Of a stretch of DNA of 64,000 nt, positions 1 to 64,000 are shown piece after piece (positions within the stretch are counted from its first letter, which is position 1; every line of letters starts with the position of its first letter). Under the pieces are notes generated by a model. The model saw only the letters and a list, made by a program, of their open reading frames with translations, had not been told where the DNA came from and did not search any database. A program made the translations under genes and the position numbers. Source of the DNA: an uncultured Bacteroidales bacterium (lineage in GTDB: Bacteria; Bacteroidota; Bacteroidia; Bacteroidales; UBA932); contig ONDF01000003.1 in assembly GCA_900316525.1 (NCBI GenBank), positions 62,001 through 126,000 on the forward strand, read 5' to 3'.

Positions 1-1053
1 GTCCGCGCGGCCGCCGGTGTCGCAGGGCTTGTTGACGAGGTGCGTTTCCGCATTGCCCAAACCTTCAACACACATCGCCGTGGAACCGCCGCCGTCCATG
101 TTGAGGGCGTACTGCGGGTTGAAGTACTTCACCAGGAACTGGGTCAGTTCCTTGGCCGACATGCCGTTGCTGATGGTGGTACGGCCGTCCACGACAAGCA
201 TGATCAGATGGTTGTCGTGCGTGAGGGCCACCGCCGTGCGGGGATGCCGCTTGCGCTGGTGATGCTGCGGATGCTCCGAGCTGAGGCTGCTCCAGTTGCT
301 GACGGAGCTGTCGATGTAGGTTTCCCCGACGGGATTGTAGTCGTCGAGCAGCATCGGCGCACTGGAGATGATGTACTTGTCCTGGCGCTGCAGATAGAAG
401 TTGCGCTGCTTCGTCACCAGGGCCTGGTATTCATCCGGGGCCTTATAGGGACGGATCAAGTCGCCGGCCTTCGCGATGCTGACATTCCGGACGCCGTCGC
501 AGAAGAACGCGGCTTCGCTCTTCCAGTTGGGGACGCCGGTATTCGAGATCTGCGTGTTGGGAATGGCGGACTTGGTGGACCCGCCAATCTTGATGAAGAT
601 CGACCCGGCCTCATAGCCGGCGTTCATCGCCACGATCGCCTTGTTGTCCTTGTAGACATCGGACGTCACCGCCGCCGGAATCGTATAGGTCAGCGCGACG
701 GTATAGTTCGGATTCGACAAGTCCAGGTCGATGGCGAAGGCTTCCTGGTTGACGCCGGTCACCGCATCCTTGCCGGAATAGGCATAGTAGGTGATGCCTT
801 CCCGGACTGTGGAGACCGTCCAGCCGTTGCCGGCTTGAGGCCGGACCACCTTGCCGCGGTTCGCGTCCCAGGGGTTCGTGCCGCCGCCTCCGCCACCGCC
901 GTCACCGCCACTTCCGCCGCTGCCGCCACCGCCCGGCTCGTTGCCGGAAGGGGTCGGGGGCGGGGGGATCAGGTCGGGGTTGTCCTTCCCCCCGCAGGAC
1001 CAGACCAGCAGGGGGAGGAAAACCGCGATGAAATAGAGGTATCTGCGTTTCAT
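1..1053 (-). CDS. Phosphodiester glycosidase (NAGPA/DUF2233-like) lipoprotein, 3' end cut by window
   Basis: The open frame runs from an ATG at 1053 off the left edge, so 351 codons are visible and the C-terminus is missing. A lipoprotein signal ends in LLVWSC (Cys about 20). It is followed by a proline/glycine-rich linker (about residues 25-60, mostly Gly and Ser) and then a NAGPA-type domain carrying the family motif MDGGGSTAM near the C-terminal end (codons 73-99). NAGPA proteins cleave sugar-1-phosphodiesters; the mammalian enzyme uncovers mannose-6-phosphate by removing GlcNAc. It starts 1 nt after the upstream GLUG gene, so it is the last visible gene of the susCD operon. Family assignment is good; the substrate is unknown. 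Confidence 0.82.
   Translation of the reverse strand, partial: MKRRYLYFIAVFLPLLVWSCGGKDNPDLIPPPPTPSGNEPGGGGSGGSGGDGGGGGGGTNPWDANRGKVVRPQAGNGWTVSTVREGITYYAYSGKDAVTGVNQEAFAIDLDLSNPNYTVALTYTIPAAVTSDVYKDNKAIVAMNAGYEAGSIFIKIGGSTKSAIPNTQISNTGVPNWKSEAAFFCDGVRNVSIAKAGDLIRPYKAPDEYQALVTKQRNFYLQRQDKYIISSAPMLLDDYNPVGETYIDSSVSNWSSLSSEHPQHHQRKRHPRTAVALTHDNHLIMLVVDGRTTISNGMSAKELTQFLVKYFNPQYALNMDGGGSTAMCVEGLGNAETHLVNKPCDTGGRAD
878..941 (-). repeat. Low-complexity Gly/Ser-rich linker coding tract
   Basis: A GCC/CCG-rich imperfect trinucleotide tract encodes runs of Gly with Ser and Asp between the lipidation site and the NAGPA domain of the phosphodiester glycosidase. It probably acts as a flexible tether that holds the enzyme away from the membrane, and repeat length may vary between strains. 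Confidence 0.7.
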
Positions 1054-1054
1054 G

Positions 1055-3094
1055 CTACTTCAGTTTAGGCATATCGGCGCTGAAGTCCCAGATGTCGGCG
1101 CTCCAGCCCATTTCGGTCGCCTTGGCGGAAAGGGTGCCTTCGGCGCCGGCATAGTTGTCCTTGACCTCGGCGGAGCCGTCCTTGACGGCGCCGGCGAAAG
1201 GCAGGGAGGCGTTCCAGCCGATGCAGGAAGAGATGGCCGCGGTGTTCACGTCCACGCTGCCGGCGAAGATGCCGGTCTTGGCGTCCGTGCCGGTCACTTC
1301 CCCGGCCGCGTAGCAGTTCTTCACGACGATCAGGCCCTTGGCGATGCCGATGAAGCCGCCGATGTTGGCCCGGCTGCCGCCCTCGACCTTCATGGTCGAA
1401 TAGCAGTCAGTCATCTGGCACTTCACGGTGGCGTTGCCTTCCGGATAGCCGGCGAAACCGGCGACATTGGTATTCCCCGCCGTGATGGTACCGCCGATGA
1501 CCGCGCACTTGTTGATGTTCGGGAAGTAGTTCACGCCCACGAAACCGGCCGAGTTCTGGCCGCCCTTCATCGTGACGTTCTCCACGACGCACTGGGTGAT
1601 CTCGCAGCCGTCATAGCGGCCGGCCTGGCCGGCGAAGCCGCCCACGCGGTTGCTGCCGGCCGCGTCGATGGTGACGCCCTTCACCGTGCAGCGCTTGAAG
1701 TTGGCGCCCTTGTTGACGTTGGCCACGAAGCCGCCCACGTACCGGATGTTGGCCGAAGGGACGACCGAGCCGCCTTCGATGGCGCAATCCTCGAAGACCG
1801 CGCCGGTGTAGTCCGTGACACCGATGAAGCCGCCCAGGTTGTTGACGGAACCGGTCACGTGGGAGTTCTTCACGGTGACTCCGGTGACCGAGCAGCCGAT
1901 GAGGTCGGTGGTCATGCCCACATAGCCGGCCACCACGCCGCCGACGTTGGCGCCCGCGTCGATGGAGGCGCCCTCGAAGGTGACGTTCTTGATGGAGCCG
2001 TACAGCACGCCGGCGAAGCTGGCGTACGGGGTCTCGCCCACCGTCAGGTTGGAGATGGTATGGCCGTCGCCGTCGAAGTCGATGAGCTTGTTGTACGGCT
2101 CGACATTGTTCAGCGGCGTCCAGTCGATGCCGTTCAGGTCGATGTCGGCATTCAGCTTCGCGTACCGGATCGAACCGGCCGCCAGGTCGCCGGCCAGGCA
2201 GGCCAGCTGTTCCGGCGTCTCGATGATCCAGGGGGCGACCTTCGTGCCCTTGCCGCCGGCATAGTGGGCGTTCTGGGCTTCATCGGCCCAGCCGCCGCCG
2301 GCGAGGGTGAACAGGTTCACCACGCCCGTCTCCAGGGTGGATGCCTTCGAGAACAGCACGTCGCGGCTCAAGAGCTTGTCGTTGCCGCCCAGGACGACGT
2401 AGAGCGTCGCGCCGGAAGGCACCTCGGCCGCGTTCCAGGAGGTGTTGAACCAGGCCGTCAGGATGCCGTCTTCCGGCGTGCAGTCGGTCAGGTTGAGCTG
2501 GAGCTTGTCCGTCTTCTCCTCCTCGCCGTTGCCCTTGTAGAAGAGGGGCGTGTCGGCGGTGACGGCGATCGACGTGGGTTCCGTAATCCCTTCGGGCACC
2601 TCGACCGAGAGCTTCAGGACACCGGTCTGCTTGAGGGTGCCGGCGTGCTCCGCGGCCCACGCAGGATCGAAGGCGAAGGTGAAGTAGTCGTCGACATTCT
2701 CGAGCGCCGCCTCATAGCGAAGGTGCGAGAGGCTGTTGTTGCCCTTCTGGGTCTGGACGCTCCAGTCCTGTTCGACGGCGTCCTGGCCGGGATAGAGGAT
2801 CGTGAAGGTCTTGCCCTTCACGGGCTTGCCGACGAACTCGGCCTTCTTGGGCGAGAATCCTTCCTTGATCTTGAAGATCTCCGTGGTCTCACCGATGACG
2901 GTGATCTTGTCGCCGGAATTCCAGGTCCAGGAAAGCTTCGTCTCCAGACCGGCGCCGCGCGTGGCGGGCGCGTCGGGCAGGATGGCGCTGATGGTCACCA
3001 GATCGTCCGGACCGGGCATCTGGTCCTGGACTTCCTTGCCGCAGGAGAAGACGAGGGCAAGGAGCGAAAAGGCAAAGAAATATCTTGTTTTCAT
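1055..3094 (-). CDS. GLUG-repeat surface lipoprotein
   Basis: About 679 residues. The start is the ATG at 3094 (MKTRYFFAF...), which gives a lipoprotein signal ending LVFSC at Cys18; a longer frame to 3226 overlaps the upstream gene and has no signal. The first ~250 residues resemble fimbrillin-like beta domains (an APATRG-like segment, then a SGDKITV stretch). From about residue 290 there are repeated beta-helix units with GLUG-like motifs (VGGFVA, NVGGVVAGY, SNRVGGFAG, IGGFIG). GLUG proteins are usually surface adhesins or glycan-contacting proteins. It lies 14 nt after its paralogue and 1 nt before the phosphodiester glycosidase. No catalytic motif was recognised; binding is the likely role. 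Confidence 0.75.
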   Translation of the reverse strand: MKTRYFFAFSLLALVFSCGKEVQDQMPGPDDLVTISAILPDAPATRGAGLETKLSWTWNSGDKITVIGETTEIFKIKEGFSPKKAEFVGKPVKGKTFTILYPGQDAVEQDWSVQTQKGNNSLSHLRYEAALENVDDYFTFAFDPAWAAEHAGTLKQTGVLKLSVEVPEGITEPTSIAVTADTPLFYKGNGEEEKTDKLQLNLTDCTPEDGILTAWFNTSWNAAEVPSGATLYVVLGGNDKLLSRDVLFSKASTLETGVVNLFTLAGGGWADEAQNAHYAGGKGTKVAPWIIETPEQLACLAGDLAAGSIRYAKLNADIDLNGIDWTPLNNVEPYNKLIDFDGDGHTISNLTVGETPYASFAGVLYGSIKNVTFEGASIDAGANVGGVVAGYVGMTTDLIGCSVTGVTVKNSHVTGSVNNLGGFIGVTDYTGAVFEDCAIEGGSVVPSANIRYVGGFVANVNKGANFKRCTVKGVTIDAAGSNRVGGFAGQAGRYDGCEITQCVVENVTMKGGQNSAGFVGVNYFPNINKCAVIGGTITAGNTNVAGFAGYPEGNATVKCQMTDCYSTMKVEGGSRANIGGFIGIAKGLIVVKNCYAAGEVTGTDAKTGIFAGSVDVNTAAISSCIGWNASLPFAGAVKDGSAEVKDNYAGAEGTLSAKATEMGWSADIWDFSADMPKLK

Positions 3095-3108
3095 ATCTGA
3101 TGCATTTA

Positions 3109-4806
3109 TTAGTTGAAGAAGTCGTGCTCGGGATAGTCCGGGAGCTGGCCGCCGGCGTTGACGTTCTCGTCGCCGCCGCCACCGGTGCCGGCCTTGAGGG
3201 TCGGGATCGGGGTGCTGAAATCCCACACGGTGTCGCTCCAGCCCAGGGAACGGGCCAGGGAGGTGACGGTGGCGTCCGCAGGGGCCGCCAGGCCGTGGTA
3301 GGCGAAGTCATAGGTGTTCGTGCCGACCACCAGCGGGGCGCCGGGACCGGCGTTCCCCTGGTTGGTGACCACGTAACCGAGTTCGGCATTCACGGGGCAC
3401 TCCGAGAAGGCGATGTCCGCCTTGCGGAAGCACTTGGCGAGGTAATTCTGCGTCGCCGTGAAGCCGACGATGACACCGCTGCTGTAGTGCTCGGCGCCAT
3501 CCGTCGCGCGGGACTTGATCTCGTCGTTCCAGGCGATGCAGCCCTCGATGTGGTTGTTCGGGGTGTTGGTCGTGTTGTTGCCCTTCGCGTCCAGGTTCGC
3601 GTGGCCGAGGATGCCCGCGTACTGGAAGGAACCTTCGACCGTCATCAGCGAGAAGCAGTTGTACATCTCGGAGTCGGCCTTGATGAAGCCGCCGCCGATG
3701 CCGCCCACCTTGGAGCCGGCCTTGACATGGCCCTTCGTCCAGCAGTCGCTGACCGTGGAGGCGCCCGTGTCATAGCCGAAGATGCCACCCACGTAGTCCT
3801 CGCCGCTCTCGATCTCCACATCGGCGGAGCAGGCAGTGATGTTCGCGCCCCAGATACGGCCGAAGAGGCCGCCCGTGCCGTTCTTGTTGCCGCCCGGGGA
3901 AGTCACCCGGCCCTGGACATGGACGCGGTGCGCCTCGCCGGGCATGTTGGTGGTGCCGCAGTAGCTGGCGATGATGCCGGTGGCGCCGCCGACGGCGCTC
4001 TCGATCACGGCGTTCGTGAAGGTCACGTCATGGCAGCTGCCGTACAGCACGCCGAAGAAGCTCGGGTAGTTGGCGAAGGTGGACGTGAAGTTGCTGATGG
4101 TATGTCCGTTGCCGTCGAAGTCGATGAGGTTCTCGTAGGGCGACGCGAAGTTGAGCGGGACCCAGTCGATGCCGGTCATGTCGATGTCGGCCTTCAGGCG
4201 GAAGTAGATCTTGGTCCCGGGGACCAGCAGTTCGGACATCTTCAGGAGGTCCGCCGTGTTGTAGATGTTGTACGGGTCGTTCTTGGTGCCGGTACCGGCG
4301 TCCGGGGCCACATAGGCCCGCTTCACCAGCACATAGGCATACGGGGAGGAGGAACGCTCCCAGTTGTCGGTGCCGATCACCTCGTCGATGTTGACGGGGA
4401 CCACATAGACGACATCCTCTTCCAGGCCGGAGGCCGAGAGCTTAAGCTTCGCGGAGGTGGACGCCTTGCCATAGCGGGGCATCAGCACCTTGTTGGTCGT
4501 GAACTCATAGGCGGAACCCGGGCACATCGGATAGTCGGTGCCGTGGGCGCCGTTGTAGGCGGCGGCCCCGTCGGGATCGACCTTCAGCGTCAGGTTGAGG
4601 ACGATGTCGGACACCTGGTCGGCATAGGCCTGCAGGTCCACGGTCTTGCTCTTGCCGGGCACGATTTCGATGACCTCTTCGAGCCCCGGGGCGCCGGCGT
4701 AGAACACGCCCTTCATCTGGGCGACGGTCGGCTGCTCCTTTTCGCGGCAGGCGGTGAAGGCCAGCGCGAAGGAGAGGAGAAGGAGATATGATGTGATTCT
4801 TTTCAT
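3109..4806 (-). CDS. DUF1735 + GLUG beta-helix lipoprotein
   Basis: 565 residues with lipobox AFTAC at Cys20. Residues about 30-165 look like a DUF1735 (BT_3987-type) immunoglobulin-like domain, which is common in surface glycan-binding lipoproteins beside SusD. The rest is a GLUG/beta-helix region sharing short phrases with the next gene downstream (LIDFDGNGHTISN, FGVLYGS). It sits 12 nt after susD and 14 nt before the second GLUG gene, which makes it the usual third position of a susCD operon, where a surface glycan-binding protein is expected. No catalytic residues are evident. Confidence 0.78.
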   Translation of the reverse strand: MKRITSYLLLLSFALAFTACREKEQPTVAQMKGVFYAGAPGLEEVIEIVPGKSKTVDLQAYADQVSDIVLNLTLKVDPDGAAAYNGAHGTDYPMCPGSAYEFTTNKVLMPRYGKASTSAKLKLSASGLEEDVVYVVPVNIDEVIGTDNWERSSSPYAYVLVKRAYVAPDAGTGTKNDPYNIYNTADLLKMSELLVPGTKIYFRLKADIDMTGIDWVPLNFASPYENLIDFDGNGHTISNFTSTFANYPSFFGVLYGSCHDVTFTNAVIESAVGGATGIIASYCGTTNMPGEAHRVHVQGRVTSPGGNKNGTGGLFGRIWGANITACSADVEIESGEDYVGGIFGYDTGASTVSDCWTKGHVKAGSKVGGIGGGFIKADSEMYNCFSLMTVEGSFQYAGILGHANLDAKGNNTTNTPNNHIEGCIAWNDEIKSRATDGAEHYSSGVIVGFTATQNYLAKCFRKADIAFSECPVNAELGYVVTNQGNAGPGAPLVVGTNTYDFAYHGLAAPADATVTSLARSLGWSDTVWDFSTPIPTLKAGTGGGGDENVNAGGQLPDYPEHDFFN

Positions 4807-4818
4807 GGTACAGTCCGT

Positions 4819-6621
4819 TTAGAATTTCAAACCGTCCTCCCAGCCCGGATTCTGGGTGAGCGCGCCCCCGGTGAGGTTGCGGTCGTCCGTCGGGATGGGA
4901 TACAAGTAGTCTCTGTTTTCATTCCAGGAACGGGAGACGTCGCCGTGCAGCAGGATCATGCCGGATTCGCCGTCCTTGAGGATGACGTCGGAGCCCAGCT
5001 TCTTGGTGACTGCAGCCTTGGAAGTAGCGGCGGAGGCATAGACCTCGAAGTCGTCCGTGCCGTTGCCATCCAGGTCGTACACGCCCACGCCGGGGAGATA
5101 CATGCCGTAGAAGGGGGCCTCGAAGACCTTTCCTTCCTTCCAGCGCATCAGGTCGTAGTAGCGGTGGCCTTCCTGGCAGAGCTCGATGCCGCGCTCGCGG
5201 CGGATTTCGAGGATGACGCCCTTGTTGGCGTCGGCGGCGAGCACGGAGCTCTGGTAGCCGCCGAAAGCGGGATTGGTGAGGAAAGCGTCCGGGTTGGCGT
5301 TGGCGGCGGCCATGTCCAGGTGAGGCATGCCCACGCGGTCACGCAGCTTGTTCACGGACAGGTCCAGGGCCTCCTGCGTCAGGGCGCCGGATTCGGCCAG
5401 GGCCTCGGCGTAGTTGAGGAGGATTTCCGCGGCGCGGAAGATGATCAGGTCGATGTCGGAGTTGTTGTAGGAGTCCTGGTCCAGGGTGGTCACGTACTTG
5501 TCCGGATGGTAGCCGGTAAAGGACACCTTCAGGTCAGGGGCCGTGAAGGTCTCCTCGCCCATGCGCTTGTAGCCGGGGGTGCGGATGCTCTGGGAAAGAC
5601 GCGGGTCGCGGTCCTGGGTTTCCTCCTGGAAAGTCATGGTCTCCCAACCGGCCTTGTCGGTGAAGCGGGAGCCGTCCTTCATCAGGTAGCTGGCCACGAG
5701 CTTGCGGGTCATGGCCGGGCAGCCCATCGAACCGACGGTCATCGTGTTGCCGGAGCTGTGGATGGCGCCATAGGCCTTGTTGTAGTCGCGGGCGAGGATC
5801 ACTTCGTCCGTCAGGTCGGTGGCGTTCATCGTGGTGAACAGCTCCCGGTAGCAGGTGTTCACTTCGCCGGTGTGCAGGCCGTAGCCGCTGGTCTGGATGA
5901 ACTCCAGGGAGACCTTGGCGCACTCGTTCAGGTACCACTTGTAGTCCTTGGCATTGGCAGGCAGGGTGGCAAGGGCGGGATCCCCCGCGTGATACTTGCG
6001 GAAGGTGCCTTCGAACAGCAGGACACGGGATTTCAGGGCCATGGCCGTCCACTTCGTGACCTCGTACGCGCTCTTGGTGGAGGGGAGGTTCGCAATGGCG
6101 AAGTCCAGGTCCTCGATCATCTTCTCGAGAATCAGCTCGCGGCTGTCGCGGGGCTTGTTGAGTTCCTCGGTGTCCGTGGAGCCCAGGGGCTTGTCATACC
6201 ACGGGACGTCGCCGAAGCGCTTGACCTTGGCGAAATAGAAGTAGGCGCGGAAGAACCGGGTGAGGGCCGTATATTTGACACGGACCTGCTCGTCCGGGCA
6301 GTTGCCGACGTTCTCCAGCAGGGTGTTGATATTGCGGAGGGCCGACCAGCTCCAGCCGCTGCCGCTGGCCGGGATCGTGCGCTTGCCCATGCCCTCGTTG
6401 GACATGTTGTTCTGGGTGAAGTGGTCGTCGTTGGCCACATACAGTTCCGAAGTCGGGAACAGTTCGTAGAAGCCGATGGAGAAGGCCTGGAGCTCACTCT
6501 CGCTCTTGAAGAACGTGTCGGCGGAAAGCCGGTCCTTGGGAACGGCGTCCAGCAGGTCGTCGCAGCCGGTGAAAGCGAATCCGGCCAGGAGCATCAGTAC
6601 GGGAATGATTATCTTTTTCAT
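4819..6621 (-). CDS. susD: SusD/RagB-family nutrient-binding lipoprotein
   Basis: About 600 residues. The start chosen is the ATG at 6621, giving MKKIIIPVLMLLAGFAFTGC with lipidated Cys20; an ATG 12 nt upstream at 6633 overlaps the susC stop by 1 nt (TAATG) and would add four residues. RagB/SusD features are visible: DDLLDAVPKDRLSADTFF after the lipobox, TPR-like helices, the ILNYAEAL segment and a C-terminal YPIP...LTQNPGW stretch. It acts on the outer membrane surface as the lid over its SusC partner. The start choice is uncertain, the family is not. Confidence 0.93.
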   Translation of the reverse strand: MKKIIIPVLMLLAGFAFTGCDDLLDAVPKDRLSADTFFKSESELQAFSIGFYELFPTSELYVANDDHFTQNNMSNEGMGKRTIPASGSGWSWSALRNINTLLENVGNCPDEQVRVKYTALTRFFRAYFYFAKVKRFGDVPWYDKPLGSTDTEELNKPRDSRELILEKMIEDLDFAIANLPSTKSAYEVTKWTAMALKSRVLLFEGTFRKYHAGDPALATLPANAKDYKWYLNECAKVSLEFIQTSGYGLHTGEVNTCYRELFTTMNATDLTDEVILARDYNKAYGAIHSSGNTMTVGSMGCPAMTRKLVASYLMKDGSRFTDKAGWETMTFQEETQDRDPRLSQSIRTPGYKRMGEETFTAPDLKVSFTGYHPDKYVTTLDQDSYNNSDIDLIIFRAAEILLNYAEALAESGALTQEALDLSVNKLRDRVGMPHLDMAAANANPDAFLTNPAFGGYQSSVLAADANKGVILEIRRERGIELCQEGHRYYDLMRWKEGKVFEAPFYGMYLPGVGVYDLDGNGTDDFEVYASAATSKAAVTKKLGSDVILKDGESGMILLHGDVSRSWNENRDYLYPIPTDDRNLTGGALTQNPGWEDGLKF

Positions 6622-6632
6622 AGCGGGATTCA

Positions 6633-9600
6633 TTAAAGGGTGATGTCGATGCCGAAGACGTAGCTCTTCTGCCAGGGATAGATGCGCATGTTGCCGCCGG
6701 TCATGGCCATTTCAGGATCCACGTACTTGCCGTGCAGGCCGGGCGCCCAGTAGAACAGGTTCTCGCCGGTGAAATACAGGCGGAGCTTGGAGATGGAAAT
6801 CTTCTTGGTCAGTTTCTCCGGAAGCGTGTAACCGAAGGTGAGGTTCTTCAGGCGGAGGTAGCCGATATTCTGGAGATACCGGTCGTTCACCACGCCCAGC
6901 GGACGGTTCGCATTCATCGCGATGTAGCCGCGGGGACGCGGGAAGAAGGCGTTCGGATTCTCTTCGCTCCAGCAGTCGTTCAGGAAGTCCTTGGGGATGA
7001 ACGTCATATAAGGACGGGCGAACGGGCCCCAGAAGTTGCGGGCGTCCGCGGCCGGATACCAGTCCATCTTTCCGATGCCATGGAAGAAGACCGCGAGGTC
7101 GAAGCCGAACCAGGAGGCGTTCAGGTTCACGCCGTAGTTGTAGCGCGGCTTGCTGTTGCCGATGATCTGCCAGTCGCCGCTGTCGCCCACCTTCTCGGCG
7201 CCCTTGTTGATGGCGCCGTCACCGTCCAGGTCGGCGAACTTCATATCGCCGGCGAAGAGGCCGTTCGGGAAGATCTGCGCATCGTTCACCTTGCTCTGGT
7301 CCACGGCGTAGCTCTTGGCCTCCTCGTCGGTGGCGAACAGGCCGTCGATGTGGTAACCCCAGATGTCACCGTACTTCTGGCCCACCCAGTAGGTCTTGGC
7401 GAAAAGCTTGTCCGGATTGTTGAAGCGGGTGATGTGGGACACATAGTCGGAGAAGACGACGTTCATGCCGTAATGGAAGGCGTCAGGACCCAGCTTGAAG
7501 GAATCGCGCCAGCCCAGGGAGATCTCATAACCCTTGGTCCGGAGGTCTGCCGTGTTCTCCTGCGGGGTGGAAGCGCCGTACACGGCCGGGAGAGGCTCAC
7601 CCGCGGTGAGCATGTCCTTGGTGTCACGGATATAGCCTTCGGCGCTGAATTCCAGGCGGTTGCCCAGGAAGGCCAGGTCCACGCCCAGGTTGCTCTGGAT
7701 GGAGCGCTCCCAGGTGAGGCCGGAGGAAACCGGGGCCGACAGGGAGGCCTGCGGGAGGTTCGCGCCGCCCAGCAGATAGGAGGACTTGCCACTGGTGGAA
7801 ACCGTGCGGATGGCCGGATAGTAGGAGCTCATCTGCTGGTTGCCCAGCTGACCGTAGGAGAAGCGGATCTTGAAGTTGTCCCACCAGGTACGCAGCGGCG
7901 AGAAGAACGGTTCTTCGGAGACTCTCCAACCCAGGGAAGCGGACGGGGAGAACACCCAGCGGCTGCCGCGGAGGAAGCGGGAGGAGCCGTCGTAACGGCC
8001 GTTCAGTTCGACGAGGTAGCGGCCCTTGTAGTCATAGTTCAGACGGGCGAAGTAACCGGCCAGCTTGTACTCGTTCTGGCCGCCGGAGGTTTCCATCCGC
8101 TTCTTGCCGTCGGGATCGTTGGGGTCGGCGCCGATCAGGTTCTGGTCGTTCAGTTCCGTCGAGTACAGGTAGTAACCGATGGCGCCCAAGTCCTTGATCC
8201 AGCGGGTCTCGTAGTTCACGCCGGCCATCAGCTTGAGGTTGTGGGCCTGGTTGAAGCTGTTCTCGTAGGTCGCGTACAGGTTGTAGGCCTGGTAGATGTT
8301 GGTGTTGGCGCTTTCCGAGAGCTTGTCCTGGAACGGGGACGCATCGTCCTTCGTCTTGATTTCGTTCGGATACTGGGAATAGTGGCCGGGCACCGCGCGG
8401 TTCATGTACCGGTTGTACTTGAGCGTATAGGTGTAGTCGCCCTTGATGGTGAAGCCCTTGAACGGCTTCAGGGTGAAGTCCACGGTCTCGCTCAGGTTGT
8501 CCACCTTGTCCTCGTTGAAGTTGTCCTCGGCAAGGAGCATCAGGAGGCCGTCCATGATCGTATAGCCGTTGTACTTGGTGTAGTACAGGGTCGATCCGTC
8601 CGGGTTCGTGGCGGGGAAGCTCGCCAGGCCGTGGCCGGAGCTCTTCGCAAAGTTGTTGTTGATGCCGCTCTGGCCCGGATAGAAGTAGGAGCTGTTGAAG
8701 TAGCTCGTGTTGGAGCCGATCCGCAGCCAGTCGGTCACGTCGAAGGAGATCTTCGCGCGCAGGTTCACGCGCGAATAGTTATCGGGCTTCTCCTTGAACA
8801 TGCCCTGCTCGTAGGTGTAGCCGCCGGACACCAGGTAGCTCACGTGGTTCGTGGCGCCGCTGGCCGAGATGGTGTGGTTCGTGGTGGGCTTGACGTCGTT
8901 GTACAGGACGTGCCACCAGTCCGTGTTCGCGTAATAATTGTACACGTCGCGGCCGTTCTCCTGCGTGATCACCACCCAGGGGCGCTCGGGATTCTCCACG
9001 ACGTCGCCGCGGCGGGCCCACAGCTCCTGCATGTCCGCATCGGAGTAGTTGGCATACTTGGTGCCCGGGCTGTAGGTGCCCCAGAAGAGGTTGTTCAGGT
9101 AGACGGAGTCATAGCCGCGGGACTCGTAGTCGGTCCGGGTGGTCGGGGCGGTGACGCCGAAGCGGCCGCTGTAGGTGACCTTGGCGCGGCCTTCCTTCTC
9201 GCGGCTGCCGCTCTTGGTGGTCACGAGGATCACGCCGGCCGAGCCACGGGCGCCGTAGATGGCGGCCGCGGCGGCGTCCTTGATGACGGAGATGCTCTCC
9301 ACGTCCACCGGGTTGAGGTACTGGATGTCCCCTTCCACACCGTCGATGAGCACCAGCGGGCTGCCTCCGTTGATGGAGTTCCAACCGCGGATGTTGAGCG
9401 AGGCGGCCTGGCCGGGACGGCCGGAGCCCGACGTGATGTTCAGGCCCGGGACGGTACCCTGCAGCATGTGGCCCACGTCGAGGGCGGAACGGTCCTTGAG
9501 TTCATCGGCCTTCACCACGGACACGGCGCCCGTGAGATTGGCCTTCTTCTGGGTGCCGTAGCCCACGACCACGGCATCTTCCAGGATATTCTGGTCCTCT

Positions 9601-9884
9601 TCGAGCACCACCAGGATCTGGCGGCGTCCCTGGACGGGAACCTGCTGCGTCAGATAGCCGAGGCAGGAGACTTCGAGGACAGCGTCGGGGTCGACGCTGA
9701 TGGAGAAGGATCCATCCGCGTCCGTGGTCACGCCGGTACTGCCGGAAAGCACGACGGCGCCGATGACGGGGCCGTTGGCATCCGAGACGGTACCGCGTAC
9801 TGCGATCTTTTGGGCATAGGCTCCAAAAGAGACGGTCACACCGAAGAGTATGACCAGTACGCTGAGCAGTTTCTTGGATAACAT
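6633..9884 (-). CDS. susC: SusC/RagA-family TonB-dependent outer-membrane transporter
   Basis: 1083 residues with a Sec signal ending GAYAQ (about residue 25). A carboxypeptidase-D-like domain follows (about 27-110), then the EDAVVVGYGTQKKANLTGAVS segment typical of SusC, a plug with SLNIRGWNSINGGSPLVLIDG, and a beta-barrel. It imports oligosaccharides across the outer membrane with energy from TonB-ExbBD. It is first in the operon with susD (1-nt overlap), two GLUG-type lipoproteins and the phosphodiester glycosidase. A promoter -7 box lies 35-42 nt upstream. The divergent DUF6377 gene is a candidate regulator. The substrate is not determined by the sequence. Confidence 0.95.
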   Translation of the reverse strand: MLSKKLLSVLVILFGVTVSFGAYAQKIAVRGTVSDANGPVIGAVVLSGSTGVTTDADGSFSISVDPDAVLEVSCLGYLTQQVPVQGRRQILVVLEEDQNILEDAVVVGYGTQKKANLTGAVSVVKADELKDRSALDVGHMLQGTVPGLNITSGSGRPGQAASLNIRGWNSINGGSPLVLIDGVEGDIQYLNPVDVESISVIKDAAAAAIYGARGSAGVILVTTKSGSREKEGRAKVTYSGRFGVTAPTTRTDYESRGYDSVYLNNLFWGTYSPGTKYANYSDADMQELWARRGDVVENPERPWVVITQENGRDVYNYYANTDWWHVLYNDVKPTTNHTISASGATNHVSYLVSGGYTYEQGMFKEKPDNYSRVNLRAKISFDVTDWLRIGSNTSYFNSSYFYPGQSGINNNFAKSSGHGLASFPATNPDGSTLYYTKYNGYTIMDGLLMLLAEDNFNEDKVDNLSETVDFTLKPFKGFTIKGDYTYTLKYNRYMNRAVPGHYSQYPNEIKTKDDASPFQDKLSESANTNIYQAYNLYATYENSFNQAHNLKLMAGVNYETRWIKDLGAIGYYLYSTELNDQNLIGADPNDPDGKKRMETSGGQNEYKLAGYFARLNYDYKGRYLVELNGRYDGSSRFLRGSRWVFSPSASLGWRVSEEPFFSPLRTWWDNFKIRFSYGQLGNQQMSSYYPAIRTVSTSGKSSYLLGGANLPQASLSAPVSSGLTWERSIQSNLGVDLAFLGNRLEFSAEGYIRDTKDMLTAGEPLPAVYGASTPQENTADLRTKGYEISLGWRDSFKLGPDAFHYGMNVVFSDYVSHITRFNNPDKLFAKTYWVGQKYGDIWGYHIDGLFATDEEAKSYAVDQSKVNDAQIFPNGLFAGDMKFADLDGDGAINKGAEKVGDSGDWQIIGNSKPRYNYGVNLNASWFGFDLAVFFHGIGKMDWYPAADARNFWGPFARPYMTFIPKDFLNDCWSEENPNAFFPRPRGYIAMNANRPLGVVNDRYLQNIGYLRLKNLTFGYTLPEKLTKKISISKLRLYFTGENLFYWAPGLHGKYVDPEMAMTGGNMRIYPWQKSYVFGIDITL

Positions 9885-9918
9885 ATGAGTATGGTTAAAA
9901 GTGAATTTGCGGTCAGTA

Positions 9919-9926
9919 CAAAGTTA
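9919..9926 (-). promoter_or_regulatory. Putative -7 promoter box for susC operon
   Basis: TAACTTTG read on the minus strand matches the Bacteroidota -7 consensus TAnnTTTG and would start transcription about 30 nt before the susC ATG. No TTG was found at the expected 19-21 nt upstream spacing, so this is moderate support only. Confidence 0.45.
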
Positions 9927-10056
9927 TAGATTCTAGGACAAATCTGGAGGGGTGCCCGGGAAATAGTAGAGACTACGACCGCTTCACTTCCAATAAATCA
10001 TTGATACTCAAATAAAACTTGGCTTATGCCCATAGGTAAAATAGTAGATGGAACCG

Positions 10057-10087
10057 TTGGATGAAAAGGGAATTCTTCGTATTTTTG
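10057..10087 (+). promoter_or_regulatory. Promoter of the DUF6377 gene (TTG-N20-TATTTTTG)
   Basis: TTG at 10057-10059 and TATTTTTG at 10080-10087 are separated by 20 nt, an excellent match to the Bacteroidota vegetative promoter. It would start transcription near 10092, upstream of the ATG at 10112 but downstream of an alternative in-frame ATG at 10061. It therefore decides the start codon of the gene. Confidence 0.65.
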
Positions 10088-10111
10088 TCGCGGTATCCAG
10101 CGTTTTTTGCC

Positions 10112-11722
10112 ATGCGTCCTGCGTTTCTCGCGCCGCTTGCGGCCTGTCTCCTTCTCCTCCTTCCCGCCTGCCGGGACGGAAGGGACCGCACCCCTGAATG
10201 GGAGAAGGCCCTGCGGGAACTGGACCGGTCTCTCGCCCAGGAAGCCGGCCTCAGCCAGAAGCACGTCGCGGACCTGGCGGACCTGAAGATCCAGTTCAAG
10301 CATACGACAGTCCCGCGCGCCCGCTACCGCTTCTGCGACCGGATCTTCGACGGATACCTCAAGTACGATGTGGATTCCGCGCTCCGGTATGCGCACCTGA
10401 AGGAGGACATCGTGGCCGGCACGGACGATGCCGAACTCCGCCTGGACGCCGCCCTGGACCTCGCGCAGCGCTACCTGATTTCCGGCATGTACCACACCGC
10501 GCTCGAGACGGTCAATGCCGCCGATACGGCTTCGGTCCGCTCCCCTGTCCTGCAGGCCACCTACTACCAGACCCTGAACTCCATCTACCACGGCATGGCC
10601 CTGGCGGCCAAGGACCCGGAAATGGCCACGCGGTTCCGCACGCAGGAGCTGCTCTACCAGCAGCGCAGCCGGGCGGCGCTCACGGAGGACATGCTGGACT
10701 ATTACACGGTCAACGCCGGCATCGAAATCGAGAACGGGCATCCCGAGCGGGCCCGGCAGCTGATGGAAGAGCGGCTCGCCGACGAGCGCCTCTCCCTCCA
10801 GGACCGGGCCATCGTACACTACTGGATCGCCAAGACCTACCGCGAAGAAGGAGACCAGGAGAATGAGCTGAAGCATTACGCCATCAGCGCGAACTGCGAC
10901 CAGCTGGCCCCGGTCAAGGCGTCCCGGTCCCTGATCCGCCTGTCCCGGATCCTGTACGAACGCGGCGACGTGGAGCGCGCGTACACCTACATCGTCCGGG
11001 CCTATGAGGACGCCACCCGCTCCGACGCCCGCACCGCCCTGGACGAGATCAACCAGTCGCAGCCCGGCATCATCGCCTCCTATGAAAAGCTGGAACAGCG
11101 CCGCCAGCGCCAGCTGAAGGCCTTCCTGGCCGTCACCATCCTCATCCTGACCGCCCTGGGCTTCGCCCTCCTGCGCCTCTACCGGAACCACAAGCGGATC
11201 GGACGGATGCAGCGGCAGATCCTGGAGAACGTGGAGCGGCTCAAGGAATCCAACCAGATCAAGGACACCTACCTGGGCCGTTACCTGTCCATGTTCTCCG
11301 AGCACATCGACGCCCTGGAGCGCTACCGGTCCAGGCTCCGGGTGACGGCCAAGTCCAAGGAGCTGGACGACATCCTCCGGGTCCTCAAGTCGGACGCGTA
11401 CATCGACACGGAACGGAAAACCCTGTACGACGAGTTCGACGCCACTTTCCTGGGCGTGTTCCCGGACTTCGTGAACCAGCTGAACGGGCTCCTGCGGGAA
11501 GAGGACCGGATCGGGCAGGACCTGCCGGAAGGCAAGCTCTCCAACGAGCTCCGCATCTTCGCCCTCATCCGCCTGGGCGTCACCGAATCGGCCCAGATCG
11601 CCCGGTTCCTCAAGAAATCCCCCTCCACCGTCTACAACTACCGCGTCAAACTCAGAAACGCCGCGGCCTGCGACCGCGACGAATTCGAGAAAAGGCTGAT
11701 GGAAATCGGGAACCCCGGTTAG
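10112..11722 (+). CDS. DUF6377-type TPR/transmembrane regulatory protein
   Basis: 536 residues. The ATG at 10112 is preferred because a well-formed promoter lies between it and the upstream in-frame ATG at 10061, and because it begins a clean signal (MRPAFLAPLAAC..., ending LLLPAC). The order is signal, TPR-like helical region (about 30-325), one transmembrane segment (about 335-357, AFLAVTILILTALGFALL), a coiled-coil stretch, then a C-terminal region ending in a LuxR-like helix-turn-helix (SAQIARFLKKSPSTVYNYR, about 490-510). Such proteins are thought to sense at the envelope and bind DNA, and often flank susCD loci. It is divergent from the susC operon. Its stop is 1 nt from the convergent S41 protease stop. 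Confidence 0.8.
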   Translation: MRPAFLAPLAACLLLLLPACRDGRDRTPEWEKALRELDRSLAQEAGLSQKHVADLADLKIQFKHTTVPRARYRFCDRIFDGYLKYDVDSALRYAHLKEDIVAGTDDAELRLDAALDLAQRYLISGMYHTALETVNAADTASVRSPVLQATYYQTLNSIYHGMALAAKDPEMATRFRTQELLYQQRSRAALTEDMLDYYTVNAGIEIENGHPERARQLMEERLADERLSLQDRAIVHYWIAKTYREEGDQENELKHYAISANCDQLAPVKASRSLIRLSRILYERGDVERAYTYIVRAYEDATRSDARTALDEINQSQPGIIASYEKLEQRRQRQLKAFLAVTILILTALGFALLRLYRNHKRIGRMQRQILENVERLKESNQIKDTYLGRYLSMFSEHIDALERYRSRLRVTAKSKELDDILRVLKSDAYIDTERKTLYDEFDATFLGVFPDFVNQLNGLLREEDRIGQDLPEGKLSNELRIFALIRLGVTESAQIARFLKKSPSTVYNYRVKLRNAAACDRDEFEKRLMEIGNPG

Positions 11723-11723
11723 C

Positions 11724-13358
11724 TTACCAGCTGATCGCGGGCTTCGTGAGCGCCTCCTTCAGCTGGTCGTCGGTGCGGAGGCGGACCTTGATGCCGGCCT
11801 CCTGGAACCAGTAGCGGACGGCGATCTCCTCCTCGATGAAGGGGACGATCTCGTCCTTCTTCAGCCGCAGGAAGGTTTCCTTGTCCATGTCCAGGGACTT
11901 CTCCAGCGCGGCGAGTTCGCCGGTCATCGTCTCGGAGAGACCGTCCTCGGCGAGGACTTTCTTCATCTCGTCGAACAGGGCTCGGGCGGAGGAACGGTAG
12001 TCGAACTCCTTGTCCTTCGCGAAGGCGACGAAGTCGTCATAGGCATCGAAATGGAAATCCTCCACCGAAGGAAGCGCCTCGTGCTCCCGGACATACTTCA
12101 TGGAATACTGGTCCACGATGCCGTTCAGGACGATGGAATAGGTCAGGCGGGAATACTTGCGCCCCTTGACTTCGAAGTCGGGCGTGATGCCGCCGCCGTC
12201 GCGGACCGTGCGGCCGTGGAGGGTCTTGAACTCGTGCGTCAGGGAATCCGAGATGTGGCCCACGCTGCCGTCCTCGTTGCGGTGGCTGTAGTCAATGGCC
12301 TGCACGCAGCGGCCGGAGGGCGTATAGTACTTGGCGGTGGTCACTTTCAGCTGGCCGTCGTACGGCAGCGGGCGGATGCTCTGCACCAGGCCCTTCCCAT
12401 AGGTGCGGGTGCCGATGATGGTGGCGCGGTCCAAGTCCTGCAGGGCGCCGGACACGATCTCGGAGGCCGACGCCGAACCGGAATCGACCAGCACGACGAT
12501 CGGGATCTCCAGGTCGATGGGGTCGGTCGTGGTCTTGTACACCTGCTCCGCACCGGCCAGACGGCCCTTGGAGGTCACGACGACGGACCCCTTCGGGACG
12601 AACAGGGAGACGATATTCACCGCCTCGTTCATCAGGCCGCCGCCATTGCTGCGGAGGTCCAGGACGAGCCGCTTCATCCCCTTCTTTTTCAGAGTGTTGT
12701 ACGCATCGCGGATGCCCTGGCCCACACCTTCGGTGAACTTGGTCATCAGGACATAGCCGTCCCGGTCGTTGAGCATGTCCACATACTCGATGGAAGGAAG
12801 CGCGATGCGCTCGCGCGTGACAGGGACCTCGATGACGTCGCCGGCCTTCCAGGTGGGGCCGCCACGCAGCTTCTTCACGCGGAAAACGACCGTCGTGCCG
12901 GGCTTGCCGCGCATCTTGTCGGAGCTCTGCTGGCTCGTGAGGCCGTGGGTGGTTTCCCCGTCGATGGCCTCGATCTCGTCGCCGCAGCGGAGGCCGGCCT
13001 TGGCGGCCGGGGAGCCCGCGTAGGGCTCGTTGATCTGCACGTTGCCGTTCACGTCGGGCTTGTAGATGACCGCGCCGATGCCGCCGTAGGTGTTGGACAG
13101 CATCATCTGGAAGTCTTCCTGCTCTTCCTCAGGGACATACACGGTATAGGGATCCAGCGCCTCCAGCATCGCGTCCACGCCTTCCCGCTCGATGCGGCCG
13201 ACTTCCAGGGAGTCGACATAGGAGCGGTTCAGTTCCTTGAGGATGGCGTTGTGGAGTTCGACCCACTTGCCCAGGGTGAAACTCTTGGACTGGGCCGAGG
13301 CGGTGACGGAAACGGTAAGGGCGGCGAGGGCCGCGAGGAAATATCTCGTAATCTTCAT
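11724..13358 (-). CDS. S41-family C-terminal processing protease
   Basis: 544 residues. The ATG at 13358 gives MKITRYFLAALAALTVSVTASAQ, a Sec signal; a TTG two codons upstream is not needed. A PDZ domain (about 90-170, AGLRCGDEIEAIDGE) precedes the S41 core with VLVDSGSASASEIVSG and TRTYGKGLVQ, which hold the Ser and Lys of the catalytic dyad. The family cleaves C-terminal tails of periplasmic proteins. It is divergent from rdgB across a short promoter region. The identity is firm, the physiological substrate is unknown. Confidence 0.93.
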   Translation of the reverse strand: MKITRYFLAALAALTVSVTASAQSKSFTLGKWVELHNAILKELNRSYVDSLEVGRIEREGVDAMLEALDPYTVYVPEEEQEDFQMMLSNTYGGIGAVIYKPDVNGNVQINEPYAGSPAAKAGLRCGDEIEAIDGETTHGLTSQQSSDKMRGKPGTTVVFRVKKLRGGPTWKAGDVIEVPVTRERIALPSIEYVDMLNDRDGYVLMTKFTEGVGQGIRDAYNTLKKKGMKRLVLDLRSNGGGLMNEAVNIVSLFVPKGSVVVTSKGRLAGAEQVYKTTTDPIDLEIPIVVLVDSGSASASEIVSGALQDLDRATIIGTRTYGKGLVQSIRPLPYDGQLKVTTAKYYTPSGRCVQAIDYSHRNEDGSVGHISDSLTHEFKTLHGRTVRDGGGITPDFEVKGRKYSRLTYSIVLNGIVDQYSMKYVREHEALPSVEDFHFDAYDDFVAFAKDKEFDYRSSARALFDEMKKVLAEDGLSETMTGELAALEKSLDMDKETFLRLKKDEIVPFIEEEIAVRYWFQEAGIKVRLRTDDQLKEALTKPAISW

Positions 13359-13407
13359 ATGCAATCAGTTCCAGGGACGCCATCGCACAAACGGCGTGCC
13401 AGCGGGG

Positions 13408-13415
13408 CAAAGTTA
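13408..13415 (-). promoter_or_regulatory. Putative -7 box for the S41 protease gene
   Basis: TAACTTTG on the minus strand fits TAnnTTTG and would give a leader of about 45 nt before the ATG at 13358. It lies 13 nt from the divergent rdgB -7 box, so the two promoters overlap. No good -33 element was seen. Confidence 0.45.
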
Positions 13416-13428
13416 CGAAAAAATGGAG

Positions 13429-13436
13429 TATCTTTG
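13429..13436 (+). promoter_or_regulatory. Putative -7 box for rdgB-recO
   Basis: TATCTTTG is an exact TAnnTTTG match 22 nt before the rdgB ATG at 13458, predicting a start near 13441. The -33 element is weak. Confidence 0.5.
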
Positions 13437-13457
13437 CGGCGTTAATTGCAACTGTTT

Positions 13458-14081
13458 ATGAAGATTGTTTTTGCCACCGGCAATCCCGGCAAGCTGCGCG
13501 AGGCCGGCGAGATCCTCGGAGAAGGTTTCGAACTCGTCACCCCCGCCGAAGCCGGCATTCCGGAAGATATACCTGAAACGGGCGAAACCCTCAGGGCCAA
13601 TTCCCTGCAGAAAGCCCAGTACATTTACGAAAAGACCGGCCTGGACTGCTTCGCCGACGACACCGGCCTGGAGGTCGAGATCCTGGGCGGCGCCCCGGGC
13701 GTCCACACCGCCCGCTACGGCGGCCCGCAGAAGAACCCGGCCGACAACATCGCCCGGCTCCTGCGGGAGATGGCCTGCCGCGAGCGCGAAGCCTCCGTCG
13801 CCCGCTCCTACGGCTTCAACACGCCCCACGCCACCCGCCGGGCCCGTTTCCGCACCTCCGTCACCCTCATCCTGAACGGGGAGAAGCACTTCTTCGACGG
13901 CATCATGGAAGGGAAGATCGCCCGCGTCAAGGCCGGCAAGGGCGGGTTCGGCTACGACCCCGTCTTCATCCCGGACGGCTACGACGTCACCGCCGCCGAA
14001 ATCACGGAAGAAGAGAAAAACGCCATTTCCCACCGCGGCAAGGCCCTCCGGGCCATGGCGGACTACCTGAAGAGCCGATGA
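13458..14081 (+). CDS. rdgB: XTP/dITP diphosphatase (HAM1/RdgB family)
   Basis: 207 residues from ATG 13458 (MKIVFATGNPGKL); an in-frame TTG at 13446 would add MQLF and is less likely. The family motifs are all visible: FATGNPGK substrate loop, FADDTGLEV, GAPGVHTARYGG, GYDPVF and SHRGKALRAM near the C-terminus. It hydrolyses non-canonical purine triphosphates (dITP, XTP) to monophosphate and pyrophosphate, keeping them out of DNA. The last 4 nt overlap the recO start (ATGA), so the two are translationally coupled. Confidence 0.95.
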   Translation: MKIVFATGNPGKLREAGEILGEGFELVTPAEAGIPEDIPETGETLRANSLQKAQYIYEKTGLDCFADDTGLEVEILGGAPGVHTARYGGPQKNPADNIARLLREMACREREASVARSYGFNTPHATRRARFRTSVTLILNGEKHFFDGIMEGKIARVKAGKGGFGYDPVFIPDGYDVTAAEITEEEKNAISHRGKALRAMADYLKSR

Positions 14082-14728
14082 CGGAGAACATCGAGGCGAT
14101 CGTCCTGGGATACACGAAGTTCGGCGAGAATTCGGTCGTCGTGCATACGCTCTCGGAAGCGTACGGGCGGCGCGGGTTCCTCGTCCGCATCGGCAAGAAA
14201 GCGGGGATGGCCCTGCTCCTGCCCCTGAACATCCTGGAGATGGACATCGTCCCGAATCCGAAATCCACCCTCTGGAGCGCCCGCAACCTGACGGCGAAAG
14301 ACCCCCTGAACGGCATCCGGAACAACCTCTACAAGAACACGATGAGCCTGTTCCTGTCGGAGGTGCTCCTGCGTGCCGTCAAGGACGGGCAGGCGGAGGA
14401 CGGCCTGTACCCCTGGTGTGTCCGCAGCATCCTCACGCTGGACAGCCTGGACAGCGATTTCTCCAACTTCCACATCCGGTTCCTGCTGGAATTCGCCGGC
14501 GCCCTGGGCTTCAGCCCCACCTTCGACGACATCGCCCCCTTCGCGGAAAAGCACCTCGCGCAGCTCAAGCCCTTCCTGACCTCGACCTTCTCCGAGTCGA
14601 TGCTCCTCCCCCTCCGGGGCGAAGAGCGCAACGCCCTGTGCGAAGACCTCCTCCGCTACCTGGAGTACCACACGGAATCCACCCTCCGGGTCCATTCCCT
14701 CGCGGTGCTGCGGGAAGTGTTCGGATAA
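14078..14728 (+). CDS. recO: DNA repair protein RecO
   Basis: 216 residues. The N-terminal OB fold begins with TENIEAIVLGYTKFGENSVVVHTLSEAYGR in pattern (about residues 2-30), and an alpha-helical C-terminal domain follows (FLLEFAGALGFSP, about 130-142). RecO loads RecA on SSB-coated DNA with RecR. The CxxC zinc pair found in many RecO proteins is absent, which is common in Bacteroidota. Start overlaps rdgB by 4 nt. The length is slightly below the usual 230-250. Confidence 0.9.
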   Translation: MTENIEAIVLGYTKFGENSVVVHTLSEAYGRRGFLVRIGKKAGMALLLPLNILEMDIVPNPKSTLWSARNLTAKDPLNGIRNNLYKNTMSLFLSEVLLRAVKDGQAEDGLYPWCVRSILTLDSLDSDFSNFHIRFLLEFAGALGFSPTFDDIAPFAEKHLAQLKPFLTSTFSESMLLPLRGEERNALCEDLLRYLEYHTESTLRVHSLAVLREVFG

Positions 14729-14743
14729 TAATTTTACATCATC

Positions 14744-14775
14744 TTGCGGTTTTTCGTTCGGATTTGTTATCTTTG
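14744..14775 (+). promoter_or_regulatory. Promoter of the HcnABC-like fusion gene
   Basis: TTG at 14744-14746, a 21-nt spacer and TATCTTTG at 14768-14775 match the Bacteroidota consensus closely. The predicted start near 14780 leaves a 27-nt leader before ATG 14807. Confidence 0.65.
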
Positions 14776-14806
14776 ATAGCCAAAACACTGAACTAACCGC
14801 ATCAAT

Positions 14807-17800
14807 ATGTACAAAATCACGGAGCATCCCATCCTCTGCGTTCCGCAGGAGGACTTGCATTCGTTCATCTTCGAAGGACACACCGTCACCGGCCAGAAAG
14901 GACAGACCATCGCCGCCGCCCTGCACCAGGCGGGCTTTCCCGTCCATCACCACAGCCTGAAGGACCGCAACCGCACGATGGAGTGCGGCATCGGCAAGTG
15001 CGGCGCCTGCGAGATGGTCGTGGACGGCCACATCCGCCGCATCTGCATCACGAAAGTGGACGGCGTGAAGGAAGTCCACCGCGCCGGGACCGAAAGCTTC
15101 GCGGAGGTCCGGCCCGTAACGGCAGACGCGCCCAAGAAGATCTACAAGACCACGGTCGCCATCATCGGCGCGGGCCCGGCCGGCCTCGCCGTCCGCGAGG
15201 AACTCCGGGCGGCCGGGGTGGACTGCCTCGTGATCGACAACAACAGCGCCATCGGCGGGCAATTCCGGATGCAGACGCACCAGTTCTTCTTTTTCGAGAA
15301 CCGGAAGAAATTCGGCGGCATGCGCGGCTTCGACATCGCCGAAACCCTCGCCGGCAATTCCCGGGAAGGGATTTTACTGGACAGCGTCGTGTGGGACATC
15401 CTGGAAGGCAAGCGCCTGGCTGTCAAGAATGTAGCCACGCAGGAAATCTTCTATGTCGATGCGGACCAGCTCGTTGTCGCCGCCGGCGCGCTCCCCTTCA
15501 TGCCCGCCTTCAAGAACGACGACCTTCCGGGCGTCTATACCGCCGCCGTCGTGCAGCGGATGATGAACACGGAGTTCACCCTCCTCGGCAAGAACATCCT
15601 CACCGTGGGCGCCGGCAACATCGGCTATCTCACCTCCTACCAGGCCATGCAGGCCGGAGCGAAGGTCAAGGCCATCATCGAGGCCATGCCCGCCGAGGGC
15701 GGCTTCCCTGTCCAGGCGAACCGCGTCCGCCGGCTCGGCATCCCCATCCTCACGTCCTACACCCTCGTGGAAGCGATTCCGAACGCGGACCGCACCGGCA
15801 TCACGGGCGCCGTGATCGCGAAATGCGAGAACTTCAAGCCCATTCCGGGAACGGAGGTGCGCATCGACGGAATCGACTGCATCAACATCTGCACGGGCCT
15901 GCTGCCCGACAACCAGCTCCTCCGCAAGGGAGCCGAGGTGTTCGGCCGCGCCTGCCACGGCGTGGGCGACGCCGTCCGGATCGGCGAGGGAACCTCCGCC
16001 GTCCTCCGCGGCCGCCAGTGCGCCTACGAGGTGATGATGGACCTCGGGAAGCGCGTGGACTACAGCGCCTACCTGACCATCTCCAAGGACTATGTCGACT
16101 CCCAGCAGCGGCCCGTCCGCCTGCTGGACAAGCCCGCGATGCCGTCCGGCGAAAGGAAGGCCAAGGGCTTCGTCATCGCGGACTGCCTGTACGGCTTCGC
16201 CTGCAACCCTTGCTCCTTCTCCTGCAAGCAGGGCGCAATCACCAAGAGTTCCACCTCCGTCACGCCGGTCATCGACTATGACAAGTGCATCGGCTGCATG
16301 GAATGCGTGGCGCAGTGCCCGGGCCTCGCCATCTTCGGCTACCGTCCGGACCGCAGCCAGGTCTTCCTCCCGCTGGAATTCAACCTCCCTGAAGGCGCCA
16401 AGGAAGTCTTCCTGGTCGACGACAACGGCAAGAAGGTGGGCGAAGGCGAGATCGAGCGCGTGATCCCCAAGCCCAACAAGACGAACATCGCCGTGGTCAA
16501 GGCCACCCGCCTGGAAGGCGGTTCCCTGACCGACGCCCGCGGCTTCATCCTCAAGGAAAACTATCCCGAGCCGCTGAAGCTGGCCCCCTGCCACGCCGAC
16601 GGTTCCGAGACCTACGTCTGCCACTGCGAGGACGTGAGTCTCGAGGAGATCCTGGAAGCCCTGAAGGGCCGCACAAGCATCACCGCGCAGGAACTCAAGC
16701 ACGTGACCCGGCTCGGCATGGGCCCGTGCCGCGGTTCCCGCTGCCTCCCGCGCGCCAAGCAGATCCTGCGGCAGCACGGCATCGAGGTGACCGGCGAGTT
16801 CACCCCGCGCGGGCCGATGGCGAACCTCGTGGAAATCGGCAACGTGAGCAATCTCTCCGGGGCCCATACCCTCGTGACTTCCCCGCAGTTCTCCGACGCG
16901 GCGGCCGAGGAAGTGGGCGCCTTCGTCGCCGGCGGCGGCATGGCCGGCACAGCCCTGTTCCGCTACTTCGCGGAAGCCGGCCTGAAGCCGGTCCTCGTGA
17001 ACAAGGAGCACGGCAGCTCCTGGCGCTGCATCGCCGGCGGCCGCCCGGCCTTCTCCGTCCCCGCCCTCGCGGAAATCGCCAACGGCAACCTTCAGATATT
17101 CAGAGAATTGCAGAAGCAGCGCGACATCGACTTCAAGATGACGCGCTACGTGAACTTCGTCCACGACGAAGCCACTTACAAGAGCCTCGACGCCTCCCGC
17201 GCCTGGTCCGACGCCTACATGATCGACCGCAAGGACTTCGCCCGCGAGATCTCCCCGTACATCAATCCGAACCTGGACATCTACTCCCACGCCCTCATCT
17301 CCAACGACTGCTGGCAGGCCAGCCCCGGCAAGACCATCGACACGGTGCGCCGGATCGGCATCGGCCTCGGCGGCCGGGTGATGGAGGATACGGAACTCGT
17401 CGACGTGGCGAAAGACGGGAAGGACTATCTCGTCACCGTGCGGGCCGCCGACGGGCGCTACCGCCGGTTCAAGACGGCCGTCTTCGTGAACGCCCTCGGC
17501 GCCGGCGCGGAGAAGTTCGCCCGGATGCTGGGCCTGGACACCGGCCTCTTCCCGGTCCGCCACCAGGCGTTCATCACCAAGCGGCTGCCGCTCATCGGAA
17601 AGGACGGCGACTCGCTGGACATGCTCATCGACCGCCGCCATTACAAGGGCTTCTCCGCCGTGTACGGCCAGCAGCTCGCCGCCACCGGCCAGATCATCGG
17701 CTGCGCCTCCCCCGCCTCCGACGCCTCCGAGGCCGGCAAGAACCTGAAGGTCAATACGCAGGCCTTCTTGGAAATCGCCGCCGAGGTCTTCACCGAGTGG

Positions 17801-18037
17801 ATCCCGCAGTTGAAGGGAATGAGCCTCCAGGCCACCTGGTGCGGCTATTACACGGAGCCGCGCTACATCGTGGACCCGGCCGCGGGCCTGTTCGTCGGCA
17901 TGCGCGGCCACGGTTTCATGCTGTCGCAGTACATCGCCAAGCTGTACGTGGACACCCTCCTCGGCCGTCCCGTCCCCGCCTTCTTCGCCGACCTCGGCCT
18001 CGCCGGCTCCGGCCTCAGCGAAAACGCTTTCAAATAG
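14807..18037 (+). CDS. HcnABC/dye-linked dehydrogenase-like redox fusion protein
   Basis: 1076 residues joining parts that are usually separate subunits. In order: a [2Fe-2S] domain with Cys60, 65, 68 and 80; an HcnB-like FAD/NAD oxidoreductase with GAGPAG at 121-126; two cysteine clusters, ACNPCSFSC (about 467-475) and CIGCMECVAQCPG (about 494-506), of 4Fe-4S type; a BFD-like [2Fe-2S] unit (CHCEDVSLEEIL, about 605, then CRGSRC); and a DAO-type FAD oxidase from about 700 (VAGGGMAGTALF) to the end. Homologous sets oxidise amino or imino acids (glycine in HcnABC, opines, D-hydroxyproline, L-proline in archaeal dye-linked enzymes). No signal peptide, so cytoplasmic or membrane-peripheral. It has its own promoter. 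The substrate is open. Confidence 0.85.
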   Translation: MYKITEHPILCVPQEDLHSFIFEGHTVTGQKGQTIAAALHQAGFPVHHHSLKDRNRTMECGIGKCGACEMVVDGHIRRICITKVDGVKEVHRAGTESFAEVRPVTADAPKKIYKTTVAIIGAGPAGLAVREELRAAGVDCLVIDNNSAIGGQFRMQTHQFFFFENRKKFGGMRGFDIAETLAGNSREGILLDSVVWDILEGKRLAVKNVATQEIFYVDADQLVVAAGALPFMPAFKNDDLPGVYTAAVVQRMMNTEFTLLGKNILTVGAGNIGYLTSYQAMQAGAKVKAIIEAMPAEGGFPVQANRVRRLGIPILTSYTLVEAIPNADRTGITGAVIAKCENFKPIPGTEVRIDGIDCINICTGLLPDNQLLRKGAEVFGRACHGVGDAVRIGEGTSAVLRGRQCAYEVMMDLGKRVDYSAYLTISKDYVDSQQRPVRLLDKPAMPSGERKAKGFVIADCLYGFACNPCSFSCKQGAITKSSTSVTPVIDYDKCIGCMECVAQCPGLAIFGYRPDRSQVFLPLEFNLPEGAKEVFLVDDNGKKVGEGEIERVIPKPNKTNIAVVKATRLEGGSLTDARGFILKENYPEPLKLAPCHADGSETYVCHCEDVSLEEILEALKGRTSITAQELKHVTRLGMGPCRGSRCLPRAKQILRQHGIEVTGEFTPRGPMANLVEIGNVSNLSGAHTLVTSPQFSDAAAEEVGAFVAGGGMAGTALFRYFAEAGLKPVLVNKEHGSSWRCIAGGRPAFSVPALAEIANGNLQIFRELQKQRDIDFKMTRYVNFVHDEATYKSLDASRAWSDAYMIDRKDFAREISPYINPNLDIYSHALISNDCWQASPGKTIDTVRRIGIGLGGRVMEDTELVDVAKDGKDYLVTVRAADGRYRRFKTAVFVNALGAGAEKFARMLGLDTGLFPVRHQAFITKRLPLIGKDGDSLDMLIDRRHYKGFSAVYGQQLAATGQIIGCASPASDASEAGKNLKVNTQAFLEIAAEVFTEWIPQLKGMSLQATWCGYYTEPRYIVDPAAGLFVGMRGHGFMLSQYIAKLYVDTLLGRPVPAFFADLGLAGSGLSENAFK

Positions 18038-18038
18038 A

Positions 18039-20258
18039 TTATTTCCGGCCCTTCTTCAGTTTTTCCCGCTCGGCCTTCAACGCCCCCTTCCGGGGCGTCG
18101 AGGAGCCTTTCCTGGCCGCCCGGCCCGGCTTGCGCGGCCGGTTGGGCATCGGGGCCTCGGTGAGGGATTCGATGTATTCGTCCTCGGAGGGCACGGGTTC
18201 GTTTTCGTGTTCCGGTTCCACGAGCTCGTAGTCCAGGAGCTTCTGCTCCAGGTTGGTGCCCTTGACGCGGATGCGGAGCGGGTCGCCGAGCTTGATGACG
18301 CCGTGGTGGCGCCGGCCGACGGCGCGGTAGTGGTCCTCGTCGAAGTCGTAGAAGTCCGACCGGATGGTCCGGTACGGGATCATGCCCTCGATCTTGGTGG
18401 GCTCGATCTCCACGTAGATGCCCCACTGGGTGACGCCGGACACGTGGCCGTCGAATTCCTGGCCCACCTTGTCCTCCATGAACTCCACGAGCTTGTACTT
18501 GACGCTCTCGCGCTCGGCCTCCGCGGCGATGACTTCACGCTCGGAAGCGTGCTTGCACTGGGCCGTGTAGTAGTCCAGGGACTGGGAATCGGCCCCGTGG
18601 AGGTACATCGCGAGGAGGCGGTGCACCATCACGTCCGGATAGCGGCGGATCGGGGAGGTGAAATGCGTGTAGAACTTGAACGCCAGGCCGTAATGGCCGA
18701 TGTTGTCGGTGCTGTAGCAGGCCTTCGCCATGGACCGGAGCGCCAGGATCTGGATGGCGCCCAGCTCCGGCTTCTCCTTGGCGTCGGCGAGGAGGTTGTT
18801 CAGCGAGAGGGCGATGTCCTTGCCGCTGCCGATGGGCCCCATCTTGAAGCCCAGGTTGCCGGCGAATTCGCGGAGGCCGGTGAGCTTCTCGAGGTTGGGC
18901 TCGTCGTGGACGCGGTAGACGAAGGTCTTGGGATTCGCCAGGGCCTTGCCGCCCATCTTGCCGCCCGAGGCGACGAACTCCGCCACGGAGCGGTTCGCCA
19001 GGAGCATGAACTCCTCGATGAGCCAGTTGGCTTCCTTCGAGAACTTCTGGTGCACGCCGACGGGCTTGCCGTTCTCGTCGATGTCGACCTTCATCTCGGG
19101 GCGGTCGAAATTGACGGCGCCGGCCGCAAAACGCCGCTTGCGCAGGATGAGGGCCAGCTTGTTGAGCCGGAGGACGGCTTCCTTCACCTCGTCCGGGACG
19201 ATCCCGCACTCGGATCCGGCGCCGAAATCCTGCTTCATCGCCTCGTCGCCCGCGTCGATGATCTCCTGGGCCAGCTCATAGGAGAACCGGTAGTCGGAGG
19301 TGATCATCGTCCGGCCGAACCAGGGGTTGATGACCTTGGCCATCGGGGTGATCTCGAAGACGGCGGAGAAGGTGAGCTTCTCCTCGTGCGGACGGAGGGA
19401 GCAGAGCTTGTTGGAGAGCTTTTCCGGGAGCATGGGCACGGTGCGGTCCACCAGGTAGACGGAGGTGCCGCGGGCCTGGGCCTCGATGTCCACGGGAGTG
19501 CCCGGTTTCACGTAGTAGGTGACGTCGGCGATATGGACGCCCACCTCGAAGTTACCGTTGTCCAGCTTGCGGAAGGACAGGGCGTCGTCGTAGTCCTTGG
19601 CGTCGGCCGGGTCGATGGTGAAAGTGAGGGTCTTGCGGAAGTCCTTGCGGCCGGCGCGGTCCTTGTCGGTGATTTCGTCGGAAATCTGGTCCGCCGCGTT
19701 CTCCACGGCCTTGTCGAACTTGTACGGAAGGCCGAACTCCGCCAGGATGGCGTGCATTTCGGTGTCGTTCTCGCCCGGCATGCCCAGGATGTCCACGACG
19801 TGGCCGATGGGGCCGGCTTCGCCCCGCGGCCACTCGTCCACGACGGCCGCGACCTTCATGCCGCGCACGCCGCCTTCCGGGACGGGCACCGAGATGTCAT
19901 AGGGCATCGTCTTGGAGGACATCAGCACCCAGGCCTGCTTCCCGACGATATGGAGGATGCCCACGAAGGGCTTCTTGGAACGTTCTACGATGGCGACGAT
20001 CTCGCCGCTGCGGCGCCGCACGTTGCCTACCCGCTCCTGGGTGACGGCCACCCGCACGGTATCCCCGTGCAGGGCGCCCCGGGTCTTGGAGGCCTTGACG
20101 AAGACGTCTTCCTCCTGTCCTTCGATGCGGACGAACACGAATCCCTCTCGGGACATCATCGCAGTCCCCACGTATTCGGGGACGACTCGTACTTTCTTCT
20201 GCCGCTTCAGCCCCAGTTCTTTCCGGTTACGCGCCCGGTCGCCTCTTCTTTTGCTCAT
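18039..20258 (-). CDS. rnr: Ribonuclease R
   Basis: 739 residues from ATG 20258 (MSKRRGDRARN); an ATG at 20273 sits at the predicted transcription start and is less likely. Domains: basic N-terminus, cold-shock/OB domains (about 25-190), the RNB catalytic domain with DPADAKDYDDALSF (magnesium-binding aspartates), an S1 domain (about 600-680) and a basic Arg/Lys-rich tail. It is a processive 3'-5' exoribonuclease that digests structured RNA. Its stop is 1 nt from the convergent redox-fusion stop, leaving no room for a terminator between them. Confidence 0.95.
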   Translation of the reverse strand: MSKRRGDRARNRKELGLKRQKKVRVVPEYVGTAMMSREGFVFVRIEGQEEDVFVKASKTRGALHGDTVRVAVTQERVGNVRRRSGEIVAIVERSKKPFVGILHIVGKQAWVLMSSKTMPYDISVPVPEGGVRGMKVAAVVDEWPRGEAGPIGHVVDILGMPGENDTEMHAILAEFGLPYKFDKAVENAADQISDEITDKDRAGRKDFRKTLTFTIDPADAKDYDDALSFRKLDNGNFEVGVHIADVTYYVKPGTPVDIEAQARGTSVYLVDRTVPMLPEKLSNKLCSLRPHEEKLTFSAVFEITPMAKVINPWFGRTMITSDYRFSYELAQEIIDAGDEAMKQDFGAGSECGIVPDEVKEAVLRLNKLALILRKRRFAAGAVNFDRPEMKVDIDENGKPVGVHQKFSKEANWLIEEFMLLANRSVAEFVASGGKMGGKALANPKTFVYRVHDEPNLEKLTGLREFAGNLGFKMGPIGSGKDIALSLNNLLADAKEKPELGAIQILALRSMAKACYSTDNIGHYGLAFKFYTHFTSPIRRYPDVMVHRLLAMYLHGADSQSLDYYTAQCKHASEREVIAAEAERESVKYKLVEFMEDKVGQEFDGHVSGVTQWGIYVEIEPTKIEGMIPYRTIRSDFYDFDEDHYRAVGRRHHGVIKLGDPLRIRVKGTNLEQKLLDYELVEPEHENEPVPSEDEYIESLTEAPMPNRPRKPGRAARKGSSTPRKGALKAEREKLKKGRK

Positions 20259-20277
20259 AGATTTTCCTTTCATTATG

Positions 20278-20310
20278 CAAATATAATCATTATCTTTGTG
20301 AGAATGACAA
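20278..20310 (-). promoter_or_regulatory. Putative rnr promoter
   Basis: On the minus strand TATATTTG (20278-20285) follows a TTG (20308-20310) after 22 nt, slightly longer than the usual 19-21. It would start transcription near 20273, which supports the rnr start at 20258. Confidence 0.45.
20291..20298 (+). promoter_or_regulatory. Putative -7 box for the glycosidase cluster
   Basis: TATCTTTG matches TAnnTTTG and would start near 20303, 32 nt before the first ATG. It lies only 5 nt from the rnr -7 box on the other strand. The -33 region reads TTTC, not TTG, so support is partial. Confidence 0.5.
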
Positions 20311-20334
20311 CCGACTAAACCAATCGTTTCACTT

Positions 20335-21048
20335 ATGTCCATGACCTTTTTCCGGCGGCTCTTCGTTTCCGCCATCGCCCTGGGCCTTTTCGCGGCGCTG
20401 CCCGCCCACGCCCAGCTGGACCTCTCATACCACAAGCCCGTCCTGGAGGACTACTTCGCCCCCGCGGGCGTCGCTCCCGCCACCCCGGACGCCGACGGCT
20501 TCATCCGCCGCTGGTCGCTCCTGGAGCCCATCGCCAAGCCGGAAATCCGCACCAACGCCATCTTCGACGACAGCTACCTGAACGACGAATTCGCGAAAAT
20601 CCACTTCCCGGACCAGATGACCATCGTCCCGAAGGACGGACAGAAGGTCAAGCTGGACAAGAAGACCAGGCTCGCCTGGCACTGCTACGACAGCAAGCGC
20701 TACAACGTGAAGCTCTACCGCTTCGCCACCGGCCTCGGCCTGCATCCGACCGAGGCGCTCTACCTGGCCGTGACCGTGCTCAACATCCCCGAAGACGTCA
20801 CCGTACGCCTTTCCGTCGGCTCCAATTCCGGTTCCAAGTGGTGGATCGACGGCGAGGAAGCCCTCCTCCTGTCCGGCGACCGCCGCATGGTGGTGGACGA
20901 CTGCGTCTCCCGCCGGATTACCCTCAAGGCCGGCCGCCACGTCCTCCGGGGCGCCGTCATCAACGGCCCGGGCATGAGCGACTTCTGCGTCCGCTTCCTC
21001 GACGGAGCGGGCCGCCCGTACACGAACTTCACCGTCACCAACCAATAA
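20335..21048 (+). CDS. Secreted protein of unknown function
   Basis: 237 residues with a Sec signal ending LPAHAQ (about residue 27). The mature part looks all-beta, with WWIDGEEALLLSGDRR and a closing segment LKAGRHVLRGAVING, in the style of PA14-like or jelly-roll accessory domains that bind carbohydrate, but no named family is recognised with certainty. It is the first gene of a plus-strand run of glycosidases, 10 nt before the GH43 gene, so a role with secreted glycan enzymes is plausible. No catalytic motif was identified. Confidence 0.65.
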   Translation: MSMTFFRRLFVSAIALGLFAALPAHAQLDLSYHKPVLEDYFAPAGVAPATPDADGFIRRWSLLEPIAKPEIRTNAIFDDSYLNDEFAKIHFPDQMTIVPKDGQKVKLDKKTRLAWHCYDSKRYNVKLYRFATGLGLHPTEALYLAVTVLNIPEDVTVRLSVGSNSGSKWWIDGEEALLLSGDRRMVVDDCVSRRITLKAGRHVLRGAVINGPGMSDFCVRFLDGAGRPYTNFTVTNQ

Positions 21049-21058
21049 TCCGCACGCC

Positions 21059-22507
21059 ATGAAAAAGATCGCTCTCTACCTCATCGCCTTCCTCCTGACG
21101 GCCCTGTATGCGATTCCCGCTGCGGCCCAGATCGGCAACGTCTACATCCACGACCCGTCCACGATCGTCAAGTGCGACGGCAAATACTATACTTTCGGCA
21201 CAGGCGCCGGCGGCCTCATCTCGGAGGACGGCTGGACCTGGCATGACGGCGCCGTCCGCACCGGCGGCGGCGTGGCCCCGGACGTCATCAAGATCGGCGA
21301 CCGCTACCTCGTGTCCTACAGCGCCGGCTATCCCGGCACCGAAGGCAAGACCCGCGGCAACGTCACCACCATGTGGACCAAGACCCTGGATCCCCAGTCC
21401 CCCGACTTCGGCTACACCGAACCCGAACTCGTGGCCTGGGCGGGGGATGACGAAGACTGCTGGGCCATCGACCCGGCCTTCCTGCTCGATCCCACCACCG
21501 GACGCCTCTGGTGCTCGTACGGCACCTACTTCGGCGCCATCCGCATCGTCGAGCTGGATCCCGGGACAGGCAAGCGGGTCGCCGGCAACAAGGCCGTCGA
21601 CATCGCCATCGACTGCGAGGCCACGGCCCTGATGTACAAGGACGGCTGGTACTACCTGCTGGGCACCCACGGCACCTGCTGCGACGGCGTCAACTCCACC
21701 TACAACATCGTCTGCGGCCGTTCCCGCAGCGTGACCGGCCCGTATCTGGACAACATGGGCCGTGACATGCTCCAGGGCGGCGGCAAGATGGTCCTGTCCG
21801 CGGGCAACCGCGCCACCGGCCCCGGCCACTTCGGCTGGTACGTCGAGGAAGAGGGCGTGGAGAAGATGTCCTTCCACTACGAGGCGGACTACAACCGCAG
21901 CGGCCGCAGCGTCCTCGCCGTGCGCTCCCTGCTCTGGAAGAACGGCTGGCCGGTGGCGGCCGACCCGTTCAAGGAAGGAACCTACGAGATCGAGTCCGAG
22001 CGCCGCGGCTACGCGCTGGAGCTCGCCGTCGACTTCGTGCGCCAGCAGGGTGGAATGCGGGCCTTCCGCATCGATCCCAACGAACCCGTCGTCTCCCTGG
22101 CCGAGCAGACGCTCGAGGAGGTGGAGGACCGCTGGCCCGCCGGCGAGATTCCCGTCCGCGCGGGCGACTACATGTTCCGTCCGCACCAGCGCTGGACCGT
22201 CACGGCCGTGCCCGACAAGGGCGGCTACCTCGGCGCTCCGTACTACAAGATCACCATCGCCGGCACCGAGCGGGCCCTGGCCGTGGACGAGGACGGCGAA
22301 CTCATGGCCGTTCCGGCCTACACCGGCGCCGACAACGAGCTCTGGCGCATCGAACAGCTCACCGACGGCACCTTCCGCATCCTGACCAAGGTGGCCTGCA
22401 AATGCGGGAAGCAGCGCTGCCTCCTGAGCACGGGCGACAGCACGGTCGCGATGGGCGACTTCGATTTCTCGAGCGACAACTGCAAGTGGAACTTCCGTGA
22501 CAGATAA
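21059..22507 (+). CDS. Secreted GH43 glycosidase with C-terminal ricin-like domain
   Basis: 482 residues with a Sec signal ending AIPAAAQ. The five-bladed propeller of GH43 is seen with the catalytic set in order: Asp32 (HDPS, base), Asp138 (AIDPAFL, pKa modulator) and Glu187 (CEATALM, acid). After about residue 360 a ricin-type beta-trefoil-like region follows (RWTV...ELWRIEQLTDGTFRI), likely carbohydrate binding. GH43 enzymes mostly act on alpha-L-arabinofuranosides, beta-xylosides or beta-galactosides; the subfamily cannot be set here. It lies 6 nt before the GH3 gene. Confidence 0.85.
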   Translation: MKKIALYLIAFLLTALYAIPAAAQIGNVYIHDPSTIVKCDGKYYTFGTGAGGLISEDGWTWHDGAVRTGGGVAPDVIKIGDRYLVSYSAGYPGTEGKTRGNVTTMWTKTLDPQSPDFGYTEPELVAWAGDDEDCWAIDPAFLLDPTTGRLWCSYGTYFGAIRIVELDPGTGKRVAGNKAVDIAIDCEATALMYKDGWYYLLGTHGTCCDGVNSTYNIVCGRSRSVTGPYLDNMGRDMLQGGGKMVLSAGNRATGPGHFGWYVEEEGVEKMSFHYEADYNRSGRSVLAVRSLLWKNGWPVAADPFKEGTYEIESERRGYALELAVDFVRQQGGMRAFRIDPNEPVVSLAEQTLEEVEDRWPAGEIPVRAGDYMFRPHQRWTVTAVPDKGGYLGAPYYKITIAGTERALAVDEDGELMAVPAYTGADNELWRIEQLTDGTFRILTKVACKCGKQRCLLSTGDSTVAMGDFDFSSDNCKWNFRDR

Positions 22508-22513
22508 AGAAAG

Positions 22514-24832
22514 ATGAGAAGACCGTTCATCCTCGCGGCAGCGGCCTGCCTTTCCGCCACCGTTGTCATCCTCGCCGGATGCAATGGCAAAACTCCGCTG
22601 TACAAAGATGCAAACCGCTCCGCGGAGGAGCGGGCCGACGACCTGCTGAAGCGGATGACTGTCGAGGAGAAGCTCGGGCAGCTCATCTGCCCGCTGGGCT
22701 GGCCGATGTACGAAAAGGTGTCGGCCGACAGCGTCACCATCTCCGACGCCTATCGGGATTTCATCCAGAACCAGCACGGAGGAATGCTCTGGGCCACGTT
22801 CCGGGCCGATCCGTGGACCAAGAAGACGCTGGAGACGGGACTGGATCCCACGCTCGCGGCGAAGGCGTACAACGCCTTGCAGCGCTACGCGATGGACTCG
22901 ACCCGGCTCGGCATCCCCATCATCCTGGCCGAGGAGGCGCCGCACGGGCACATGGCCATCGGCACGACGGTGTTCCCCACCTCGATCGGCCTGGCGTCGA
23001 CCTGGGACACGGAACTGGTGGAACTCGTGGGTGAAACCATCGGCACGGAACTGCAGGCGCAGGGGGCGACCATCGGCTACGGCCCGGTCATCGACCTGGC
23101 CCGCGAACCGCGCTGGTCCCGCGTGGAGGAAACCTACGGCGAGGACGTGCATCTCACCTCGGAAATGGCTTCCGCGATGGTGCGGGGCACCTCCTCGAAG
23201 GGCGTGATTTCCACCCTGAAGCATTTCGTGGCCTACGGCGTCCCGGAGGGCGGCCATAACGGAAACCCGTCCATCATCGGGATGCGCGACCTGAAGGAGA
23301 ACGTCCTGCCCACTTTCAAGTCCGCCATCGACGCGGGCGCCCTGTCCGTGATGACGTCCTACAATTCTCTGGACGGCATTCCCACCACCTGCAACCCGGA
23401 GCTCCTGACCGGCGTCCTGCGCGACGAATGGGGCTTCAAGGGCTTCGTGGTCAGCGACCTGGAGAGCATCGACGGCCTCGCCCGGGACCACAAGGTCGCC
23501 GCGGACAAGCAGGAAGCCGGCGAGCTGTCGCTCAACGCCGGCGTGGACGTAGATCTGGGCGCGAACTGCTTCTCGCTCCTGAAGGAATCCGTGGAGAAAG
23601 GCCGCGTGAGCAAGGCCGTCCTGGACCGCGCCGTAAAGCGCGTCCTCGTCCGCAAGTTCGAAGCGGGCCTGTTCGACCACCCCTATGTCGATGAAACCGC
23701 GGCCGCGGGCCTCGTCCGCACCCCCGAGCACATCCAAGTGGCCGCGCAGGCCGCCCGGGAAGGCGTCGTCCTCCTCAAGAACAACGGCGTCCTGCCGCTG
23801 TCGAAGGGGATGACCGTCGCCCTCATCGGCCCGAACGCCGACAACCAGTACAACCAGCTGGGCGACTACACCGCCCCGCAGGCGGAGGACCACGTGGTCA
23901 CGATGAAGGAAGGGCTCGAGGCCAAGGGCATCGACGTCCATTACGTGAAGGGCTGCGCCGTGCGTGACAAGGAGAACTCCACCATCGCGCAGGCGCTCGT
24001 CGCCACGATGCTGTCCGATGTCGCCGTGGTCGTGGTGGGAGGCTCCTCCGCCCGAGACTTCAAGACCAAGTACATCGACACCGGCGCCGCCGTCGTGGAC
24101 GAGGAATCCGTCTCCGACATGGAGGCCGGCGAAGGCTTCGACCGGGCGTCGCTGGAGCTCCTGGGCCTCCAGAACGAGCTGCTGAAGGCCGTCCGGGCCG
24201 TCGGAAAGCCCGTCGTGGTGGTATATGTCGAAGGCCGTCCGCTGGATAAGAAATGGGCCGCGGAAAAGGCCGACGCCCTCCTGACGATGTGGTATCCCGG
24301 CGGCGAAGGCGGCACGGCCCTGGCCGATGTCCTGTTCGGCGACTACAACCCGGCCGGACGCCTCCCCGTGAGCGTTCCCCGCGACGCGGGCCAGCTTCCG
24401 GTCTATTACAACAAGAAGAATCCGCGCGGCCACGACTACGTGGAAATGTCCGCCGATCCGCTCTATCCTTTCGGCTACGGCCTGAGCTACACGACCTTCG
24501 AGTATTCCGGCCTCACCGTCTCCGGCCGCGTCCCCGATGTGGAAGTGACCGTCAACGTGAAGAACACCGGTTCCCGCGACGGCGACGAGGTGGTCCAGCT
24601 GTACGTCGTGGACCCGCTCGCCTCCACCGTCCGGCCGCGGAAGCAGCTCCGCGCCTTCGACCGCGTGTTCGTCAAGGCCGGCGAGACGGTTCCCGTCACC
24701 CTGAAGCTCGGGGCCGATGCGTTCTCGCTCGTGAATGCCGCCGGCGACACCGTCACCGAACGCGGCGACTTCCTTCTCCAGGTGGGCGCCTCCTCCGAGG
24801 ACATCCGCCTCACTGAAACGATAACCTATTGA
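22514..24832 (+). CDS. GH3 beta-glycosidase lipoprotein
   Basis: 772 residues with lipobox ILAGC at Cys23. The GH3 N-terminal barrel carries IGYGPVIDLAREPRWSR, LKHFVAYG and the nucleophile Asp315 in VVSDLESI. Next come the alpha/beta sandwich (about 420-620) and a C-terminal fibronectin-III-like domain (YPFGYGLSYTTFEYS and beyond). These exo-enzymes release terminal beta-glucose, xylose or related sugars; specificity is open. It is tightly packed with GH43 upstream and GH2 downstream (2-nt gap), so one transcript is likely. Confidence 0.92.
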   Translation: MRRPFILAAAACLSATVVILAGCNGKTPLYKDANRSAEERADDLLKRMTVEEKLGQLICPLGWPMYEKVSADSVTISDAYRDFIQNQHGGMLWATFRADPWTKKTLETGLDPTLAAKAYNALQRYAMDSTRLGIPIILAEEAPHGHMAIGTTVFPTSIGLASTWDTELVELVGETIGTELQAQGATIGYGPVIDLAREPRWSRVEETYGEDVHLTSEMASAMVRGTSSKGVISTLKHFVAYGVPEGGHNGNPSIIGMRDLKENVLPTFKSAIDAGALSVMTSYNSLDGIPTTCNPELLTGVLRDEWGFKGFVVSDLESIDGLARDHKVAADKQEAGELSLNAGVDVDLGANCFSLLKESVEKGRVSKAVLDRAVKRVLVRKFEAGLFDHPYVDETAAAGLVRTPEHIQVAAQAAREGVVLLKNNGVLPLSKGMTVALIGPNADNQYNQLGDYTAPQAEDHVVTMKEGLEAKGIDVHYVKGCAVRDKENSTIAQALVATMLSDVAVVVVGGSSARDFKTKYIDTGAAVVDEESVSDMEAGEGFDRASLELLGLQNELLKAVRAVGKPVVVVYVEGRPLDKKWAAEKADALLTMWYPGGEGGTALADVLFGDYNPAGRLPVSVPRDAGQLPVYYNKKNPRGHDYVEMSADPLYPFGYGLSYTTFEYSGLTVSGRVPDVEVTVNVKNTGSRDGDEVVQLYVVDPLASTVRPRKQLRAFDRVFVKAGETVPVTLKLGADAFSLVNAAGDTVTERGDFLLQVGASSEDIRLTETITY

Positions 24833-24834
24833 CT

Positions 24835-27800
24835 ATGAAAAATATATCGATATTTCTCGCCCTATTGCTCCCGGTCTTTGCCACCGCCCAGAACCTGCCT
24901 TGCTGGCAGGACGTGGACGTGACGAGCGTGAACGCCGAAACCCGGCGCACCGAAGCCGTCTGGTTCGCCAGCCGGGCCGACGCCCTGTCCAAGGGCTTCC
25001 GGGAGAGCGAGAACTACGTGGACCTGAACGGGACGTGGGACTTCAAGTATTTCGACGATTACCACGAGATGGAGAGATTTCTCGGCTCCGCTCGAAATGA
25101 CAGCTGGGATTCGATCCAGGTGCCGGGGAACTGGGAGGTGCAAGGATACGGCGTCGCCATCTACACGAACATCCCGTACGATTTCTGCCCGAAGGATCCG
25201 CAGCCGCCCACGCTGCCGGAGGTCTTCCCCGCCGCCCTCTACCACCGGACGTTCACGGTGCCCGACGGCTGGAAGGGCCGGACGGTCTTCCTGAACCTCG
25301 CCGGCATCAAGTCCGGCACGTATGTCTATGTGAACGGGAAGGAGATCGGCTACTCCGAGGATTCCAAGAGCCTCGCCCGGTTCGACATTACCCAGGCCCT
25401 GAAGGAAGGCGACAACGAACTGATCCTCAAGGTATTCCGCTACACCACCGCCTCCTGGCTGGAGTGCCAGGATTTCTGGCGCATCAGCGGCATCGAGCGG
25501 GACGTGTACCTGTCCAGCGAGAAGACGCCGGTCCGCTTCGACTTCAGCGTCGTCTCCACCCTGGACCCCACGCTTTCCAAGGGCGTCTTCCAGCTGAAAA
25601 TGCGCGCAGAGGCCCGGGCCGACGTGTCCTACGAACTCCTCGACCAGCACGGCGAAACGGTCGCCGACGCCCTCTACGACTTCACCGGCGAATTGACCAC
25701 GGTGGCCGACACCATCCCGGACGTGCGGAAATGGTCGGCCGAAACCCCGGAACTGTACACGCTCCTCCTGAAAGTCAACGGGGAATACACCCGCTTCCAC
25801 GTGGGCTTCCGCCGCATCGAGATCGCCACCGTCAAGGACGGGGAACGCGACGTGAAGGCCCTGCTCGTGAACGGGCAGCCCGTCAAGTTCAAGGGCGTGA
25901 ACATGCACGAGCACAACCCCTACACCGGCCACTACCAGACCCGGGAGAACATCCTGGAGGACCTGAAACTCATGAAGATGGCCAACATCAACGCCATCCG
26001 CACCTGCCACTACCCGCAGCCGCGGGAGTTCTACGAGCTCTGCGACAGCCTCGGCTTCTATGTCTATGACGAGGCGAACATCGAGTCCCACGGCATGGGC
26101 TACAAGCTGGACCGCACCCTCGGCAACAACGCCGCCTGGCAGGCCAAACATCTGGACCGCGTCCTGAACATGTACCACCGCACGGCGAATTATCCGTGCG
26201 TGACCATCCTCTCCCTCGGCAACGAGGCCGGCAACGGCGTGAACTTCTACGAGGCCTACCGCGTGCTGAAAGCCCTGGAGAAGGACGGCCAGAACCGTCC
26301 CGTGTGCTACGAACGGGCGGAAAGGGAGTGGAACACGGACATGCTCGTCCCCCAGTACCCCGGCGCCGACTGGTTCGCCCGGATGGGCGAGAAGGAGAGC
26401 GGCCGACCGGTCGTCCCCTCCGAATACGCCCACGCGATGGGCAACTCCACCGGCTCCCTCGACCTCCAATGGGAACAGATCTACGCCCACACGCATCTGC
26501 AGGGCGGATTCATCTGGGACTGGGTGGACCAGGGCCTGTACGACGCCGAGAAGGGATGGACCTACGGCGGCGACTACGGCGTGGACGCTCCCTCCGACGC
26601 GAACTTCCTTTGCAACGGAATCGTCAATCCCGACCGGGACCCGCACCCCGGCTACTATGAGGTCAAGCACGTCTACCAGGACATCGCCATTACCGGCGTC
26701 GCCCCGGAAGAAGGCCGATATACCATCCAGAACCGCTTCTATTTCAAGGATTTGAGTGACTATGCGGTCCGCTGGCGCCTCGAGCGGGATGGAAAGCCGG
26801 TCCGGAAAGGCAAGCTGACCTTCTCCACCCCGGCCCAGGGTTCCGAGGAATTCACCGTGGAGATTCCGAAACGGAAGCTCCGCAAGAGGGGCGAGTACCG
26901 GATCTTCTTCGAGACGGAAACCACCCGCGCGCTGCCGCTGCTCGCCAAGGGCACCGTCGTCGCCGCGGACGAGGTCCTCGTGAAGGACACGGGCGCGCCG
27001 AAGGCGTACAAGTCCCGCCGCGCGGCGGAAGTGACGGAAAGCGAGTCCGAAATCCGCCTCGAGGCCGGCAAGGGCGCGCTCGTCTTCGACAAGGCCCTCG
27101 GCATTGTCCGGAGCTATCAGTACAAGGAGCACGACCTGTTCGATCCCGATTTCGGCCTGCGCCCGAACTTCTGGCGCGGCCCCACCGACAACGACTACGG
27201 CAACAACCAGCCCTACCGGGCCTACGCCTGGAAAGAAGCCTCCCAGGCCTTCCAGTTGAAGGCGGACCCTGAGCTTGTCGAAGGGCCGCCATCCACCATC
27301 CGAGTCACCTACGCCCTGCCGGGCGGATGCACGATGGCCGTGGACTACACCCTCCTCTCCGGCGGCCTCCTGAAGATCGCGGCCGCCTTCCACGGCGCCG
27401 AGAAGAAGCCCGTGGACATCCCGCGCATCGGCTTCCGCTTCCGCGTGAAGGAGAATGACTTCCGGTATTTCGGCCGCGGCCCGGTGGAGAACTACATCGA
27501 CCGCAACACGGGCACCTTCAAGTCCGTCTTCACGACGAAGGCCTCCGACGAGTTCTACCCGTATGTCCGGCCGCAGGAAACCGGCCACCACACGGAGACC
27601 GAGTGGCTGGCCACGAAGCCGTTGACCATCGTCGCGGACGGTTCCTTCGAATTCAGCGCCCTCCGCCACAGCGTCGAGGACCTCGACAGCGAGGAGTCCG
27701 GACAGCCGTTCCAGTGGACCAACTTCGACACCCCGCCCGTCCACGACGAGGAAGAGGCCGCGAAGTACCACAAACGTCATCAGACCCACCTCTGCGACGT

Positions 27801-27987
27801 CCCCGACCGCGATTTCACCGAAATCTGCATCGACGGGGCCGCCTCCGGCGTAGGCGGCTACGACAGCTGGGGCGCCCGCCCCGAGCCCGCCCGCACCGTC
27901 TGGTCCAACGAGGACCGGAGCTTCACCTTCACGCTCGTGCCCGCCCGAGCCCGGAAGACCGAGAAAGCCGTAACCTACCGTTATTAG
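24835..27987 (+). CDS. Secreted GH2 beta-galactosidase (LacZ type)
   Basis: 1050 residues from ATG 24835; an in-frame TTG two codons earlier overlaps the GH3 stop. The Sec signal ends FATAQ. Sugar-binding domain, two immunoglobulin-like domains and the barrel are followed by a large C-terminal beta-galactosidase small-chain domain. Acid/base Glu464 lies in SLGNEAGNG and nucleophile Glu530 in SEYAHAMGNS. It removes terminal beta-galactose, suiting complex glycan antennae. Oddity: two short dispersed repeats are translated in frame, RFLGSARND near residue 81-89 and DPELVEGP near residue 811-818. Both sit in or near surface-type regions, so the enzyme may remain functional. Confidence 0.93.
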   Translation: MKNISIFLALLLPVFATAQNLPCWQDVDVTSVNAETRRTEAVWFASRADALSKGFRESENYVDLNGTWDFKYFDDYHEMERFLGSARNDSWDSIQVPGNWEVQGYGVAIYTNIPYDFCPKDPQPPTLPEVFPAALYHRTFTVPDGWKGRTVFLNLAGIKSGTYVYVNGKEIGYSEDSKSLARFDITQALKEGDNELILKVFRYTTASWLECQDFWRISGIERDVYLSSEKTPVRFDFSVVSTLDPTLSKGVFQLKMRAEARADVSYELLDQHGETVADALYDFTGELTTVADTIPDVRKWSAETPELYTLLLKVNGEYTRFHVGFRRIEIATVKDGERDVKALLVNGQPVKFKGVNMHEHNPYTGHYQTRENILEDLKLMKMANINAIRTCHYPQPREFYELCDSLGFYVYDEANIESHGMGYKLDRTLGNNAAWQAKHLDRVLNMYHRTANYPCVTILSLGNEAGNGVNFYEAYRVLKALEKDGQNRPVCYERAEREWNTDMLVPQYPGADWFARMGEKESGRPVVPSEYAHAMGNSTGSLDLQWEQIYAHTHLQGGFIWDWVDQGLYDAEKGWTYGGDYGVDAPSDANFLCNGIVNPDRDPHPGYYEVKHVYQDIAITGVAPEEGRYTIQNRFYFKDLSDYAVRWRLERDGKPVRKGKLTFSTPAQGSEEFTVEIPKRKLRKRGEYRIFFETETTRALPLLAKGTVVAADEVLVKDTGAPKAYKSRRAAEVTESESEIRLEAGKGALVFDKALGIVRSYQYKEHDLFDPDFGLRPNFWRGPTDNDYGNNQPYRAYAWKEASQAFQLKADPELVEGPPSTIRVTYALPGGCTMAVDYTLLSGGLLKIAAAFHGAEKKPVDIPRIGFRFRVKENDFRYFGRGPVENYIDRNTGTFKSVFTTKASDEFYPYVRPQETGHHTETEWLATKPLTIVADGSFEFSALRHSVEDLDSEESGQPFQWTNFDTPPVHDEEEAAKYHKRHQTHLCDVPDRDFTEICIDGAASGVGGYDSWGARPEPARTVWSNEDRSFTFTLVPARARKTEKAVTYRY
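25074..25102 (+). repeat. Short dispersed repeat, family A, inside the beta-galactosidase
   Basis: The tract begins GAGATTTCTCGGCTCCGCTC and ends CGAAATGACA. Its last 27 nt match the reverse complement of the copy at 29814-29840 with only three mismatches. It is partly palindromic (ATTTC...GAAAT). Here it is read in frame as part of the protein. Similar sequences are a familiar dispersed element of Bacteroidota genomes; that statement is from general knowledge. Confidence 0.75.
27267..27285 (+). repeat. Short dispersed repeat, family B, inside the beta-galactosidase
   Basis: CCCTGAGCTTGTCGAAGGG is an imperfect palindrome (CCCT...AAGGG arms around GAGCTTGTC). It is translated in frame as PELVEG. 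The same 19-mer type is a widely dispersed intergenic and intragenic element in many environmental and gut bacteria. Only one copy was noticed in this window. Confidence 0.65.
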
Positions 27988-27997
27988 CCCAAACTTC

Positions 27998-29812
27998 ATG
28001 AAAAACCTCAGACTATTGATTGCGACGGCCGCCCTCCTGGCGACCGCCTGCACATGCACACCGAAACCGGCTCCCGAAGCACCACCCGAGAAAGACGACA
28101 CCGTCGCCGTGACCGGCGTCGCGATCACGCGCGCCAACCTGGAGCTCAACGTGGGCGAAGGGTTCCTTCTCGGCGCCCGCGTAACGCCGAAAAGTGCCAC
28201 CAACCCCCGCGTGACCTGGTCTTCCGACAAGGAAGCCGTCGCGACGGTGGGCAAGGAGAACGGCCAGGTCAAGGCCGTCTCCGCCGGCACGGCCGTCATC
28301 ACCGCCACGACGGTGGACGGCGGCTTCACCGCCACCTGCCCCGTCACGGTGAAGGGCGGCGCGACGCCGGATCCTCCGACCCCGCCCACGCCCTCCGACC
28401 CGGGCGCGCCGGCCGCCTATGGCGCCGTGCCCACGGAAGGGCAGCTCGCCTGGCAGCGCCAGGAGCTGCTGATGTTCTACCACTACGGCCAGGCCACCTT
28501 CTCCGGCTGGGACGGCGAGAATCCCAACTGCAACGGAAAAGCCTGGTCCGAGAGCCTCCTACTCCAGAACTACAAGCCCACGACCATCGACGCGGACCAG
28601 TGGGTGAAGACCGCCAAGGACAACGGCTTCGGCGAGATCATCATCACCGCCAAGCACCACGACGGCTTCTGCCTCTGGGACAATCCGGAGAGCACGACGG
28701 ACGTGGCCAACGCCGGCTGCTCTAACCACACGGACGTGCTCCAGGCCCTCCGCGAGGCCTGCAACAAGTACGGAGTGAACATGGGCATCTACCTCTCCCC
28801 CTGGGACCGGATGATCGAAGTGTCCGGGAAGAGCACGGCCGAGTACGAGAAGATGTACAAGAACGCCCTCAAGGACCTGATGACCAAGTACGCGCCCGTC
28901 GTGGAGATGTGGTTCGACGGCAATCACGCCGGGAACTTCGACTGGGCGTCCGTGAACCAGGTCGTCTTCGACGCCAACCCGCAGTGCGTCATCTTCTCCA
29001 ACGGCGGCCCCGGCTGCCGCTGGGTGGGCAATGAGGCCGGTGTCGCCGGGGAGACCGACTGGGCCACCCTGGACATCGCGGGCCGCCGGCTCACCCCGAG
29101 CAACCTGCCCGGCAATTACGAAGCCTACCTGGGCTCCGGCGACAAGGGCGCCGCCTCCTGGTGCCCGGCCGAGAGCGATTTCTCCATCCAGCAGATCGGC
29201 GACCACAACGGCTGGTTCTACGGTGCCAACGACAGCCGGAAGACAGCGAAGGAGCTGATGGACCTCTATTACAAGAGTGTCGGACGCAACTCCGTGTTCC
29301 TGATGAACGTCCCGCCGTCCGACAAGGGCGTCATCGACGACAAGGAAGTGAAGGTCATCGAGGCCTTTACGAAGATGCGGAACACGGTGTTCGCCACGAA
29401 CCTCGCCGACGGGGCCACCGCCACGGCGACGGCCGTCCGCGGCGACAATCCGGACAAATATGGCCCGGCGAAGATGCTGGACGGGAACTATGACTCCTAT
29501 TTCGCCACGAACGACGATGTCAAGGCCGTGGACATCGAATTCGAACTCGCCGGCAGCAAGACCTTCAACCGCGTGATGCTCCAGGAGTACATCCCGCTGG
29601 GCCAGCGCGTGGAAAGCTTCGAGATCCAGGTCCGTTCCGGCGGCAGCTGGAAGTCCTGGGGCAACGGCACCAAGAGCACCATCGGCCACAAGCGCATCGT
29701 CCTGGGAAGCACCGTCACGGCCGATGCCGTGCGCATCAAGATCAAATCCTCCCTCGCCAGCCCCGTCCTGAACGGGTTCGGGCTCTATAACGACACCGTC
29801 AGCGGACTCTGA
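27998..29812 (+). CDS. GH29 alpha-L-fucosidase lipoprotein with Big2 and F5/8C domains
   Basis: 604 residues with lipobox LATAC at Cys18. A BIG2-type immunoglobulin-like domain (about 38-120, VTWSSDKEAVATV...GTAVITATT) and a Pro-rich linker precede the GH29 barrel (about 145-450), which carries ITAKHHDGFCLW and the nucleophile Asp307 in MWFDGNH. The last ~140 residues form an F5/8 type C (discoidin-like) carbohydrate-binding domain. It hydrolyses alpha-L-fucosides, which are common on N-glycan cores and antennae. It lies 10 nt after the GH2 gene. Linkage preference is not visible from sequence. Confidence 0.92.
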   Translation: MKNLRLLIATAALLATACTCTPKPAPEAPPEKDDTVAVTGVAITRANLELNVGEGFLLGARVTPKSATNPRVTWSSDKEAVATVGKENGQVKAVSAGTAVITATTVDGGFTATCPVTVKGGATPDPPTPPTPSDPGAPAAYGAVPTEGQLAWQRQELLMFYHYGQATFSGWDGENPNCNGKAWSESLLLQNYKPTTIDADQWVKTAKDNGFGEIIITAKHHDGFCLWDNPESTTDVANAGCSNHTDVLQALREACNKYGVNMGIYLSPWDRMIEVSGKSTAEYEKMYKNALKDLMTKYAPVVEMWFDGNHAGNFDWASVNQVVFDANPQCVIFSNGGPGCRWVGNEAGVAGETDWATLDIAGRRLTPSNLPGNYEAYLGSGDKGAASWCPAESDFSIQQIGDHNGWFYGANDSRKTAKELMDLYYKSVGRNSVFLMNVPPSDKGVIDDKEVKVIEAFTKMRNTVFATNLADGATATATAVRGDNPDKYGPAKMLDGNYDSYFATNDDVKAVDIEFELAGSKTFNRVMLQEYIPLGQRVESFEIQVRSGGSWKSWGNGTKSTIGHKRIVLGSTVTADAVRIKIKSSLASPVLNGFGLYNDTVSGL

Positions 29813-29813
29813 T

Positions 29814-29840
29814 TGTCATTTCGAGCAAAGTCGAGAAATC
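29814..29840 (+). repeat. Short dispersed repeat, family A, between GH29 and DUF1573 genes
   Basis: The tract begins TGTCATTTCGAGCAAAGTC and ends GAGAAATC, reverse-complementary in orientation to the copy at 25074-25102. It fills the whole gap between the GH29 stop and the ATG at 29843, so it supplies the leader of the downstream gene. Confidence 0.75.
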
Positions 29841-29842
29841 TT

Positions 29843-30583
29843 ATGAAAACAACATTCCACATCCTCTTAACGCTGCTCCTTGCAGCTTCCTGCGCCCCCA
29901 AGGACGGCGTCCGGACCCTCCGGACGGCCGAGGGCCGGGAGGCCGACCTGGGCAAGATCAAGGAGATCGACGGCCCGGTGACCGTCCGGCTCGTGGTGAA
30001 GAACGACTATCCGGACACGCTCTACCCGGCCCAACTGTATACCCCCTGCGGGTGCACGCAGGTCAAGTTCGACCGGAAACCGGTGGCGCCGGGGGCCGAC
30101 GAAGTGCTGGAAGTCACCTACAACCCCGCCTACCGGCCCGGGCCGATGCGGGAGGAAATCCAGATCCGCTACCAGCGCTCCCCGGTCCAAGTCCGCACCT
30201 TCGTCATCAAGGGCGAAGTCATCGGCTTCAACCACCCCATCGAGGAGGACCGCCCCTACGCCTACGGCGAGGGCCTGTACATGAGCCACAAGGTGCTCAG
30301 CTACGGCGCCCTCCGTCCCGGCGAGACGGGCGACTTCTTCTTCCGCCACGGAAACGGGAACACCCGCAAGGCGAACATCGTCTTCGACATCCCCGAGCCG
30401 TGGAAACCCTACCTGCGGATGCGCCAGCCCGGCAGGATGAAGGCCGACGAGCGCGACACCATCCACGTGAAGTTCACGATGCCCGACGGCCTGGACACGG
30501 TGAAATTCGCCGTGCAGCCCTTGGTGGACGGAAAGCCGACGGAGGAGAAACTGGAGATCTGGGCTTGGAAAAAACAGAATTGA
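29843..30583 (+). CDS. DUF1573-domain lipoprotein
   Basis: 246 residues with lipobox LAASC at Cys17. The ATG at 29843 is chosen because the in-frame TTG at 29813 would translate the dispersed repeat and spoil the signal peptide. DUF1573 features are the CGCT segment (YTPCGCTQVKF) and an immunoglobulin-like beta sandwich (GADEVLEVTYNP). Function of the family is unknown; proteins of this type are abundant Bacteroidota envelope lipoproteins. It is the last gene of the plus-strand glycosidase run. Confidence 0.78.
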   Translation: MKTTFHILLTLLLAASCAPKDGVRTLRTAEGREADLGKIKEIDGPVTVRLVVKNDYPDTLYPAQLYTPCGCTQVKFDRKPVAPGADEVLEVTYNPAYRPGPMREEIQIRYQRSPVQVRTFVIKGEVIGFNHPIEEDRPYAYGEGLYMSHKVLSYGALRPGETGDFFFRHGNGNTRKANIVFDIPEPWKPYLRMRQPGRMKADERDTIHVKFTMPDGLDTVKFAVQPLVDGKPTEEKLEIWAWKKQN

Positions 30584-30609
30584 CGCTTTCATTCCTTAAC
30601 TATTATCCG

Positions 30610-30617
30610 TATATTTG
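30610..30617 (+). promoter_or_regulatory. Putative -7 box of the second susCD operon
   Basis: TATATTTG fits TAnnTTTG and predicts a start near 30622 and a 62-nt AT-rich leader before the susC ATG at 30684. The -33 position reads TTTC. Confidence 0.5.
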
Positions 30618-30683
30618 TTGGATTTTTTAACGAAAACGGAACAAAATATAACATAACACATTATCAACCAACCAATCAACCTT

Positions 30684-33600
30684 ATGAGTTTCCAACTAAA
30701 GAAAGTCTTGACAAGGACCCTCTAGGTCCTGTCCGGGCTGTTCATCGCTGGCGGACTCGCCCTGGCCCAGAACCGGACCATCACGGGTACCGTCACCGAT
30801 GACTTCGGAGAACCGCTCATCGGCGCCAGTGTCGTCGTGGAGGGAGATTCCTCGGTGGGTGCCATCACCGACCTGGACGGTCGCTACTCGATCACCGTCC
30901 CGGCTTCGGCGGAGGCCCTCCGCTTCTCCTACATCGGCCAGAAAGACGCCGTCGAGCAGATCGGAGGCCGTTCGGTCATCGATGTCACCCTGGCGTCGGA
31001 CAACATCGCGCTCAACGCGACGGTGGTCACCGCCATGGGTATCCGCAAGGAGGAAAAATCCCTCTCCTACAATGTCCAGCAGGCCAAAGTGGAGACGGTG
31101 AGTCCGGTGGGTTCCTTCGTCAACGGCCTGAACGGCAAGGTGGCGGGCGTATCCATCAGCCAGTCCTCCACGGGCGCGGGCGGCGCATCCCGTATCGTGA
31201 TGCGCGGTTCCAAGTCCATCTCCAACAACAACAATGCGTTGTATGTGATCGACGGTATCCCGATGCAGTCCCTGCGCGGATCCCAGCCGGAAGGCGTCTA
31301 TGCCGGCGCCGGCCAGACCGGTGACGTGCTCGGTTCCCTGAACCAGGACGACATCGAGTCGATCTCCGTCCTCTCCGGCCCGTCCGCGGCGGCCCTGTAC
31401 GGTGCCAACGCGGCGAACGGCGTCATCATCATCACCACCAAGAAGGGCGGCAAGGACCGGCTGGACATCGACTACTCGAACTCCACGACCCTCTCCCGCG
31501 CCTATGTGATGCCGCAGTTCCAGAACACGTACGGCCCGTCCTCCCCCGGCTCCTACTACAGCTGGGGCGCGAAGCTGGACACCCCGTCCACCTACAACCC
31601 GCGCGACTTCTTCCAGACGGGCGTGAACGAGGTGAACTCCATCGCCCTCTCGACGGGTACCGACCGCAGCCAGACCTACGTCTCCGCCGCCGTCGCGAAC
31701 GCCCGTGGCATCGTCCACAACAACAACGTGGACCGCTACAACCTCTCCTTCCGCAACACCACCGACCTCGTGAAGGACATCCTTACGCTGGATGTGAACA
31801 TGACCTACGGCCGCGTGGACGAGCAGAACATGATCGCCCAGGGCGAATACGGCAACCCGATCGTCCCGGTGTACCTGTTCCCGGCGGGAGACGACTTCTC
31901 CAAGGTGGGCGTGTACGAGCGCTATGACGCCGGCCGCAACATCAAGACGCAGTACTGGCCCTACGACTTCGAGCACTCGATGCAGAATCCCTACTGGATC
32001 ACCGAGCACCAGAATTGGCAGAACCAGAAGAACCGTATGATGGGTTCCGGACAGCTCTCCTACAAGCCCTTCAAGTGGCTGACCCTGAGCGCCCGCGCCA
32101 AGTACGACCGCACCGACGAGGTCCAGGAGCGCAAGTTCGACGCCTCCACGAACACCCTCTTCACCGAAGGTTCCAAGCACGGCTTCTACGGCCGCGTGAA
32201 CCAGTACACCGAGCAGAAGTTCGGCGAGGTCCTCGCCACCTTCAACAAGTATTTCGGTGACAACGTGGTGAACCTCTCCGGGGTGGTGGGCGCCAACATC
32301 GACGACATCACCTTCCGGTCGGACAACGTCTCCGGTCCGCTGAAGACCGTCAACAACAAGTTCGACCTGAGCAACATCGACCAGAACAACTCCCACACGC
32401 TGCTTTCCTCCCGCGGTTACCGCTACCAGAACCAGTCCGTGTTCGCGAACGCCCAGCTGGGCTATCGCAGCAAGGTCTATCTGGACATGACCTACCGCGT
32501 GGACTGGAACTCCGCGCTTTATACCGCCGGCGGCATCACCTACCCGACCATCGGCCTTTCCGGCATCGTGACCGAACTCCTTCCGTTCCTGAAGAGCTCC
32601 TTCTTCCCGTACTGGAAGATCCGCGGCTCCTACTCGGAAGTGGGTAACGCGCCGGATCCGTCCCTGTTCCTGCTGGATCCCCGCCACGAGCAGGTGAGCG
32701 GCAACGTCGCCACCAGCGCCCGCCGCCGCAACACCGAACTCGTCCCTGAGCGCACGAAGTCCTGGGAACTCGGTACGAACATCCATTTCTTCGACAGCAA
32801 GCTGCAGATCGATGCGACTTACTACTACGCGAAGACCTTCAACCAGTTCTACGATCCCCGTATCTCCACCACCTCCCTCAGCACGGACATGTACCTGAAC
32901 GGCGGCCGCGTGGACAACACCGGCGTCGAGATGGCTCTCCGCTTCGACGACAGCCGCGGCAAGTGGAACTATGGCACCTACCTCACCTGGACCTGGAACA
33001 AGAACAAGATCGTGGACCTGCAGTTCCGCGATCCCGTGAGCGGCACGATGCGTGACGGCAACGGCCTGCCCATGGGCGGTTTCGGCGGCGTGAACAACTT
33101 CCTGTACGAAGGCGGCACCCTCGGTGACGTGTATGTGACCACGATCGCCACCGACGAGCACGGCTTCTACCAGCTGAACGCCGACGGCATGATCATCGCC
33201 GACTACGACGAGAAGGACATGATCTACGCCGGTTCCACTGACGCCAAGCATCGCCTCTCCTGGGGCGGTCACCTGGGCTGGAACGGCCTCACCCTGAACT
33301 GGCTGTTCACTGCGCGCCTGGGCGGCATCGCCATCTCCAAGACGCAGGCCATCCTGGACTACTACGGTGTGTCCCAGGATACCGCCGACGCCCGCGAGAA
33401 GGGCTTCTTCGAGTTCAACGGCATGAAGACCTCCGACGTCCAGGGCTACTACCAGACCCTCGGCATCCGCGACGGCATCATGAGCCAGTACGTCTATTCC
33501 GCCACGAACGCCCGTCTCGCCGAGGTCTCCCTGAACTATGACCTGCCGGTCAAGAAGCTCGGCGCCTGGGTCAAGGGCATCACCCTTTCCGTGGTGGGCA

Positions 33601-34211
33601 ACAACCTCGCCATGCTGTACCTCAAGGCCCCGTTCGATCCGGAAATGACCTCCAACGTGGGTACTTACAACCAGGGCATCGACTACTTCATGCAGCCTTC
33701 CACCCGGAGCCTCGGCTTCGCCGTGAAGCTCCGCTTCGGCGGCAGCACCGCCGCGAAGGCCGCCCCGGCCACCGCCCCCGTCTACATTCCTTCCGAGCCC
33801 AAGGTGGTCGAGAAGGTCGTGGAGAAGGTGGTCGAGAAGGAAGTGGTCAAGGAAGTCGTGAAGGAAGTCAAGGTTCCCGCCGGAACCGTGGATTCCTACA
33901 ATGACGACCTCTACTTCGTCATCGGCAAGGCCGAAATCCGGCCCGAGGAAGCCTTCAAGCTCGGCCGCATCTGCCAGGTCCTCGCCGAGAACCCGGATGC
34001 GAAGATCACCGTCACCGGTTACGCCGACAGCGGCACCGGTACCGACGAGATCAACGAGGAACTCTCCCAGCAGCGCGCCGCCAAGGTGGTCGACATGCTC
34101 GTCAAGGCCGGCATCGCCCGCGACCGCATCTCCTGGAGCTCCGTCGCCGGAGACCGGGATGCTTCCCTGAGCCCCGAATCCAACCGCGTCGCCGTATGCA
34201 TCGTCAAATAA
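30684..34211 (+). CDS. SusC-type TonB-dependent transporter fused to an OmpA-like domain; amber codon in signal peptide
   Basis: The frame from ATG 30684 encodes 1175 codons including one TAG at codon 14. Around it the text reads MSFQLKKVLTRTL-stop-VLSGLFIAGGLALAQN, a normal signal peptide broken by the stop. A carboxypeptidase-D-like domain (about 29-110), plug (VLSGPSAAALYGANAANGVIIITTKKGG) and barrel follow, with the last strand at SLGFAVKLRF. Then comes a KVVEKVVEK-type charged linker and an OmpA_C domain (about 1070-1175; GYADSGTGTDEINEELSQQR). No later ATG, GTG or TTG restores a signal peptide; the first GTG is at 30837, inside the first domain. Either the gene is inactive or the stop is suppressed or erroneous. 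It is followed by susD, GH18 and two LamG lipoproteins. Confidence 0.88.
30723..30725 (+). other. In-frame amber (TAG) codon in the SusC-OmpA signal peptide
   Basis: Counting codons from ATG 30684 gives TAG as codon 14, and the frame then continues open to 34211. A single T-to-A change from TTG (Leu) would explain it. TAG is an ordinary stop elsewhere in the window (for example at 11720-11722, 18035-18037, 27985-27987 and 51016-51018), so genome-wide recoding is unlikely. Confidence 0.9.
33801..33875 (+). repeat. Repetitive Val/Glu/Lys linker coding tract
   Basis: Near-identical 9-12 nt units (AAGGTGGTCGAG, AAGGTCGTGGAG and variants) encode KVVE-type repeats between the SusC barrel and the OmpA-like domain. 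The linker would have to span from the barrel to the peptidoglycan. Its repeat nature allows length change. Confidence 0.75.
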
Positions 34212-34222
34212 GCATGTGCCCT

Positions 34223-35803
34223 ATGAAACAGAACATTTCCAAATATATGCTTGCGGCGGTCGCAGCGCTGACCGTCCTTGCCGGGTGCACCAAGAACTTT
34301 GAAGAGCTGGCCAAGAACGTCTACGGCGTGAGCGACGAGCAGATGGCCCAGGACGGTCTCGCCCTCGGCGGCATGCTCCAGCAGCTCGAGCGTTCCGTCA
34401 TCATCTACCGCGACGGAACCTGGCTGGACTCCGACTACCAGATCATGTACAACCTGTGCGCCGAGACCTGGTGCGGCTACATGGCCCCGACCCTGAGCGA
34501 CGGCCACAACGCCGGCTGGGACGTGAACGACGGCTGGCACCGCCGGATGTTCACCGTCAAGTACCAGTATGCGATGGGCGGTTACACGAACTTCGAAACC
34601 GCCGCCCTCGAATACGGGATGGAGAACGAACTGGCGCTCGCCAAGGTCCTGAAAGTGGCCTCGATGCACCAGGTGGCCGACTACTACGGCCCGATCGCCT
34701 ATGCCCACACCGGCGACCTCTCCAACCTCTACGACCCGCTCGACCAGGTCTATGTCCAGTTCTTCGACGAACTCGACGAGTCCATCGAGATTCTCGAGAA
34801 GGTGGCCGCCTCCGGCGCCAAGCTCCTCGAGGACTACGACCTCGTGTACGGCGGCGACGCCGCCAAGTGGGTCCGCTTCGCGAACTCCCTGCGCCTCCGC
34901 CTGGCGATGCGCGTCAGCTATGCCGACCCGTCCCTCGCCCGTGAAGAGGCCGAGAAGTCCATAGGCAGCCCCTTCGGCGTCGTCGTCGCGAACAGCGACA
35001 ACGCAGTCATCGCCGAGCCCGGCGTCCGTCATCCGATCTACACCATCAACGTGGAGTTCAACGACGCGGACACCCAGGTGGGCGCTTCCCTGGATTCCTA
35101 CCTGAACGGTTACAACGATCCCCGCATGTTCCTGTATGCGAAGCCCGCCGGCGACGGCAAGCTCCACGGCGTGCGTCCGGGCATCTCCCCGTCCAGCTGG
35201 ACCAACTACAAGAACACCGCCGCGAAGGTCTCCGCCCCGAACGCCGGTATCTACAAGATCTGCTGGCTGAACGCCGCCGAAGTGGCCTTCCTCCGCGCCG
35301 AAGGCGCCCTGAAGGGCTGGAACATGGGCGGTACGGCCCAGGAGTTCTACGAGCAGGGCATCAAGCTTTCCTTCGAGGAATGGGGTGCCGACGGCGCCGC
35401 CGCCTACATCGCGAACAAGACGGCCCAGCCGGCTGCATTCCGCGACAATGTGGCCCGTGCCCATGCCAACGCTCCTTCCACCGTCACGATCGCATGGAAC
35501 AACGGCGACTCCGACGAGAAGAAGCTCGAGAAGATCGCCACCCAGAAGTGGATCGCCCTGTTCCCGAACAGCGCCGAGGCCTGGGCGGAGTACCGCCGCC
35601 TCCACTATCCGGTCCTCATCGCCCCGGCCAACAATTTCTCCAACGGTGTCGTGAATACCGAGCAGGGTATCCGCCGCGTCCCGTATCCCGTGTCCGAGCA
35701 GACTGACAACCCCGAGGGCTATGCCTCCGGCGTCGCGGCCCTGGGCGGTGCGGACAACGCCGGCGTGCGCCTGTGGTGGGACGCCAAACCGTTCAACAAC
35801 TAA
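34223..35803 (+). CDS. SusD-like (SusD_2 type) nutrient-binding lipoprotein
   Basis: 526 residues from ATG 34223 (MKQNISKYM), lipobox TVLAGC at Cys22; in-frame ATGs at 34214 and 34196 add residues without improving the signal, and the latter overlaps susC. The segment CTKNFEELAKN after the lipobox and the helical body fit the SusD_2 branch of the RagB/SusD family, which often pairs with endoglycosidase loci. It is the surface partner of the SusC-OmpA transporter 11 nt upstream and precedes the GH18 gene by 14 nt. Confidence 0.9.
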   Translation: MKQNISKYMLAAVAALTVLAGCTKNFEELAKNVYGVSDEQMAQDGLALGGMLQQLERSVIIYRDGTWLDSDYQIMYNLCAETWCGYMAPTLSDGHNAGWDVNDGWHRRMFTVKYQYAMGGYTNFETAALEYGMENELALAKVLKVASMHQVADYYGPIAYAHTGDLSNLYDPLDQVYVQFFDELDESIEILEKVAASGAKLLEDYDLVYGGDAAKWVRFANSLRLRLAMRVSYADPSLAREEAEKSIGSPFGVVVANSDNAVIAEPGVRHPIYTINVEFNDADTQVGASLDSYLNGYNDPRMFLYAKPAGDGKLHGVRPGISPSSWTNYKNTAAKVSAPNAGIYKICWLNAAEVAFLRAEGALKGWNMGGTAQEFYEQGIKLSFEEWGADGAAAYIANKTAQPAAFRDNVARAHANAPSTVTIAWNNGDSDEKKLEKIATQKWIALFPNSAEAWAEYRRLHYPVLIAPANNFSNGVVNTEQGIRRVPYPVSEQTDNPEGYASGVAALGGADNAGVRLWWDAKPFNN

Positions 35804-35817
35804 AGCCCGCGAGAAAG

Positions 35818-36948
35818 ATGAAAAAGATACTGAGCATCATCCCCGCCGCCCTGGCCCTGATTGCGGTCCAGAGTTGCGACACCAAGGTGGAGAAGCTTGA
35901 AATCCAGCACTTCAACACGTACGATCTCGAGAGGGACGCCGAGGAGCCCTACTACAAGGACCTCCGCGCCTGGAAAGAGTCCAAGCACACCATCTCCTAC
36001 GTGTATTTTGCCCGCTGGGCCCCGCCGGAAGGCGCGACAAGCCTCTTCATCGAATACAAGACCATGCGTCCGCGCCTGATGGCCCTGCCGGATTCGCTGG
36101 ACATCGTGAACCTGTGGATGGGCACGCCCATGAAGGAGGAGTACACCGACGCCTGCTTCTACGGCAACGTGAAGAACCCCGAAACCGGCGAGATCGAGCG
36201 CGCCCCGATGCACACCTACGACTACTCCCCGAACGCCTATGCGGACCTCGAGTACTGTCAGAAAGTGAAGGGCACCCGCTTCGTGATGCACGCCGACGCC
36301 TCCCACTACGGCCAGGAGTTCGAACTGGACGGCAAGTACTGGAAGGTGGAGGGCGGCAACGAGGAAAGCATCCGCGCCTACGGCCGTCTCGTGGTGGACA
36401 TCGTGAACACCCACGGCCTGGACGGCGTGGACTTCGACTATGAAGGCTGGGGTTCCCAGCAGATTTTCTGGGTCATCGACGAAGTGGGCAAGTACTTCGG
36501 CCCGAAGGGCTCCGACCCGTCCAAGCTCCTGATCATCGACTACTTCGGCGGCTATCCCGGCGCCGATGTCGAGCCGTACATCAACTATCTCGTGAAACAG
36601 GCCTACTCCATGCAGGGCTCCGGTGTCGGCGGCCCCGGCTGGTGCCCCGAATCCAAGATGGTCTACTGCGAGCAGTACGAGCAGTCCTCCGGGGACGGCC
36701 CGAACTACCTCAACGGCGGCTATCCCACCTCGATGACCACCGAGGGCGGCGCGAAGATGTACACCCTCGAGCGCTACGCCCGCTATGCCAACGAGGCCGG
36801 GAACGGCGAAGGCGGCTTCGGTGCCTACTACATCGACAACGACTATGACAACGGCGTGGACGCGCTCCAGAAGAAGGGCTATTCCGGCAACTACCAGAAT
36901 TACGCCTTCCTCCGCCGCGCCATCCAGATCGTGAACCCTGCCAAGTAA
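35818..36948 (+). CDS. GH18 endo-beta-N-acetylglucosaminidase-like lipoprotein
   Basis: 376 residues from ATG 35818, lipobox AVQSC at Cys20. The GH18 signature DGVDFDYE lies at 202-209, with catalytic acid Glu209 and the Asp residues needed for substrate-assisted catalysis present, so the enzyme looks active. The single short barrel next to a SusD_2 protein and DUF1735-type lipoproteins matches loci in Bacteroides where GH18 enzymes cut N-glycans between the two core GlcNAc residues. The companion mannosidases downstream agree with this. Chitinase activity is the alternative. Confidence 0.87.
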   Translation: MKKILSIIPAALALIAVQSCDTKVEKLEIQHFNTYDLERDAEEPYYKDLRAWKESKHTISYVYFARWAPPEGATSLFIEYKTMRPRLMALPDSLDIVNLWMGTPMKEEYTDACFYGNVKNPETGEIERAPMHTYDYSPNAYADLEYCQKVKGTRFVMHADASHYGQEFELDGKYWKVEGGNEESIRAYGRLVVDIVNTHGLDGVDFDYEGWGSQQIFWVIDEVGKYFGPKGSDPSKLLIIDYFGGYPGADVEPYINYLVKQAYSMQGSGVGGPGWCPESKMVYCEQYEQSSGDGPNYLNGGYPTSMTTEGGAKMYTLERYARYANEAGNGEGGFGAYYIDNDYDNGVDALQKKGYSGNYQNYAFLRRAIQIVNPAK

Positions 36949-36958
36949 GACGCGCCTT

Positions 36959-38200
36959 ATGAAAAAGTATATTTTACTCCTTTCCGCCGCGGCCCTTTGC
37001 CTCGCAGCGTGCACCCAAAAGGCCGACCATTTCGACTATGGCCAGGAGATCGCCCTGATCACCGGGACCGACGCCTCGCCGATTTCCAAGGACCAGATCC
37101 TGGCGGACGAGATTCCGATCTCCTACAACTTCTCCGTCTCCCTGACAGGCGTCGCCCAGGAGGACGTCCAGGTCCATATCGCCTATGACAGCCTGGCCGT
37201 CGTCCGTTACAACGCCGTGAACAAGACGAACTACGCCGCCGTCCCGCGCAACACCTTCGTGATCAACGACGAATTCGTCACCATCAAGAAGGGAACCGCG
37301 ACCTCCCCGATGACCTCCGTCACCCTGCGTGACAACTCGTTCATCCAGGAAGGCGTCAACTACGTGATTCCGCTCGCCGTCGCCTACATGGACGGTGGCA
37401 AGGCCGATATCCTGGACGCCTCCAAGAACCTGTTCATCAAGATCGGAAAGACCATGGAGACCTTCTCCCTGGACATCCCGGGCATCGGCGTGTACTCCAC
37501 GCACAGCCTCGGCGCCGGTTACAGCCTGAACACCTGGACCCTCGAGATCAAGGCCCATCCGTACAACATGAAGTCCCGTGGCAACGACCAGCTGTGCCGG
37601 TTCTGCTGCTGGAACGAAGACGGCGGCGGCCAGGTGCTGCTCCGCTTCAACGAGAACGGCAAGCCTTGGAAGACCCTGGACATCGTAGCTCCCTCCGGCC
37701 GTTACGTCACCGGTTCCACCGGCGACCCGGCCACCGGCTCCTTCGAGCAGAACCAGTGGTATATGATCTCCATCGTCTGGGACGGCTCCAACATGAGCGT
37801 CTACATCAACGGCGAGAAGGACACCCCCACCGAGAATTCCGTCTCCGGCAACCAGGCTTTCAACCTGAACCGCTTCGAGATCGGCATGTCCTGGGGTGGC
37901 TACGGTTCTTCCCAGAGCTACACCGGCCGCATGGCCGAGATGCGCATCTGGAACATCGCCCGCAGCGCCAGCGACATCGCCTCCACGCAGTGTTCGGTGG
38001 ATCCCAAGTCCGAGGGCCTCGTCGGCTACTGGAAGATGAACGAAGGCGAAGGCCACGTCTTCCACGACTCCGTCGCCGGCAACGACATGGACTGGGACAA
38101 GTCCGAGCGCCAGAAGGACGAGAACAACTACGTCACCACCCCCGAAGCCGGGGCCTCCATCGTCTGGGTCAAGGACGAAAAGAACAAGTGTGCACAATAA
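36959..38200 (+). CDS. DUF1735 + LamG-type surface glycan-binding lipoprotein
   Basis: 413 residues, lipobox LAAC at Cys18. An N-terminal DUF1735 domain (about 25-155) is followed by a concanavalin/LamG_3-like beta sandwich (about 175-400) with the conserved pattern YTGRMAEMRIWNIARSASDI and GLVGYWKMNEGEGHVFHD. It has no hydrolase motif. Such proteins sit on the cell surface and hold glycan or glycoprotein for the GH18 enzyme and the SusCD importer. It lies 10 nt after GH18 and just before a larger LamG relative. Confidence 0.8.
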   Translation: MKKYILLLSAAALCLAACTQKADHFDYGQEIALITGTDASPISKDQILADEIPISYNFSVSLTGVAQEDVQVHIAYDSLAVVRYNAVNKTNYAAVPRNTFVINDEFVTIKKGTATSPMTSVTLRDNSFIQEGVNYVIPLAVAYMDGGKADILDASKNLFIKIGKTMETFSLDIPGIGVYSTHSLGAGYSLNTWTLEIKAHPYNMKSRGNDQLCRFCCWNEDGGGQVLLRFNENGKPWKTLDIVAPSGRYVTGSTGDPATGSFEQNQWYMISIVWDGSNMSVYINGEKDTPTENSVSGNQAFNLNRFEIGMSWGGYGSSQSYTGRMAEMRIWNIARSASDIASTQCSVDPKSEGLVGYWKMNEGEGHVFHDSVAGNDMDWDKSERQKDENNYVTTPEAGASIVWVKDEKNKCAQ

Positions 38201-38221
38201 ATGAACAAAACTGATAATTCC

Positions 38222-40921
38222 ATGAAAAAGTTATTTACTGCTTTCGCACTGGGGCTCCTCCTCGTGGGGTGCGCCCGGGAGTATGACGACTCCGAGCTGC
38301 GCAACCGGGTCACCACGCTCGAGACCAAGGTAGGCAACCTGGAGGCCAACATGAAGGCCATCCAGACCGCGACCAACGACGGCATGTTCGTCCAGAAGGT
38401 CGAGGAACTCACCAAGGACGGAAAGGTCGTCGGTGTGACCGTCACCTACACGACCGGCCAGGTCGTGACCTTCGAAATCGCCGGCGCCGGCGCCGAGACC
38501 AACCTCTCCGCCATCCGCAACGCCGCGGGCAAGCTCTGCTGGGCCCTGAACGGCCAGATCATCCAGGTGGACGGCAAGGACCTCGAAGTGGGCCAGACCC
38601 CGACTTTCTCCGTGGAAAACGGCCACCTGTTCGTCACCGTGGACGGCAAGAAGACCGATGTCGGCGCGATGGGCGGCGGCCTCGGCGATGCCATCTTCAA
38701 GGACATCAAGGTCACCGGCAGCGCCGTGGTCCTGACGATGGACGACGGCAGCACCATCGAGATTCCCTTCGCCAAGGCGTTCAAGCTTGTCATCGCGAAG
38801 ACCCAGTATGCCGTGACCACCACCGACCCGATCGAGATTCCCTACACCGTGGAGAACAAGACCGAGAACACCGTGGTGGACGTCTTCACCGACGCCAACT
38901 ATGAGGCTGCGGTCGATGCCGAAAAGATCACCATCACCCCGCTCGCGGTCGCGAAGGGTTCCGCCCTCGCCTATGCCGACTCCCAGGTGGGTCTGACCTC
39001 CATCGTGAAGCTCACCTTCGGCGCCGAAGCCGAACCTGACACCTTCGAAATCACCGACCAGAGCATCGAGTACGTCGCCGAGGCCAAGGACGCCACCGTC
39101 GAGGCCCACGCCGTCTCCAACCTCGCCTTCGAGGTGAAGCCGCAGGTGGACTGGATCCACTTCGTGGAGACCCGCGCCACCAACTACACCATCGTCCTCA
39201 AGGTCGATGACAACCCCACCGAGGAAATCCGCACCGGTGCCGTGAAGATCGTCCGCGCCGGCACCGAGGATGTCCTCCAGACCATCACCATCGCCCAGAA
39301 GGCCGGCGAGCCGGCCCCTGGCCCGGACATGGAGCCTTGGACGCCCGCCGGTTGGGACAAGGTGTTCGACATGTCCAACTGGCAGGTCAACTCCACCTTC
39401 CGTTGGCAGGACGGTCCCGAACTGAATCCGAGCGCTATCACCTTCCAGTGGAAGTTCTGGTCCAACAAGTGGAACAACTGCAAGTTCAACGACCAGGGCG
39501 AAGAGAACGGCCAGAAGTATCAGCTGTTCTGCAACCGACTCAGCGAAATCGCCCAGTACGATGAATCCAACGCCCTCCTCCTCCGCTTCTCCAACGACGG
39601 TGACGCCGACGGCCAGTTGTGCCTCAATGCCGACTTCCTCCTGGGCCGGGGCCAGCAGAAGCAGGTCGCCAAGGACGGCAAGCCGTACGTGTGGCCGACC
39701 GGCGAATGGGTGACCCTCACCATCACCTGCGACGGCACCAAGGTCTATGTCTATGACGACGAGGAACTGGTCGCCTCTTACAACGCCAACCCGGTCAGCG
39801 CCTGGAAGCTCGGTCGCTTCGACCTCTCCATGACGTGGGATGACGGCAGCAAGTGGCCCCGCTCCCAGGCCTTCAACGGCTACATCGCCTACGCCCGTGT
39901 GTGGAGCCGCGCCCTCAGTGTCGAGGACATCGCCGCCACCCTGTGCGAAGTGCCCGCCGACAAGGCCGAAGGCCTGGAGGTCAACTGGGTTTTCGACGGC
40001 AAGGAGGACAAGTACATCGCCAACACCGTGGCGAAGAACGACGCCCTCGGTCTCGACTTCACCGACTGCTGGGACGGAAACGGTAACCGCCAGGACAACG
40101 GTGATGCCGCCGCTGCCGCTTGGAAGACCCTTGCAGATGCCGGAATGGAAGGCATTTGCCTCCGCGAGAAGGGCACCACGCCTGTGACGCCTGACCCGCC
40201 GCAGCCGACCGGAAACATGAAGGCCATCTACTGGGGCAACCCCCAGGCTGCAGCCTGGTACAAGGAGTTCAACCGCCCTGTCAGCCTGCCCGACGGCTAT
40301 TCGATGACTATCCACTTCTACTATGAGGCCGCCAAGCAGCAGCGTCTGGGCAACTTCGGCGACAAGAGCGAAGCCCCCTGCAACATGCTCCGCTTCGGCG
40401 AGGCCGGCAACAACAACCAGCTCGAATGGATGGTCGACACAGGTGCTGGCCGCATCAAGATCCGCGCTTCCAAGGAAGCCGTTCCCGGCCAGTGGAATGC
40501 CGTGACCCTGACGGCGGGTGCCGACGGCTACAAGATGTACATCAACGGCGAAGCCGCTGGTGCCGATGCGTCCGCCTACCGCACCGGGACTTCCTTCCAG
40601 GGCTTCGAATTCGCGAACTCCTGGGGAACGGCCTACCGTTCCGCCTTCGACGGCGCCATGTGCTACATCTCCCTCTGGAGCAAGCAGCTCAGCGACGAGG
40701 AAGTGGCCGCCAACGTGTTCACGACGCCTTCTGGCAACGGTCTAGAGGCCTTCTGGCCCATGAACGAGGGTGAAGGTTTCGTGTTCAAGGACCAGACCGG
40801 GAAATATGATGACATCGACCTCCACTACATGACCCGTTGCGACGACGAAGTCAACTACGTCGACGTGGACGTTACCCCCTACGTGGAGTGGAGAGAGTAT
40901 CCGGCCCTGAAAACCGAATAA
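38222..40921 (+). CDS. DUF4988/BACON lipoprotein with two LamG-type domains
   Basis: About 899 residues from ATG 38222 (lipobox LLVGC at Cys17); an ATG at 38201 directly follows the previous stop and is an alternative. A short coiled coil (LRNRVTTLETKVGNLEANM) opens a DUF4988-like region, then a BACON-like domain (about 290-370, DWIHFVE), then two LamG_3-like sandwiches (about 385-600 and 670-880), each ending in the GLE...W motif also seen in its neighbour. Likely a multi-domain surface glycan/glycoprotein-binding protein. A strong terminator follows 21 nt after its stop, closing the operon. Confidence 0.78.
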   Translation: MKKLFTAFALGLLLVGCAREYDDSELRNRVTTLETKVGNLEANMKAIQTATNDGMFVQKVEELTKDGKVVGVTVTYTTGQVVTFEIAGAGAETNLSAIRNAAGKLCWALNGQIIQVDGKDLEVGQTPTFSVENGHLFVTVDGKKTDVGAMGGGLGDAIFKDIKVTGSAVVLTMDDGSTIEIPFAKAFKLVIAKTQYAVTTTDPIEIPYTVENKTENTVVDVFTDANYEAAVDAEKITITPLAVAKGSALAYADSQVGLTSIVKLTFGAEAEPDTFEITDQSIEYVAEAKDATVEAHAVSNLAFEVKPQVDWIHFVETRATNYTIVLKVDDNPTEEIRTGAVKIVRAGTEDVLQTITIAQKAGEPAPGPDMEPWTPAGWDKVFDMSNWQVNSTFRWQDGPELNPSAITFQWKFWSNKWNNCKFNDQGEENGQKYQLFCNRLSEIAQYDESNALLLRFSNDGDADGQLCLNADFLLGRGQQKQVAKDGKPYVWPTGEWVTLTITCDGTKVYVYDDEELVASYNANPVSAWKLGRFDLSMTWDDGSKWPRSQAFNGYIAYARVWSRALSVEDIAATLCEVPADKAEGLEVNWVFDGKEDKYIANTVAKNDALGLDFTDCWDGNGNRQDNGDAAAAAWKTLADAGMEGICLREKGTTPVTPDPPQPTGNMKAIYWGNPQAAAWYKEFNRPVSLPDGYSMTIHFYYEAAKQQRLGNFGDKSEAPCNMLRFGEAGNNNQLEWMVDTGAGRIKIRASKEAVPGQWNAVTLTAGADGYKMYINGEAAGADASAYRTGTSFQGFEFANSWGTAYRSAFDGAMCYISLWSKQLSDEEVAANVFTTPSGNGLEAFWPMNEGEGFVFKDQTGKYDDIDLHYMTRCDDEVNYVDVDVTPYVEWREYPALKTE

Positions 40922-40941
40922 TCCCCCTTTACCGTCGCTTG

Positions 40942-40973
40942 GCAGGAGGCCCTTCGGGGTCTCCTGCTTTGTT
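40942..40973 (+). terminator. Intrinsic terminator after the second susCD operon
   Basis: A GC-rich hairpin GCAGGAG-GCCC, tetraloop TTCG, closing with GGGTCTCCTGC is followed by TTTGTTATT. It ends the susC-susD-GH18-LamG operon. Confidence 0.8.
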
Positions 40974-40998
40974 ATTCCCGGGGTTTTTCGTAATTTTG
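40968..40998 (+). promoter_or_regulatory. Promoter of the first GH92 gene (TTTG-N19-TAATTTTG)
   Basis: TTTG at 40968-40971 and TAATTTTG at 40991-40998 with a 19-nt spacer fit the consensus very well. The start would be near 41003, 17 nt before ATG 41020. The -33 element overlaps the T-tract of the preceding terminator. Confidence 0.65.
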
Positions 40999-41019
40999 AA
41001 TGTTAATAGCACTCGATCC

Positions 41020-43317
41020 ATGCGTAGAATCCTTCTCCTGACTTCCGTCCTGCTGAGCCTGTCCCTGCAGGCCCAGACCGAATATGTGAACCCCTTCATC
41101 GGCACGACCAACTTCGGGGCGTGCAACCCCGGCGCCGTGACGCCGAACGGGCTGATGAGCGTGACACCGTTCAATGTGATGGGCTCCAGCCTCAACACCT
41201 GGGACAAGGACAGCCGGTGGTGGTCCACACCCTATGTGGAAGAGAACCGCTATTTCACGGGTTACGCGCACGTGAACCTCTCCGGCGTCGGCTGCCCGGA
41301 ACTCGGTTCCATCCTCACGATGCCGACGACAGGGCCGCTGGAGGTCGATTATCACACCTACGGAAGCGAGTATTCCGACGAGCAGGCGCATCCCGGCTAC
41401 TATTCCAACCGGCTGGCGACCGGCATCCTGACGGAAGCCACCGCCACCACCCGGACCTCGCTGGAGCGCTATACCTTCCCGGCGGGCGCCGGCAACATCC
41501 TTGTGAACCTGGGCGAAGGCCTGACCAACGAGTCCGGCGCGATGGTCCGCCGGGTTTCCACGACGGAAATCGAGGGAGTCAAGCTGATGGGCACGTTCTG
41601 CTACAACCGGGACGCCGTGTTTCCGCTGTACTTCGTCCTCCGCGTAAGCAAGACGCCGGACCGCTGCGGCTACTGGAAGAAACAGCGGCCGATGACCGCC
41701 GAGGCCGCCTGGGATGCCGATGCAGGCCGATACAAGCTGTACGAGGCCTATTCCCGGGACCTGTCCGGCGAGGACATCGGCTACTGGTTCCGCTACGAGA
41801 ACCTCGCCGAGGGCGAGCAGGTGATGCTGCAGGTGGGCGTTTCCTTCGTGAGCATCGACAATGCGCGGGAGAACCTGGAGGCCGAACAGAAGGGATTCGA
41901 ATTCGACGCGGTCGCATCCGCCGCGGAAGAGACCTGGAAGGAACAGCTGGGGCGCATCCGCGTGACGGGCGGCACCGACGACCAGAAAACCATCTTCTAC
42001 ACCGCCCTGTACCACGCCTTGATCCATCCGAACATCCTGGAAGACGTGAACGGGGAGTATCCGCTGATGGAATTCGGGAATCCGGAGGCGGTGAACAGCA
42101 TCCCGTTCGCGACGGGTCGCAACGGGGTCGCCCAGCGCAAGCTGCGCGCCCGTGGCCTGGGCCGCGTCCCCGAGGGGCAGCACCGCTACACGGTGTTCTC
42201 CCTGTGGGACACCTGCCGGAACCTGCACCAGCTGCTGACGCTGCTCTATCCGGAGAAGCAGATCGACATGGCCCGGTCCGTGGTGAACATGTACCGCGAA
42301 TGGGGCTGGATGCCCAAATGGGAGCTATACGGCCGCGAGACCTTCACGATGGAGGGCGACCCGGTGATCCCGATGCTGACGGACACCTACCTCAAGGGCC
42401 TGACGGACTTTGACATCGCCACGGCCTACGAGGCTTTCCTGAAGTCCGCCGATACGCCGGGCGAGAAGAACCGGATGCGGCCGGACGTGGACCCGTACAT
42501 CGAGCGGGGCTATGTGCCGCTGGGCTGGTTCGCGCAGGATTTCTCCGGCGACAACTCCGTTTCCCACGCCCTGGAGTACTACATGGCCGATGCGGCGCTC
42601 GCCCGCCTGGCGGAGGCCTTGGGGCATCCCGAGGATGCCGCCAAGTACCGCCAGCGCTCGCTGGGCTACAAGCACTACTGGTCCCCGGAATACGGCTGCC
42701 TGCGGCCACTGAAGAAGGACGGCTCCTTCCTAGAGCCGTTCAACCCGCGCCAGGGCGAGAATTTCGAGCCCGTGCCGGGCTTCCACGAGGGAAGCGCCTG
42801 GAACTACACGTTCTATGTGCCCCACGATGTGGACGGCCTCATCAAGCTCACAGGCGGCTCCAAGGCCTTTGTGAAGGCCCTGAACAAGATTTTCAACGAG
42901 GGCCTGTACGATCCCGCCAACGAGCCGGACATCGCCTATCCGTACCTATACAGCCGCGTGAAGGGCGAGCAGTGGCGCACCTGGAGCACGGTGCACGATC
43001 TCCTGGCCAAGCACTATCACAATGCGCCGAACGGCATCCCCGGCAATGACGACACCGGCACGATGTCCGCCTGGGCCGTGTTCTCGATGATGGGCTTCTA
43101 CCCCGACTGCCCGGGCGACCCGTCCTACACGCTCACCCTGCCGGTCTTTGACCGCGTGGACATCGACCTGCCCGGCGGCAAGACCCTGACGGTGACGAAA
43201 GCCGCCGGCGCCAAGCCTGCCAAGGGCACGACTGCCCGCCTCGGCAACCGCAAAGTCTCCGACTACCGCATTTCCCACGACACCCTCGTGAACGCCGGCA
43301 CCATCCGTTGGCAGTAA
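41020..43317 (+). CDS. GH92 alpha-mannosidase (first copy)
   Basis: 765 residues from ATG 41020 (MRRILLLTSVLL), a Sec signal ending SLQAQ and no lipobox, so probably periplasmic. GH92 marks: TEYVNPFIGT at the mature N-terminus, FSLWDTCRNLHQLLTLLYPE, and GNDDTGTMSAWAVFSMMGFYP near the C-terminus with the acidic residues of the calcium-dependent inverting active site. A frame upstream of 41020 is open but runs over the terminator. It trims alpha-mannose from N-glycans. It is the most divergent of the three GH92s here. Its stop is 3 nt from the convergent XRE gene. Confidence 0.92.
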   Translation: MRRILLLTSVLLSLSLQAQTEYVNPFIGTTNFGACNPGAVTPNGLMSVTPFNVMGSSLNTWDKDSRWWSTPYVEENRYFTGYAHVNLSGVGCPELGSILTMPTTGPLEVDYHTYGSEYSDEQAHPGYYSNRLATGILTEATATTRTSLERYTFPAGAGNILVNLGEGLTNESGAMVRRVSTTEIEGVKLMGTFCYNRDAVFPLYFVLRVSKTPDRCGYWKKQRPMTAEAAWDADAGRYKLYEAYSRDLSGEDIGYWFRYENLAEGEQVMLQVGVSFVSIDNARENLEAEQKGFEFDAVASAAEETWKEQLGRIRVTGGTDDQKTIFYTALYHALIHPNILEDVNGEYPLMEFGNPEAVNSIPFATGRNGVAQRKLRARGLGRVPEGQHRYTVFSLWDTCRNLHQLLTLLYPEKQIDMARSVVNMYREWGWMPKWELYGRETFTMEGDPVIPMLTDTYLKGLTDFDIATAYEAFLKSADTPGEKNRMRPDVDPYIERGYVPLGWFAQDFSGDNSVSHALEYYMADAALARLAEALGHPEDAAKYRQRSLGYKHYWSPEYGCLRPLKKDGSFLEPFNPRQGENFEPVPGFHEGSAWNYTFYVPHDVDGLIKLTGGSKAFVKALNKIFNEGLYDPANEPDIAYPYLYSRVKGEQWRTWSTVHDLLAKHYHNAPNGIPGNDDTGTMSAWAVFSMMGFYPDCPGDPSYTLTLPVFDRVDIDLPGGKTLTVTKAAGAKPAKGTTARLGNRKVSDYRISHDTLVNAGTIRWQ

Positions 43318-43320
43318 TAG

Positions 43321-43638
43321 CTAAGTCCTGGTGTATTTCACGATCTCGATATCTCTCCCGAGCGCGTTCAACAGCCTGCAGTAGGCCCCGATGCTCGGGA
43401 GAATATTTCCGTGTTCCACTTTGGAGATGTAGCTTTTGGACGTCCCCACCCTACGGGCCAATTCCAGTTGCGTCACCCTGGCCTCTTTCCGGGTATCCCG
43501 AAGCGCCTGTCCGAAATAGAAAGAATAAGCTTCTTCCTCAAACCGAAGCCGTTCCGGCGAGCCCGGCTTTCCATATTTCTCCTTCAGCACAGCATCATAA
43601 CTGCGCACACGGTTGTCATTGACGTGTTCTTCCATCAT
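43321..43638 (-). CDS. XRE-family helix-turn-helix antitoxin (HigA-like)
   Basis: 105 residues. The central XRE helix-turn-helix is clear (VTQLELARRVGTSKSYISKVEHG, given here as the span about 57-79), with an N-terminal extension rich in charged residues. The start overlaps the toxin-like stop by 4 nt (ATGA), a typical toxin-first HigBA layout. The partner toxin is truncated, so this may be an orphan antitoxin or autoregulator. Confidence 0.82.
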   Translation of the reverse strand: MMEEHVNDNRVRSYDAVLKEKYGKPGSPERLRFEEEAYSFYFGQALRDTRKEARVTQLELARRVGTSKSYISKVEHGNILPSIGAYCRLLNALGRDIEIVKYTRT

Positions 43639-43832
43639 ATTCCCTCTTGATCCGTCTCAGTCCTCAACTCGAAAATACCATCCTCGATATACTTCATATG
43701 CTTGGCAGGTAAACGATCCATCGTTTTCAACAAGACCAAGCCATAATCTATCTTTTGAATGACCCGCTCCGGCAACTTAGCGATGAACGCTTCAAAATAG
43801 CCGCCGAATGTCACGATCCTTCTGTCCGCCAT
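43635..43832 (-). pseudogene. Truncated HigB/Gp49-type toxin remnant
   Basis: 65 residues (MADRRIVTFGGYFEAFIAK... to FELRTETDQEGI). It matches the first half of phage Gp49-like/HigB RelE-fold toxins, including KHMKYIEDGIFELR, but ends where the family continues with about 40 more residues (the central strands and C-terminal helix that hold catalytic positions). The stop overlaps the antitoxin ATG, so the missing half is not present downstream. The promoter just upstream predicts a transcript beginning at or after this ATG, which also argues against toxin expression. A short functional variant cannot be excluded. Confidence 0.6.
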
Positions 43833-43834
43833 GG

Positions 43835-43865
43835 CAAATGTAGAAAAAGTTGTCAGATATTGCAA
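43835..43865 (-). promoter_or_regulatory. Promoter for the toxin-remnant/antitoxin pair (TTG-N20-TACATTTG)
   Basis: On the minus strand TTG (43863-43865) and TACATTTG (43835-43842) are 20 nt apart, an excellent match. The predicted start is about 43830, within the toxin-like ATG (43832-43830). The -33 element lies inside the last codons of the RNA ligase gene. Confidence 0.55.
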
Positions 43866-44575
43866 CTTTTATGGGGATCAAAAGTCGGATTCTTCACCTT
43901 GATGGCGACGCGCGTTCCGTCAGGGAGGAGAATGGGGACCAGCGGTTTCAGGACGATGCCTTCGCAGAGGTTGCCCTCGATGGGCGGGAGGCCCAGCTCA
44001 CCCGGAATGGCCGTCGGGAAGACGTGCGGGTAGGCCAGGCAGTCGTCCAGGCCGCCGACGAAGCGGTTCCAGGCGTACAGGAGGCCCGCATCCGAGAAGA
44101 GGGAATTCGCCTCCAGGACCGGGAGGAAAAAGCCGCCCGCCTTGGTGAAGACATAGATGTCGAAGGCGTAGAAATCGTGTCCCGGAGCGTACCAGATGCC
44201 CTTTTGAACGGGCCAGCCCGCCGGATCCGGCGCCACGTCCGGATGCGGGTAGCGCCCGCCGATCAGTTCCCCGTAGACGGCGATGGAGGTCATTTCCGGG
44301 TACGCCAGCCGGAGCCGGTTGTAGATGTGGTAGATGTGGCCGGAGTACCGCTCCAGCACCCGCTGATAGCCGAAAAAGGGCTCCAGCGGATCCAGGATGG
44401 CCGTCCGCCGGGCCATCCGGACCTCCAGGTCGTCACACAGGAAGGAGACGTTCGCCCCGTCTACTTTCTCCTGCACTGCAAAGAGAGTTCCGATCTCCAC
44501 ATTTTCACGCACTTGCGCCATCCACGCCGCATCCGCGGCATTCCCGATGGAAGGATAAGGTTTGAACTGCAACAT
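43853..44575 (-). CDS. Rnl2-type RNA ligase, nucleotidyltransferase domain only
   Basis: 240 residues. The covalent nucleotidyltransferase motifs are in place: motif I KVDG at 37-40 (Lys37 would take AMP), motif III-like VYGELIGG, motif IV CEGIVLKP (Glu205) and motif V IKVKN (Lys226, Lys228). The spacing mirrors phage T4 Rnl2 (Lys35, Glu204, Lys225, Lys227), but the protein stops about 12 residues after motif V, so the C-terminal domain of full Rnl2 (about 330 residues) is absent. It starts 3 nt after the RhuM-Fic stop, so they are probably co-transcribed. Possible roles are RNA repair or sealing of activated ends. No signal peptide. Confidence 0.8.
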   Translation of the reverse strand: MLQFKPYPSIGNAADAAWMAQVRENVEIGTLFAVQEKVDGANVSFLCDDLEVRMARRTAILDPLEPFFGYQRVLERYSGHIYHIYNRLRLAYPEMTSIAVYGELIGGRYPHPDVAPDPAGWPVQKGIWYAPGHDFYAFDIYVFTKAGGFFLPVLEANSLFSDAGLLYAWNRFVGGLDDCLAYPHVFPTAIPGELGLPPIEGNLCEGIVLKPLVPILLPDGTRVAIKVKNPTFDPHKSCNI

Positions 44576-44578
44576 AAG

Positions 44579-45574
44579 TCAATTGTTTCTATTAATCAGG
44601 TTCACTACAACTTTCACCATCATGTCCATCTCTTCCGTCTTGCTCTCGGCAATCAGCAGTGTCAAGGCGACCAAAGCATTGTCACCAATTCTCTTAGAAC
44701 CATCTGAATGATACAGAAGCCCATTATTCTCCAGGAACCACAGGAACAATGTCGCTGCGATACGCTTGTTTCCATCGACAAAAGAATGGTTTTTCACCAC
44801 GAGATACAGCAGCATGGCCGCCTTTTCTTCCACGGACGGATAAAGGTCCTTTCCACCCCAGGTCTGATATATTTGCCCGATGCTGCTGGCGAACGACTGG
44901 TCTTTAGGAAGGCCGAACAAATCACTCCTGCCAAATTTGGTCTTCAGGGCGGCAATCGCTTCCATAGCCAGGTCATAGGTCGCATGAAACTTCTCCTCAT
45001 TGGTTGTCCTGTCCAGTGCAAGGGTTTGATAGTCATACCGATCCAGTGTATCCAGACCGTAGGTATAATCTACGACGACATCCAGCACTGAACGGACCTG
45101 ATCCTCCACGATTTCATCCGATTGAACCGTACGCCCCAAGACCTGCACCAGCTGTTTCAGCTCAAGATACCGGTCCTCCATCAGTTGCTGTCTGACAACG
45201 TATCCTTTGATTAAGTACTCCTTGAGAATACCCGTCGCCCATCTCCGGAAAGTAACCGCCCTTTTAGATTTGACACGATAACCAACGGAGATGATGACAT
45301 CCAGATTATAGTGCATGGTGAAGTACTCTTGCATCCCCGACGCACCCATATGTGCAAATAATGCACACGTGCCCTCTTTGTCCAATTCGCCTTCCAGATA
45401 GATATTACGGATGTGTCTGCCAATAACCGTACGATCTTTCTCAAACAACCTTGACATCATCTCTTGTGTCAGCCACACAGTCTCATTTTCGAGTTTCACC
45501 TCGAGGGCGGCATGGCCATCCTCGGTCTGGTAAATGAGGATTTCACCCCGGCTTTCGTTCTGTTCCATAAGCAT
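44579..45574 (-). CDS. RhuM family protein with Fic/DOC domain
   Basis: 331 residues from ATG 45574 (MLMEQ); the ATG two codons later is equally possible. The N-terminal RhuM-like DNA-binding-type region reads VWLTQEMMSRLFEKDRTVIGRHI and continues through FRRWATGILKEYLIKGY. The C-terminal Fic/DOC domain has the motif HSFVDGNKR starting at His263, with Lys in the Doc-like position instead of the GNGR of AMPylators. Doc-type enzymes phosphorylate EF-Tu, Fic enzymes AMPylate. The coding sequence is visibly more AT-rich than its neighbours, pointing to transfer. It heads a minus-strand unit with the RNA ligase. Confidence 0.85.
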   Translation of the reverse strand: MLMEQNESRGEILIYQTEDGHAALEVKLENETVWLTQEMMSRLFEKDRTVIGRHIRNIYLEGELDKEGTCALFAHMGASGMQEYFTMHYNLDVIISVGYRVKSKRAVTFRRWATGILKEYLIKGYVVRQQLMEDRYLELKQLVQVLGRTVQSDEIVEDQVRSVLDVVVDYTYGLDTLDRYDYQTLALDRTTNEEKFHATYDLAMEAIAALKTKFGRSDLFGLPKDQSFASSIGQIYQTWGGKDLYPSVEEKAAMLLYLVVKNHSFVDGNKRIAATLFLWFLENNGLLYHSDGSKRIGDNALVALTLLIAESKTEEMDMMVKVVVNLINRNN

Positions 45575-45629
45575 ACGCCTTTTTGTTTTTGCAAAGTTCG
45601 GGAACGGAAAGAGAAAGGACGGCACGATT

Positions 45630-45666
45630 GCAAGCCTTGCAATGTCGGATTTCCTGCAAGGCTTGC
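45630..45666. promoter_or_regulatory. Paired GCAAGnCTTGC palindromes (operator-like or hairpin)
   Basis: GCAAGCCTTGC (45630-45640) and GCAAGGCTTGC (45656-45666) are each perfect 5-1-5 palindromes, centred 26 bp apart. Together the 12-nt arms 45630-45641 and 45655-45666 also form a perfect inverted repeat with a 13-nt loop, followed on the plus strand by TTTTTT at 45671-45676. It lies between the divergent RhuM-Fic and the conserved unknown gene. Either two operator sites for a dimeric regulator or a terminator-like hairpin. Confidence 0.55.
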
Positions 45667-45709
45667 AGACTTTTTTAAGGCTGGAACCGCAAAAAATGCG
45701 TATCTTCGT

Positions 45710-46288
45710 ATGATGATAGGCTGGGAAGCACAACTCTGGCTCCGGCATTGCCTGGAGGGCGGGGTCCTGGAGGATCCGGCCGTGGATTACTTGGCGGAAA
45801 AAGTGGACGAAATGGACGCCGCCGCCCTGCTGGAAGCCATGGGCCTGATCCGGAAACGGCTCGCCGAAATCGACGCGCTCGAAGGGACGGACGACGGGGA
45901 AAGGATCCGCGTCACGAAGGACTGCCGCATCCTCCTGCCGGACCGCTTCGACACGGAAATCCGCCTGCGGCCCCTCGTGAAGACGGTGTTCCTGCTGTTC
46001 CTCCGTCACCCGGAAGGCATCCGGTTCGGGGACCTGCCGGACTACCGGAACGAACTCCTGGACCTGTACCGGGGCATTACCCGGCGGGAAGGAGGGCCGG
46101 AGATGGAAGCGAGCATCGACCGCCTCGTCGACCCCCGGGACAACTCCATCCACGAGAAGGCGGCGAACCTGGCGGCGGCCCTCTCGAAGTACTTTCCGCC
46201 GGAAAAACTGCACGCCTACACGCTGACGGGCAAGGCCGGCTCGCCGAAACGCATCCGGCTGGACCGGGCCCGGGTAGAATGGGAGTAA
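45710..46288 (+). CDS. Conserved Bacteroidota protein of unknown function
   Basis: 192 residues from ATG 45710 (a second ATG follows at once). Charged, soluble, no signal peptide. The middle contains CRILLPDRFDTEIRLRPL and FLLFLRHPEGIRFGDLPDYR, then an Ile/Leu-rich helical part with SIHEKAANLAAALSKYF and the ending PKRIRLDRARVEW. This pattern recurs in a family of small Bacteroidota proteins without a known role; the arrangement suggests a winged-helix-like fold, which is inference. It lies 30 nt before the GH125 gene on the same strand but has no obvious link to glycan use. Confidence 0.7.
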   Translation: MMIGWEAQLWLRHCLEGGVLEDPAVDYLAEKVDEMDAAALLEAMGLIRKRLAEIDALEGTDDGERIRVTKDCRILLPDRFDTEIRLRPLVKTVFLLFLRHPEGIRFGDLPDYRNELLDLYRGITRREGGPEMEASIDRLVDPRDNSIHEKAANLAAALSKYFPPEKLHAYTLTGKAGSPKRIRLDRARVEWE

Positions 46289-46318
46289 ACCCTCCCCGCG
46301 AGAAACGACATTAAGAAT

Positions 46319-47749
46319 ATGAAACCAAAGACAATACTAATCCTGACCTTCCTTGCGCTGGTCTCCTGCGCGCCCAGACCGCAACAGGAGGAAAAAACCA
46401 CGAAACTGTACACCGACCGTCCTCCCGTGGAGGAGCGCGCCTTCGTCTCCACCGCCGTCGACGCGGCCACGGAGGCCATCGCCGCGCAGATCACCCACCC
46501 CAAGCTGCAGGAGATGTTACGGAAATGCTTCCCGAACACCCTGGACACCACCGTCCACTACTTCGAGGACGAGGACGGCCGTCCCGACACGTTCGTCTAC
46601 ACCGGCGACATCCCGGCGATGTGGCTCCGCGACTCCGGCGCCCAGGTCTGGCCGTACGTGGAGTATGCCAATGACGACGAGGCGCTGAAAAAGATGCTCG
46701 CCGGCGTCATCAACCGCCAGTTCAAGTGCATCCTCATCGACCCGTACGCCAACGCCTTCAACGTGGAGCCCATCGGCCCGGCGGACAAGACCGACCTCCC
46801 GGCGCCGGGCCCGTACGTGTTCGAGCGCAAGTGGGAGATCGACTCGCACTGCTACCCGGTGCGCCTAGCCTACGCCTACTGGAAGAAAACCGGGGACACC
46901 TCCGTCTTCGGCGACCTCTGGATGGACACCGCCAAGACCATCCTCGCCACCTTCAAGGAGCAGCAGCGCAAGGAAGGCCACGGCAGCTACTGGTTCCTCC
47001 GGAAGACCGACCGCCAGCTGGACACCAAATGCGTGGTGGGACGCGGCAACCCGGTGAAGCCCGTGGGGCTCATCGCCTCCGCCTTCCGTCCCTCCGACGA
47101 CGCCACGACCTTCGAATTCCTGGTGCCCTCCAACTTCATGGCCGTCACCACTTTGCGCAAGATGGCGGAGATCCTCACGACCGTCAACGCCCAGCCGGAA
47201 ATGGCCGCCGAGTGCGCCGCCCTCGCCGCCGAGGTGGAGCAGGCGCTGCAGCAATATGCCGTCGTGGACCATCCCGAATTCGGGAAGATCTATGCCTATG
47301 AGGTCGACGGCTTCGGCTCCCACCAGCTGATGGACGACGCCAACGTCCCGTCCCTCCTCGCCCTCGGCTACCTGGATCCGGAGCGGTTCAACGACCCGGT
47401 CTACCTGAACACCCGGAAGTTCGTCTGGAGCGAGAACAATCCCTACTTCCACCGCGGAAAGGCCGGCGAAGGCATCGGCGGCCCGCACATCGGCATCGAG
47501 AATGTGTGGCCGATGTCCATCATGATGAAGGCCTTCACGGCGCAGGACGACGACGAAATCCGCGCCTGCCTCATCCAGCTTCTCCGCACCGACGCCGGCA
47601 CCGGCTTCATGCACGAGTCCTTCAACAAGGACGATGCGAACGACTTCACCCGGCCCTGGTTCGCCTGGCAGAACACCCTCTTCGGCGAACTTGTCGTGAA
47701 ACTCGTCCATGACGGAAAACTTGAACTCCTCAACAACCTGCCCCAATGA
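46319..47749 (+). CDS. GH125 exo-alpha-1,6-mannosidase lipoprotein
   Basis: 476 residues with lipobox ALVSC at Cys17. GH125 (formerly DUF1237) marks: DIPAMWLRDSGAQVWPYV near 98, FERKWEIDSHCYP, KCVVGRGNP, and GGPHIGIENVWPMSIMMKA near the C-terminus. The family is metal-independent and removes terminal alpha-1,6-linked mannose, complementing the calcium-dependent GH92 enzymes. The last 4 nt overlap the following GH92 start (ATGA), so the pair is translationally coupled. Confidence 0.95.
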   Translation: MKPKTILILTFLALVSCAPRPQQEEKTTKLYTDRPPVEERAFVSTAVDAATEAIAAQITHPKLQEMLRKCFPNTLDTTVHYFEDEDGRPDTFVYTGDIPAMWLRDSGAQVWPYVEYANDDEALKKMLAGVINRQFKCILIDPYANAFNVEPIGPADKTDLPAPGPYVFERKWEIDSHCYPVRLAYAYWKKTGDTSVFGDLWMDTAKTILATFKEQQRKEGHGSYWFLRKTDRQLDTKCVVGRGNPVKPVGLIASAFRPSDDATTFEFLVPSNFMAVTTLRKMAEILTTVNAQPEMAAECAALAAEVEQALQQYAVVDHPEFGKIYAYEVDGFGSHQLMDDANVPSLLALGYLDPERFNDPVYLNTRKFVWSENNPYFHRGKAGEGIGGPHIGIENVWPMSIMMKAFTAQDDDEIRACLIQLLRTDAGTGFMHESFNKDDANDFTRPWFAWQNTLFGELVVKLVHDGKLELLNNLPQ

Positions 47750-50025
47750 AAAAGACCCTGATTCTTCTGGCTTTCCTCTCCGCGGCCTGCACGGCCCCGG
47801 TCCGCGAAACCCTCGTCACCGACCCGGCGGACTACGTGTCCACCCTCGTGGGCACCCAGTCCGACTTCACCCTCTCCACGGGCAACACCTATCCCGCCGT
47901 CGCCCTCCCCTGGGGCATGAACTTCTGGACCCCGCAGACGGGGAAGAACGGGGACGGATGGGCCTATACCTATGACGCCCACCACATCCGCGGCTTCAAG
48001 CAGACGCACCAGCCCTCGCCGTGGATCAACGACTACGCGGCCTTCTCGCTGATGCCGGTGCGCGACGCCGAGAAGCCGCAGGAGAAGGAGCGGGAGAGCA
48101 TCTTCTCCCACCTGAGCGAGGTCGCAAAGCCCTATTATTACAGCGTATACCTCGCCGACCACGACATCAAGACGGAAATCACCCCGACGGAACGGGCGGC
48201 GATCATGCGCTTCACCTTCCCGGACAGCGAGACTTCCGGCGTGGTCATCGACGCCTATGCCGGCGGTTCCTACGTGAAGGTTCTGAACGACAATCGCACG
48301 GTCGTGGGCTACTGCACCAACAACCACGGCGGCGTGGAAGGCGACTTCAAGAACTGGTTCACCGTCCTGTTCGACAAGGACATCGTCTCCTTCGACATTT
48401 ACAACGGCGAAGCGCTGGAGTACCCCGAGGACCGTCCCCGCGAGCACGCGATGGCCGTCGTGAAGTTCGCGACCAAGCGCGGCGAGCAGGTCAACGCCCG
48501 CGTAGCCTCCTCCTTCATCTCCCTGGAGCAGGCCAACCGCAACCTCCGCGAGGTGGAGGGCGCCTCCTTCGAGGAGGTCTGCGCCGACGCGAAGGCCCGC
48601 TGGAACGAGATCCTGGGCCGCATCGCCGTCGGCGGCGGCACCGAGGACCAGTACCGCACCTTCTACTCCTGCCTGTACCGCGCCGTCCTCTTCCCGCGGA
48701 AACTGTATGAGATCGACGCGGACGGACAGCCCGTCCACTACAGCCCCTACAACGGAAAGGTCGAAAAAGGCTACCTGTACACCGATTCCGGCTTCTGGGA
48801 CACCTTCCGCGCCCTGTTCCCGCTGCTGAACCTCGTCTATCCCGACGTCAATGCGGAAATCCAGTCCGGCTATGCCAACGTCGCCCGCGAGAACGAGTTC
48901 CTGCCCGAATGGGCCTCCCCGGGCCACCGCGGCTGCATGGTGGGCAACAACTCCGCCTCGGTCGTGGCCGACGCCGTTGTCAAGGGGGTGAACAAGGAAG
49001 GCCTGCAGGAGCTCTACGACTGCATCCAGTACGGCACGGAGCACGTGCACCCCACCGTCAGCTCCACCGGCCGCCTGGGCCACGAGTATTACAACACGCT
49101 GGGCTATGTCCCTTGCGACGTGGGCATCAACGAAAGCGCCGCCCGCACCCTGGAGTATGCCTATGACGACTGGTGCATCCTCCAGCTGGCGAAGATCCTG
49201 GGCCGCCCGCAGGCGGAACTGGACAAGTGGGCCGCCCGCGCGAACAACTGGAAGAACGTCTACAGCGCCGAGGACCGTCTGATGCGCGGCCGCAACGCCG
49301 ACGGCACCTTCCAGGCCGATTTCAGCCCCTACCGCTGGGGCGGTCCCTTCACCGAGGGCAACTCCTGGCACTACACCTGGTCCGTCTTCCACGACGTCCA
49401 GGGCCTGGTCGACGCCATGGGCGGCGAGGAATCCTTCACCCAGATGCTGGATTCCGTCTTCGTAGTCCCGCCCATCTATGACGACGCCTACTACGGCTTC
49501 CGCATCCACGAGATCGCCGAGATGCAGGTGGCCGACATGGGCAATTACGCCCACGGCAACCAGCCTGCGCAGCACATGCTGTATCTGTACGACTGGGCCG
49601 GACAGCCCTGGAAGGGCCAGCTGCACATCCGCGAGACGATGGACCGCCTGTACCGCGCCACGCCGGACGGCTACTGCGGGGACGAGGACAACGGCCAGAC
49701 CTCGGCCTGGTACATCTTCTCCGCCCTGGGCTTCTACCCGGTGTGCCCCGCCAGCACGCAGTACGCGCTGGGAACGCCGCTGTTCAAGCAGGCGGTCGTG
49801 ACGCGCCCGGACGGCGCGAAGTTCACCATCGACGCCCCCGAAAACAGCGCCGAGGCCTTCTACGTGCAGTCCCTCAAGCTCAACGGCAAGGATTGGACGC
49901 ACAACTATGTGGAATACGGCGACCTGGTGAAGGGCGCCAGGCTGCAGTTCGGCATGGGCACTACGCCCGCCACGGACCGCGGCACGAAGAAAGAAGACAA
50001 ACCTTACTCATTCAGTCAAGAATAA
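47746..50025 (+). CDS. GH92 alpha-mannosidase lipoprotein (second copy)
   Basis: 759 residues with lipobox LSAAC at Cys15. GH92 features include YVSTLVGTQSDFTLSTGNTYPA, the SGFWDTFRALFPLLNLVYP segment, YAHGNQPAQHMLYLYDW and GDEDNGQTSAWYIFSALGFYP with the acidic active-site residues. It removes terminal alpha-linked mannose. It overlaps GH125 by 4 nt and ends 3 nt before the GH130 gene, so it belongs to one tight operon for mannose-glycan breakdown. Confidence 0.95.
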   Translation: MKKTLILLAFLSAACTAPVRETLVTDPADYVSTLVGTQSDFTLSTGNTYPAVALPWGMNFWTPQTGKNGDGWAYTYDAHHIRGFKQTHQPSPWINDYAAFSLMPVRDAEKPQEKERESIFSHLSEVAKPYYYSVYLADHDIKTEITPTERAAIMRFTFPDSETSGVVIDAYAGGSYVKVLNDNRTVVGYCTNNHGGVEGDFKNWFTVLFDKDIVSFDIYNGEALEYPEDRPREHAMAVVKFATKRGEQVNARVASSFISLEQANRNLREVEGASFEEVCADAKARWNEILGRIAVGGGTEDQYRTFYSCLYRAVLFPRKLYEIDADGQPVHYSPYNGKVEKGYLYTDSGFWDTFRALFPLLNLVYPDVNAEIQSGYANVARENEFLPEWASPGHRGCMVGNNSASVVADAVVKGVNKEGLQELYDCIQYGTEHVHPTVSSTGRLGHEYYNTLGYVPCDVGINESAARTLEYAYDDWCILQLAKILGRPQAELDKWAARANNWKNVYSAEDRLMRGRNADGTFQADFSPYRWGGPFTEGNSWHYTWSVFHDVQGLVDAMGGEESFTQMLDSVFVVPPIYDDAYYGFRIHEIAEMQVADMGNYAHGNQPAQHMLYLYDWAGQPWKGQLHIRETMDRLYRATPDGYCGDEDNGQTSAWYIFSALGFYPVCPASTQYALGTPLFKQAVVTRPDGAKFTIDAPENSAEAFYVQSLKLNGKDWTHNYVEYGDLVKGARLQFGMGTTPATDRGTKKEDKPYSFSQE

Positions 50026-50028
50026 ACT

Positions 50029-51018
50029 ATGAAGATTGTTGGAAATCCGCTCCCGGGCATGCCCTGGGAAGAAAGACCCGCAGGATGCAAGGACGTCCTG
50101 TGGCGCTATAGCAAGAACCCCGTGATTCCGAGAGACCTGCTCCCGGACAGCAACAGCATTTTCAACAGCGCGGTGGTCCCGTTCAAGGACGGGTTCGCGG
50201 GCGTGTTCCGTTGCGACGACAAAAACCGGCGGATGACACTGCATGTCGGTTTCTCCAAGGACGGCATCAAATGGGACATCAAGCCGGAGACGATCAAGTT
50301 CTCCTGCGACATCCCCGAGGTCGCAGAGTGGGTCTATGGCTACGACCCGCGCGTCGTGGAGATCGACGGCCGCTACTATGTGACCTGGTGCAACGGGTAT
50401 CACGGGCCCACCATCGGCGTGGCCTGGACCGACGATTTCGAGACTTTCCATCAGGTGGAGAACGCTTTCCTGCCGTACAACCGCAACGGCGTGATGTTCC
50501 CGAAGAAGTTCAACGGCCGGTTCGCCATGCTCTCCCGGCCCTCCGACACCGGCCATACGGCCTTCGGCGACATCTTCTACAGCGAATCCCCCGACCTGGA
50601 GTTCTGGGGACACCATCGGCACGTGATGGCGCCGGCCCCCTTCGAGGTGAGCGCCTGGCAGTGCATGAAGATCGGCGCAGGTCCCGTGCCCATCGAGACC
50701 TCCGAAGGCTGGCTCCTCCTCTATCACGGCGTCCTCCGCTCCTGCAACGGCTATGTCTATGCGTTCGGCAGCGCCCTCCTGGACCTCGACGAGCCCTGGA
50801 AGGTCCTCGCCCGCAGCGGCCAGTACCTGATCAGCCCGCGCGAGTACTATGAGCTGGTAGGCGACGTGCCCAGCGTCACCTTCCCTTGCGCCGCCCTGCA
50901 CGACCCGGAGACCGGCCGCATCGCCGTCTACTACGGCTGCGCCGACACCGTCACCGGCCTCGCCTTCGGCTACATCCCGGAGATCGTCGAGTTCACCAAG
51001 CGCACGAACATCCTGTAG
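50029..51018 (+). CDS. GH130 mannosyl-N-acetylglucosamine phosphorylase
   Basis: 329 residues, no signal peptide, so cytoplasmic. GH130 five-bladed propeller signatures: [19 protein letters not shown], a [17 protein letters not shown] stretch and [15 protein letters not shown] with Asp106 as the likely proton donor. The order and length fit subgroup GH130_2, which phosphorolyses Man-beta-1,4-GlcNAc (N-glycan core) to mannose-1-phosphate and GlcNAc. This intracellular step fits the GH18 and mannosidase genes. The stop directly abuts the next ATG. Confidence 0.92.
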
Positions 51019-52785
51019 ATGCTGACCCTCCTGCTTTCCCTGGCCCTCCAGGCTCTGCCCCTCCCCCGGATGGTGGACATCCCGGCGGGGACGTTCTGGA
51101 TGGGGACGGACCATCCGCCCATGGAAGACTGGGACGAGGCGCCGCGGCGGGAGGTGACGGTCGATGCGTTCCGGATGAGCGCGACGGAAATCACCAACGC
51201 GCAGTACGAGGCGTTCGACCCGACGCACAAGCGGGGAGAGCAAGGCTTTTCCACCGGAGACGACGAGGCGGTGATCATGGTGTCGTGGGGCGATGCCATG
51301 GCCTACTGTCGATGGCTCTCCGAGCAGACCGGGAAGAATTACCGCCTCCCTTCCGAGGAGGAATGGGAATACGCCTGCCGGGCAGGCACAACCACAGCTT
51401 ACAACACCGGCGACACGTTCCCGGAAAGCCAGTGGAAGGTGCAGAAGAACACACGCGACAAGGAGCACGTCTCCCTGCAAGTGGCTCTGTTCGAGCCCAA
51501 TGCATGGGGTTTGTATGACATGCACGGGAATGTGGAGGAGTGGTGCTCTGATTATTATGGCAACACGGAATTCCGCGTCGTCCGCGGGGGCAGCCACAAC
51601 ACGCCTGTGCGATATCTCCGGAGCGCTAACCGGTCCGCCTCCGTGCAGGCCGACCGCTCCGTCCTGCTGGGATTCCGGGTGGTTGAGAGTCCCAGGGAAA
51701 TCATCCTGGCTTGCAACGGGCCGGTCAGGCATCCGGCCGGATGGGCCAAAATGGTCCGGCGGTTGCGGAAACCGGTCTTTCTGGAACCGGTTCCCTACAT
51801 CGTTCCCCCGGCGGACAGCCTGACGCCCTTCTATGCCCATAACCACCAGCCCGCCGTCACCTGGACGGGAGAAGGCAACCGGCATTCCCTTGACCTGCTG
51901 GCCGTCTGGTTCTCCACCGATGCCGAGGCCGGACGCGAAATGGTCGTCCTGCAATCGCGCTTTCATGAAGGCCAATGGGATCCCGCCACGCTGTTCTATA
52001 AAGTTCCCGACCGGAACATGACCGGCAGCGCCCTGCTGACCACCGGGAGCGACATCCTGCATTTCCAGGGCATCGGCGATGCGGGAGAATGGAAAGACCT
52101 GGCCCTGGGCATGCGGAGAAGTACGGACTGCGGCTATACATGGACAGATACGCGTCTCATCGAGCCCGAACACCGCATCCGCCACCAGGTCATCGCGGGG
52201 CCCATCGTCACGAAAGATGGCCGGATCCTCCTGTGCTGCGACGCCGGACCGGACGGCGAGGCCGGGACTTCGCTCCACGTTTCCAAAGACGGCGGAAAGA
52301 CCTGGGAGGACACCGGCAGCAAGATCGCCGGCATCCATGCGGGCATCGTGGAGCGCAAGGACGGCTCCCTGATGGCCTTCGGGCGGGGCAATGCCATCGA
52401 CGGTCACATGCCCTGCAGCATATCTTATGACGGCGGGTACACCTGGACCTACAGCGCCACGGAATTCCCGCCCATCGGCAGTGGCCAGCGGCTGGTGCTC
52501 AAGCGGTTGCAGGAGGGGCCGATCATGCTGTGCTCCTTCGGCGAGAACGGCCTGTTCGTCGCCCTGAGCTATGACGAAGGCGCTACCTGGCCCGTCAAGA
52601 AGCTCCTCACCGACGGCAAGACGCGCGTCCTGGACGGCGGTGCCTGGACCGGCACCTTCACGATGGACGCCACCCACGCCGAGCCCAAGGGTTACCTGGC
52701 CTGCACCCAATCCCCCGACGGGATGATCCACCTCCTTTCCAGCCGCGTCCACTACCGCTTCAACCTCCGCTGGATTGAAAAATGA
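51019..52785 (+). CDS. FGE-sulfatase-fold protein fused to a sialidase-like propeller
   Basis: 588 residues with a short Sec signal (MLTLLLSLALQALPLP). Residues about 17-225 form a formylglycine-generating-enzyme-type domain (IPAGTFWMGTD, LPSEEEWEYACRAGT, GLYDMHGNVEEWCSDYY, VVRGGSHNT). The copper-binding cysteines of true FGE are not seen after VVRGGS, so it is probably structural or binding. Residues about 245-588 resemble a sialidase propeller with Asp-box repeats (STDCGYTW, SKDGGKTW, SYDGGYTW, SYDEGATW). No canonical FRIP motif was found. It sits inside the mannosidase operon directly after GH130, and may act on sialylated or related antennae. Catalysis is unproven. Confidence 0.78.
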   Translation: MLTLLLSLALQALPLPRMVDIPAGTFWMGTDHPPMEDWDEAPRREVTVDAFRMSATEITNAQYEAFDPTHKRGEQGFSTGDDEAVIMVSWGDAMAYCRWLSEQTGKNYRLPSEEEWEYACRAGTTTAYNTGDTFPESQWKVQKNTRDKEHVSLQVALFEPNAWGLYDMHGNVEEWCSDYYGNTEFRVVRGGSHNTPVRYLRSANRSASVQADRSVLLGFRVVESPREIILACNGPVRHPAGWAKMVRRLRKPVFLEPVPYIVPPADSLTPFYAHNHQPAVTWTGEGNRHSLDLLAVWFSTDAEAGREMVVLQSRFHEGQWDPATLFYKVPDRNMTGSALLTTGSDILHFQGIGDAGEWKDLALGMRRSTDCGYTWTDTRLIEPEHRIRHQVIAGPIVTKDGRILLCCDAGPDGEAGTSLHVSKDGGKTWEDTGSKIAGIHAGIVERKDGSLMAFGRGNAIDGHMPCSISYDGGYTWTYSATEFPPIGSGQRLVLKRLQEGPIMLCSFGENGLFVALSYDEGATWPVKKLLTDGKTRVLDGGAWTGTFTMDATHAEPKGYLACTQSPDGMIHLLSSRVHYRFNLRWIEK

Positions 52786-52804
52786 CAAATAATCCGTATC
52801 TTTA
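52775..52804 (+). promoter_or_regulatory. Putative internal promoter before the third GH92 gene
   Basis: TTG (52775-52777), 19-nt spacer and TATCTTTA (52797-52804) resemble the consensus with one mismatch in the -7 box. The start would be near 52809, just before ATG 52824. Confidence 0.4.
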
Positions 52805-52823
52805 CGAGATAAACCACATTGAA

Positions 52824-55040
52824 ATGAAATTCCGCACTATTCTTCTTGCCGCTTCGGCCCTTCTGCTGGCCGCCTGCGGCACTGAACCTGCCACCGAAGA
52901 CTACGCCGCATTCGTGAACCCAAAGATCGGAACGGGCGGTCACGGCCACGTGTTCGTGGGCGCCAATGTGCCCTTCGGCCTCGTGCAGCTGGGCCCGACC
53001 AGCATCCCGCAGGAATGGGACTGGTGCTCCGGCTACCACGACAGCGACCGCACCGTCATCGGCTTCAGCCACACGCACCTCAGCGGCACCGGCATCGGCG
53101 ACCTGTTCGACATCACGGTGATGCCGACGACCGGCCCCACCACGCCCGCCCGCGGCACGGAGAACGACCCGCAGTCCGGCGCCTGGTCCTACGCGGACCG
53201 CACCAAGGAGGTCTGCGAACCCGGCTACTACAGCGTCCCCCTGGAGCGCTACGGCATCACGGCGGAAATGACCGCCACCACCCGCGTGGGCTTCCACCGC
53301 TACACTTTCCCGGCCACGGACAACGCAAACCTGGTCTTCGACCTGGAGAACGGCGGCTGCTGGGATGACGTCACCGACGCCGGCTTCGAGGTCGTCAAGG
53401 ATGACGCCGGCCACGTGAAGGCCCTCGGCGGCTACCGATTCTCGACGGGATGGGCCAAGAACCAGAAGATTTTCTTCTGGGCCGAATTCTCCCGGCCCTC
53501 CGTGGAATTCTCCGTCGCGGAGAACCCGAACAACGACAGCGAGCGCGGACGCGTGCGCAAGCCCATCTACGGTTACTACAACCTGGGCAAGGTCGAGGAA
53601 GGGACGCAGGTGCTCGTGAAGGTCGCCCTCTCCCCCGTTTCCGTCGAGGGCGCCAAGGCCAACATGGCCGCGGAACTCCCCGGCTGGGACTTCGAGGCCA
53701 CGAAAGCCGCCGCGCGGGCGGCCTGGAACGAGGAACTGGGGCGCGTCGCCGTCACCTGCCCGGATGCCGATGCCAAGACCGTCTTCTACACCGCGATGTA
53801 CCATACGATGGTCGCGCCGTCCGTCTTTGACGACGTGGACGGCCAGTACCGCGGCTCCGACGACGTCGTCCGCAAGGGCAACTTCCGGAACTACACCACC
53901 TTCTCCCTCTGGGACACCTACCGCGCCCAGATGCCGCTCATGACCCTCATCCACGCGGACCGTTGCAACGACATCACCGCCACCTTCTACCACATCTTCG
54001 AGGAGCAGGGCGACCTGCCCGTGTGGCACCTGATGGGCAACGAGACGGACTGCATGGTGGGCAACCCGGGCCTCATCGCCTTCGCCGACAACATCGTCAA
54101 GGGCTTCCAGGCCGGCCTCACCAAGGAGCAGATGATCACCGCGATGACCAAGACCGCCACGACGCCCGACCGCGGCCAGGACCTGCGGATGGAATACGGC
54201 TACATCCCGGCCGACCTCTACCGCGAATCCGTCGCCAACGACATGGAATACGCCGTCGCGGACGGCGCCCTGGCGAACGCCGCCGAGTTCCTCGGCGACA
54301 AGGCCACGGCCACCGTCTACCGCGACCGCAGCCACTCCTACCGCCATTTCTGGGATCCGGACCTGCAGTTCATGCGCGGCCGCAAGGTCGACGGCGCCTT
54401 CACCGAGCCCTTCGACCCGATCTACTCCCGCCACGAGACCTCCGACTACACCGAGGGCACCGGCTGGCAGTACATCTGGCTCGTCCCTCAGGACGTCCAG
54501 GGCCTCCAGGACCTGTTCGGTTCCCGGGAGGCGATGCTCGCGAAGCTCGACGGCCTCTTCGAGGCGCCGGACCACGTGGAGGGCGAGAACGCCTCCCCGG
54601 ACATCTCCGGCCTCATCGGCCAGTACGCCCACGGCAACGAGCCCGGGCACCACACCATCTACCTGTATTCCATGCTGGGCGAACCCGACAAGGCCGCGGA
54701 CCGGCTCCGTCAGGTGTACAAGGAGATGTATTTCAACGACGTGGAAGGCCTCGCCGGTAACGAGGACGTGGGCCAGATGAGCGCCTGGTACGTCCTGTCC
54801 AGCTTCGGCTTCTACCAGGTGGAACCGGCCTGCCCGCGCTTCTGGTTCGGCGCCCCGAACCTGGAGAAGGCGGTCCTGAAGGTCGCCGGCGGCACCTTCA
54901 CCATCACCGCCAAGGGCCTCTCCGCCGAGAAGCCCTACATCCGCGGCGTCAAGCTGAACGGCGAGCCCTACGACCTCCCGTACATCGAGTACAAGGACAT
55001 CGTCAAGGGCGGAACACTCGAATTCACAATGGGTAAATAA
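52824..55040 (+). CDS. GH92 alpha-mannosidase lipoprotein (third copy)
   Basis: 738 residues from ATG 52824 (MKFRTILLAASALLLAAC, Cys18); the open frame upstream to 52782 has no signal and overlaps the previous gene. GH92 marks: FVNPKIGTGGHGHVFVGAN, FSLWDTYRAQMPLMTLI, YAHGNEPGHHTIYLY and GNEDVGQMSAWYVLSSFGFYQ, with the catalytic acidic residues retained. It removes alpha-mannose, probably with different linkage preference from the other two copies. It ends 1 nt before the ROK kinase gene. Confidence 0.95.
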   Translation: MKFRTILLAASALLLAACGTEPATEDYAAFVNPKIGTGGHGHVFVGANVPFGLVQLGPTSIPQEWDWCSGYHDSDRTVIGFSHTHLSGTGIGDLFDITVMPTTGPTTPARGTENDPQSGAWSYADRTKEVCEPGYYSVPLERYGITAEMTATTRVGFHRYTFPATDNANLVFDLENGGCWDDVTDAGFEVVKDDAGHVKALGGYRFSTGWAKNQKIFFWAEFSRPSVEFSVAENPNNDSERGRVRKPIYGYYNLGKVEEGTQVLVKVALSPVSVEGAKANMAAELPGWDFEATKAAARAAWNEELGRVAVTCPDADAKTVFYTAMYHTMVAPSVFDDVDGQYRGSDDVVRKGNFRNYTTFSLWDTYRAQMPLMTLIHADRCNDITATFYHIFEEQGDLPVWHLMGNETDCMVGNPGLIAFADNIVKGFQAGLTKEQMITAMTKTATTPDRGQDLRMEYGYIPADLYRESVANDMEYAVADGALANAAEFLGDKATATVYRDRSHSYRHFWDPDLQFMRGRKVDGAFTEPFDPIYSRHETSDYTEGTGWQYIWLVPQDVQGLQDLFGSREAMLAKLDGLFEAPDHVEGENASPDISGLIGQYAHGNEPGHHTIYLYSMLGEPDKAADRLRQVYKEMYFNDVEGLAGNEDVGQMSAWYVLSSFGFYQVEPACPRFWFGAPNLEKAVLKVAGGTFTITAKGLSAEKPYIRGVKLNGEPYDLPYIEYKDIVKGGTLEFTMGK

Positions 55041-55041
55041 T

Positions 55042-56151
55042 ATGGGAAACTACACCAACGATTCCAGGATCGTCCTTACCCTGGACGCCGGCGGCACCAA
55101 CATGGTGTTCGGCGCGATGAAGGGCGAAGAGTACGTGGGCGAGCCGATCACGATGCCCGCCAATGCCAATGACCTGGACCTGTGCCTGAAGACGATGGTC
55201 GTCGGGTTCGAGTCCGTGATGAACACCCTCGGGGGCGAGAAGCCCGTGGCCATCAGCTTCGCCTTCCCCGGCCCGGCCGACTATCCGAACGGCATCATCG
55301 GCGGATACCTGCCCAACTTCCCGTCGTTCCGCGACGGCGTGGCCCTCGGCCCGTTCCTCCAGGAGAAGTTCGGCGTGCCCGTGTTCATCAACAACGACGG
55401 CGACCTGTATGCCTTCGGAGAAGCCCTCGGCGGTGTCCTCCCGCAGGTCAATGCGAAGCTGGCGGCCCTGGGCAGCGCCAAGCGCTATCACAACCTCATC
55501 GGCTACACCTTCGGCACGGGCTTCGGCATCGGCTGCGTCATCAACGGCCAGCTGAACCGCGGCGACAACTCCTGCGTGGAGACCTACTGCCTGCCGCACA
55601 GCCGCATCGACGGAGTCATCGTGGAAGACGGTGTCGCCGTCCGCGCCGTCAAGCGCGTCTACGCCGAACGCTCCGGCATCAACGACCCTTCCCTCACTCC
55701 AAAGGACATCTACGACATCGCCGAGGGCGCGCGTCCCGGCAATCCGGAGGCCGCGCAGGCCGCTTTCGCCGAGATGGGCACCGTCGCGGGCAACGCGATG
55801 GCCGTCGCGGCCCAGCTGATGGACGGTCTCATCGTCATCGGCGGCGGCATCACCGCTTCCAAGAAATACTTCATGCCGGCCCTGCTGGACGCCCTCCGCG
55901 GCACGGTCCGCACCCTGTCCGGCGACACCCTCGCCAAGGTGCAGATGAAGGTCTACAACCTGGACGACGAGGCCGAATTCGCCGCCTTCGCCAAGGGCAG
56001 CGCCCGCGAGCTCAAGGTGTACGGCTCCGACAGGACCGTCACCTACGACCCGCAGAAGCGCATCGGCGTGATGATTTCCAAGATCGGCGCCTCCAAGGCC
56101 ATTTCCGTCGGCGCGTACGACTTCGCGCTGGCCCAATTAGATGCCAGATAG
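55042..56151 (+). CDS. ROK-family sugar kinase
   Basis: 369 residues, cytoplasmic. The ATPase core shows LTLDAGGTNMVFG (phosphate-1), FAFPGPADYPNGIIGG, NNDGDLYAFGE (catalytic Asp), FGTGFGIGCVING and IVIGGGITAS. The zinc-binding Cys cluster of classical ROK repressors and kinases is not present, and no DNA-binding domain precedes the kinase. By context it would phosphorylate mannose (or glucose/GlcNAc) released in the cell, and ManA follows 3 nt later. Substrate is inferred from the neighbourhood. Confidence 0.88.
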   Translation: MGNYTNDSRIVLTLDAGGTNMVFGAMKGEEYVGEPITMPANANDLDLCLKTMVVGFESVMNTLGGEKPVAISFAFPGPADYPNGIIGGYLPNFPSFRDGVALGPFLQEKFGVPVFINNDGDLYAFGEALGGVLPQVNAKLAALGSAKRYHNLIGYTFGTGFGIGCVINGQLNRGDNSCVETYCLPHSRIDGVIVEDGVAVRAVKRVYAERSGINDPSLTPKDIYDIAEGARPGNPEAAQAAFAEMGTVAGNAMAVAAQLMDGLIVIGGGITASKKYFMPALLDALRGTVRTLSGDTLAKVQMKVYNLDDEAEFAAFAKGSARELKVYGSDRTVTYDPQKRIGVMISKIGASKAISVGAYDFALAQLDAR

Positions 56152-56154
56152 CCT

Positions 56155-57171
56155 ATGTATCCGCTGAAATTCGAACCCATCTTCAAGACCATCGTCTGGG
56201 GCGGCGAGAAGATCGCCCCCTACAAGGGCGTGGAAACCGAACAGGAGCACATCGGCGAAAGCTGGGAACTGTCCGGCGTGAAAGGAAACGAGTCCGTGGT
56301 CGCGAACGGCGCCCTCAAGGGCCGCACCATCGCGGATCTCGTGAAGGAATACAAGGGCCGTCTCGTGGGCGAGCACGTGTATGCCAACACCGGCGACGAG
56401 TTCCCGCTGCTGATCAAGTTCATCGACGCCCTCTCCGACCTGTCCGTGCAGGTCCATCCGAACGACGAGCTGGCCGCCGTGCGGCACAACGGCTCCAAGG
56501 GGAAGACCGAAATGTGGTATGTGGTCGATGCGGAGCCGGGCGCGCACCTGCTCGCCGGCATGACCGAGGAAATCACCCCTGAGGAATACGAGAAGCGCGT
56601 CGCGGACGGCACCATCACCGAGGTGCTGGCCCGCCACGACGTGCATCCCGGCGACGTGTTCTTCCTCCCGGCCGGACGCATCCACGCCATCTGCGGCGGC
56701 TGCTTCATCGCCGAGATCCAGCAGACTTCCGACATCACCTACCGCATCTACGACTACGGCCGCCTGGGCCTGGACGGCAAGCCGCGCCAGCTCCACACAG
56801 AGCTCGCGAAGGATGCCATCGACTATAAGGTCTATCCGGAGTACCGCACCCCCTACACCCCCGTCAAGGACGCGGAGAACGAAGTCGTTTCCTGCAAGTA
56901 CTTCACCACCAGCATCTACGACCTGGACCGGGCCGTGACGAAGAACCTGGAGGACGTCGACTCCTTCCTCGTGGTGATGTGCCTCGCCGGAAGCGGCACC
57001 CTCACGGATGCCGAGCCCGTCTTTGACGCCGAAGGCCGCCGCGGCCCCACCAAGGGCCACGTCATCGACCTCCGCCAGGGCGAGACCGTCCTCGTTCCCG
57101 CCTCCTCCACCGGCGTCACCTTCAAGCCCGCCGAGGGCGGGATGAAGGTCCTGACGAGTTACATCAAGTAG
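56155..57171 (+). CDS. manA: Mannose-6-phosphate isomerase, class I
   Basis: 338 residues, cytoplasmic cupin enzyme. Zinc-site motif QVHPND at 99-104 with His101, GKTEMWYVV, GRIHAI and QQTSDITYRIYDYGR are all visible. It interconverts mannose-6-phosphate and fructose-6-phosphate, the last step from N-glycan mannose into glycolysis. It closes the plus-strand mannose operon. A perfect 26-nt palindrome follows between it and the convergent peptidase gene. Confidence 0.95.
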   Translation: MYPLKFEPIFKTIVWGGEKIAPYKGVETEQEHIGESWELSGVKGNESVVANGALKGRTIADLVKEYKGRLVGEHVYANTGDEFPLLIKFIDALSDLSVQVHPNDELAAVRHNGSKGKTEMWYVVDAEPGAHLLAGMTEEITPEEYEKRVADGTITEVLARHDVHPGDVFFLPAGRIHAICGGCFIAEIQQTSDITYRIYDYGRLGLDGKPRQLHTELAKDAIDYKVYPEYRTPYTPVKDAENEVVSCKYFTTSIYDLDRAVTKNLEDVDSFLVVMCLAGSGTLTDAEPVFDAEGRRGPTKGHVIDLRQGETVLVPASSTGVTFKPAEGGMKVLTSYIK

Positions 57172-57196
57172 CTGATTGACAACATATTAAATAGCA

Positions 57197-57222
57197 AGAG
57201 GTGCACCGGCCGGTGCACCTCT
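57197..57222. terminator. Perfect 26-nt palindrome between convergent genes (likely bidirectional terminator)
   Basis: AGAGGTGCACCGG and its exact reverse complement abut each other. The stem lies 25 nt after the manA stop and 29 nt after the convergent peptidase stop. No strong U-tract follows on either strand, so terminator function is likely from position but not proved. Confidence 0.6.
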
Positions 57223-57251
57223 CAATCGTTAAAGAACAATCCGTCAGCGAC

Positions 57252-59249
57252 TTACTCCAGGCCGCGGGCGCGGAGGAGCGCCGCCGGATCGGGATCGGCG
57301 CCGCGGAACTGGCGGAAGAGGGTCATCGGCTCTTCGGAGCCGCCCTTCTCGAGGAAGGTCTGGCGGAAGGCCTTCGCCGTGGCGGGATTGAAGACGCCGT
57401 CGGCCACGAACTTCTCCCAGGCGTCCATATCCAGGACTTCGGCCCACAGATAGCTGTAATAGCCGGCGCTGTAGCCGCTGTTGAAGATGTGGTTGAAGTA
57501 CGTCGTCCGGTAGCGCGGGATGATCTCGTCGATGAGGCCCATCTCGGCGCAGACCTTCGTCTCGAAGTCGCGGATGGACTGCGCGTCGGTGAACTTCTCC
57601 AGTTCCTCGGCCGTGAGTTCGTGCCACTTCATGTCCAGGATGGACGCGGCGCAGAGCTCGCCCGTGGTGAAGCCCATGTTGAACTTCAGCGAATTCCGGA
57701 TCTTCTCCACCAGTTCGGCGGGGATGACCTCGCCGGTCCGGTAGTCATGGGCATAGACGGCGAGGATTTCGGGCACGAACGCCCAGTTCTCGTTGAACTG
57801 GGAGAACGTTTCCACGAAGTCGCGGGTGACGGCGGTGCCCGAGACGCCCGGATAACGGCACTTGGTCAGGAAACCGTGCAGGGCGTGGCCGAACTCGTGA
57901 AAAGCGGTCTGGACATTGTCGATGGAAAGCATCGACGGGGCGTCCTCCGTGGCGGGCGGGAAGTTGCACACGTTCACAATGACCGGACGGATATCGACGC
58001 CGTCTTTCACGTACTGGTCACGGAAGTTGTTCATCCAGGCGCCGCCCCGCTTGGTGTCGCGGGAGAACCAGTCCTGGTAGAAGATGCCGAGGAGGGATCC
58101 GTCGGCGTCCGTGAGCTTGTAGGCCTTCGTCACGTCGTTGTAGACCTCCACCTCGGGCGCGGGCTCGATGTGGATGCCATAGACCTTCTCCGCGGCGGCG
58201 AAGACGCCCTTGGAGACGCTGTCAGCCGTGAAATACGGCTTGGTGACAGACTCGTCCAGGTCGTACTTCTGCGCGCGCACCTTCTCGGCATAGTAGAACC
58301 AGTCCCAAGGCTCGATCTTGTGGCCGGCGACGGCCTCCATATCGGCGAGCTCTTCCTTCGCCTTGCGCATGGACGCGTCCATGATGGGCTTCAGGAAGGC
58401 GTCCACCGTCTCCGGGTTGCCGGCCATCTTGTCGGCCAGGAGATACTCCGCGGAGGTGTTGTAGCCCAGCAGCTTCGCTTTCTCCGTCCGGAGCTTCATG
58501 ATCTCCAGGACGATGGCGTTGTTGTCGTGCTCGTCGCCGTGGTTGCCGCGGCTGGAGTAGGCCTTGAAGGCCTTCTCGCGCAGGGCGCGGTCCTCGCAGG
58601 TGGTCATAAAGTCCGGATAGCCGGACACGGTTACGCCGATGGCGTCGCGGAAGGCGTTGTTCTCCGCCAGGAGGTTCTGGCCGAACTTCTGGCTGAGGAC
58701 GGCGAGGCGGGTGTTGATCTCCGCGAAGCGGGCCTTGGCCTCCCCTTCCAGACCGACCCCGTTGCGGACGAAGCGGTCATAGAGCTTCTTGGTGACCATC
58801 TGCTGCTCGCGGTCCAGGCCGTCCATGTGCTCATACACGGCCTTCACCCGGGCGAAGAGACCCTCGTCCATGTAGATGGCGTTGGAGGCCTCCGTGATGA
58901 CCGGGGTGAGTTCCTCCTCGATCTGCTGGATCTCGGGGGTGGAGTCCGACTCGGAGAGGTTGAAGAAAACGCCGGAAGCCTTCGAAAGAAGGTCTCCTGA
59001 GAGCTCGTAGGCCGCGATCGTGTTCTCGAACGTGGGAGCGTCCGGATTCTCGACGATGGCGCGGATTTCGGCCTTCTGGGCCTCGATGCCGGCCAGGATG
59101 GCGGGCTTGTAGTCCGCTACCGTGATCTTGCTGAAGGGCGCCGTTCCGTACGGAGTGTTCCACTCCTCGCTGAAAATCTTTCCGGCCTTCGGGCCGCAAG
59201 CGGTCATCGTCAATGCCATCGCTGCTATCAAGAGGATTCTTCGGGTCAT
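57252..59249 (-). CDS. dcp: M3-family peptidyl-dipeptidase (Dcp-like) lipoprotein
   Basis: 665 residues with lipobox LTMTAC at Cys18, so it is exported and anchored, unlike cytosolic Dcp. The zinc motif HEFGH is at 451-455 (His451, Glu452, His455), preceded by NVQTAF and followed by HGFLTKC and a C-terminal helical segment with NHIFNSGYSAGYYSYLWAEV. It removes dipeptides from the C-terminus of short peptides. Start overlaps the DUF5689 stop by 1 nt (TAATG), the last gene of a minus-strand operon. Confidence 0.93.
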   Translation of the reverse strand: MTRRILLIAAMALTMTACGPKAGKIFSEEWNTPYGTAPFSKITVADYKPAILAGIEAQKAEIRAIVENPDAPTFENTIAAYELSGDLLSKASGVFFNLSESDSTPEIQQIEEELTPVITEASNAIYMDEGLFARVKAVYEHMDGLDREQQMVTKKLYDRFVRNGVGLEGEAKARFAEINTRLAVLSQKFGQNLLAENNAFRDAIGVTVSGYPDFMTTCEDRALREKAFKAYSSRGNHGDEHDNNAIVLEIMKLRTEKAKLLGYNTSAEYLLADKMAGNPETVDAFLKPIMDASMRKAKEELADMEAVAGHKIEPWDWFYYAEKVRAQKYDLDESVTKPYFTADSVSKGVFAAAEKVYGIHIEPAPEVEVYNDVTKAYKLTDADGSLLGIFYQDWFSRDTKRGGAWMNNFRDQYVKDGVDIRPVIVNVCNFPPATEDAPSMLSIDNVQTAFHEFGHALHGFLTKCRYPGVSGTAVTRDFVETFSQFNENWAFVPEILAVYAHDYRTGEVIPAELVEKIRNSLKFNMGFTTGELCAASILDMKWHELTAEELEKFTDAQSIRDFETKVCAEMGLIDEIIPRYRTTYFNHIFNSGYSAGYYSYLWAEVLDMDAWEKFVADGVFNPATAKAFRQTFLEKGGSEEPMTLFRQFRGADPDPAALLRARGLE

Positions 59250-60346
59250 TATTTCTGGATCTTTACGCTGTTTTCATCGACCAGGGCCAGCTGCGCGGCC
59301 CCGTTGTACACGGTCAGGATGCCCGTGGCGGAGCACAGCGCGCCGTCGTCCCTCCCCTTGGGGTCGCCGAGGATGAGCGGGTCGATCTGCGTGTCCGCGA
59401 ACTTCGCGTACCCGCTGGTACGGATCTGGACCGCCTGGCCCTGCGGCAGGTGGAAGTAGTGGCTGGTGGTGATGGCCGTCGCGTTCTCGCGGATGGTCTG
59501 CTTCACCGTCAGGCCCGTCTTCTCGTCGAAGATGTCGTCCATCGACTTGTCCGAGCTGGTGCAACGGTCGAAGCAGCCGGCGTCCAGGTACTCCAGGAAC
59601 TTGTTCTTGGACATGGCCCAGGTGGTCACGCCGAAGGTCTCGGTGGAGCAGAAGACGCGGTTGGTGGAGGCCTTCTTGTCCTTGTACGGGTCGATGTAGA
59701 GGAGGATGAAGATGCGCTTGTACGCCTCGGTGTTGTACTCGGGCTTGGCGCCGTACTGCAGGTCTTCCAAGGTCACCAGCTGGCCCCAAAGGTGGTTGGT
59801 GTAACCCTCCTTGAGGGCGGCCGCCAGCTCATCTTCCGTAACCCGGCGCGGAGGGACGGGATCGCCCCAGGCGCCGCGGATCACGTGGGCGTCGATCAGG
59901 TAGCGGTTGTCCAGGTAGGAGGTCTCGTACTCGCCGGTGGGATCCTCGATGCCCAGCTGGGGCATCCCGTTGTACTGGCCGATGGTGAGGCCGCCGCACT
60001 TGACATAGACCGTCTGGCCCAGCTTGTAGTCGCTGTACAGGGAGGACAGGCCGATCTTGACGCTGATCACGCCGGTCTCGTCCTGGATGTACAGTTCGCG
60101 GTAGATATTCCCGGAATGGTCGTCGGAGATGACCTTGCCGGCGATGACCATATCGTCGTCCTGGATCTTCAGGACGCCGTGCTTGGCGTACAGTTCCTTG
60201 AGGTTCGCGATGGTGGACGTCACTTCCAGATTCGCGGCCTCATACATATACACGTCGCCAGGTTCGCCGGTGAACACCGGCTGCCACTCCTCGCAGGCAG
60301 CGAGGGCGAGGGTTGCCGCAGCAACAATCAGGATACGCTTTCTCAT
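59249..60346 (-). CDS. DUF5689-domain lipoprotein
   Basis: 365 residues with lipobox LALAAC at Cys18. The N-terminal half has the OB-fold-like pattern of DUF5689 (VIAGKVISDDHSGNIYRELYIQD, span about 66-90, then GLSSLYSDYKLGQTVYVKC). The function of the family is unknown, and it frequently neighbours TonB receptors and secreted nucleases in Bacteroidota. It is 3 nt from the TonB receptor stop upstream and overlaps the M3 peptidase downstream. Likely an outer-membrane partner of the receptor. Confidence 0.8.
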   Translation of the reverse strand: MRKRILIVAAATLALAACEEWQPVFTGEPGDVYMYEAANLEVTSTIANLKELYAKHGVLKIQDDDMVIAGKVISDDHSGNIYRELYIQDETGVISVKIGLSSLYSDYKLGQTVYVKCGGLTIGQYNGMPQLGIEDPTGEYETSYLDNRYLIDAHVIRGAWGDPVPPRRVTEDELAAALKEGYTNHLWGQLVTLEDLQYGAKPEYNTEAYKRIFILLYIDPYKDKKASTNRVFCSTETFGVTTWAMSKNKFLEYLDAGCFDRCTSSDKSMDDIFDEKTGLTVKQTIRENATAITTSHYFHLPQGQAVQIRTSGYAKFADTQIDPLILGDPKGRDDGALCSATGILTVYNGAAQLALVDENSVKIQK

Positions 60347-60349
60347 GGC

Positions 60350-63244
60350 CTAGAATCGGAAATAGATGTTCAACATATAATTGAAACCGCTCATATAGAA
60401 GTACTTGGAGTCGAAACGGTAGAACATTTCCTTCGCCACGGTGTTCTTCACGATGCGGGTCTGCTCATAACCGCCGGTCTTCACCCAGGTGTTGTTCAGC
60501 AGGTTCTTCGCGTTCAGGGAGAAGCCCAGCTGGTACTTCCGCTGGATGTACCAGGACTTGCCCACGGAGAAGTTCAGCAGGAAAGCCGGGTCGAACTTCT
60601 CCTGCCCGCACATATACGCGACCTCGAACGGCGTGACCTCGCGGTCCGGGCCGGCCGTCGCATAGTCTGTGCGGTAGAGCGGGTTCATCGACAGGTAGGA
60701 ATGGCCGAAGTAGTCGATGTCGGCGTCCACGAACCAGTAGTTCCAGTTCCAGGCGAGGCCCAGGCTCACCGCGAGCTGCGGGGTGGACTCCACATAGTGG
60801 CGGACGATCGTGCCGTCCGTGTCGGGATGGCTCTTCCAGTACGGGACCACGACACCGTAGGTGCCTTCCACGATGGAGGCGTTGTTGTCGATGGTCTGGT
60901 ACATCTTCGGGTTCGAAGTGTAGTAGTACTCGCCGTAGCCGATCACGCCCTGGAGGGCGAGGTTCGGGATGTCGGTGGGAATCTTCCAGCCCATCTCCAT
61001 GCCCACGTGCCGCTCGTCGATGCCGGTCAGCGCGAAGTTGGTGAAGGAGTTCTGGCCGTCGTCATAGAAACTCATCACCTTGGCCTGGTCCATGATGTCG
61101 GTGTAATAACCGGTGATCCGGAAATTGTACCCGTTGGAGGAGACCTGATAGTTGACGTCGCCGGTGAGGGTCTTGACGGTCGTCAGCTCCGGAGCCAGCT
61201 GGTTGCGCGTACGCGGGGACATGAACGACTGGCTGAAGGTGGGCGCGTCGTTGAAGTAGCCCGCATTGGCATAGAACCGGTGGCCGCCGGGTAGGACGTA
61301 GTTGAGGTTCACCTTGCCGGCGTAGGTCAGGAACCGCGCCACCTTGGACTTGCCGTAGGACGTGATGGGATCGCCGTTCTCGTCATAGGTGGTCACTTCC
61401 CGGCCGTCGATGAAGATCGGCTTCCCGTTGTCGTCCACGCCCGGGAACAGGCCCTTGCGGTTGAGGCCCTGCCGCCAGAAGGCGGTCTGGCCCACGCGGC
61501 CGCCGACGGCCATCTCGAAGTTGCCGACATTCAGCTTGCCGGACAGCCAGCCGTTCCACTTGCGGACGTTGGCATAGTAGTCATAGCCGTACTTGTCCCC
61601 GACGCGGATCTTCTGCGCGGAACCGTTCTTCATCCAGTAATCCAGGTCGTTCTGGGTCATATACGGGAAGGCGGCATAGTCGCGCTCGGCGAAGGAGTCC
61701 ATGTTGTAGAAGTACTCGCCGCCCAGCAGGTCGTCCATCTTCTGGTAGTATTCGGTCCGGTTCACCTTCGCGTCGGCACCGCCGGTGAGGGTGAAGATCC
61801 GGGACGGACGCCACTTGAAGTTGAAGGCGAAGTTCAGGTCCTGCTGGTCCACGCGGCGTTCCTGCAGCGCGTACTTGGAGCGGCGCTCGCCGTCCTCGAC
61901 ATTCAGCTTGTTCACGGCGTACAGGCGGTCCCAGTTGATGTGGGCGTACTGCGGAAGGTCGTTCCGCCAGACTTCCTCGGCCCAGGCCGCCTTCATCCCG
62001 TTCATCCGGTTGTAGTCGTCGTCCTCCATATAGAAGTAGCTCGGGAGGTTCCGGTAATAGTCCGGACGCGGATCCTGGGCGTCATACCAGTCGAGGGCGG
62101 TGTAGCCGTTCTTGCCGAAGCGGTACAGGACCGTCGCGGCGGCGTTGAACTTGGGGCCGGGCGTGAAGTCGTACTTCAGGATGGCGATGGGCTCATGCGT
62201 CTTGCGGACGCGGGCGTTGCGCACCTTGCCGTTCTGGTAACCCCAGTTGGAGTTGTACATATTGTCGCCCATCAGGTCGTAGACCTCCTGGGTCGAGGCG
62301 TTCGCGGCGCCGCGCTGGCCGGGCGTGCCCATCAGGACGAGGCCGAGCTTGTGCGCGTCGTCAAACTGCTTCTCGACCGCGGCGTAGTAGGCGAAGGAAC
62401 GGTAGTACACACCCTTCACCCAGTCGTTGCCGCCCAGGCGGGCCGACACGTTGAACGCGTAGGACCAGCCGTCGTCCCGGGGGCCGGAGGCGTAGGTCAT
62501 CATCAGGCGCAGCCGGTACAGCTGGCTGTTGGTGAGCACGCTCCCCCGCCATCCCTTGCGGACGGACAGGGCGTTCACCGGGATGTTGGTGAGGCCGTTG
62601 TAGCCGCCGATGCCGTAGTCGGAGATTTCGGCGCCGTTGACGGTGTACTTCGTGCGGGTGGCCTCGTTGAGGCCGCTCCACAGCGAGAACGGGGAATACC
62701 CGGTGATGGCGTCGTTCATCTTGACGCCCGCCAGGTACACGTCCTGCGACTCGGAGGAGTAACCGCGCACGCGGTAGCGGACGGAGCTGAAATTGAAGCT
62801 CGCCATATTGTTGAACACGTCGTTCTGGCCGAACAGGACCGTCGGGCTGTCGCCGTAACCGGTGTCGTCCATATCGAATTCCACGAGGTTGTCCACGTCC
62901 ACCTCGGTGACGACCGCGCCGCGGGTCAGGGAGAGGTTGAACATATTCTTGACATATCCGTCGTTGACGGTGACGTTGACGCGCGTCTCCAGGTAGTCCG
63001 GGGCCTGGATCACCAGGTCGTAGATGCCGTTGTCCAGGTCTTCGATGAGGAAGCGTCCGTCGTCGCCGGAAGTCACCGTGGCCACTTCGGCCGTACCCTG
63101 GTACAGCACGAGGACCGCACCGGGGACCGGGGACCGGTCGGTGCGGCTGACGACCGTGCCGCGCACGCCTCCCGTGAACGTCTGGGCGGAAAGGCCCAGC
63201 GAGAGAAGGAGCGCGACGGTCGCCAAGGTTAGTTTCTTGATCAT
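60350..63244 (-). CDS. TonB-dependent receptor (non-SusC type)
   Basis: 964 residues with a Sec signal ending GLSAQ. A carboxypeptidase regulatory-like domain (about 24-108, GVRGTVVSRTDRSPVPGAVLVLYQG) precedes a plug (FGQNDVFNNMASFNFSSVRYRVRGY) and a barrel ending in MLNIYFRF, the C-terminal Phe expected for outer-membrane barrels. It lacks the SusC signature and has no SusD partner. With a nuclease-type enzyme upstream and DUF5689 downstream, it may import breakdown products of nucleic acids or phosphate esters, which is inference. Confidence 0.88.
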   Translation of the reverse strand: MIKKLTLATVALLLSLGLSAQTFTGGVRGTVVSRTDRSPVPGAVLVLYQGTAEVATVTSGDDGRFLIEDLDNGIYDLVIQAPDYLETRVNVTVNDGYVKNMFNLSLTRGAVVTEVDVDNLVEFDMDDTGYGDSPTVLFGQNDVFNNMASFNFSSVRYRVRGYSSESQDVYLAGVKMNDAITGYSPFSLWSGLNEATRTKYTVNGAEISDYGIGGYNGLTNIPVNALSVRKGWRGSVLTNSQLYRLRLMMTYASGPRDDGWSYAFNVSARLGGNDWVKGVYYRSFAYYAAVEKQFDDAHKLGLVLMGTPGQRGAANASTQEVYDLMGDNMYNSNWGYQNGKVRNARVRKTHEPIAILKYDFTPGPKFNAAATVLYRFGKNGYTALDWYDAQDPRPDYYRNLPSYFYMEDDDYNRMNGMKAAWAEEVWRNDLPQYAHINWDRLYAVNKLNVEDGERRSKYALQERRVDQQDLNFAFNFKWRPSRIFTLTGGADAKVNRTEYYQKMDDLLGGEYFYNMDSFAERDYAAFPYMTQNDLDYWMKNGSAQKIRVGDKYGYDYYANVRKWNGWLSGKLNVGNFEMAVGGRVGQTAFWRQGLNRKGLFPGVDDNGKPIFIDGREVTTYDENGDPITSYGKSKVARFLTYAGKVNLNYVLPGGHRFYANAGYFNDAPTFSQSFMSPRTRNQLAPELTTVKTLTGDVNYQVSSNGYNFRITGYYTDIMDQAKVMSFYDDGQNSFTNFALTGIDERHVGMEMGWKIPTDIPNLALQGVIGYGEYYYTSNPKMYQTIDNNASIVEGTYGVVVPYWKSHPDTDGTIVRHYVESTPQLAVSLGLAWNWNYWFVDADIDYFGHSYLSMNPLYRTDYATAGPDREVTPFEVAYMCGQEKFDPAFLLNFSVGKSWYIQRKYQLGFSLNAKNLLNNTWVKTGGYEQTRIVKNTVAKEMFYRFDSKYFYMSGFNYMLNIYFRF

Positions 63245-63250
63245 ATCCGG

Positions 63251-64000
63251 TTACTTGTTACTTACTACAATATAGGTCGGGAAGTGGTCGCTGTAGCCGC
63301 CCACGAAAGCGCCGTTCGAGAAGGTGCGCAGCGGCTGGCCGGCATACTGGCCTTCCTGCTGGACCATGAACGGCGGGTTGAAGATGCGCCCATAGTACTT
63401 CTTCTTCACGATTGGCTGGATCTTGAGCGTGCCCTTCGGCGCGTTCACGAGCGGTTCGTTGACCACGAGGATGTCGTAGATGTTGTTCTCGCCGCGATAG
63501 TACAGGGAGCTGTACCCGGCCTTGAGCATCGACAGGAACGGGGAGAAGAAATCCATCGGCCCCACGTCCTCGACCTTCTCGCGGCCGTGCATCCACACGG
63601 CCATGCTGTCGTCGGTGGGGTTGTCGTTCATATCGCCCATGGCCACGATCTTGATGCCGGGATACGCCTGCATCAGGCGGACGCTCTCCTCGTACATGAT
63701 CTGGCCGCCCCGGGAGCGGAGGGAGCCGCTCTTCTCGCCCAGGCGGGAAGGAAGGTGCGCCACGAAGAAGGCGAACATCTCGCCGCCCAGCAGGCCGCGG
63801 ACCATCAGAATGTCACGGGTGCGGAAGGCGTCCTGCTCCTCCTTGGTCATCCCGAATTCAAGCTCGCTGTCGAAGTTGAAGGGGATGGACTTGGACTCCA
63901 GCACAGTGAAGAGCTCCGGCCGATACAGCAGGCCCACGTCCACGCCACGGCGGTCCGGACCGTCGTAGTGGACGATCTGGTAGTGCGCGTCGGCGATGGC
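63251..64000 (-). CDS. Endonuclease/exonuclease/phosphatase family protein, 5' end cut by window
   Basis: 250 codons visible; the frame is open to the right edge, so the N-terminus is missing. The EEP core is recognisable from RRGVDVGLLYRP, FFVAHLPSR, GDMNDNPTDDS and the closing YSDHFPTY (catalytic Asp-His). The family hydrolyses phosphodiesters in DNA, RNA or phospholipids. It is the first visible gene of the minus-strand operon and lies 6 nt before the TonB receptor, so secreted phosphodiester cleavage feeding the receptor is a reasonable guess. Confidence 0.85.
   Translation of the reverse strand, partial: AIADAHYQIVHYDGPDRRGVDVGLLYRPELFTVLESKSIPFNFDSELEFGMTKEEQDAFRTRDILMVRGLLGGEMFAFFVAHLPSRLGEKSGSLRSRGGQIMYEESVRLMQAYPGIKIVAMGDMNDNPTDDSMAVWMHGREKVEDVGPMDFFSPFLSMLKAGYSSLYYRGENNIYDILVVNEPLVNAPKGTLKIQPIVKKKYYGRIFNPPFMVQQEGQYAGQPLRTFSNGAFVGGYSDHFPTYIVVSNK

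Follow-up and report, generated by a model that had tools for sequence, protein, structure and literature searches.

A SusC-type transporter gene with a predicted C-terminal peptidoglycan anchor, and the exchange of its tail among SusC genes of one Bacteroidales genus

The stretch of DNA analyzed here (the window) covers 64,000 nucleotides of contig ONDF01000003.1 from an uncultured Bacteroidales bacterium. A cluster at 22514-47749 contains a SusC-OmpA gene (30684-34211, forward strand, stop codon 34209-34211), directly followed 3' by the gene for the SusC partner, a SusD-like lid lipoprotein (34226-35803, forward strand; PF12741, 539 bits for the open reading frame 34196-35803, with the lipoprotein start at 34226 taken from the sequence). 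Also on the forward strand are a GH29 alpha-L-fucosidase with Big_2 and F5/8 domains (27998-29812; PF01120, PF02368, and PF00754), a GH18 endo-beta-N-acetylglucosaminidase-like protein of the BT1044/EndoS type (35773-36948; PF23916 and PF16141), two LamG-type surface proteins (36959-40921; one with BT_3987-like_N and Laminin_G_3 domains, the other with DUF4988, BACON, and Laminin_G_3), a GH92 alpha-mannosidase (40837-43317; PF07971, 505 bits), and a GH125 alpha-mannosidase (46319-47749; PF06824, 562 bits). GH3, GH2, and DUF1573 members complete the cluster. The GH29, GH18, GH92, and GH125 enzymes suggest a locus built for the N-glycans of host glycoproteins, the probable substrate.

The SusC-OmpA gene begins with a start codon and signal peptide (30684-30770, from the sequence and its translation). 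The SusC part (30771-33737) comprises a CarboxypepD_reg-like domain, the TonB plug, and the barrel up to its terminal Phe, and is followed by a linker with VVEKVVEKVVEKEVVKEVVKEV repeats that is predicted to be disordered (33738-33884) and by an OmpA-type domain predicted to bind peptidoglycan (33885-34208). The SusC/RagA model of NCBIfam (TIGR04056) scores 595 bits over the first thousand residues against a curated cut-off of 368, which supports the assignment to SusC made in the first-pass annotation. The SusC signature (TIGR04057) reaches 58 bits against a cut-off of 46, and the Pfam models for the TonB plug (PF07715) and the N-terminal carboxypeptidase-regulatory-like domain (PF13715) both match. 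The barrel ends in SLGFAVKLRF at about 33737, where KLRF is as expected of a last strand; then come GGSTAAKAAPATAPVYIPSEPK, the VVEKVVEKVVEKEVVKEVVKEV repeat, and the OmpA domain. As that annotation had also read from the letters, no stop interrupts this run: a stop-free frame from 30726 to 34208 joins barrel, linker, and OmpA domain, the linker being flexible, rich in Val, Glu, and Lys, and about 45-50 residues long. The Pfam OmpA model (PF00691, cut-off 27.2) gives 56.7 bits with the long protein as query and 60.9 bits with 33720-34211 alone, so that a domain scan confirms the proposed OmpA_C-type domain. The two proposed ligand positions are an Asp in GYADSG (codon 34026-34028) and an Arg in SQQRAA (codon 34074-34076), and in the alignment each pairs with the corresponding residue of OmpA-family structures. 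A single gene product holds an ordinary SusC barrel, the flexible linker, and an OmpA domain that is complete. A chance or low-complexity match caused by the Val/Glu/Lys linker is ruled out, as the OmpA domain itself scores and folds.

The first-pass annotation was right about the architecture and overlooked two things, the movement of the tail between SusC genes and a premature stop in the signal peptide. This TAG (30723-30725) is in frame at codon 14 from the natural start at 30684, and the next in-frame start, a GTG at 30837, lies beyond the signal peptide. If the TAG is real, the window copy would lack export, having no usable start before the mature protein, and it may be inactive. That this copy is dead or misread, as a recent pseudogene or through a sequencing or assembly error, is a serious possibility to which we give somewhat less than an even chance. 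Four relatives (L015-L018) have an open signal-peptide stretch without the TAG, and the window copy alone lacks an intact open frame with a signal peptide. Against this reading, the 1161 codons after the TAG are open and under purifying selection (dN/dS 0.14 against L015), and the genome's two further fusions are stop-free and so unaffected. Any loss of the window copy would therefore be recent; because the relatives are open at this position and selection is intact elsewhere, the TAG is a recent loss, a population variant, or an error. It bears on no other result of the analysis.

The mature window protein was modelled with AlphaFold2, together with 23 relatives, and the tail was also modelled alone. 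The full model is of moderate quality (mean pLDDT 66.5, pTM 0.63) and shows a plug, a barrel, a linker, and a C-terminal domain with the order beta-alpha-beta-alpha-beta-beta; about 50 linker residues (mature residues 992-1041) have a pLDDT below 50. In Foldseek the barrel model first matches SusCD structures (5fq6, BT2261-2264; E 4.6e-52, TM 0.71 by target). The model of the tail alone is better (pLDDT 82) and best matches 9uu2, an OmpA-c-like domain with 36% identity to the tail, and 3td5, an Acinetobacter OmpA domain holding a peptidoglycan pentapeptide (both Z 16.9 over 107 residues, rmsd 1.7-1.8). In this model strand two leads into the loop that holds the Asp, and the Arg belongs to the second helix. 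Compared with Rv0899 or PorE, the loop that separates the Asp from the Arg has one extra residue, as it does in 9uu2. The Asp and the Arg are invariant across 31 rows of aligned tails and porins, as are a Thr, a Gly, and an Asn in the loop with the Asp.

OmpA domains with such an Asp and Arg bind the diaminopimelate of peptidoglycan. From the fold and the conserved residues, pinning to peptidoglycan is the best inference. A protein ligand, for example another envelope protein, in place of peptidoglycan appears improbable: the fold matches do include OmpA-like domains with protein partners (Pal/TolB and YfiB/YfiR), but the Asp, the Arg, and the surrounding loop are invariant across tails on unrelated barrels, as for a ligand common to all. 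One fusion, in a Prevotellaceae genome (L085:2731-6642), has an OmpA domain that lacks both the Asp and the domain end, and judging by these residues its tail perhaps no longer binds peptidoglycan.

The window genome encodes eight OmpA-domain genes, three of which are SusC fusions: the window gene and stop-free genes on contig 33 (1193 codons) and contig 49 (1275 codons). About 39 SusC genes of this genome are above the TIGR04056 cut-off, and all 30 of the other SusC proteins extracted from it end in or at the last barrel strand, in agreement with the earlier remark that SusC proteins normally stop at the barrel. Further fusions are found in named genomes, nearly all of them Bacteroidales from ruminant digestive tracts. 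All 23 full-length relatives, from many assemblies, pass both the SusC and the OmpA models, a co-occurrence of the two halves far above chance. The assembly of the window genome is fragmented (84 contigs), and an assembly join of two genes would give the appearance of a fusion. We consider the chance of this negligible, because the identical join occurs in 23 full-length genes of many independent assemblies, with sequences that diverge on either side of it, in three genes of the window genome, and in about 90 genes of the genus; this recurrence rules the join out.

The last count comes from a search for other TonB-dependent receptors with a C-terminal OmpA domain, which the first-pass annotation had proposed. 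A match spanning both halves is present in 34 of 300 genomes of the same genus (about 90 genes by row count), closer examination of nine genomes showed as many as nine fusions in a single one, and about 11% of the sampled species of the genus carry a fusion. No fusion was detected outside the window's own genome in samples drawn at the level of the order, the class, and the phylum (each of 393-395 genomes), in scans that scored few candidates per genome with a profile that leans to the window genus, so that rare cases may escape. As a control, the same samples contain many SusC barrel ends, most with a stop right past the last strand. A wide spread across Bacteroidota is thus not seen in these samples. 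Two fusions in genomes named as Bacteroidaceae (L030) and Prevotellaceae (L085) suggest a few cases outside the genus. With about 90 genes of one genus bearing this tail, SusC-OmpA is a lineage-level architecture and no one-off, and the earlier statement that no standard family has this architecture is upheld.

Shorter tailed SusC proteins of about 1085 residues (L178:4935-8183 and L179) are without the N-terminal regulatory-like part, and their TIGR04056 match begins at model position 106. In another family, a SusC barrel end (G848:C43:34193-34498) lies in a 1634-codon open frame with no stop past the barrel and may represent a different type of C-terminal extension.

SusD is the next gene in nine of ten other fusions scanned. 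In one locus (L120:5265-7021, reverse strand) the fusion is followed by a BACON-domain protein, not SusD. The contig-33 fusion is in a cluster similar to that of the window, based on inspection of translated frames, and the contig-49 fusion is beside other genes; with these different neighbors, the tail is not tied to one substrate.

Barrels and tails have different histories, and tails resemble one another much more closely than barrels do. The window and contig-49 fusions are about 65% alike in the OmpA domain and 28% overall. In a tree of 53 fused and tailless barrels there are 14 changes between the two states, at least 11 of which are forced by well-supported branches; barrel and tail trees are unrooted, and these changes are without direction. 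Monophyly of the fused barrels is rejected (AU p 2.6e-90, in a reduced set with a careful search). The 30 tails with a Val/Glu/Lys linker all fall into a single clade (97/89) that is distinct from ordinary OmpA porins. One clade of these tails on scattered barrels therefore indicates one module joined to many SusC genes. One ancient fusion followed by whole-gene duplication is ruled out, as the tails form one clade but the barrels do not. Six tails with an Ala-rich, coiled-coil-like linker (L121, L122, L123, L175, L176, and L177) form a separate OmpA clade (99/95). A single origin of all fused tails, both linker classes included, has an AU p of 0.43. Ala-rich coiled-coil-like linkers also occur in two ordinary porins of the same genus (L182 and L184).

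Close pairs show the same at a finer scale. A tailless SusC of the window genome (L148), which ends at the last strand with SusD directly after, is 83% identical to a fused gene (L023), and the latter is closer to it than to other fused relatives. The window type and the contig-49 type each have a tailless relative as well (L165, 79% identity, and L168, 72% identity, respectively). Two paralogous fusions of genome G180 (L173 and L174) are 59% identical in the barrel, at a dS of 1.4, while their OmpA domains are identical as proteins, at a dS of 0.23. Another pair (L169 and L170) shares 29% in the barrel and 87% in the OmpA domain. Genome G012 has the other tail class on the same barrel family (L123, 66% to L173 in the barrel and 50% in the OmpA domain). 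The window itself contains a second SusC gene (6633-9884, reverse strand; L141), which is tailless and ends in FGIDITL; one of its relatives is tailless (L138) and another fused (L118).

Within one genus, many unrelated SusC genes carry the tail where they adjoin SusD, and it behaves as an exchangeable module. The pattern of the tails fits copying or gene conversion between tails with some exchange of whole tails. Since the tail has spread between unrelated importer genes, it is probably a plug-in wall anchor. A fuller account, which we hold tentatively and at a little below even chances, is that, in one genus of gut Bacteroidales, linker and OmpA domain form an anchor cassette that travels from one SusC gene to another at the junction with SusD, through copying among paralogues and swaps of the two tail classes. 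Species would in this way select which importers, out of dozens, are anchored to the wall, and these importers would double as outer-membrane tethers. The tail could instead be selfish or neutral, spreading by gene conversion among SusC genes while doing little. It is patchy, exchanged within genomes, and present or absent on near-identical barrels, as such an element would be, but the OmpA domain is under purifying selection (dN/dS 0.09 for L010 against L115) and the ligand residues are invariant, and we regard a tail of little function as unlikely. Comparing the window gene with L015 gives a dN/dS of 0.13 for the barrel and of 0.26 for the OmpA domain, values that indicate that both parts are kept.

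We consider it likely that the product of the window gene is a TonB-dependent transporter of the SusC type whose C-terminus carries a predicted anchor for peptidoglycan. Outer-membrane barrels have both termini on the periplasmic side. From this position the linker would allow the OmpA domain to contact the wall, where the conserved Asp and Arg would hold diaminopimelate, and every SusCD complex would thereby be tethered to peptidoglycan. Likely outcomes of such a tether would be less lateral movement and retention in the cell rather than loss to vesicles; it could also hold the transporter in place when TonB pulls on the plug. We think that retention and tethering are likelier than a role specific to TonB; the two functions suggested in the first-pass annotation, ordering import complexes and helping TonB pull, are speculative. 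The tail is not essential for import, as only about 11% of the sampled species of the genus carry it and close orthologues either lost it or never acquired it. The window genome also encodes ordinary OmpA-type proteins, so wall tethering is independent of the fusions. Binding to peptidoglycan is also reported for ExbD (review: PMC11658791), which makes it conceivable that the TonB path contacts the wall at each of its two ends.

The fusion resembles known SusC/RagA systems (TIGR04056; the SusCD utilisomes BT2261-2264 and levan BT1762-1763) in its plug, N-terminal carboxypeptidase-regulatory-like domain, barrel, SusD partner, and glycan locus. However, an ordinary SusC ends at the last barrel strand, whereas the window protein continues into the linker and OmpA domain. 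Bacteroidales porins of the OmpA/OprF type have a barrel, a flexible linker, and an OmpA domain in the same order and with the same ligand residues, and VEKIVEK-type linkers are present in two porin relatives (L035 and L042); unlike the fusion, these proteins have a small porin barrel in place of a SusC transporter. In OmpM of Veillonella, one outer-membrane protein unites nutrient uptake and peptidoglycan tethering (PMC10628300). The fusion would join the same two functions in principle, its tethering being predicted, although OmpM is a passive trimeric porin of another phylum with an N-terminal SLH domain; a Pfam scan found no SLH domain in the window protein. Pal, MotB, TssL/TagL, and PorE also use an OmpA-like fold to fix a machine to the wall, but none of them is a TonB-dependent transporter. 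The closest functional parallels are the OmpA porins and OmpM of Veillonella.

A published description of a SusC with an OmpA tail was not found among the open-access papers searched in full text, and OmpA is unmentioned in a review of these transporters. The component families are well known; we rate a SusC with a mobile accessory OmpA domain as new and unusual. SusCD complexes are the chief route of glycan uptake in gut Bacteroidota, and the predicted anchor bears on what keeps TonB pull, outer membrane, and wall together. Natural pairs of near-identical SusC proteins with and without the anchor make the effect of tethering on import, mobility, and vesicle loss testable. The tail is a clear case of a domain spreading between paralogous membrane proteins, and it would offer a ready-made tether for engineering barrels in Bacteroides.
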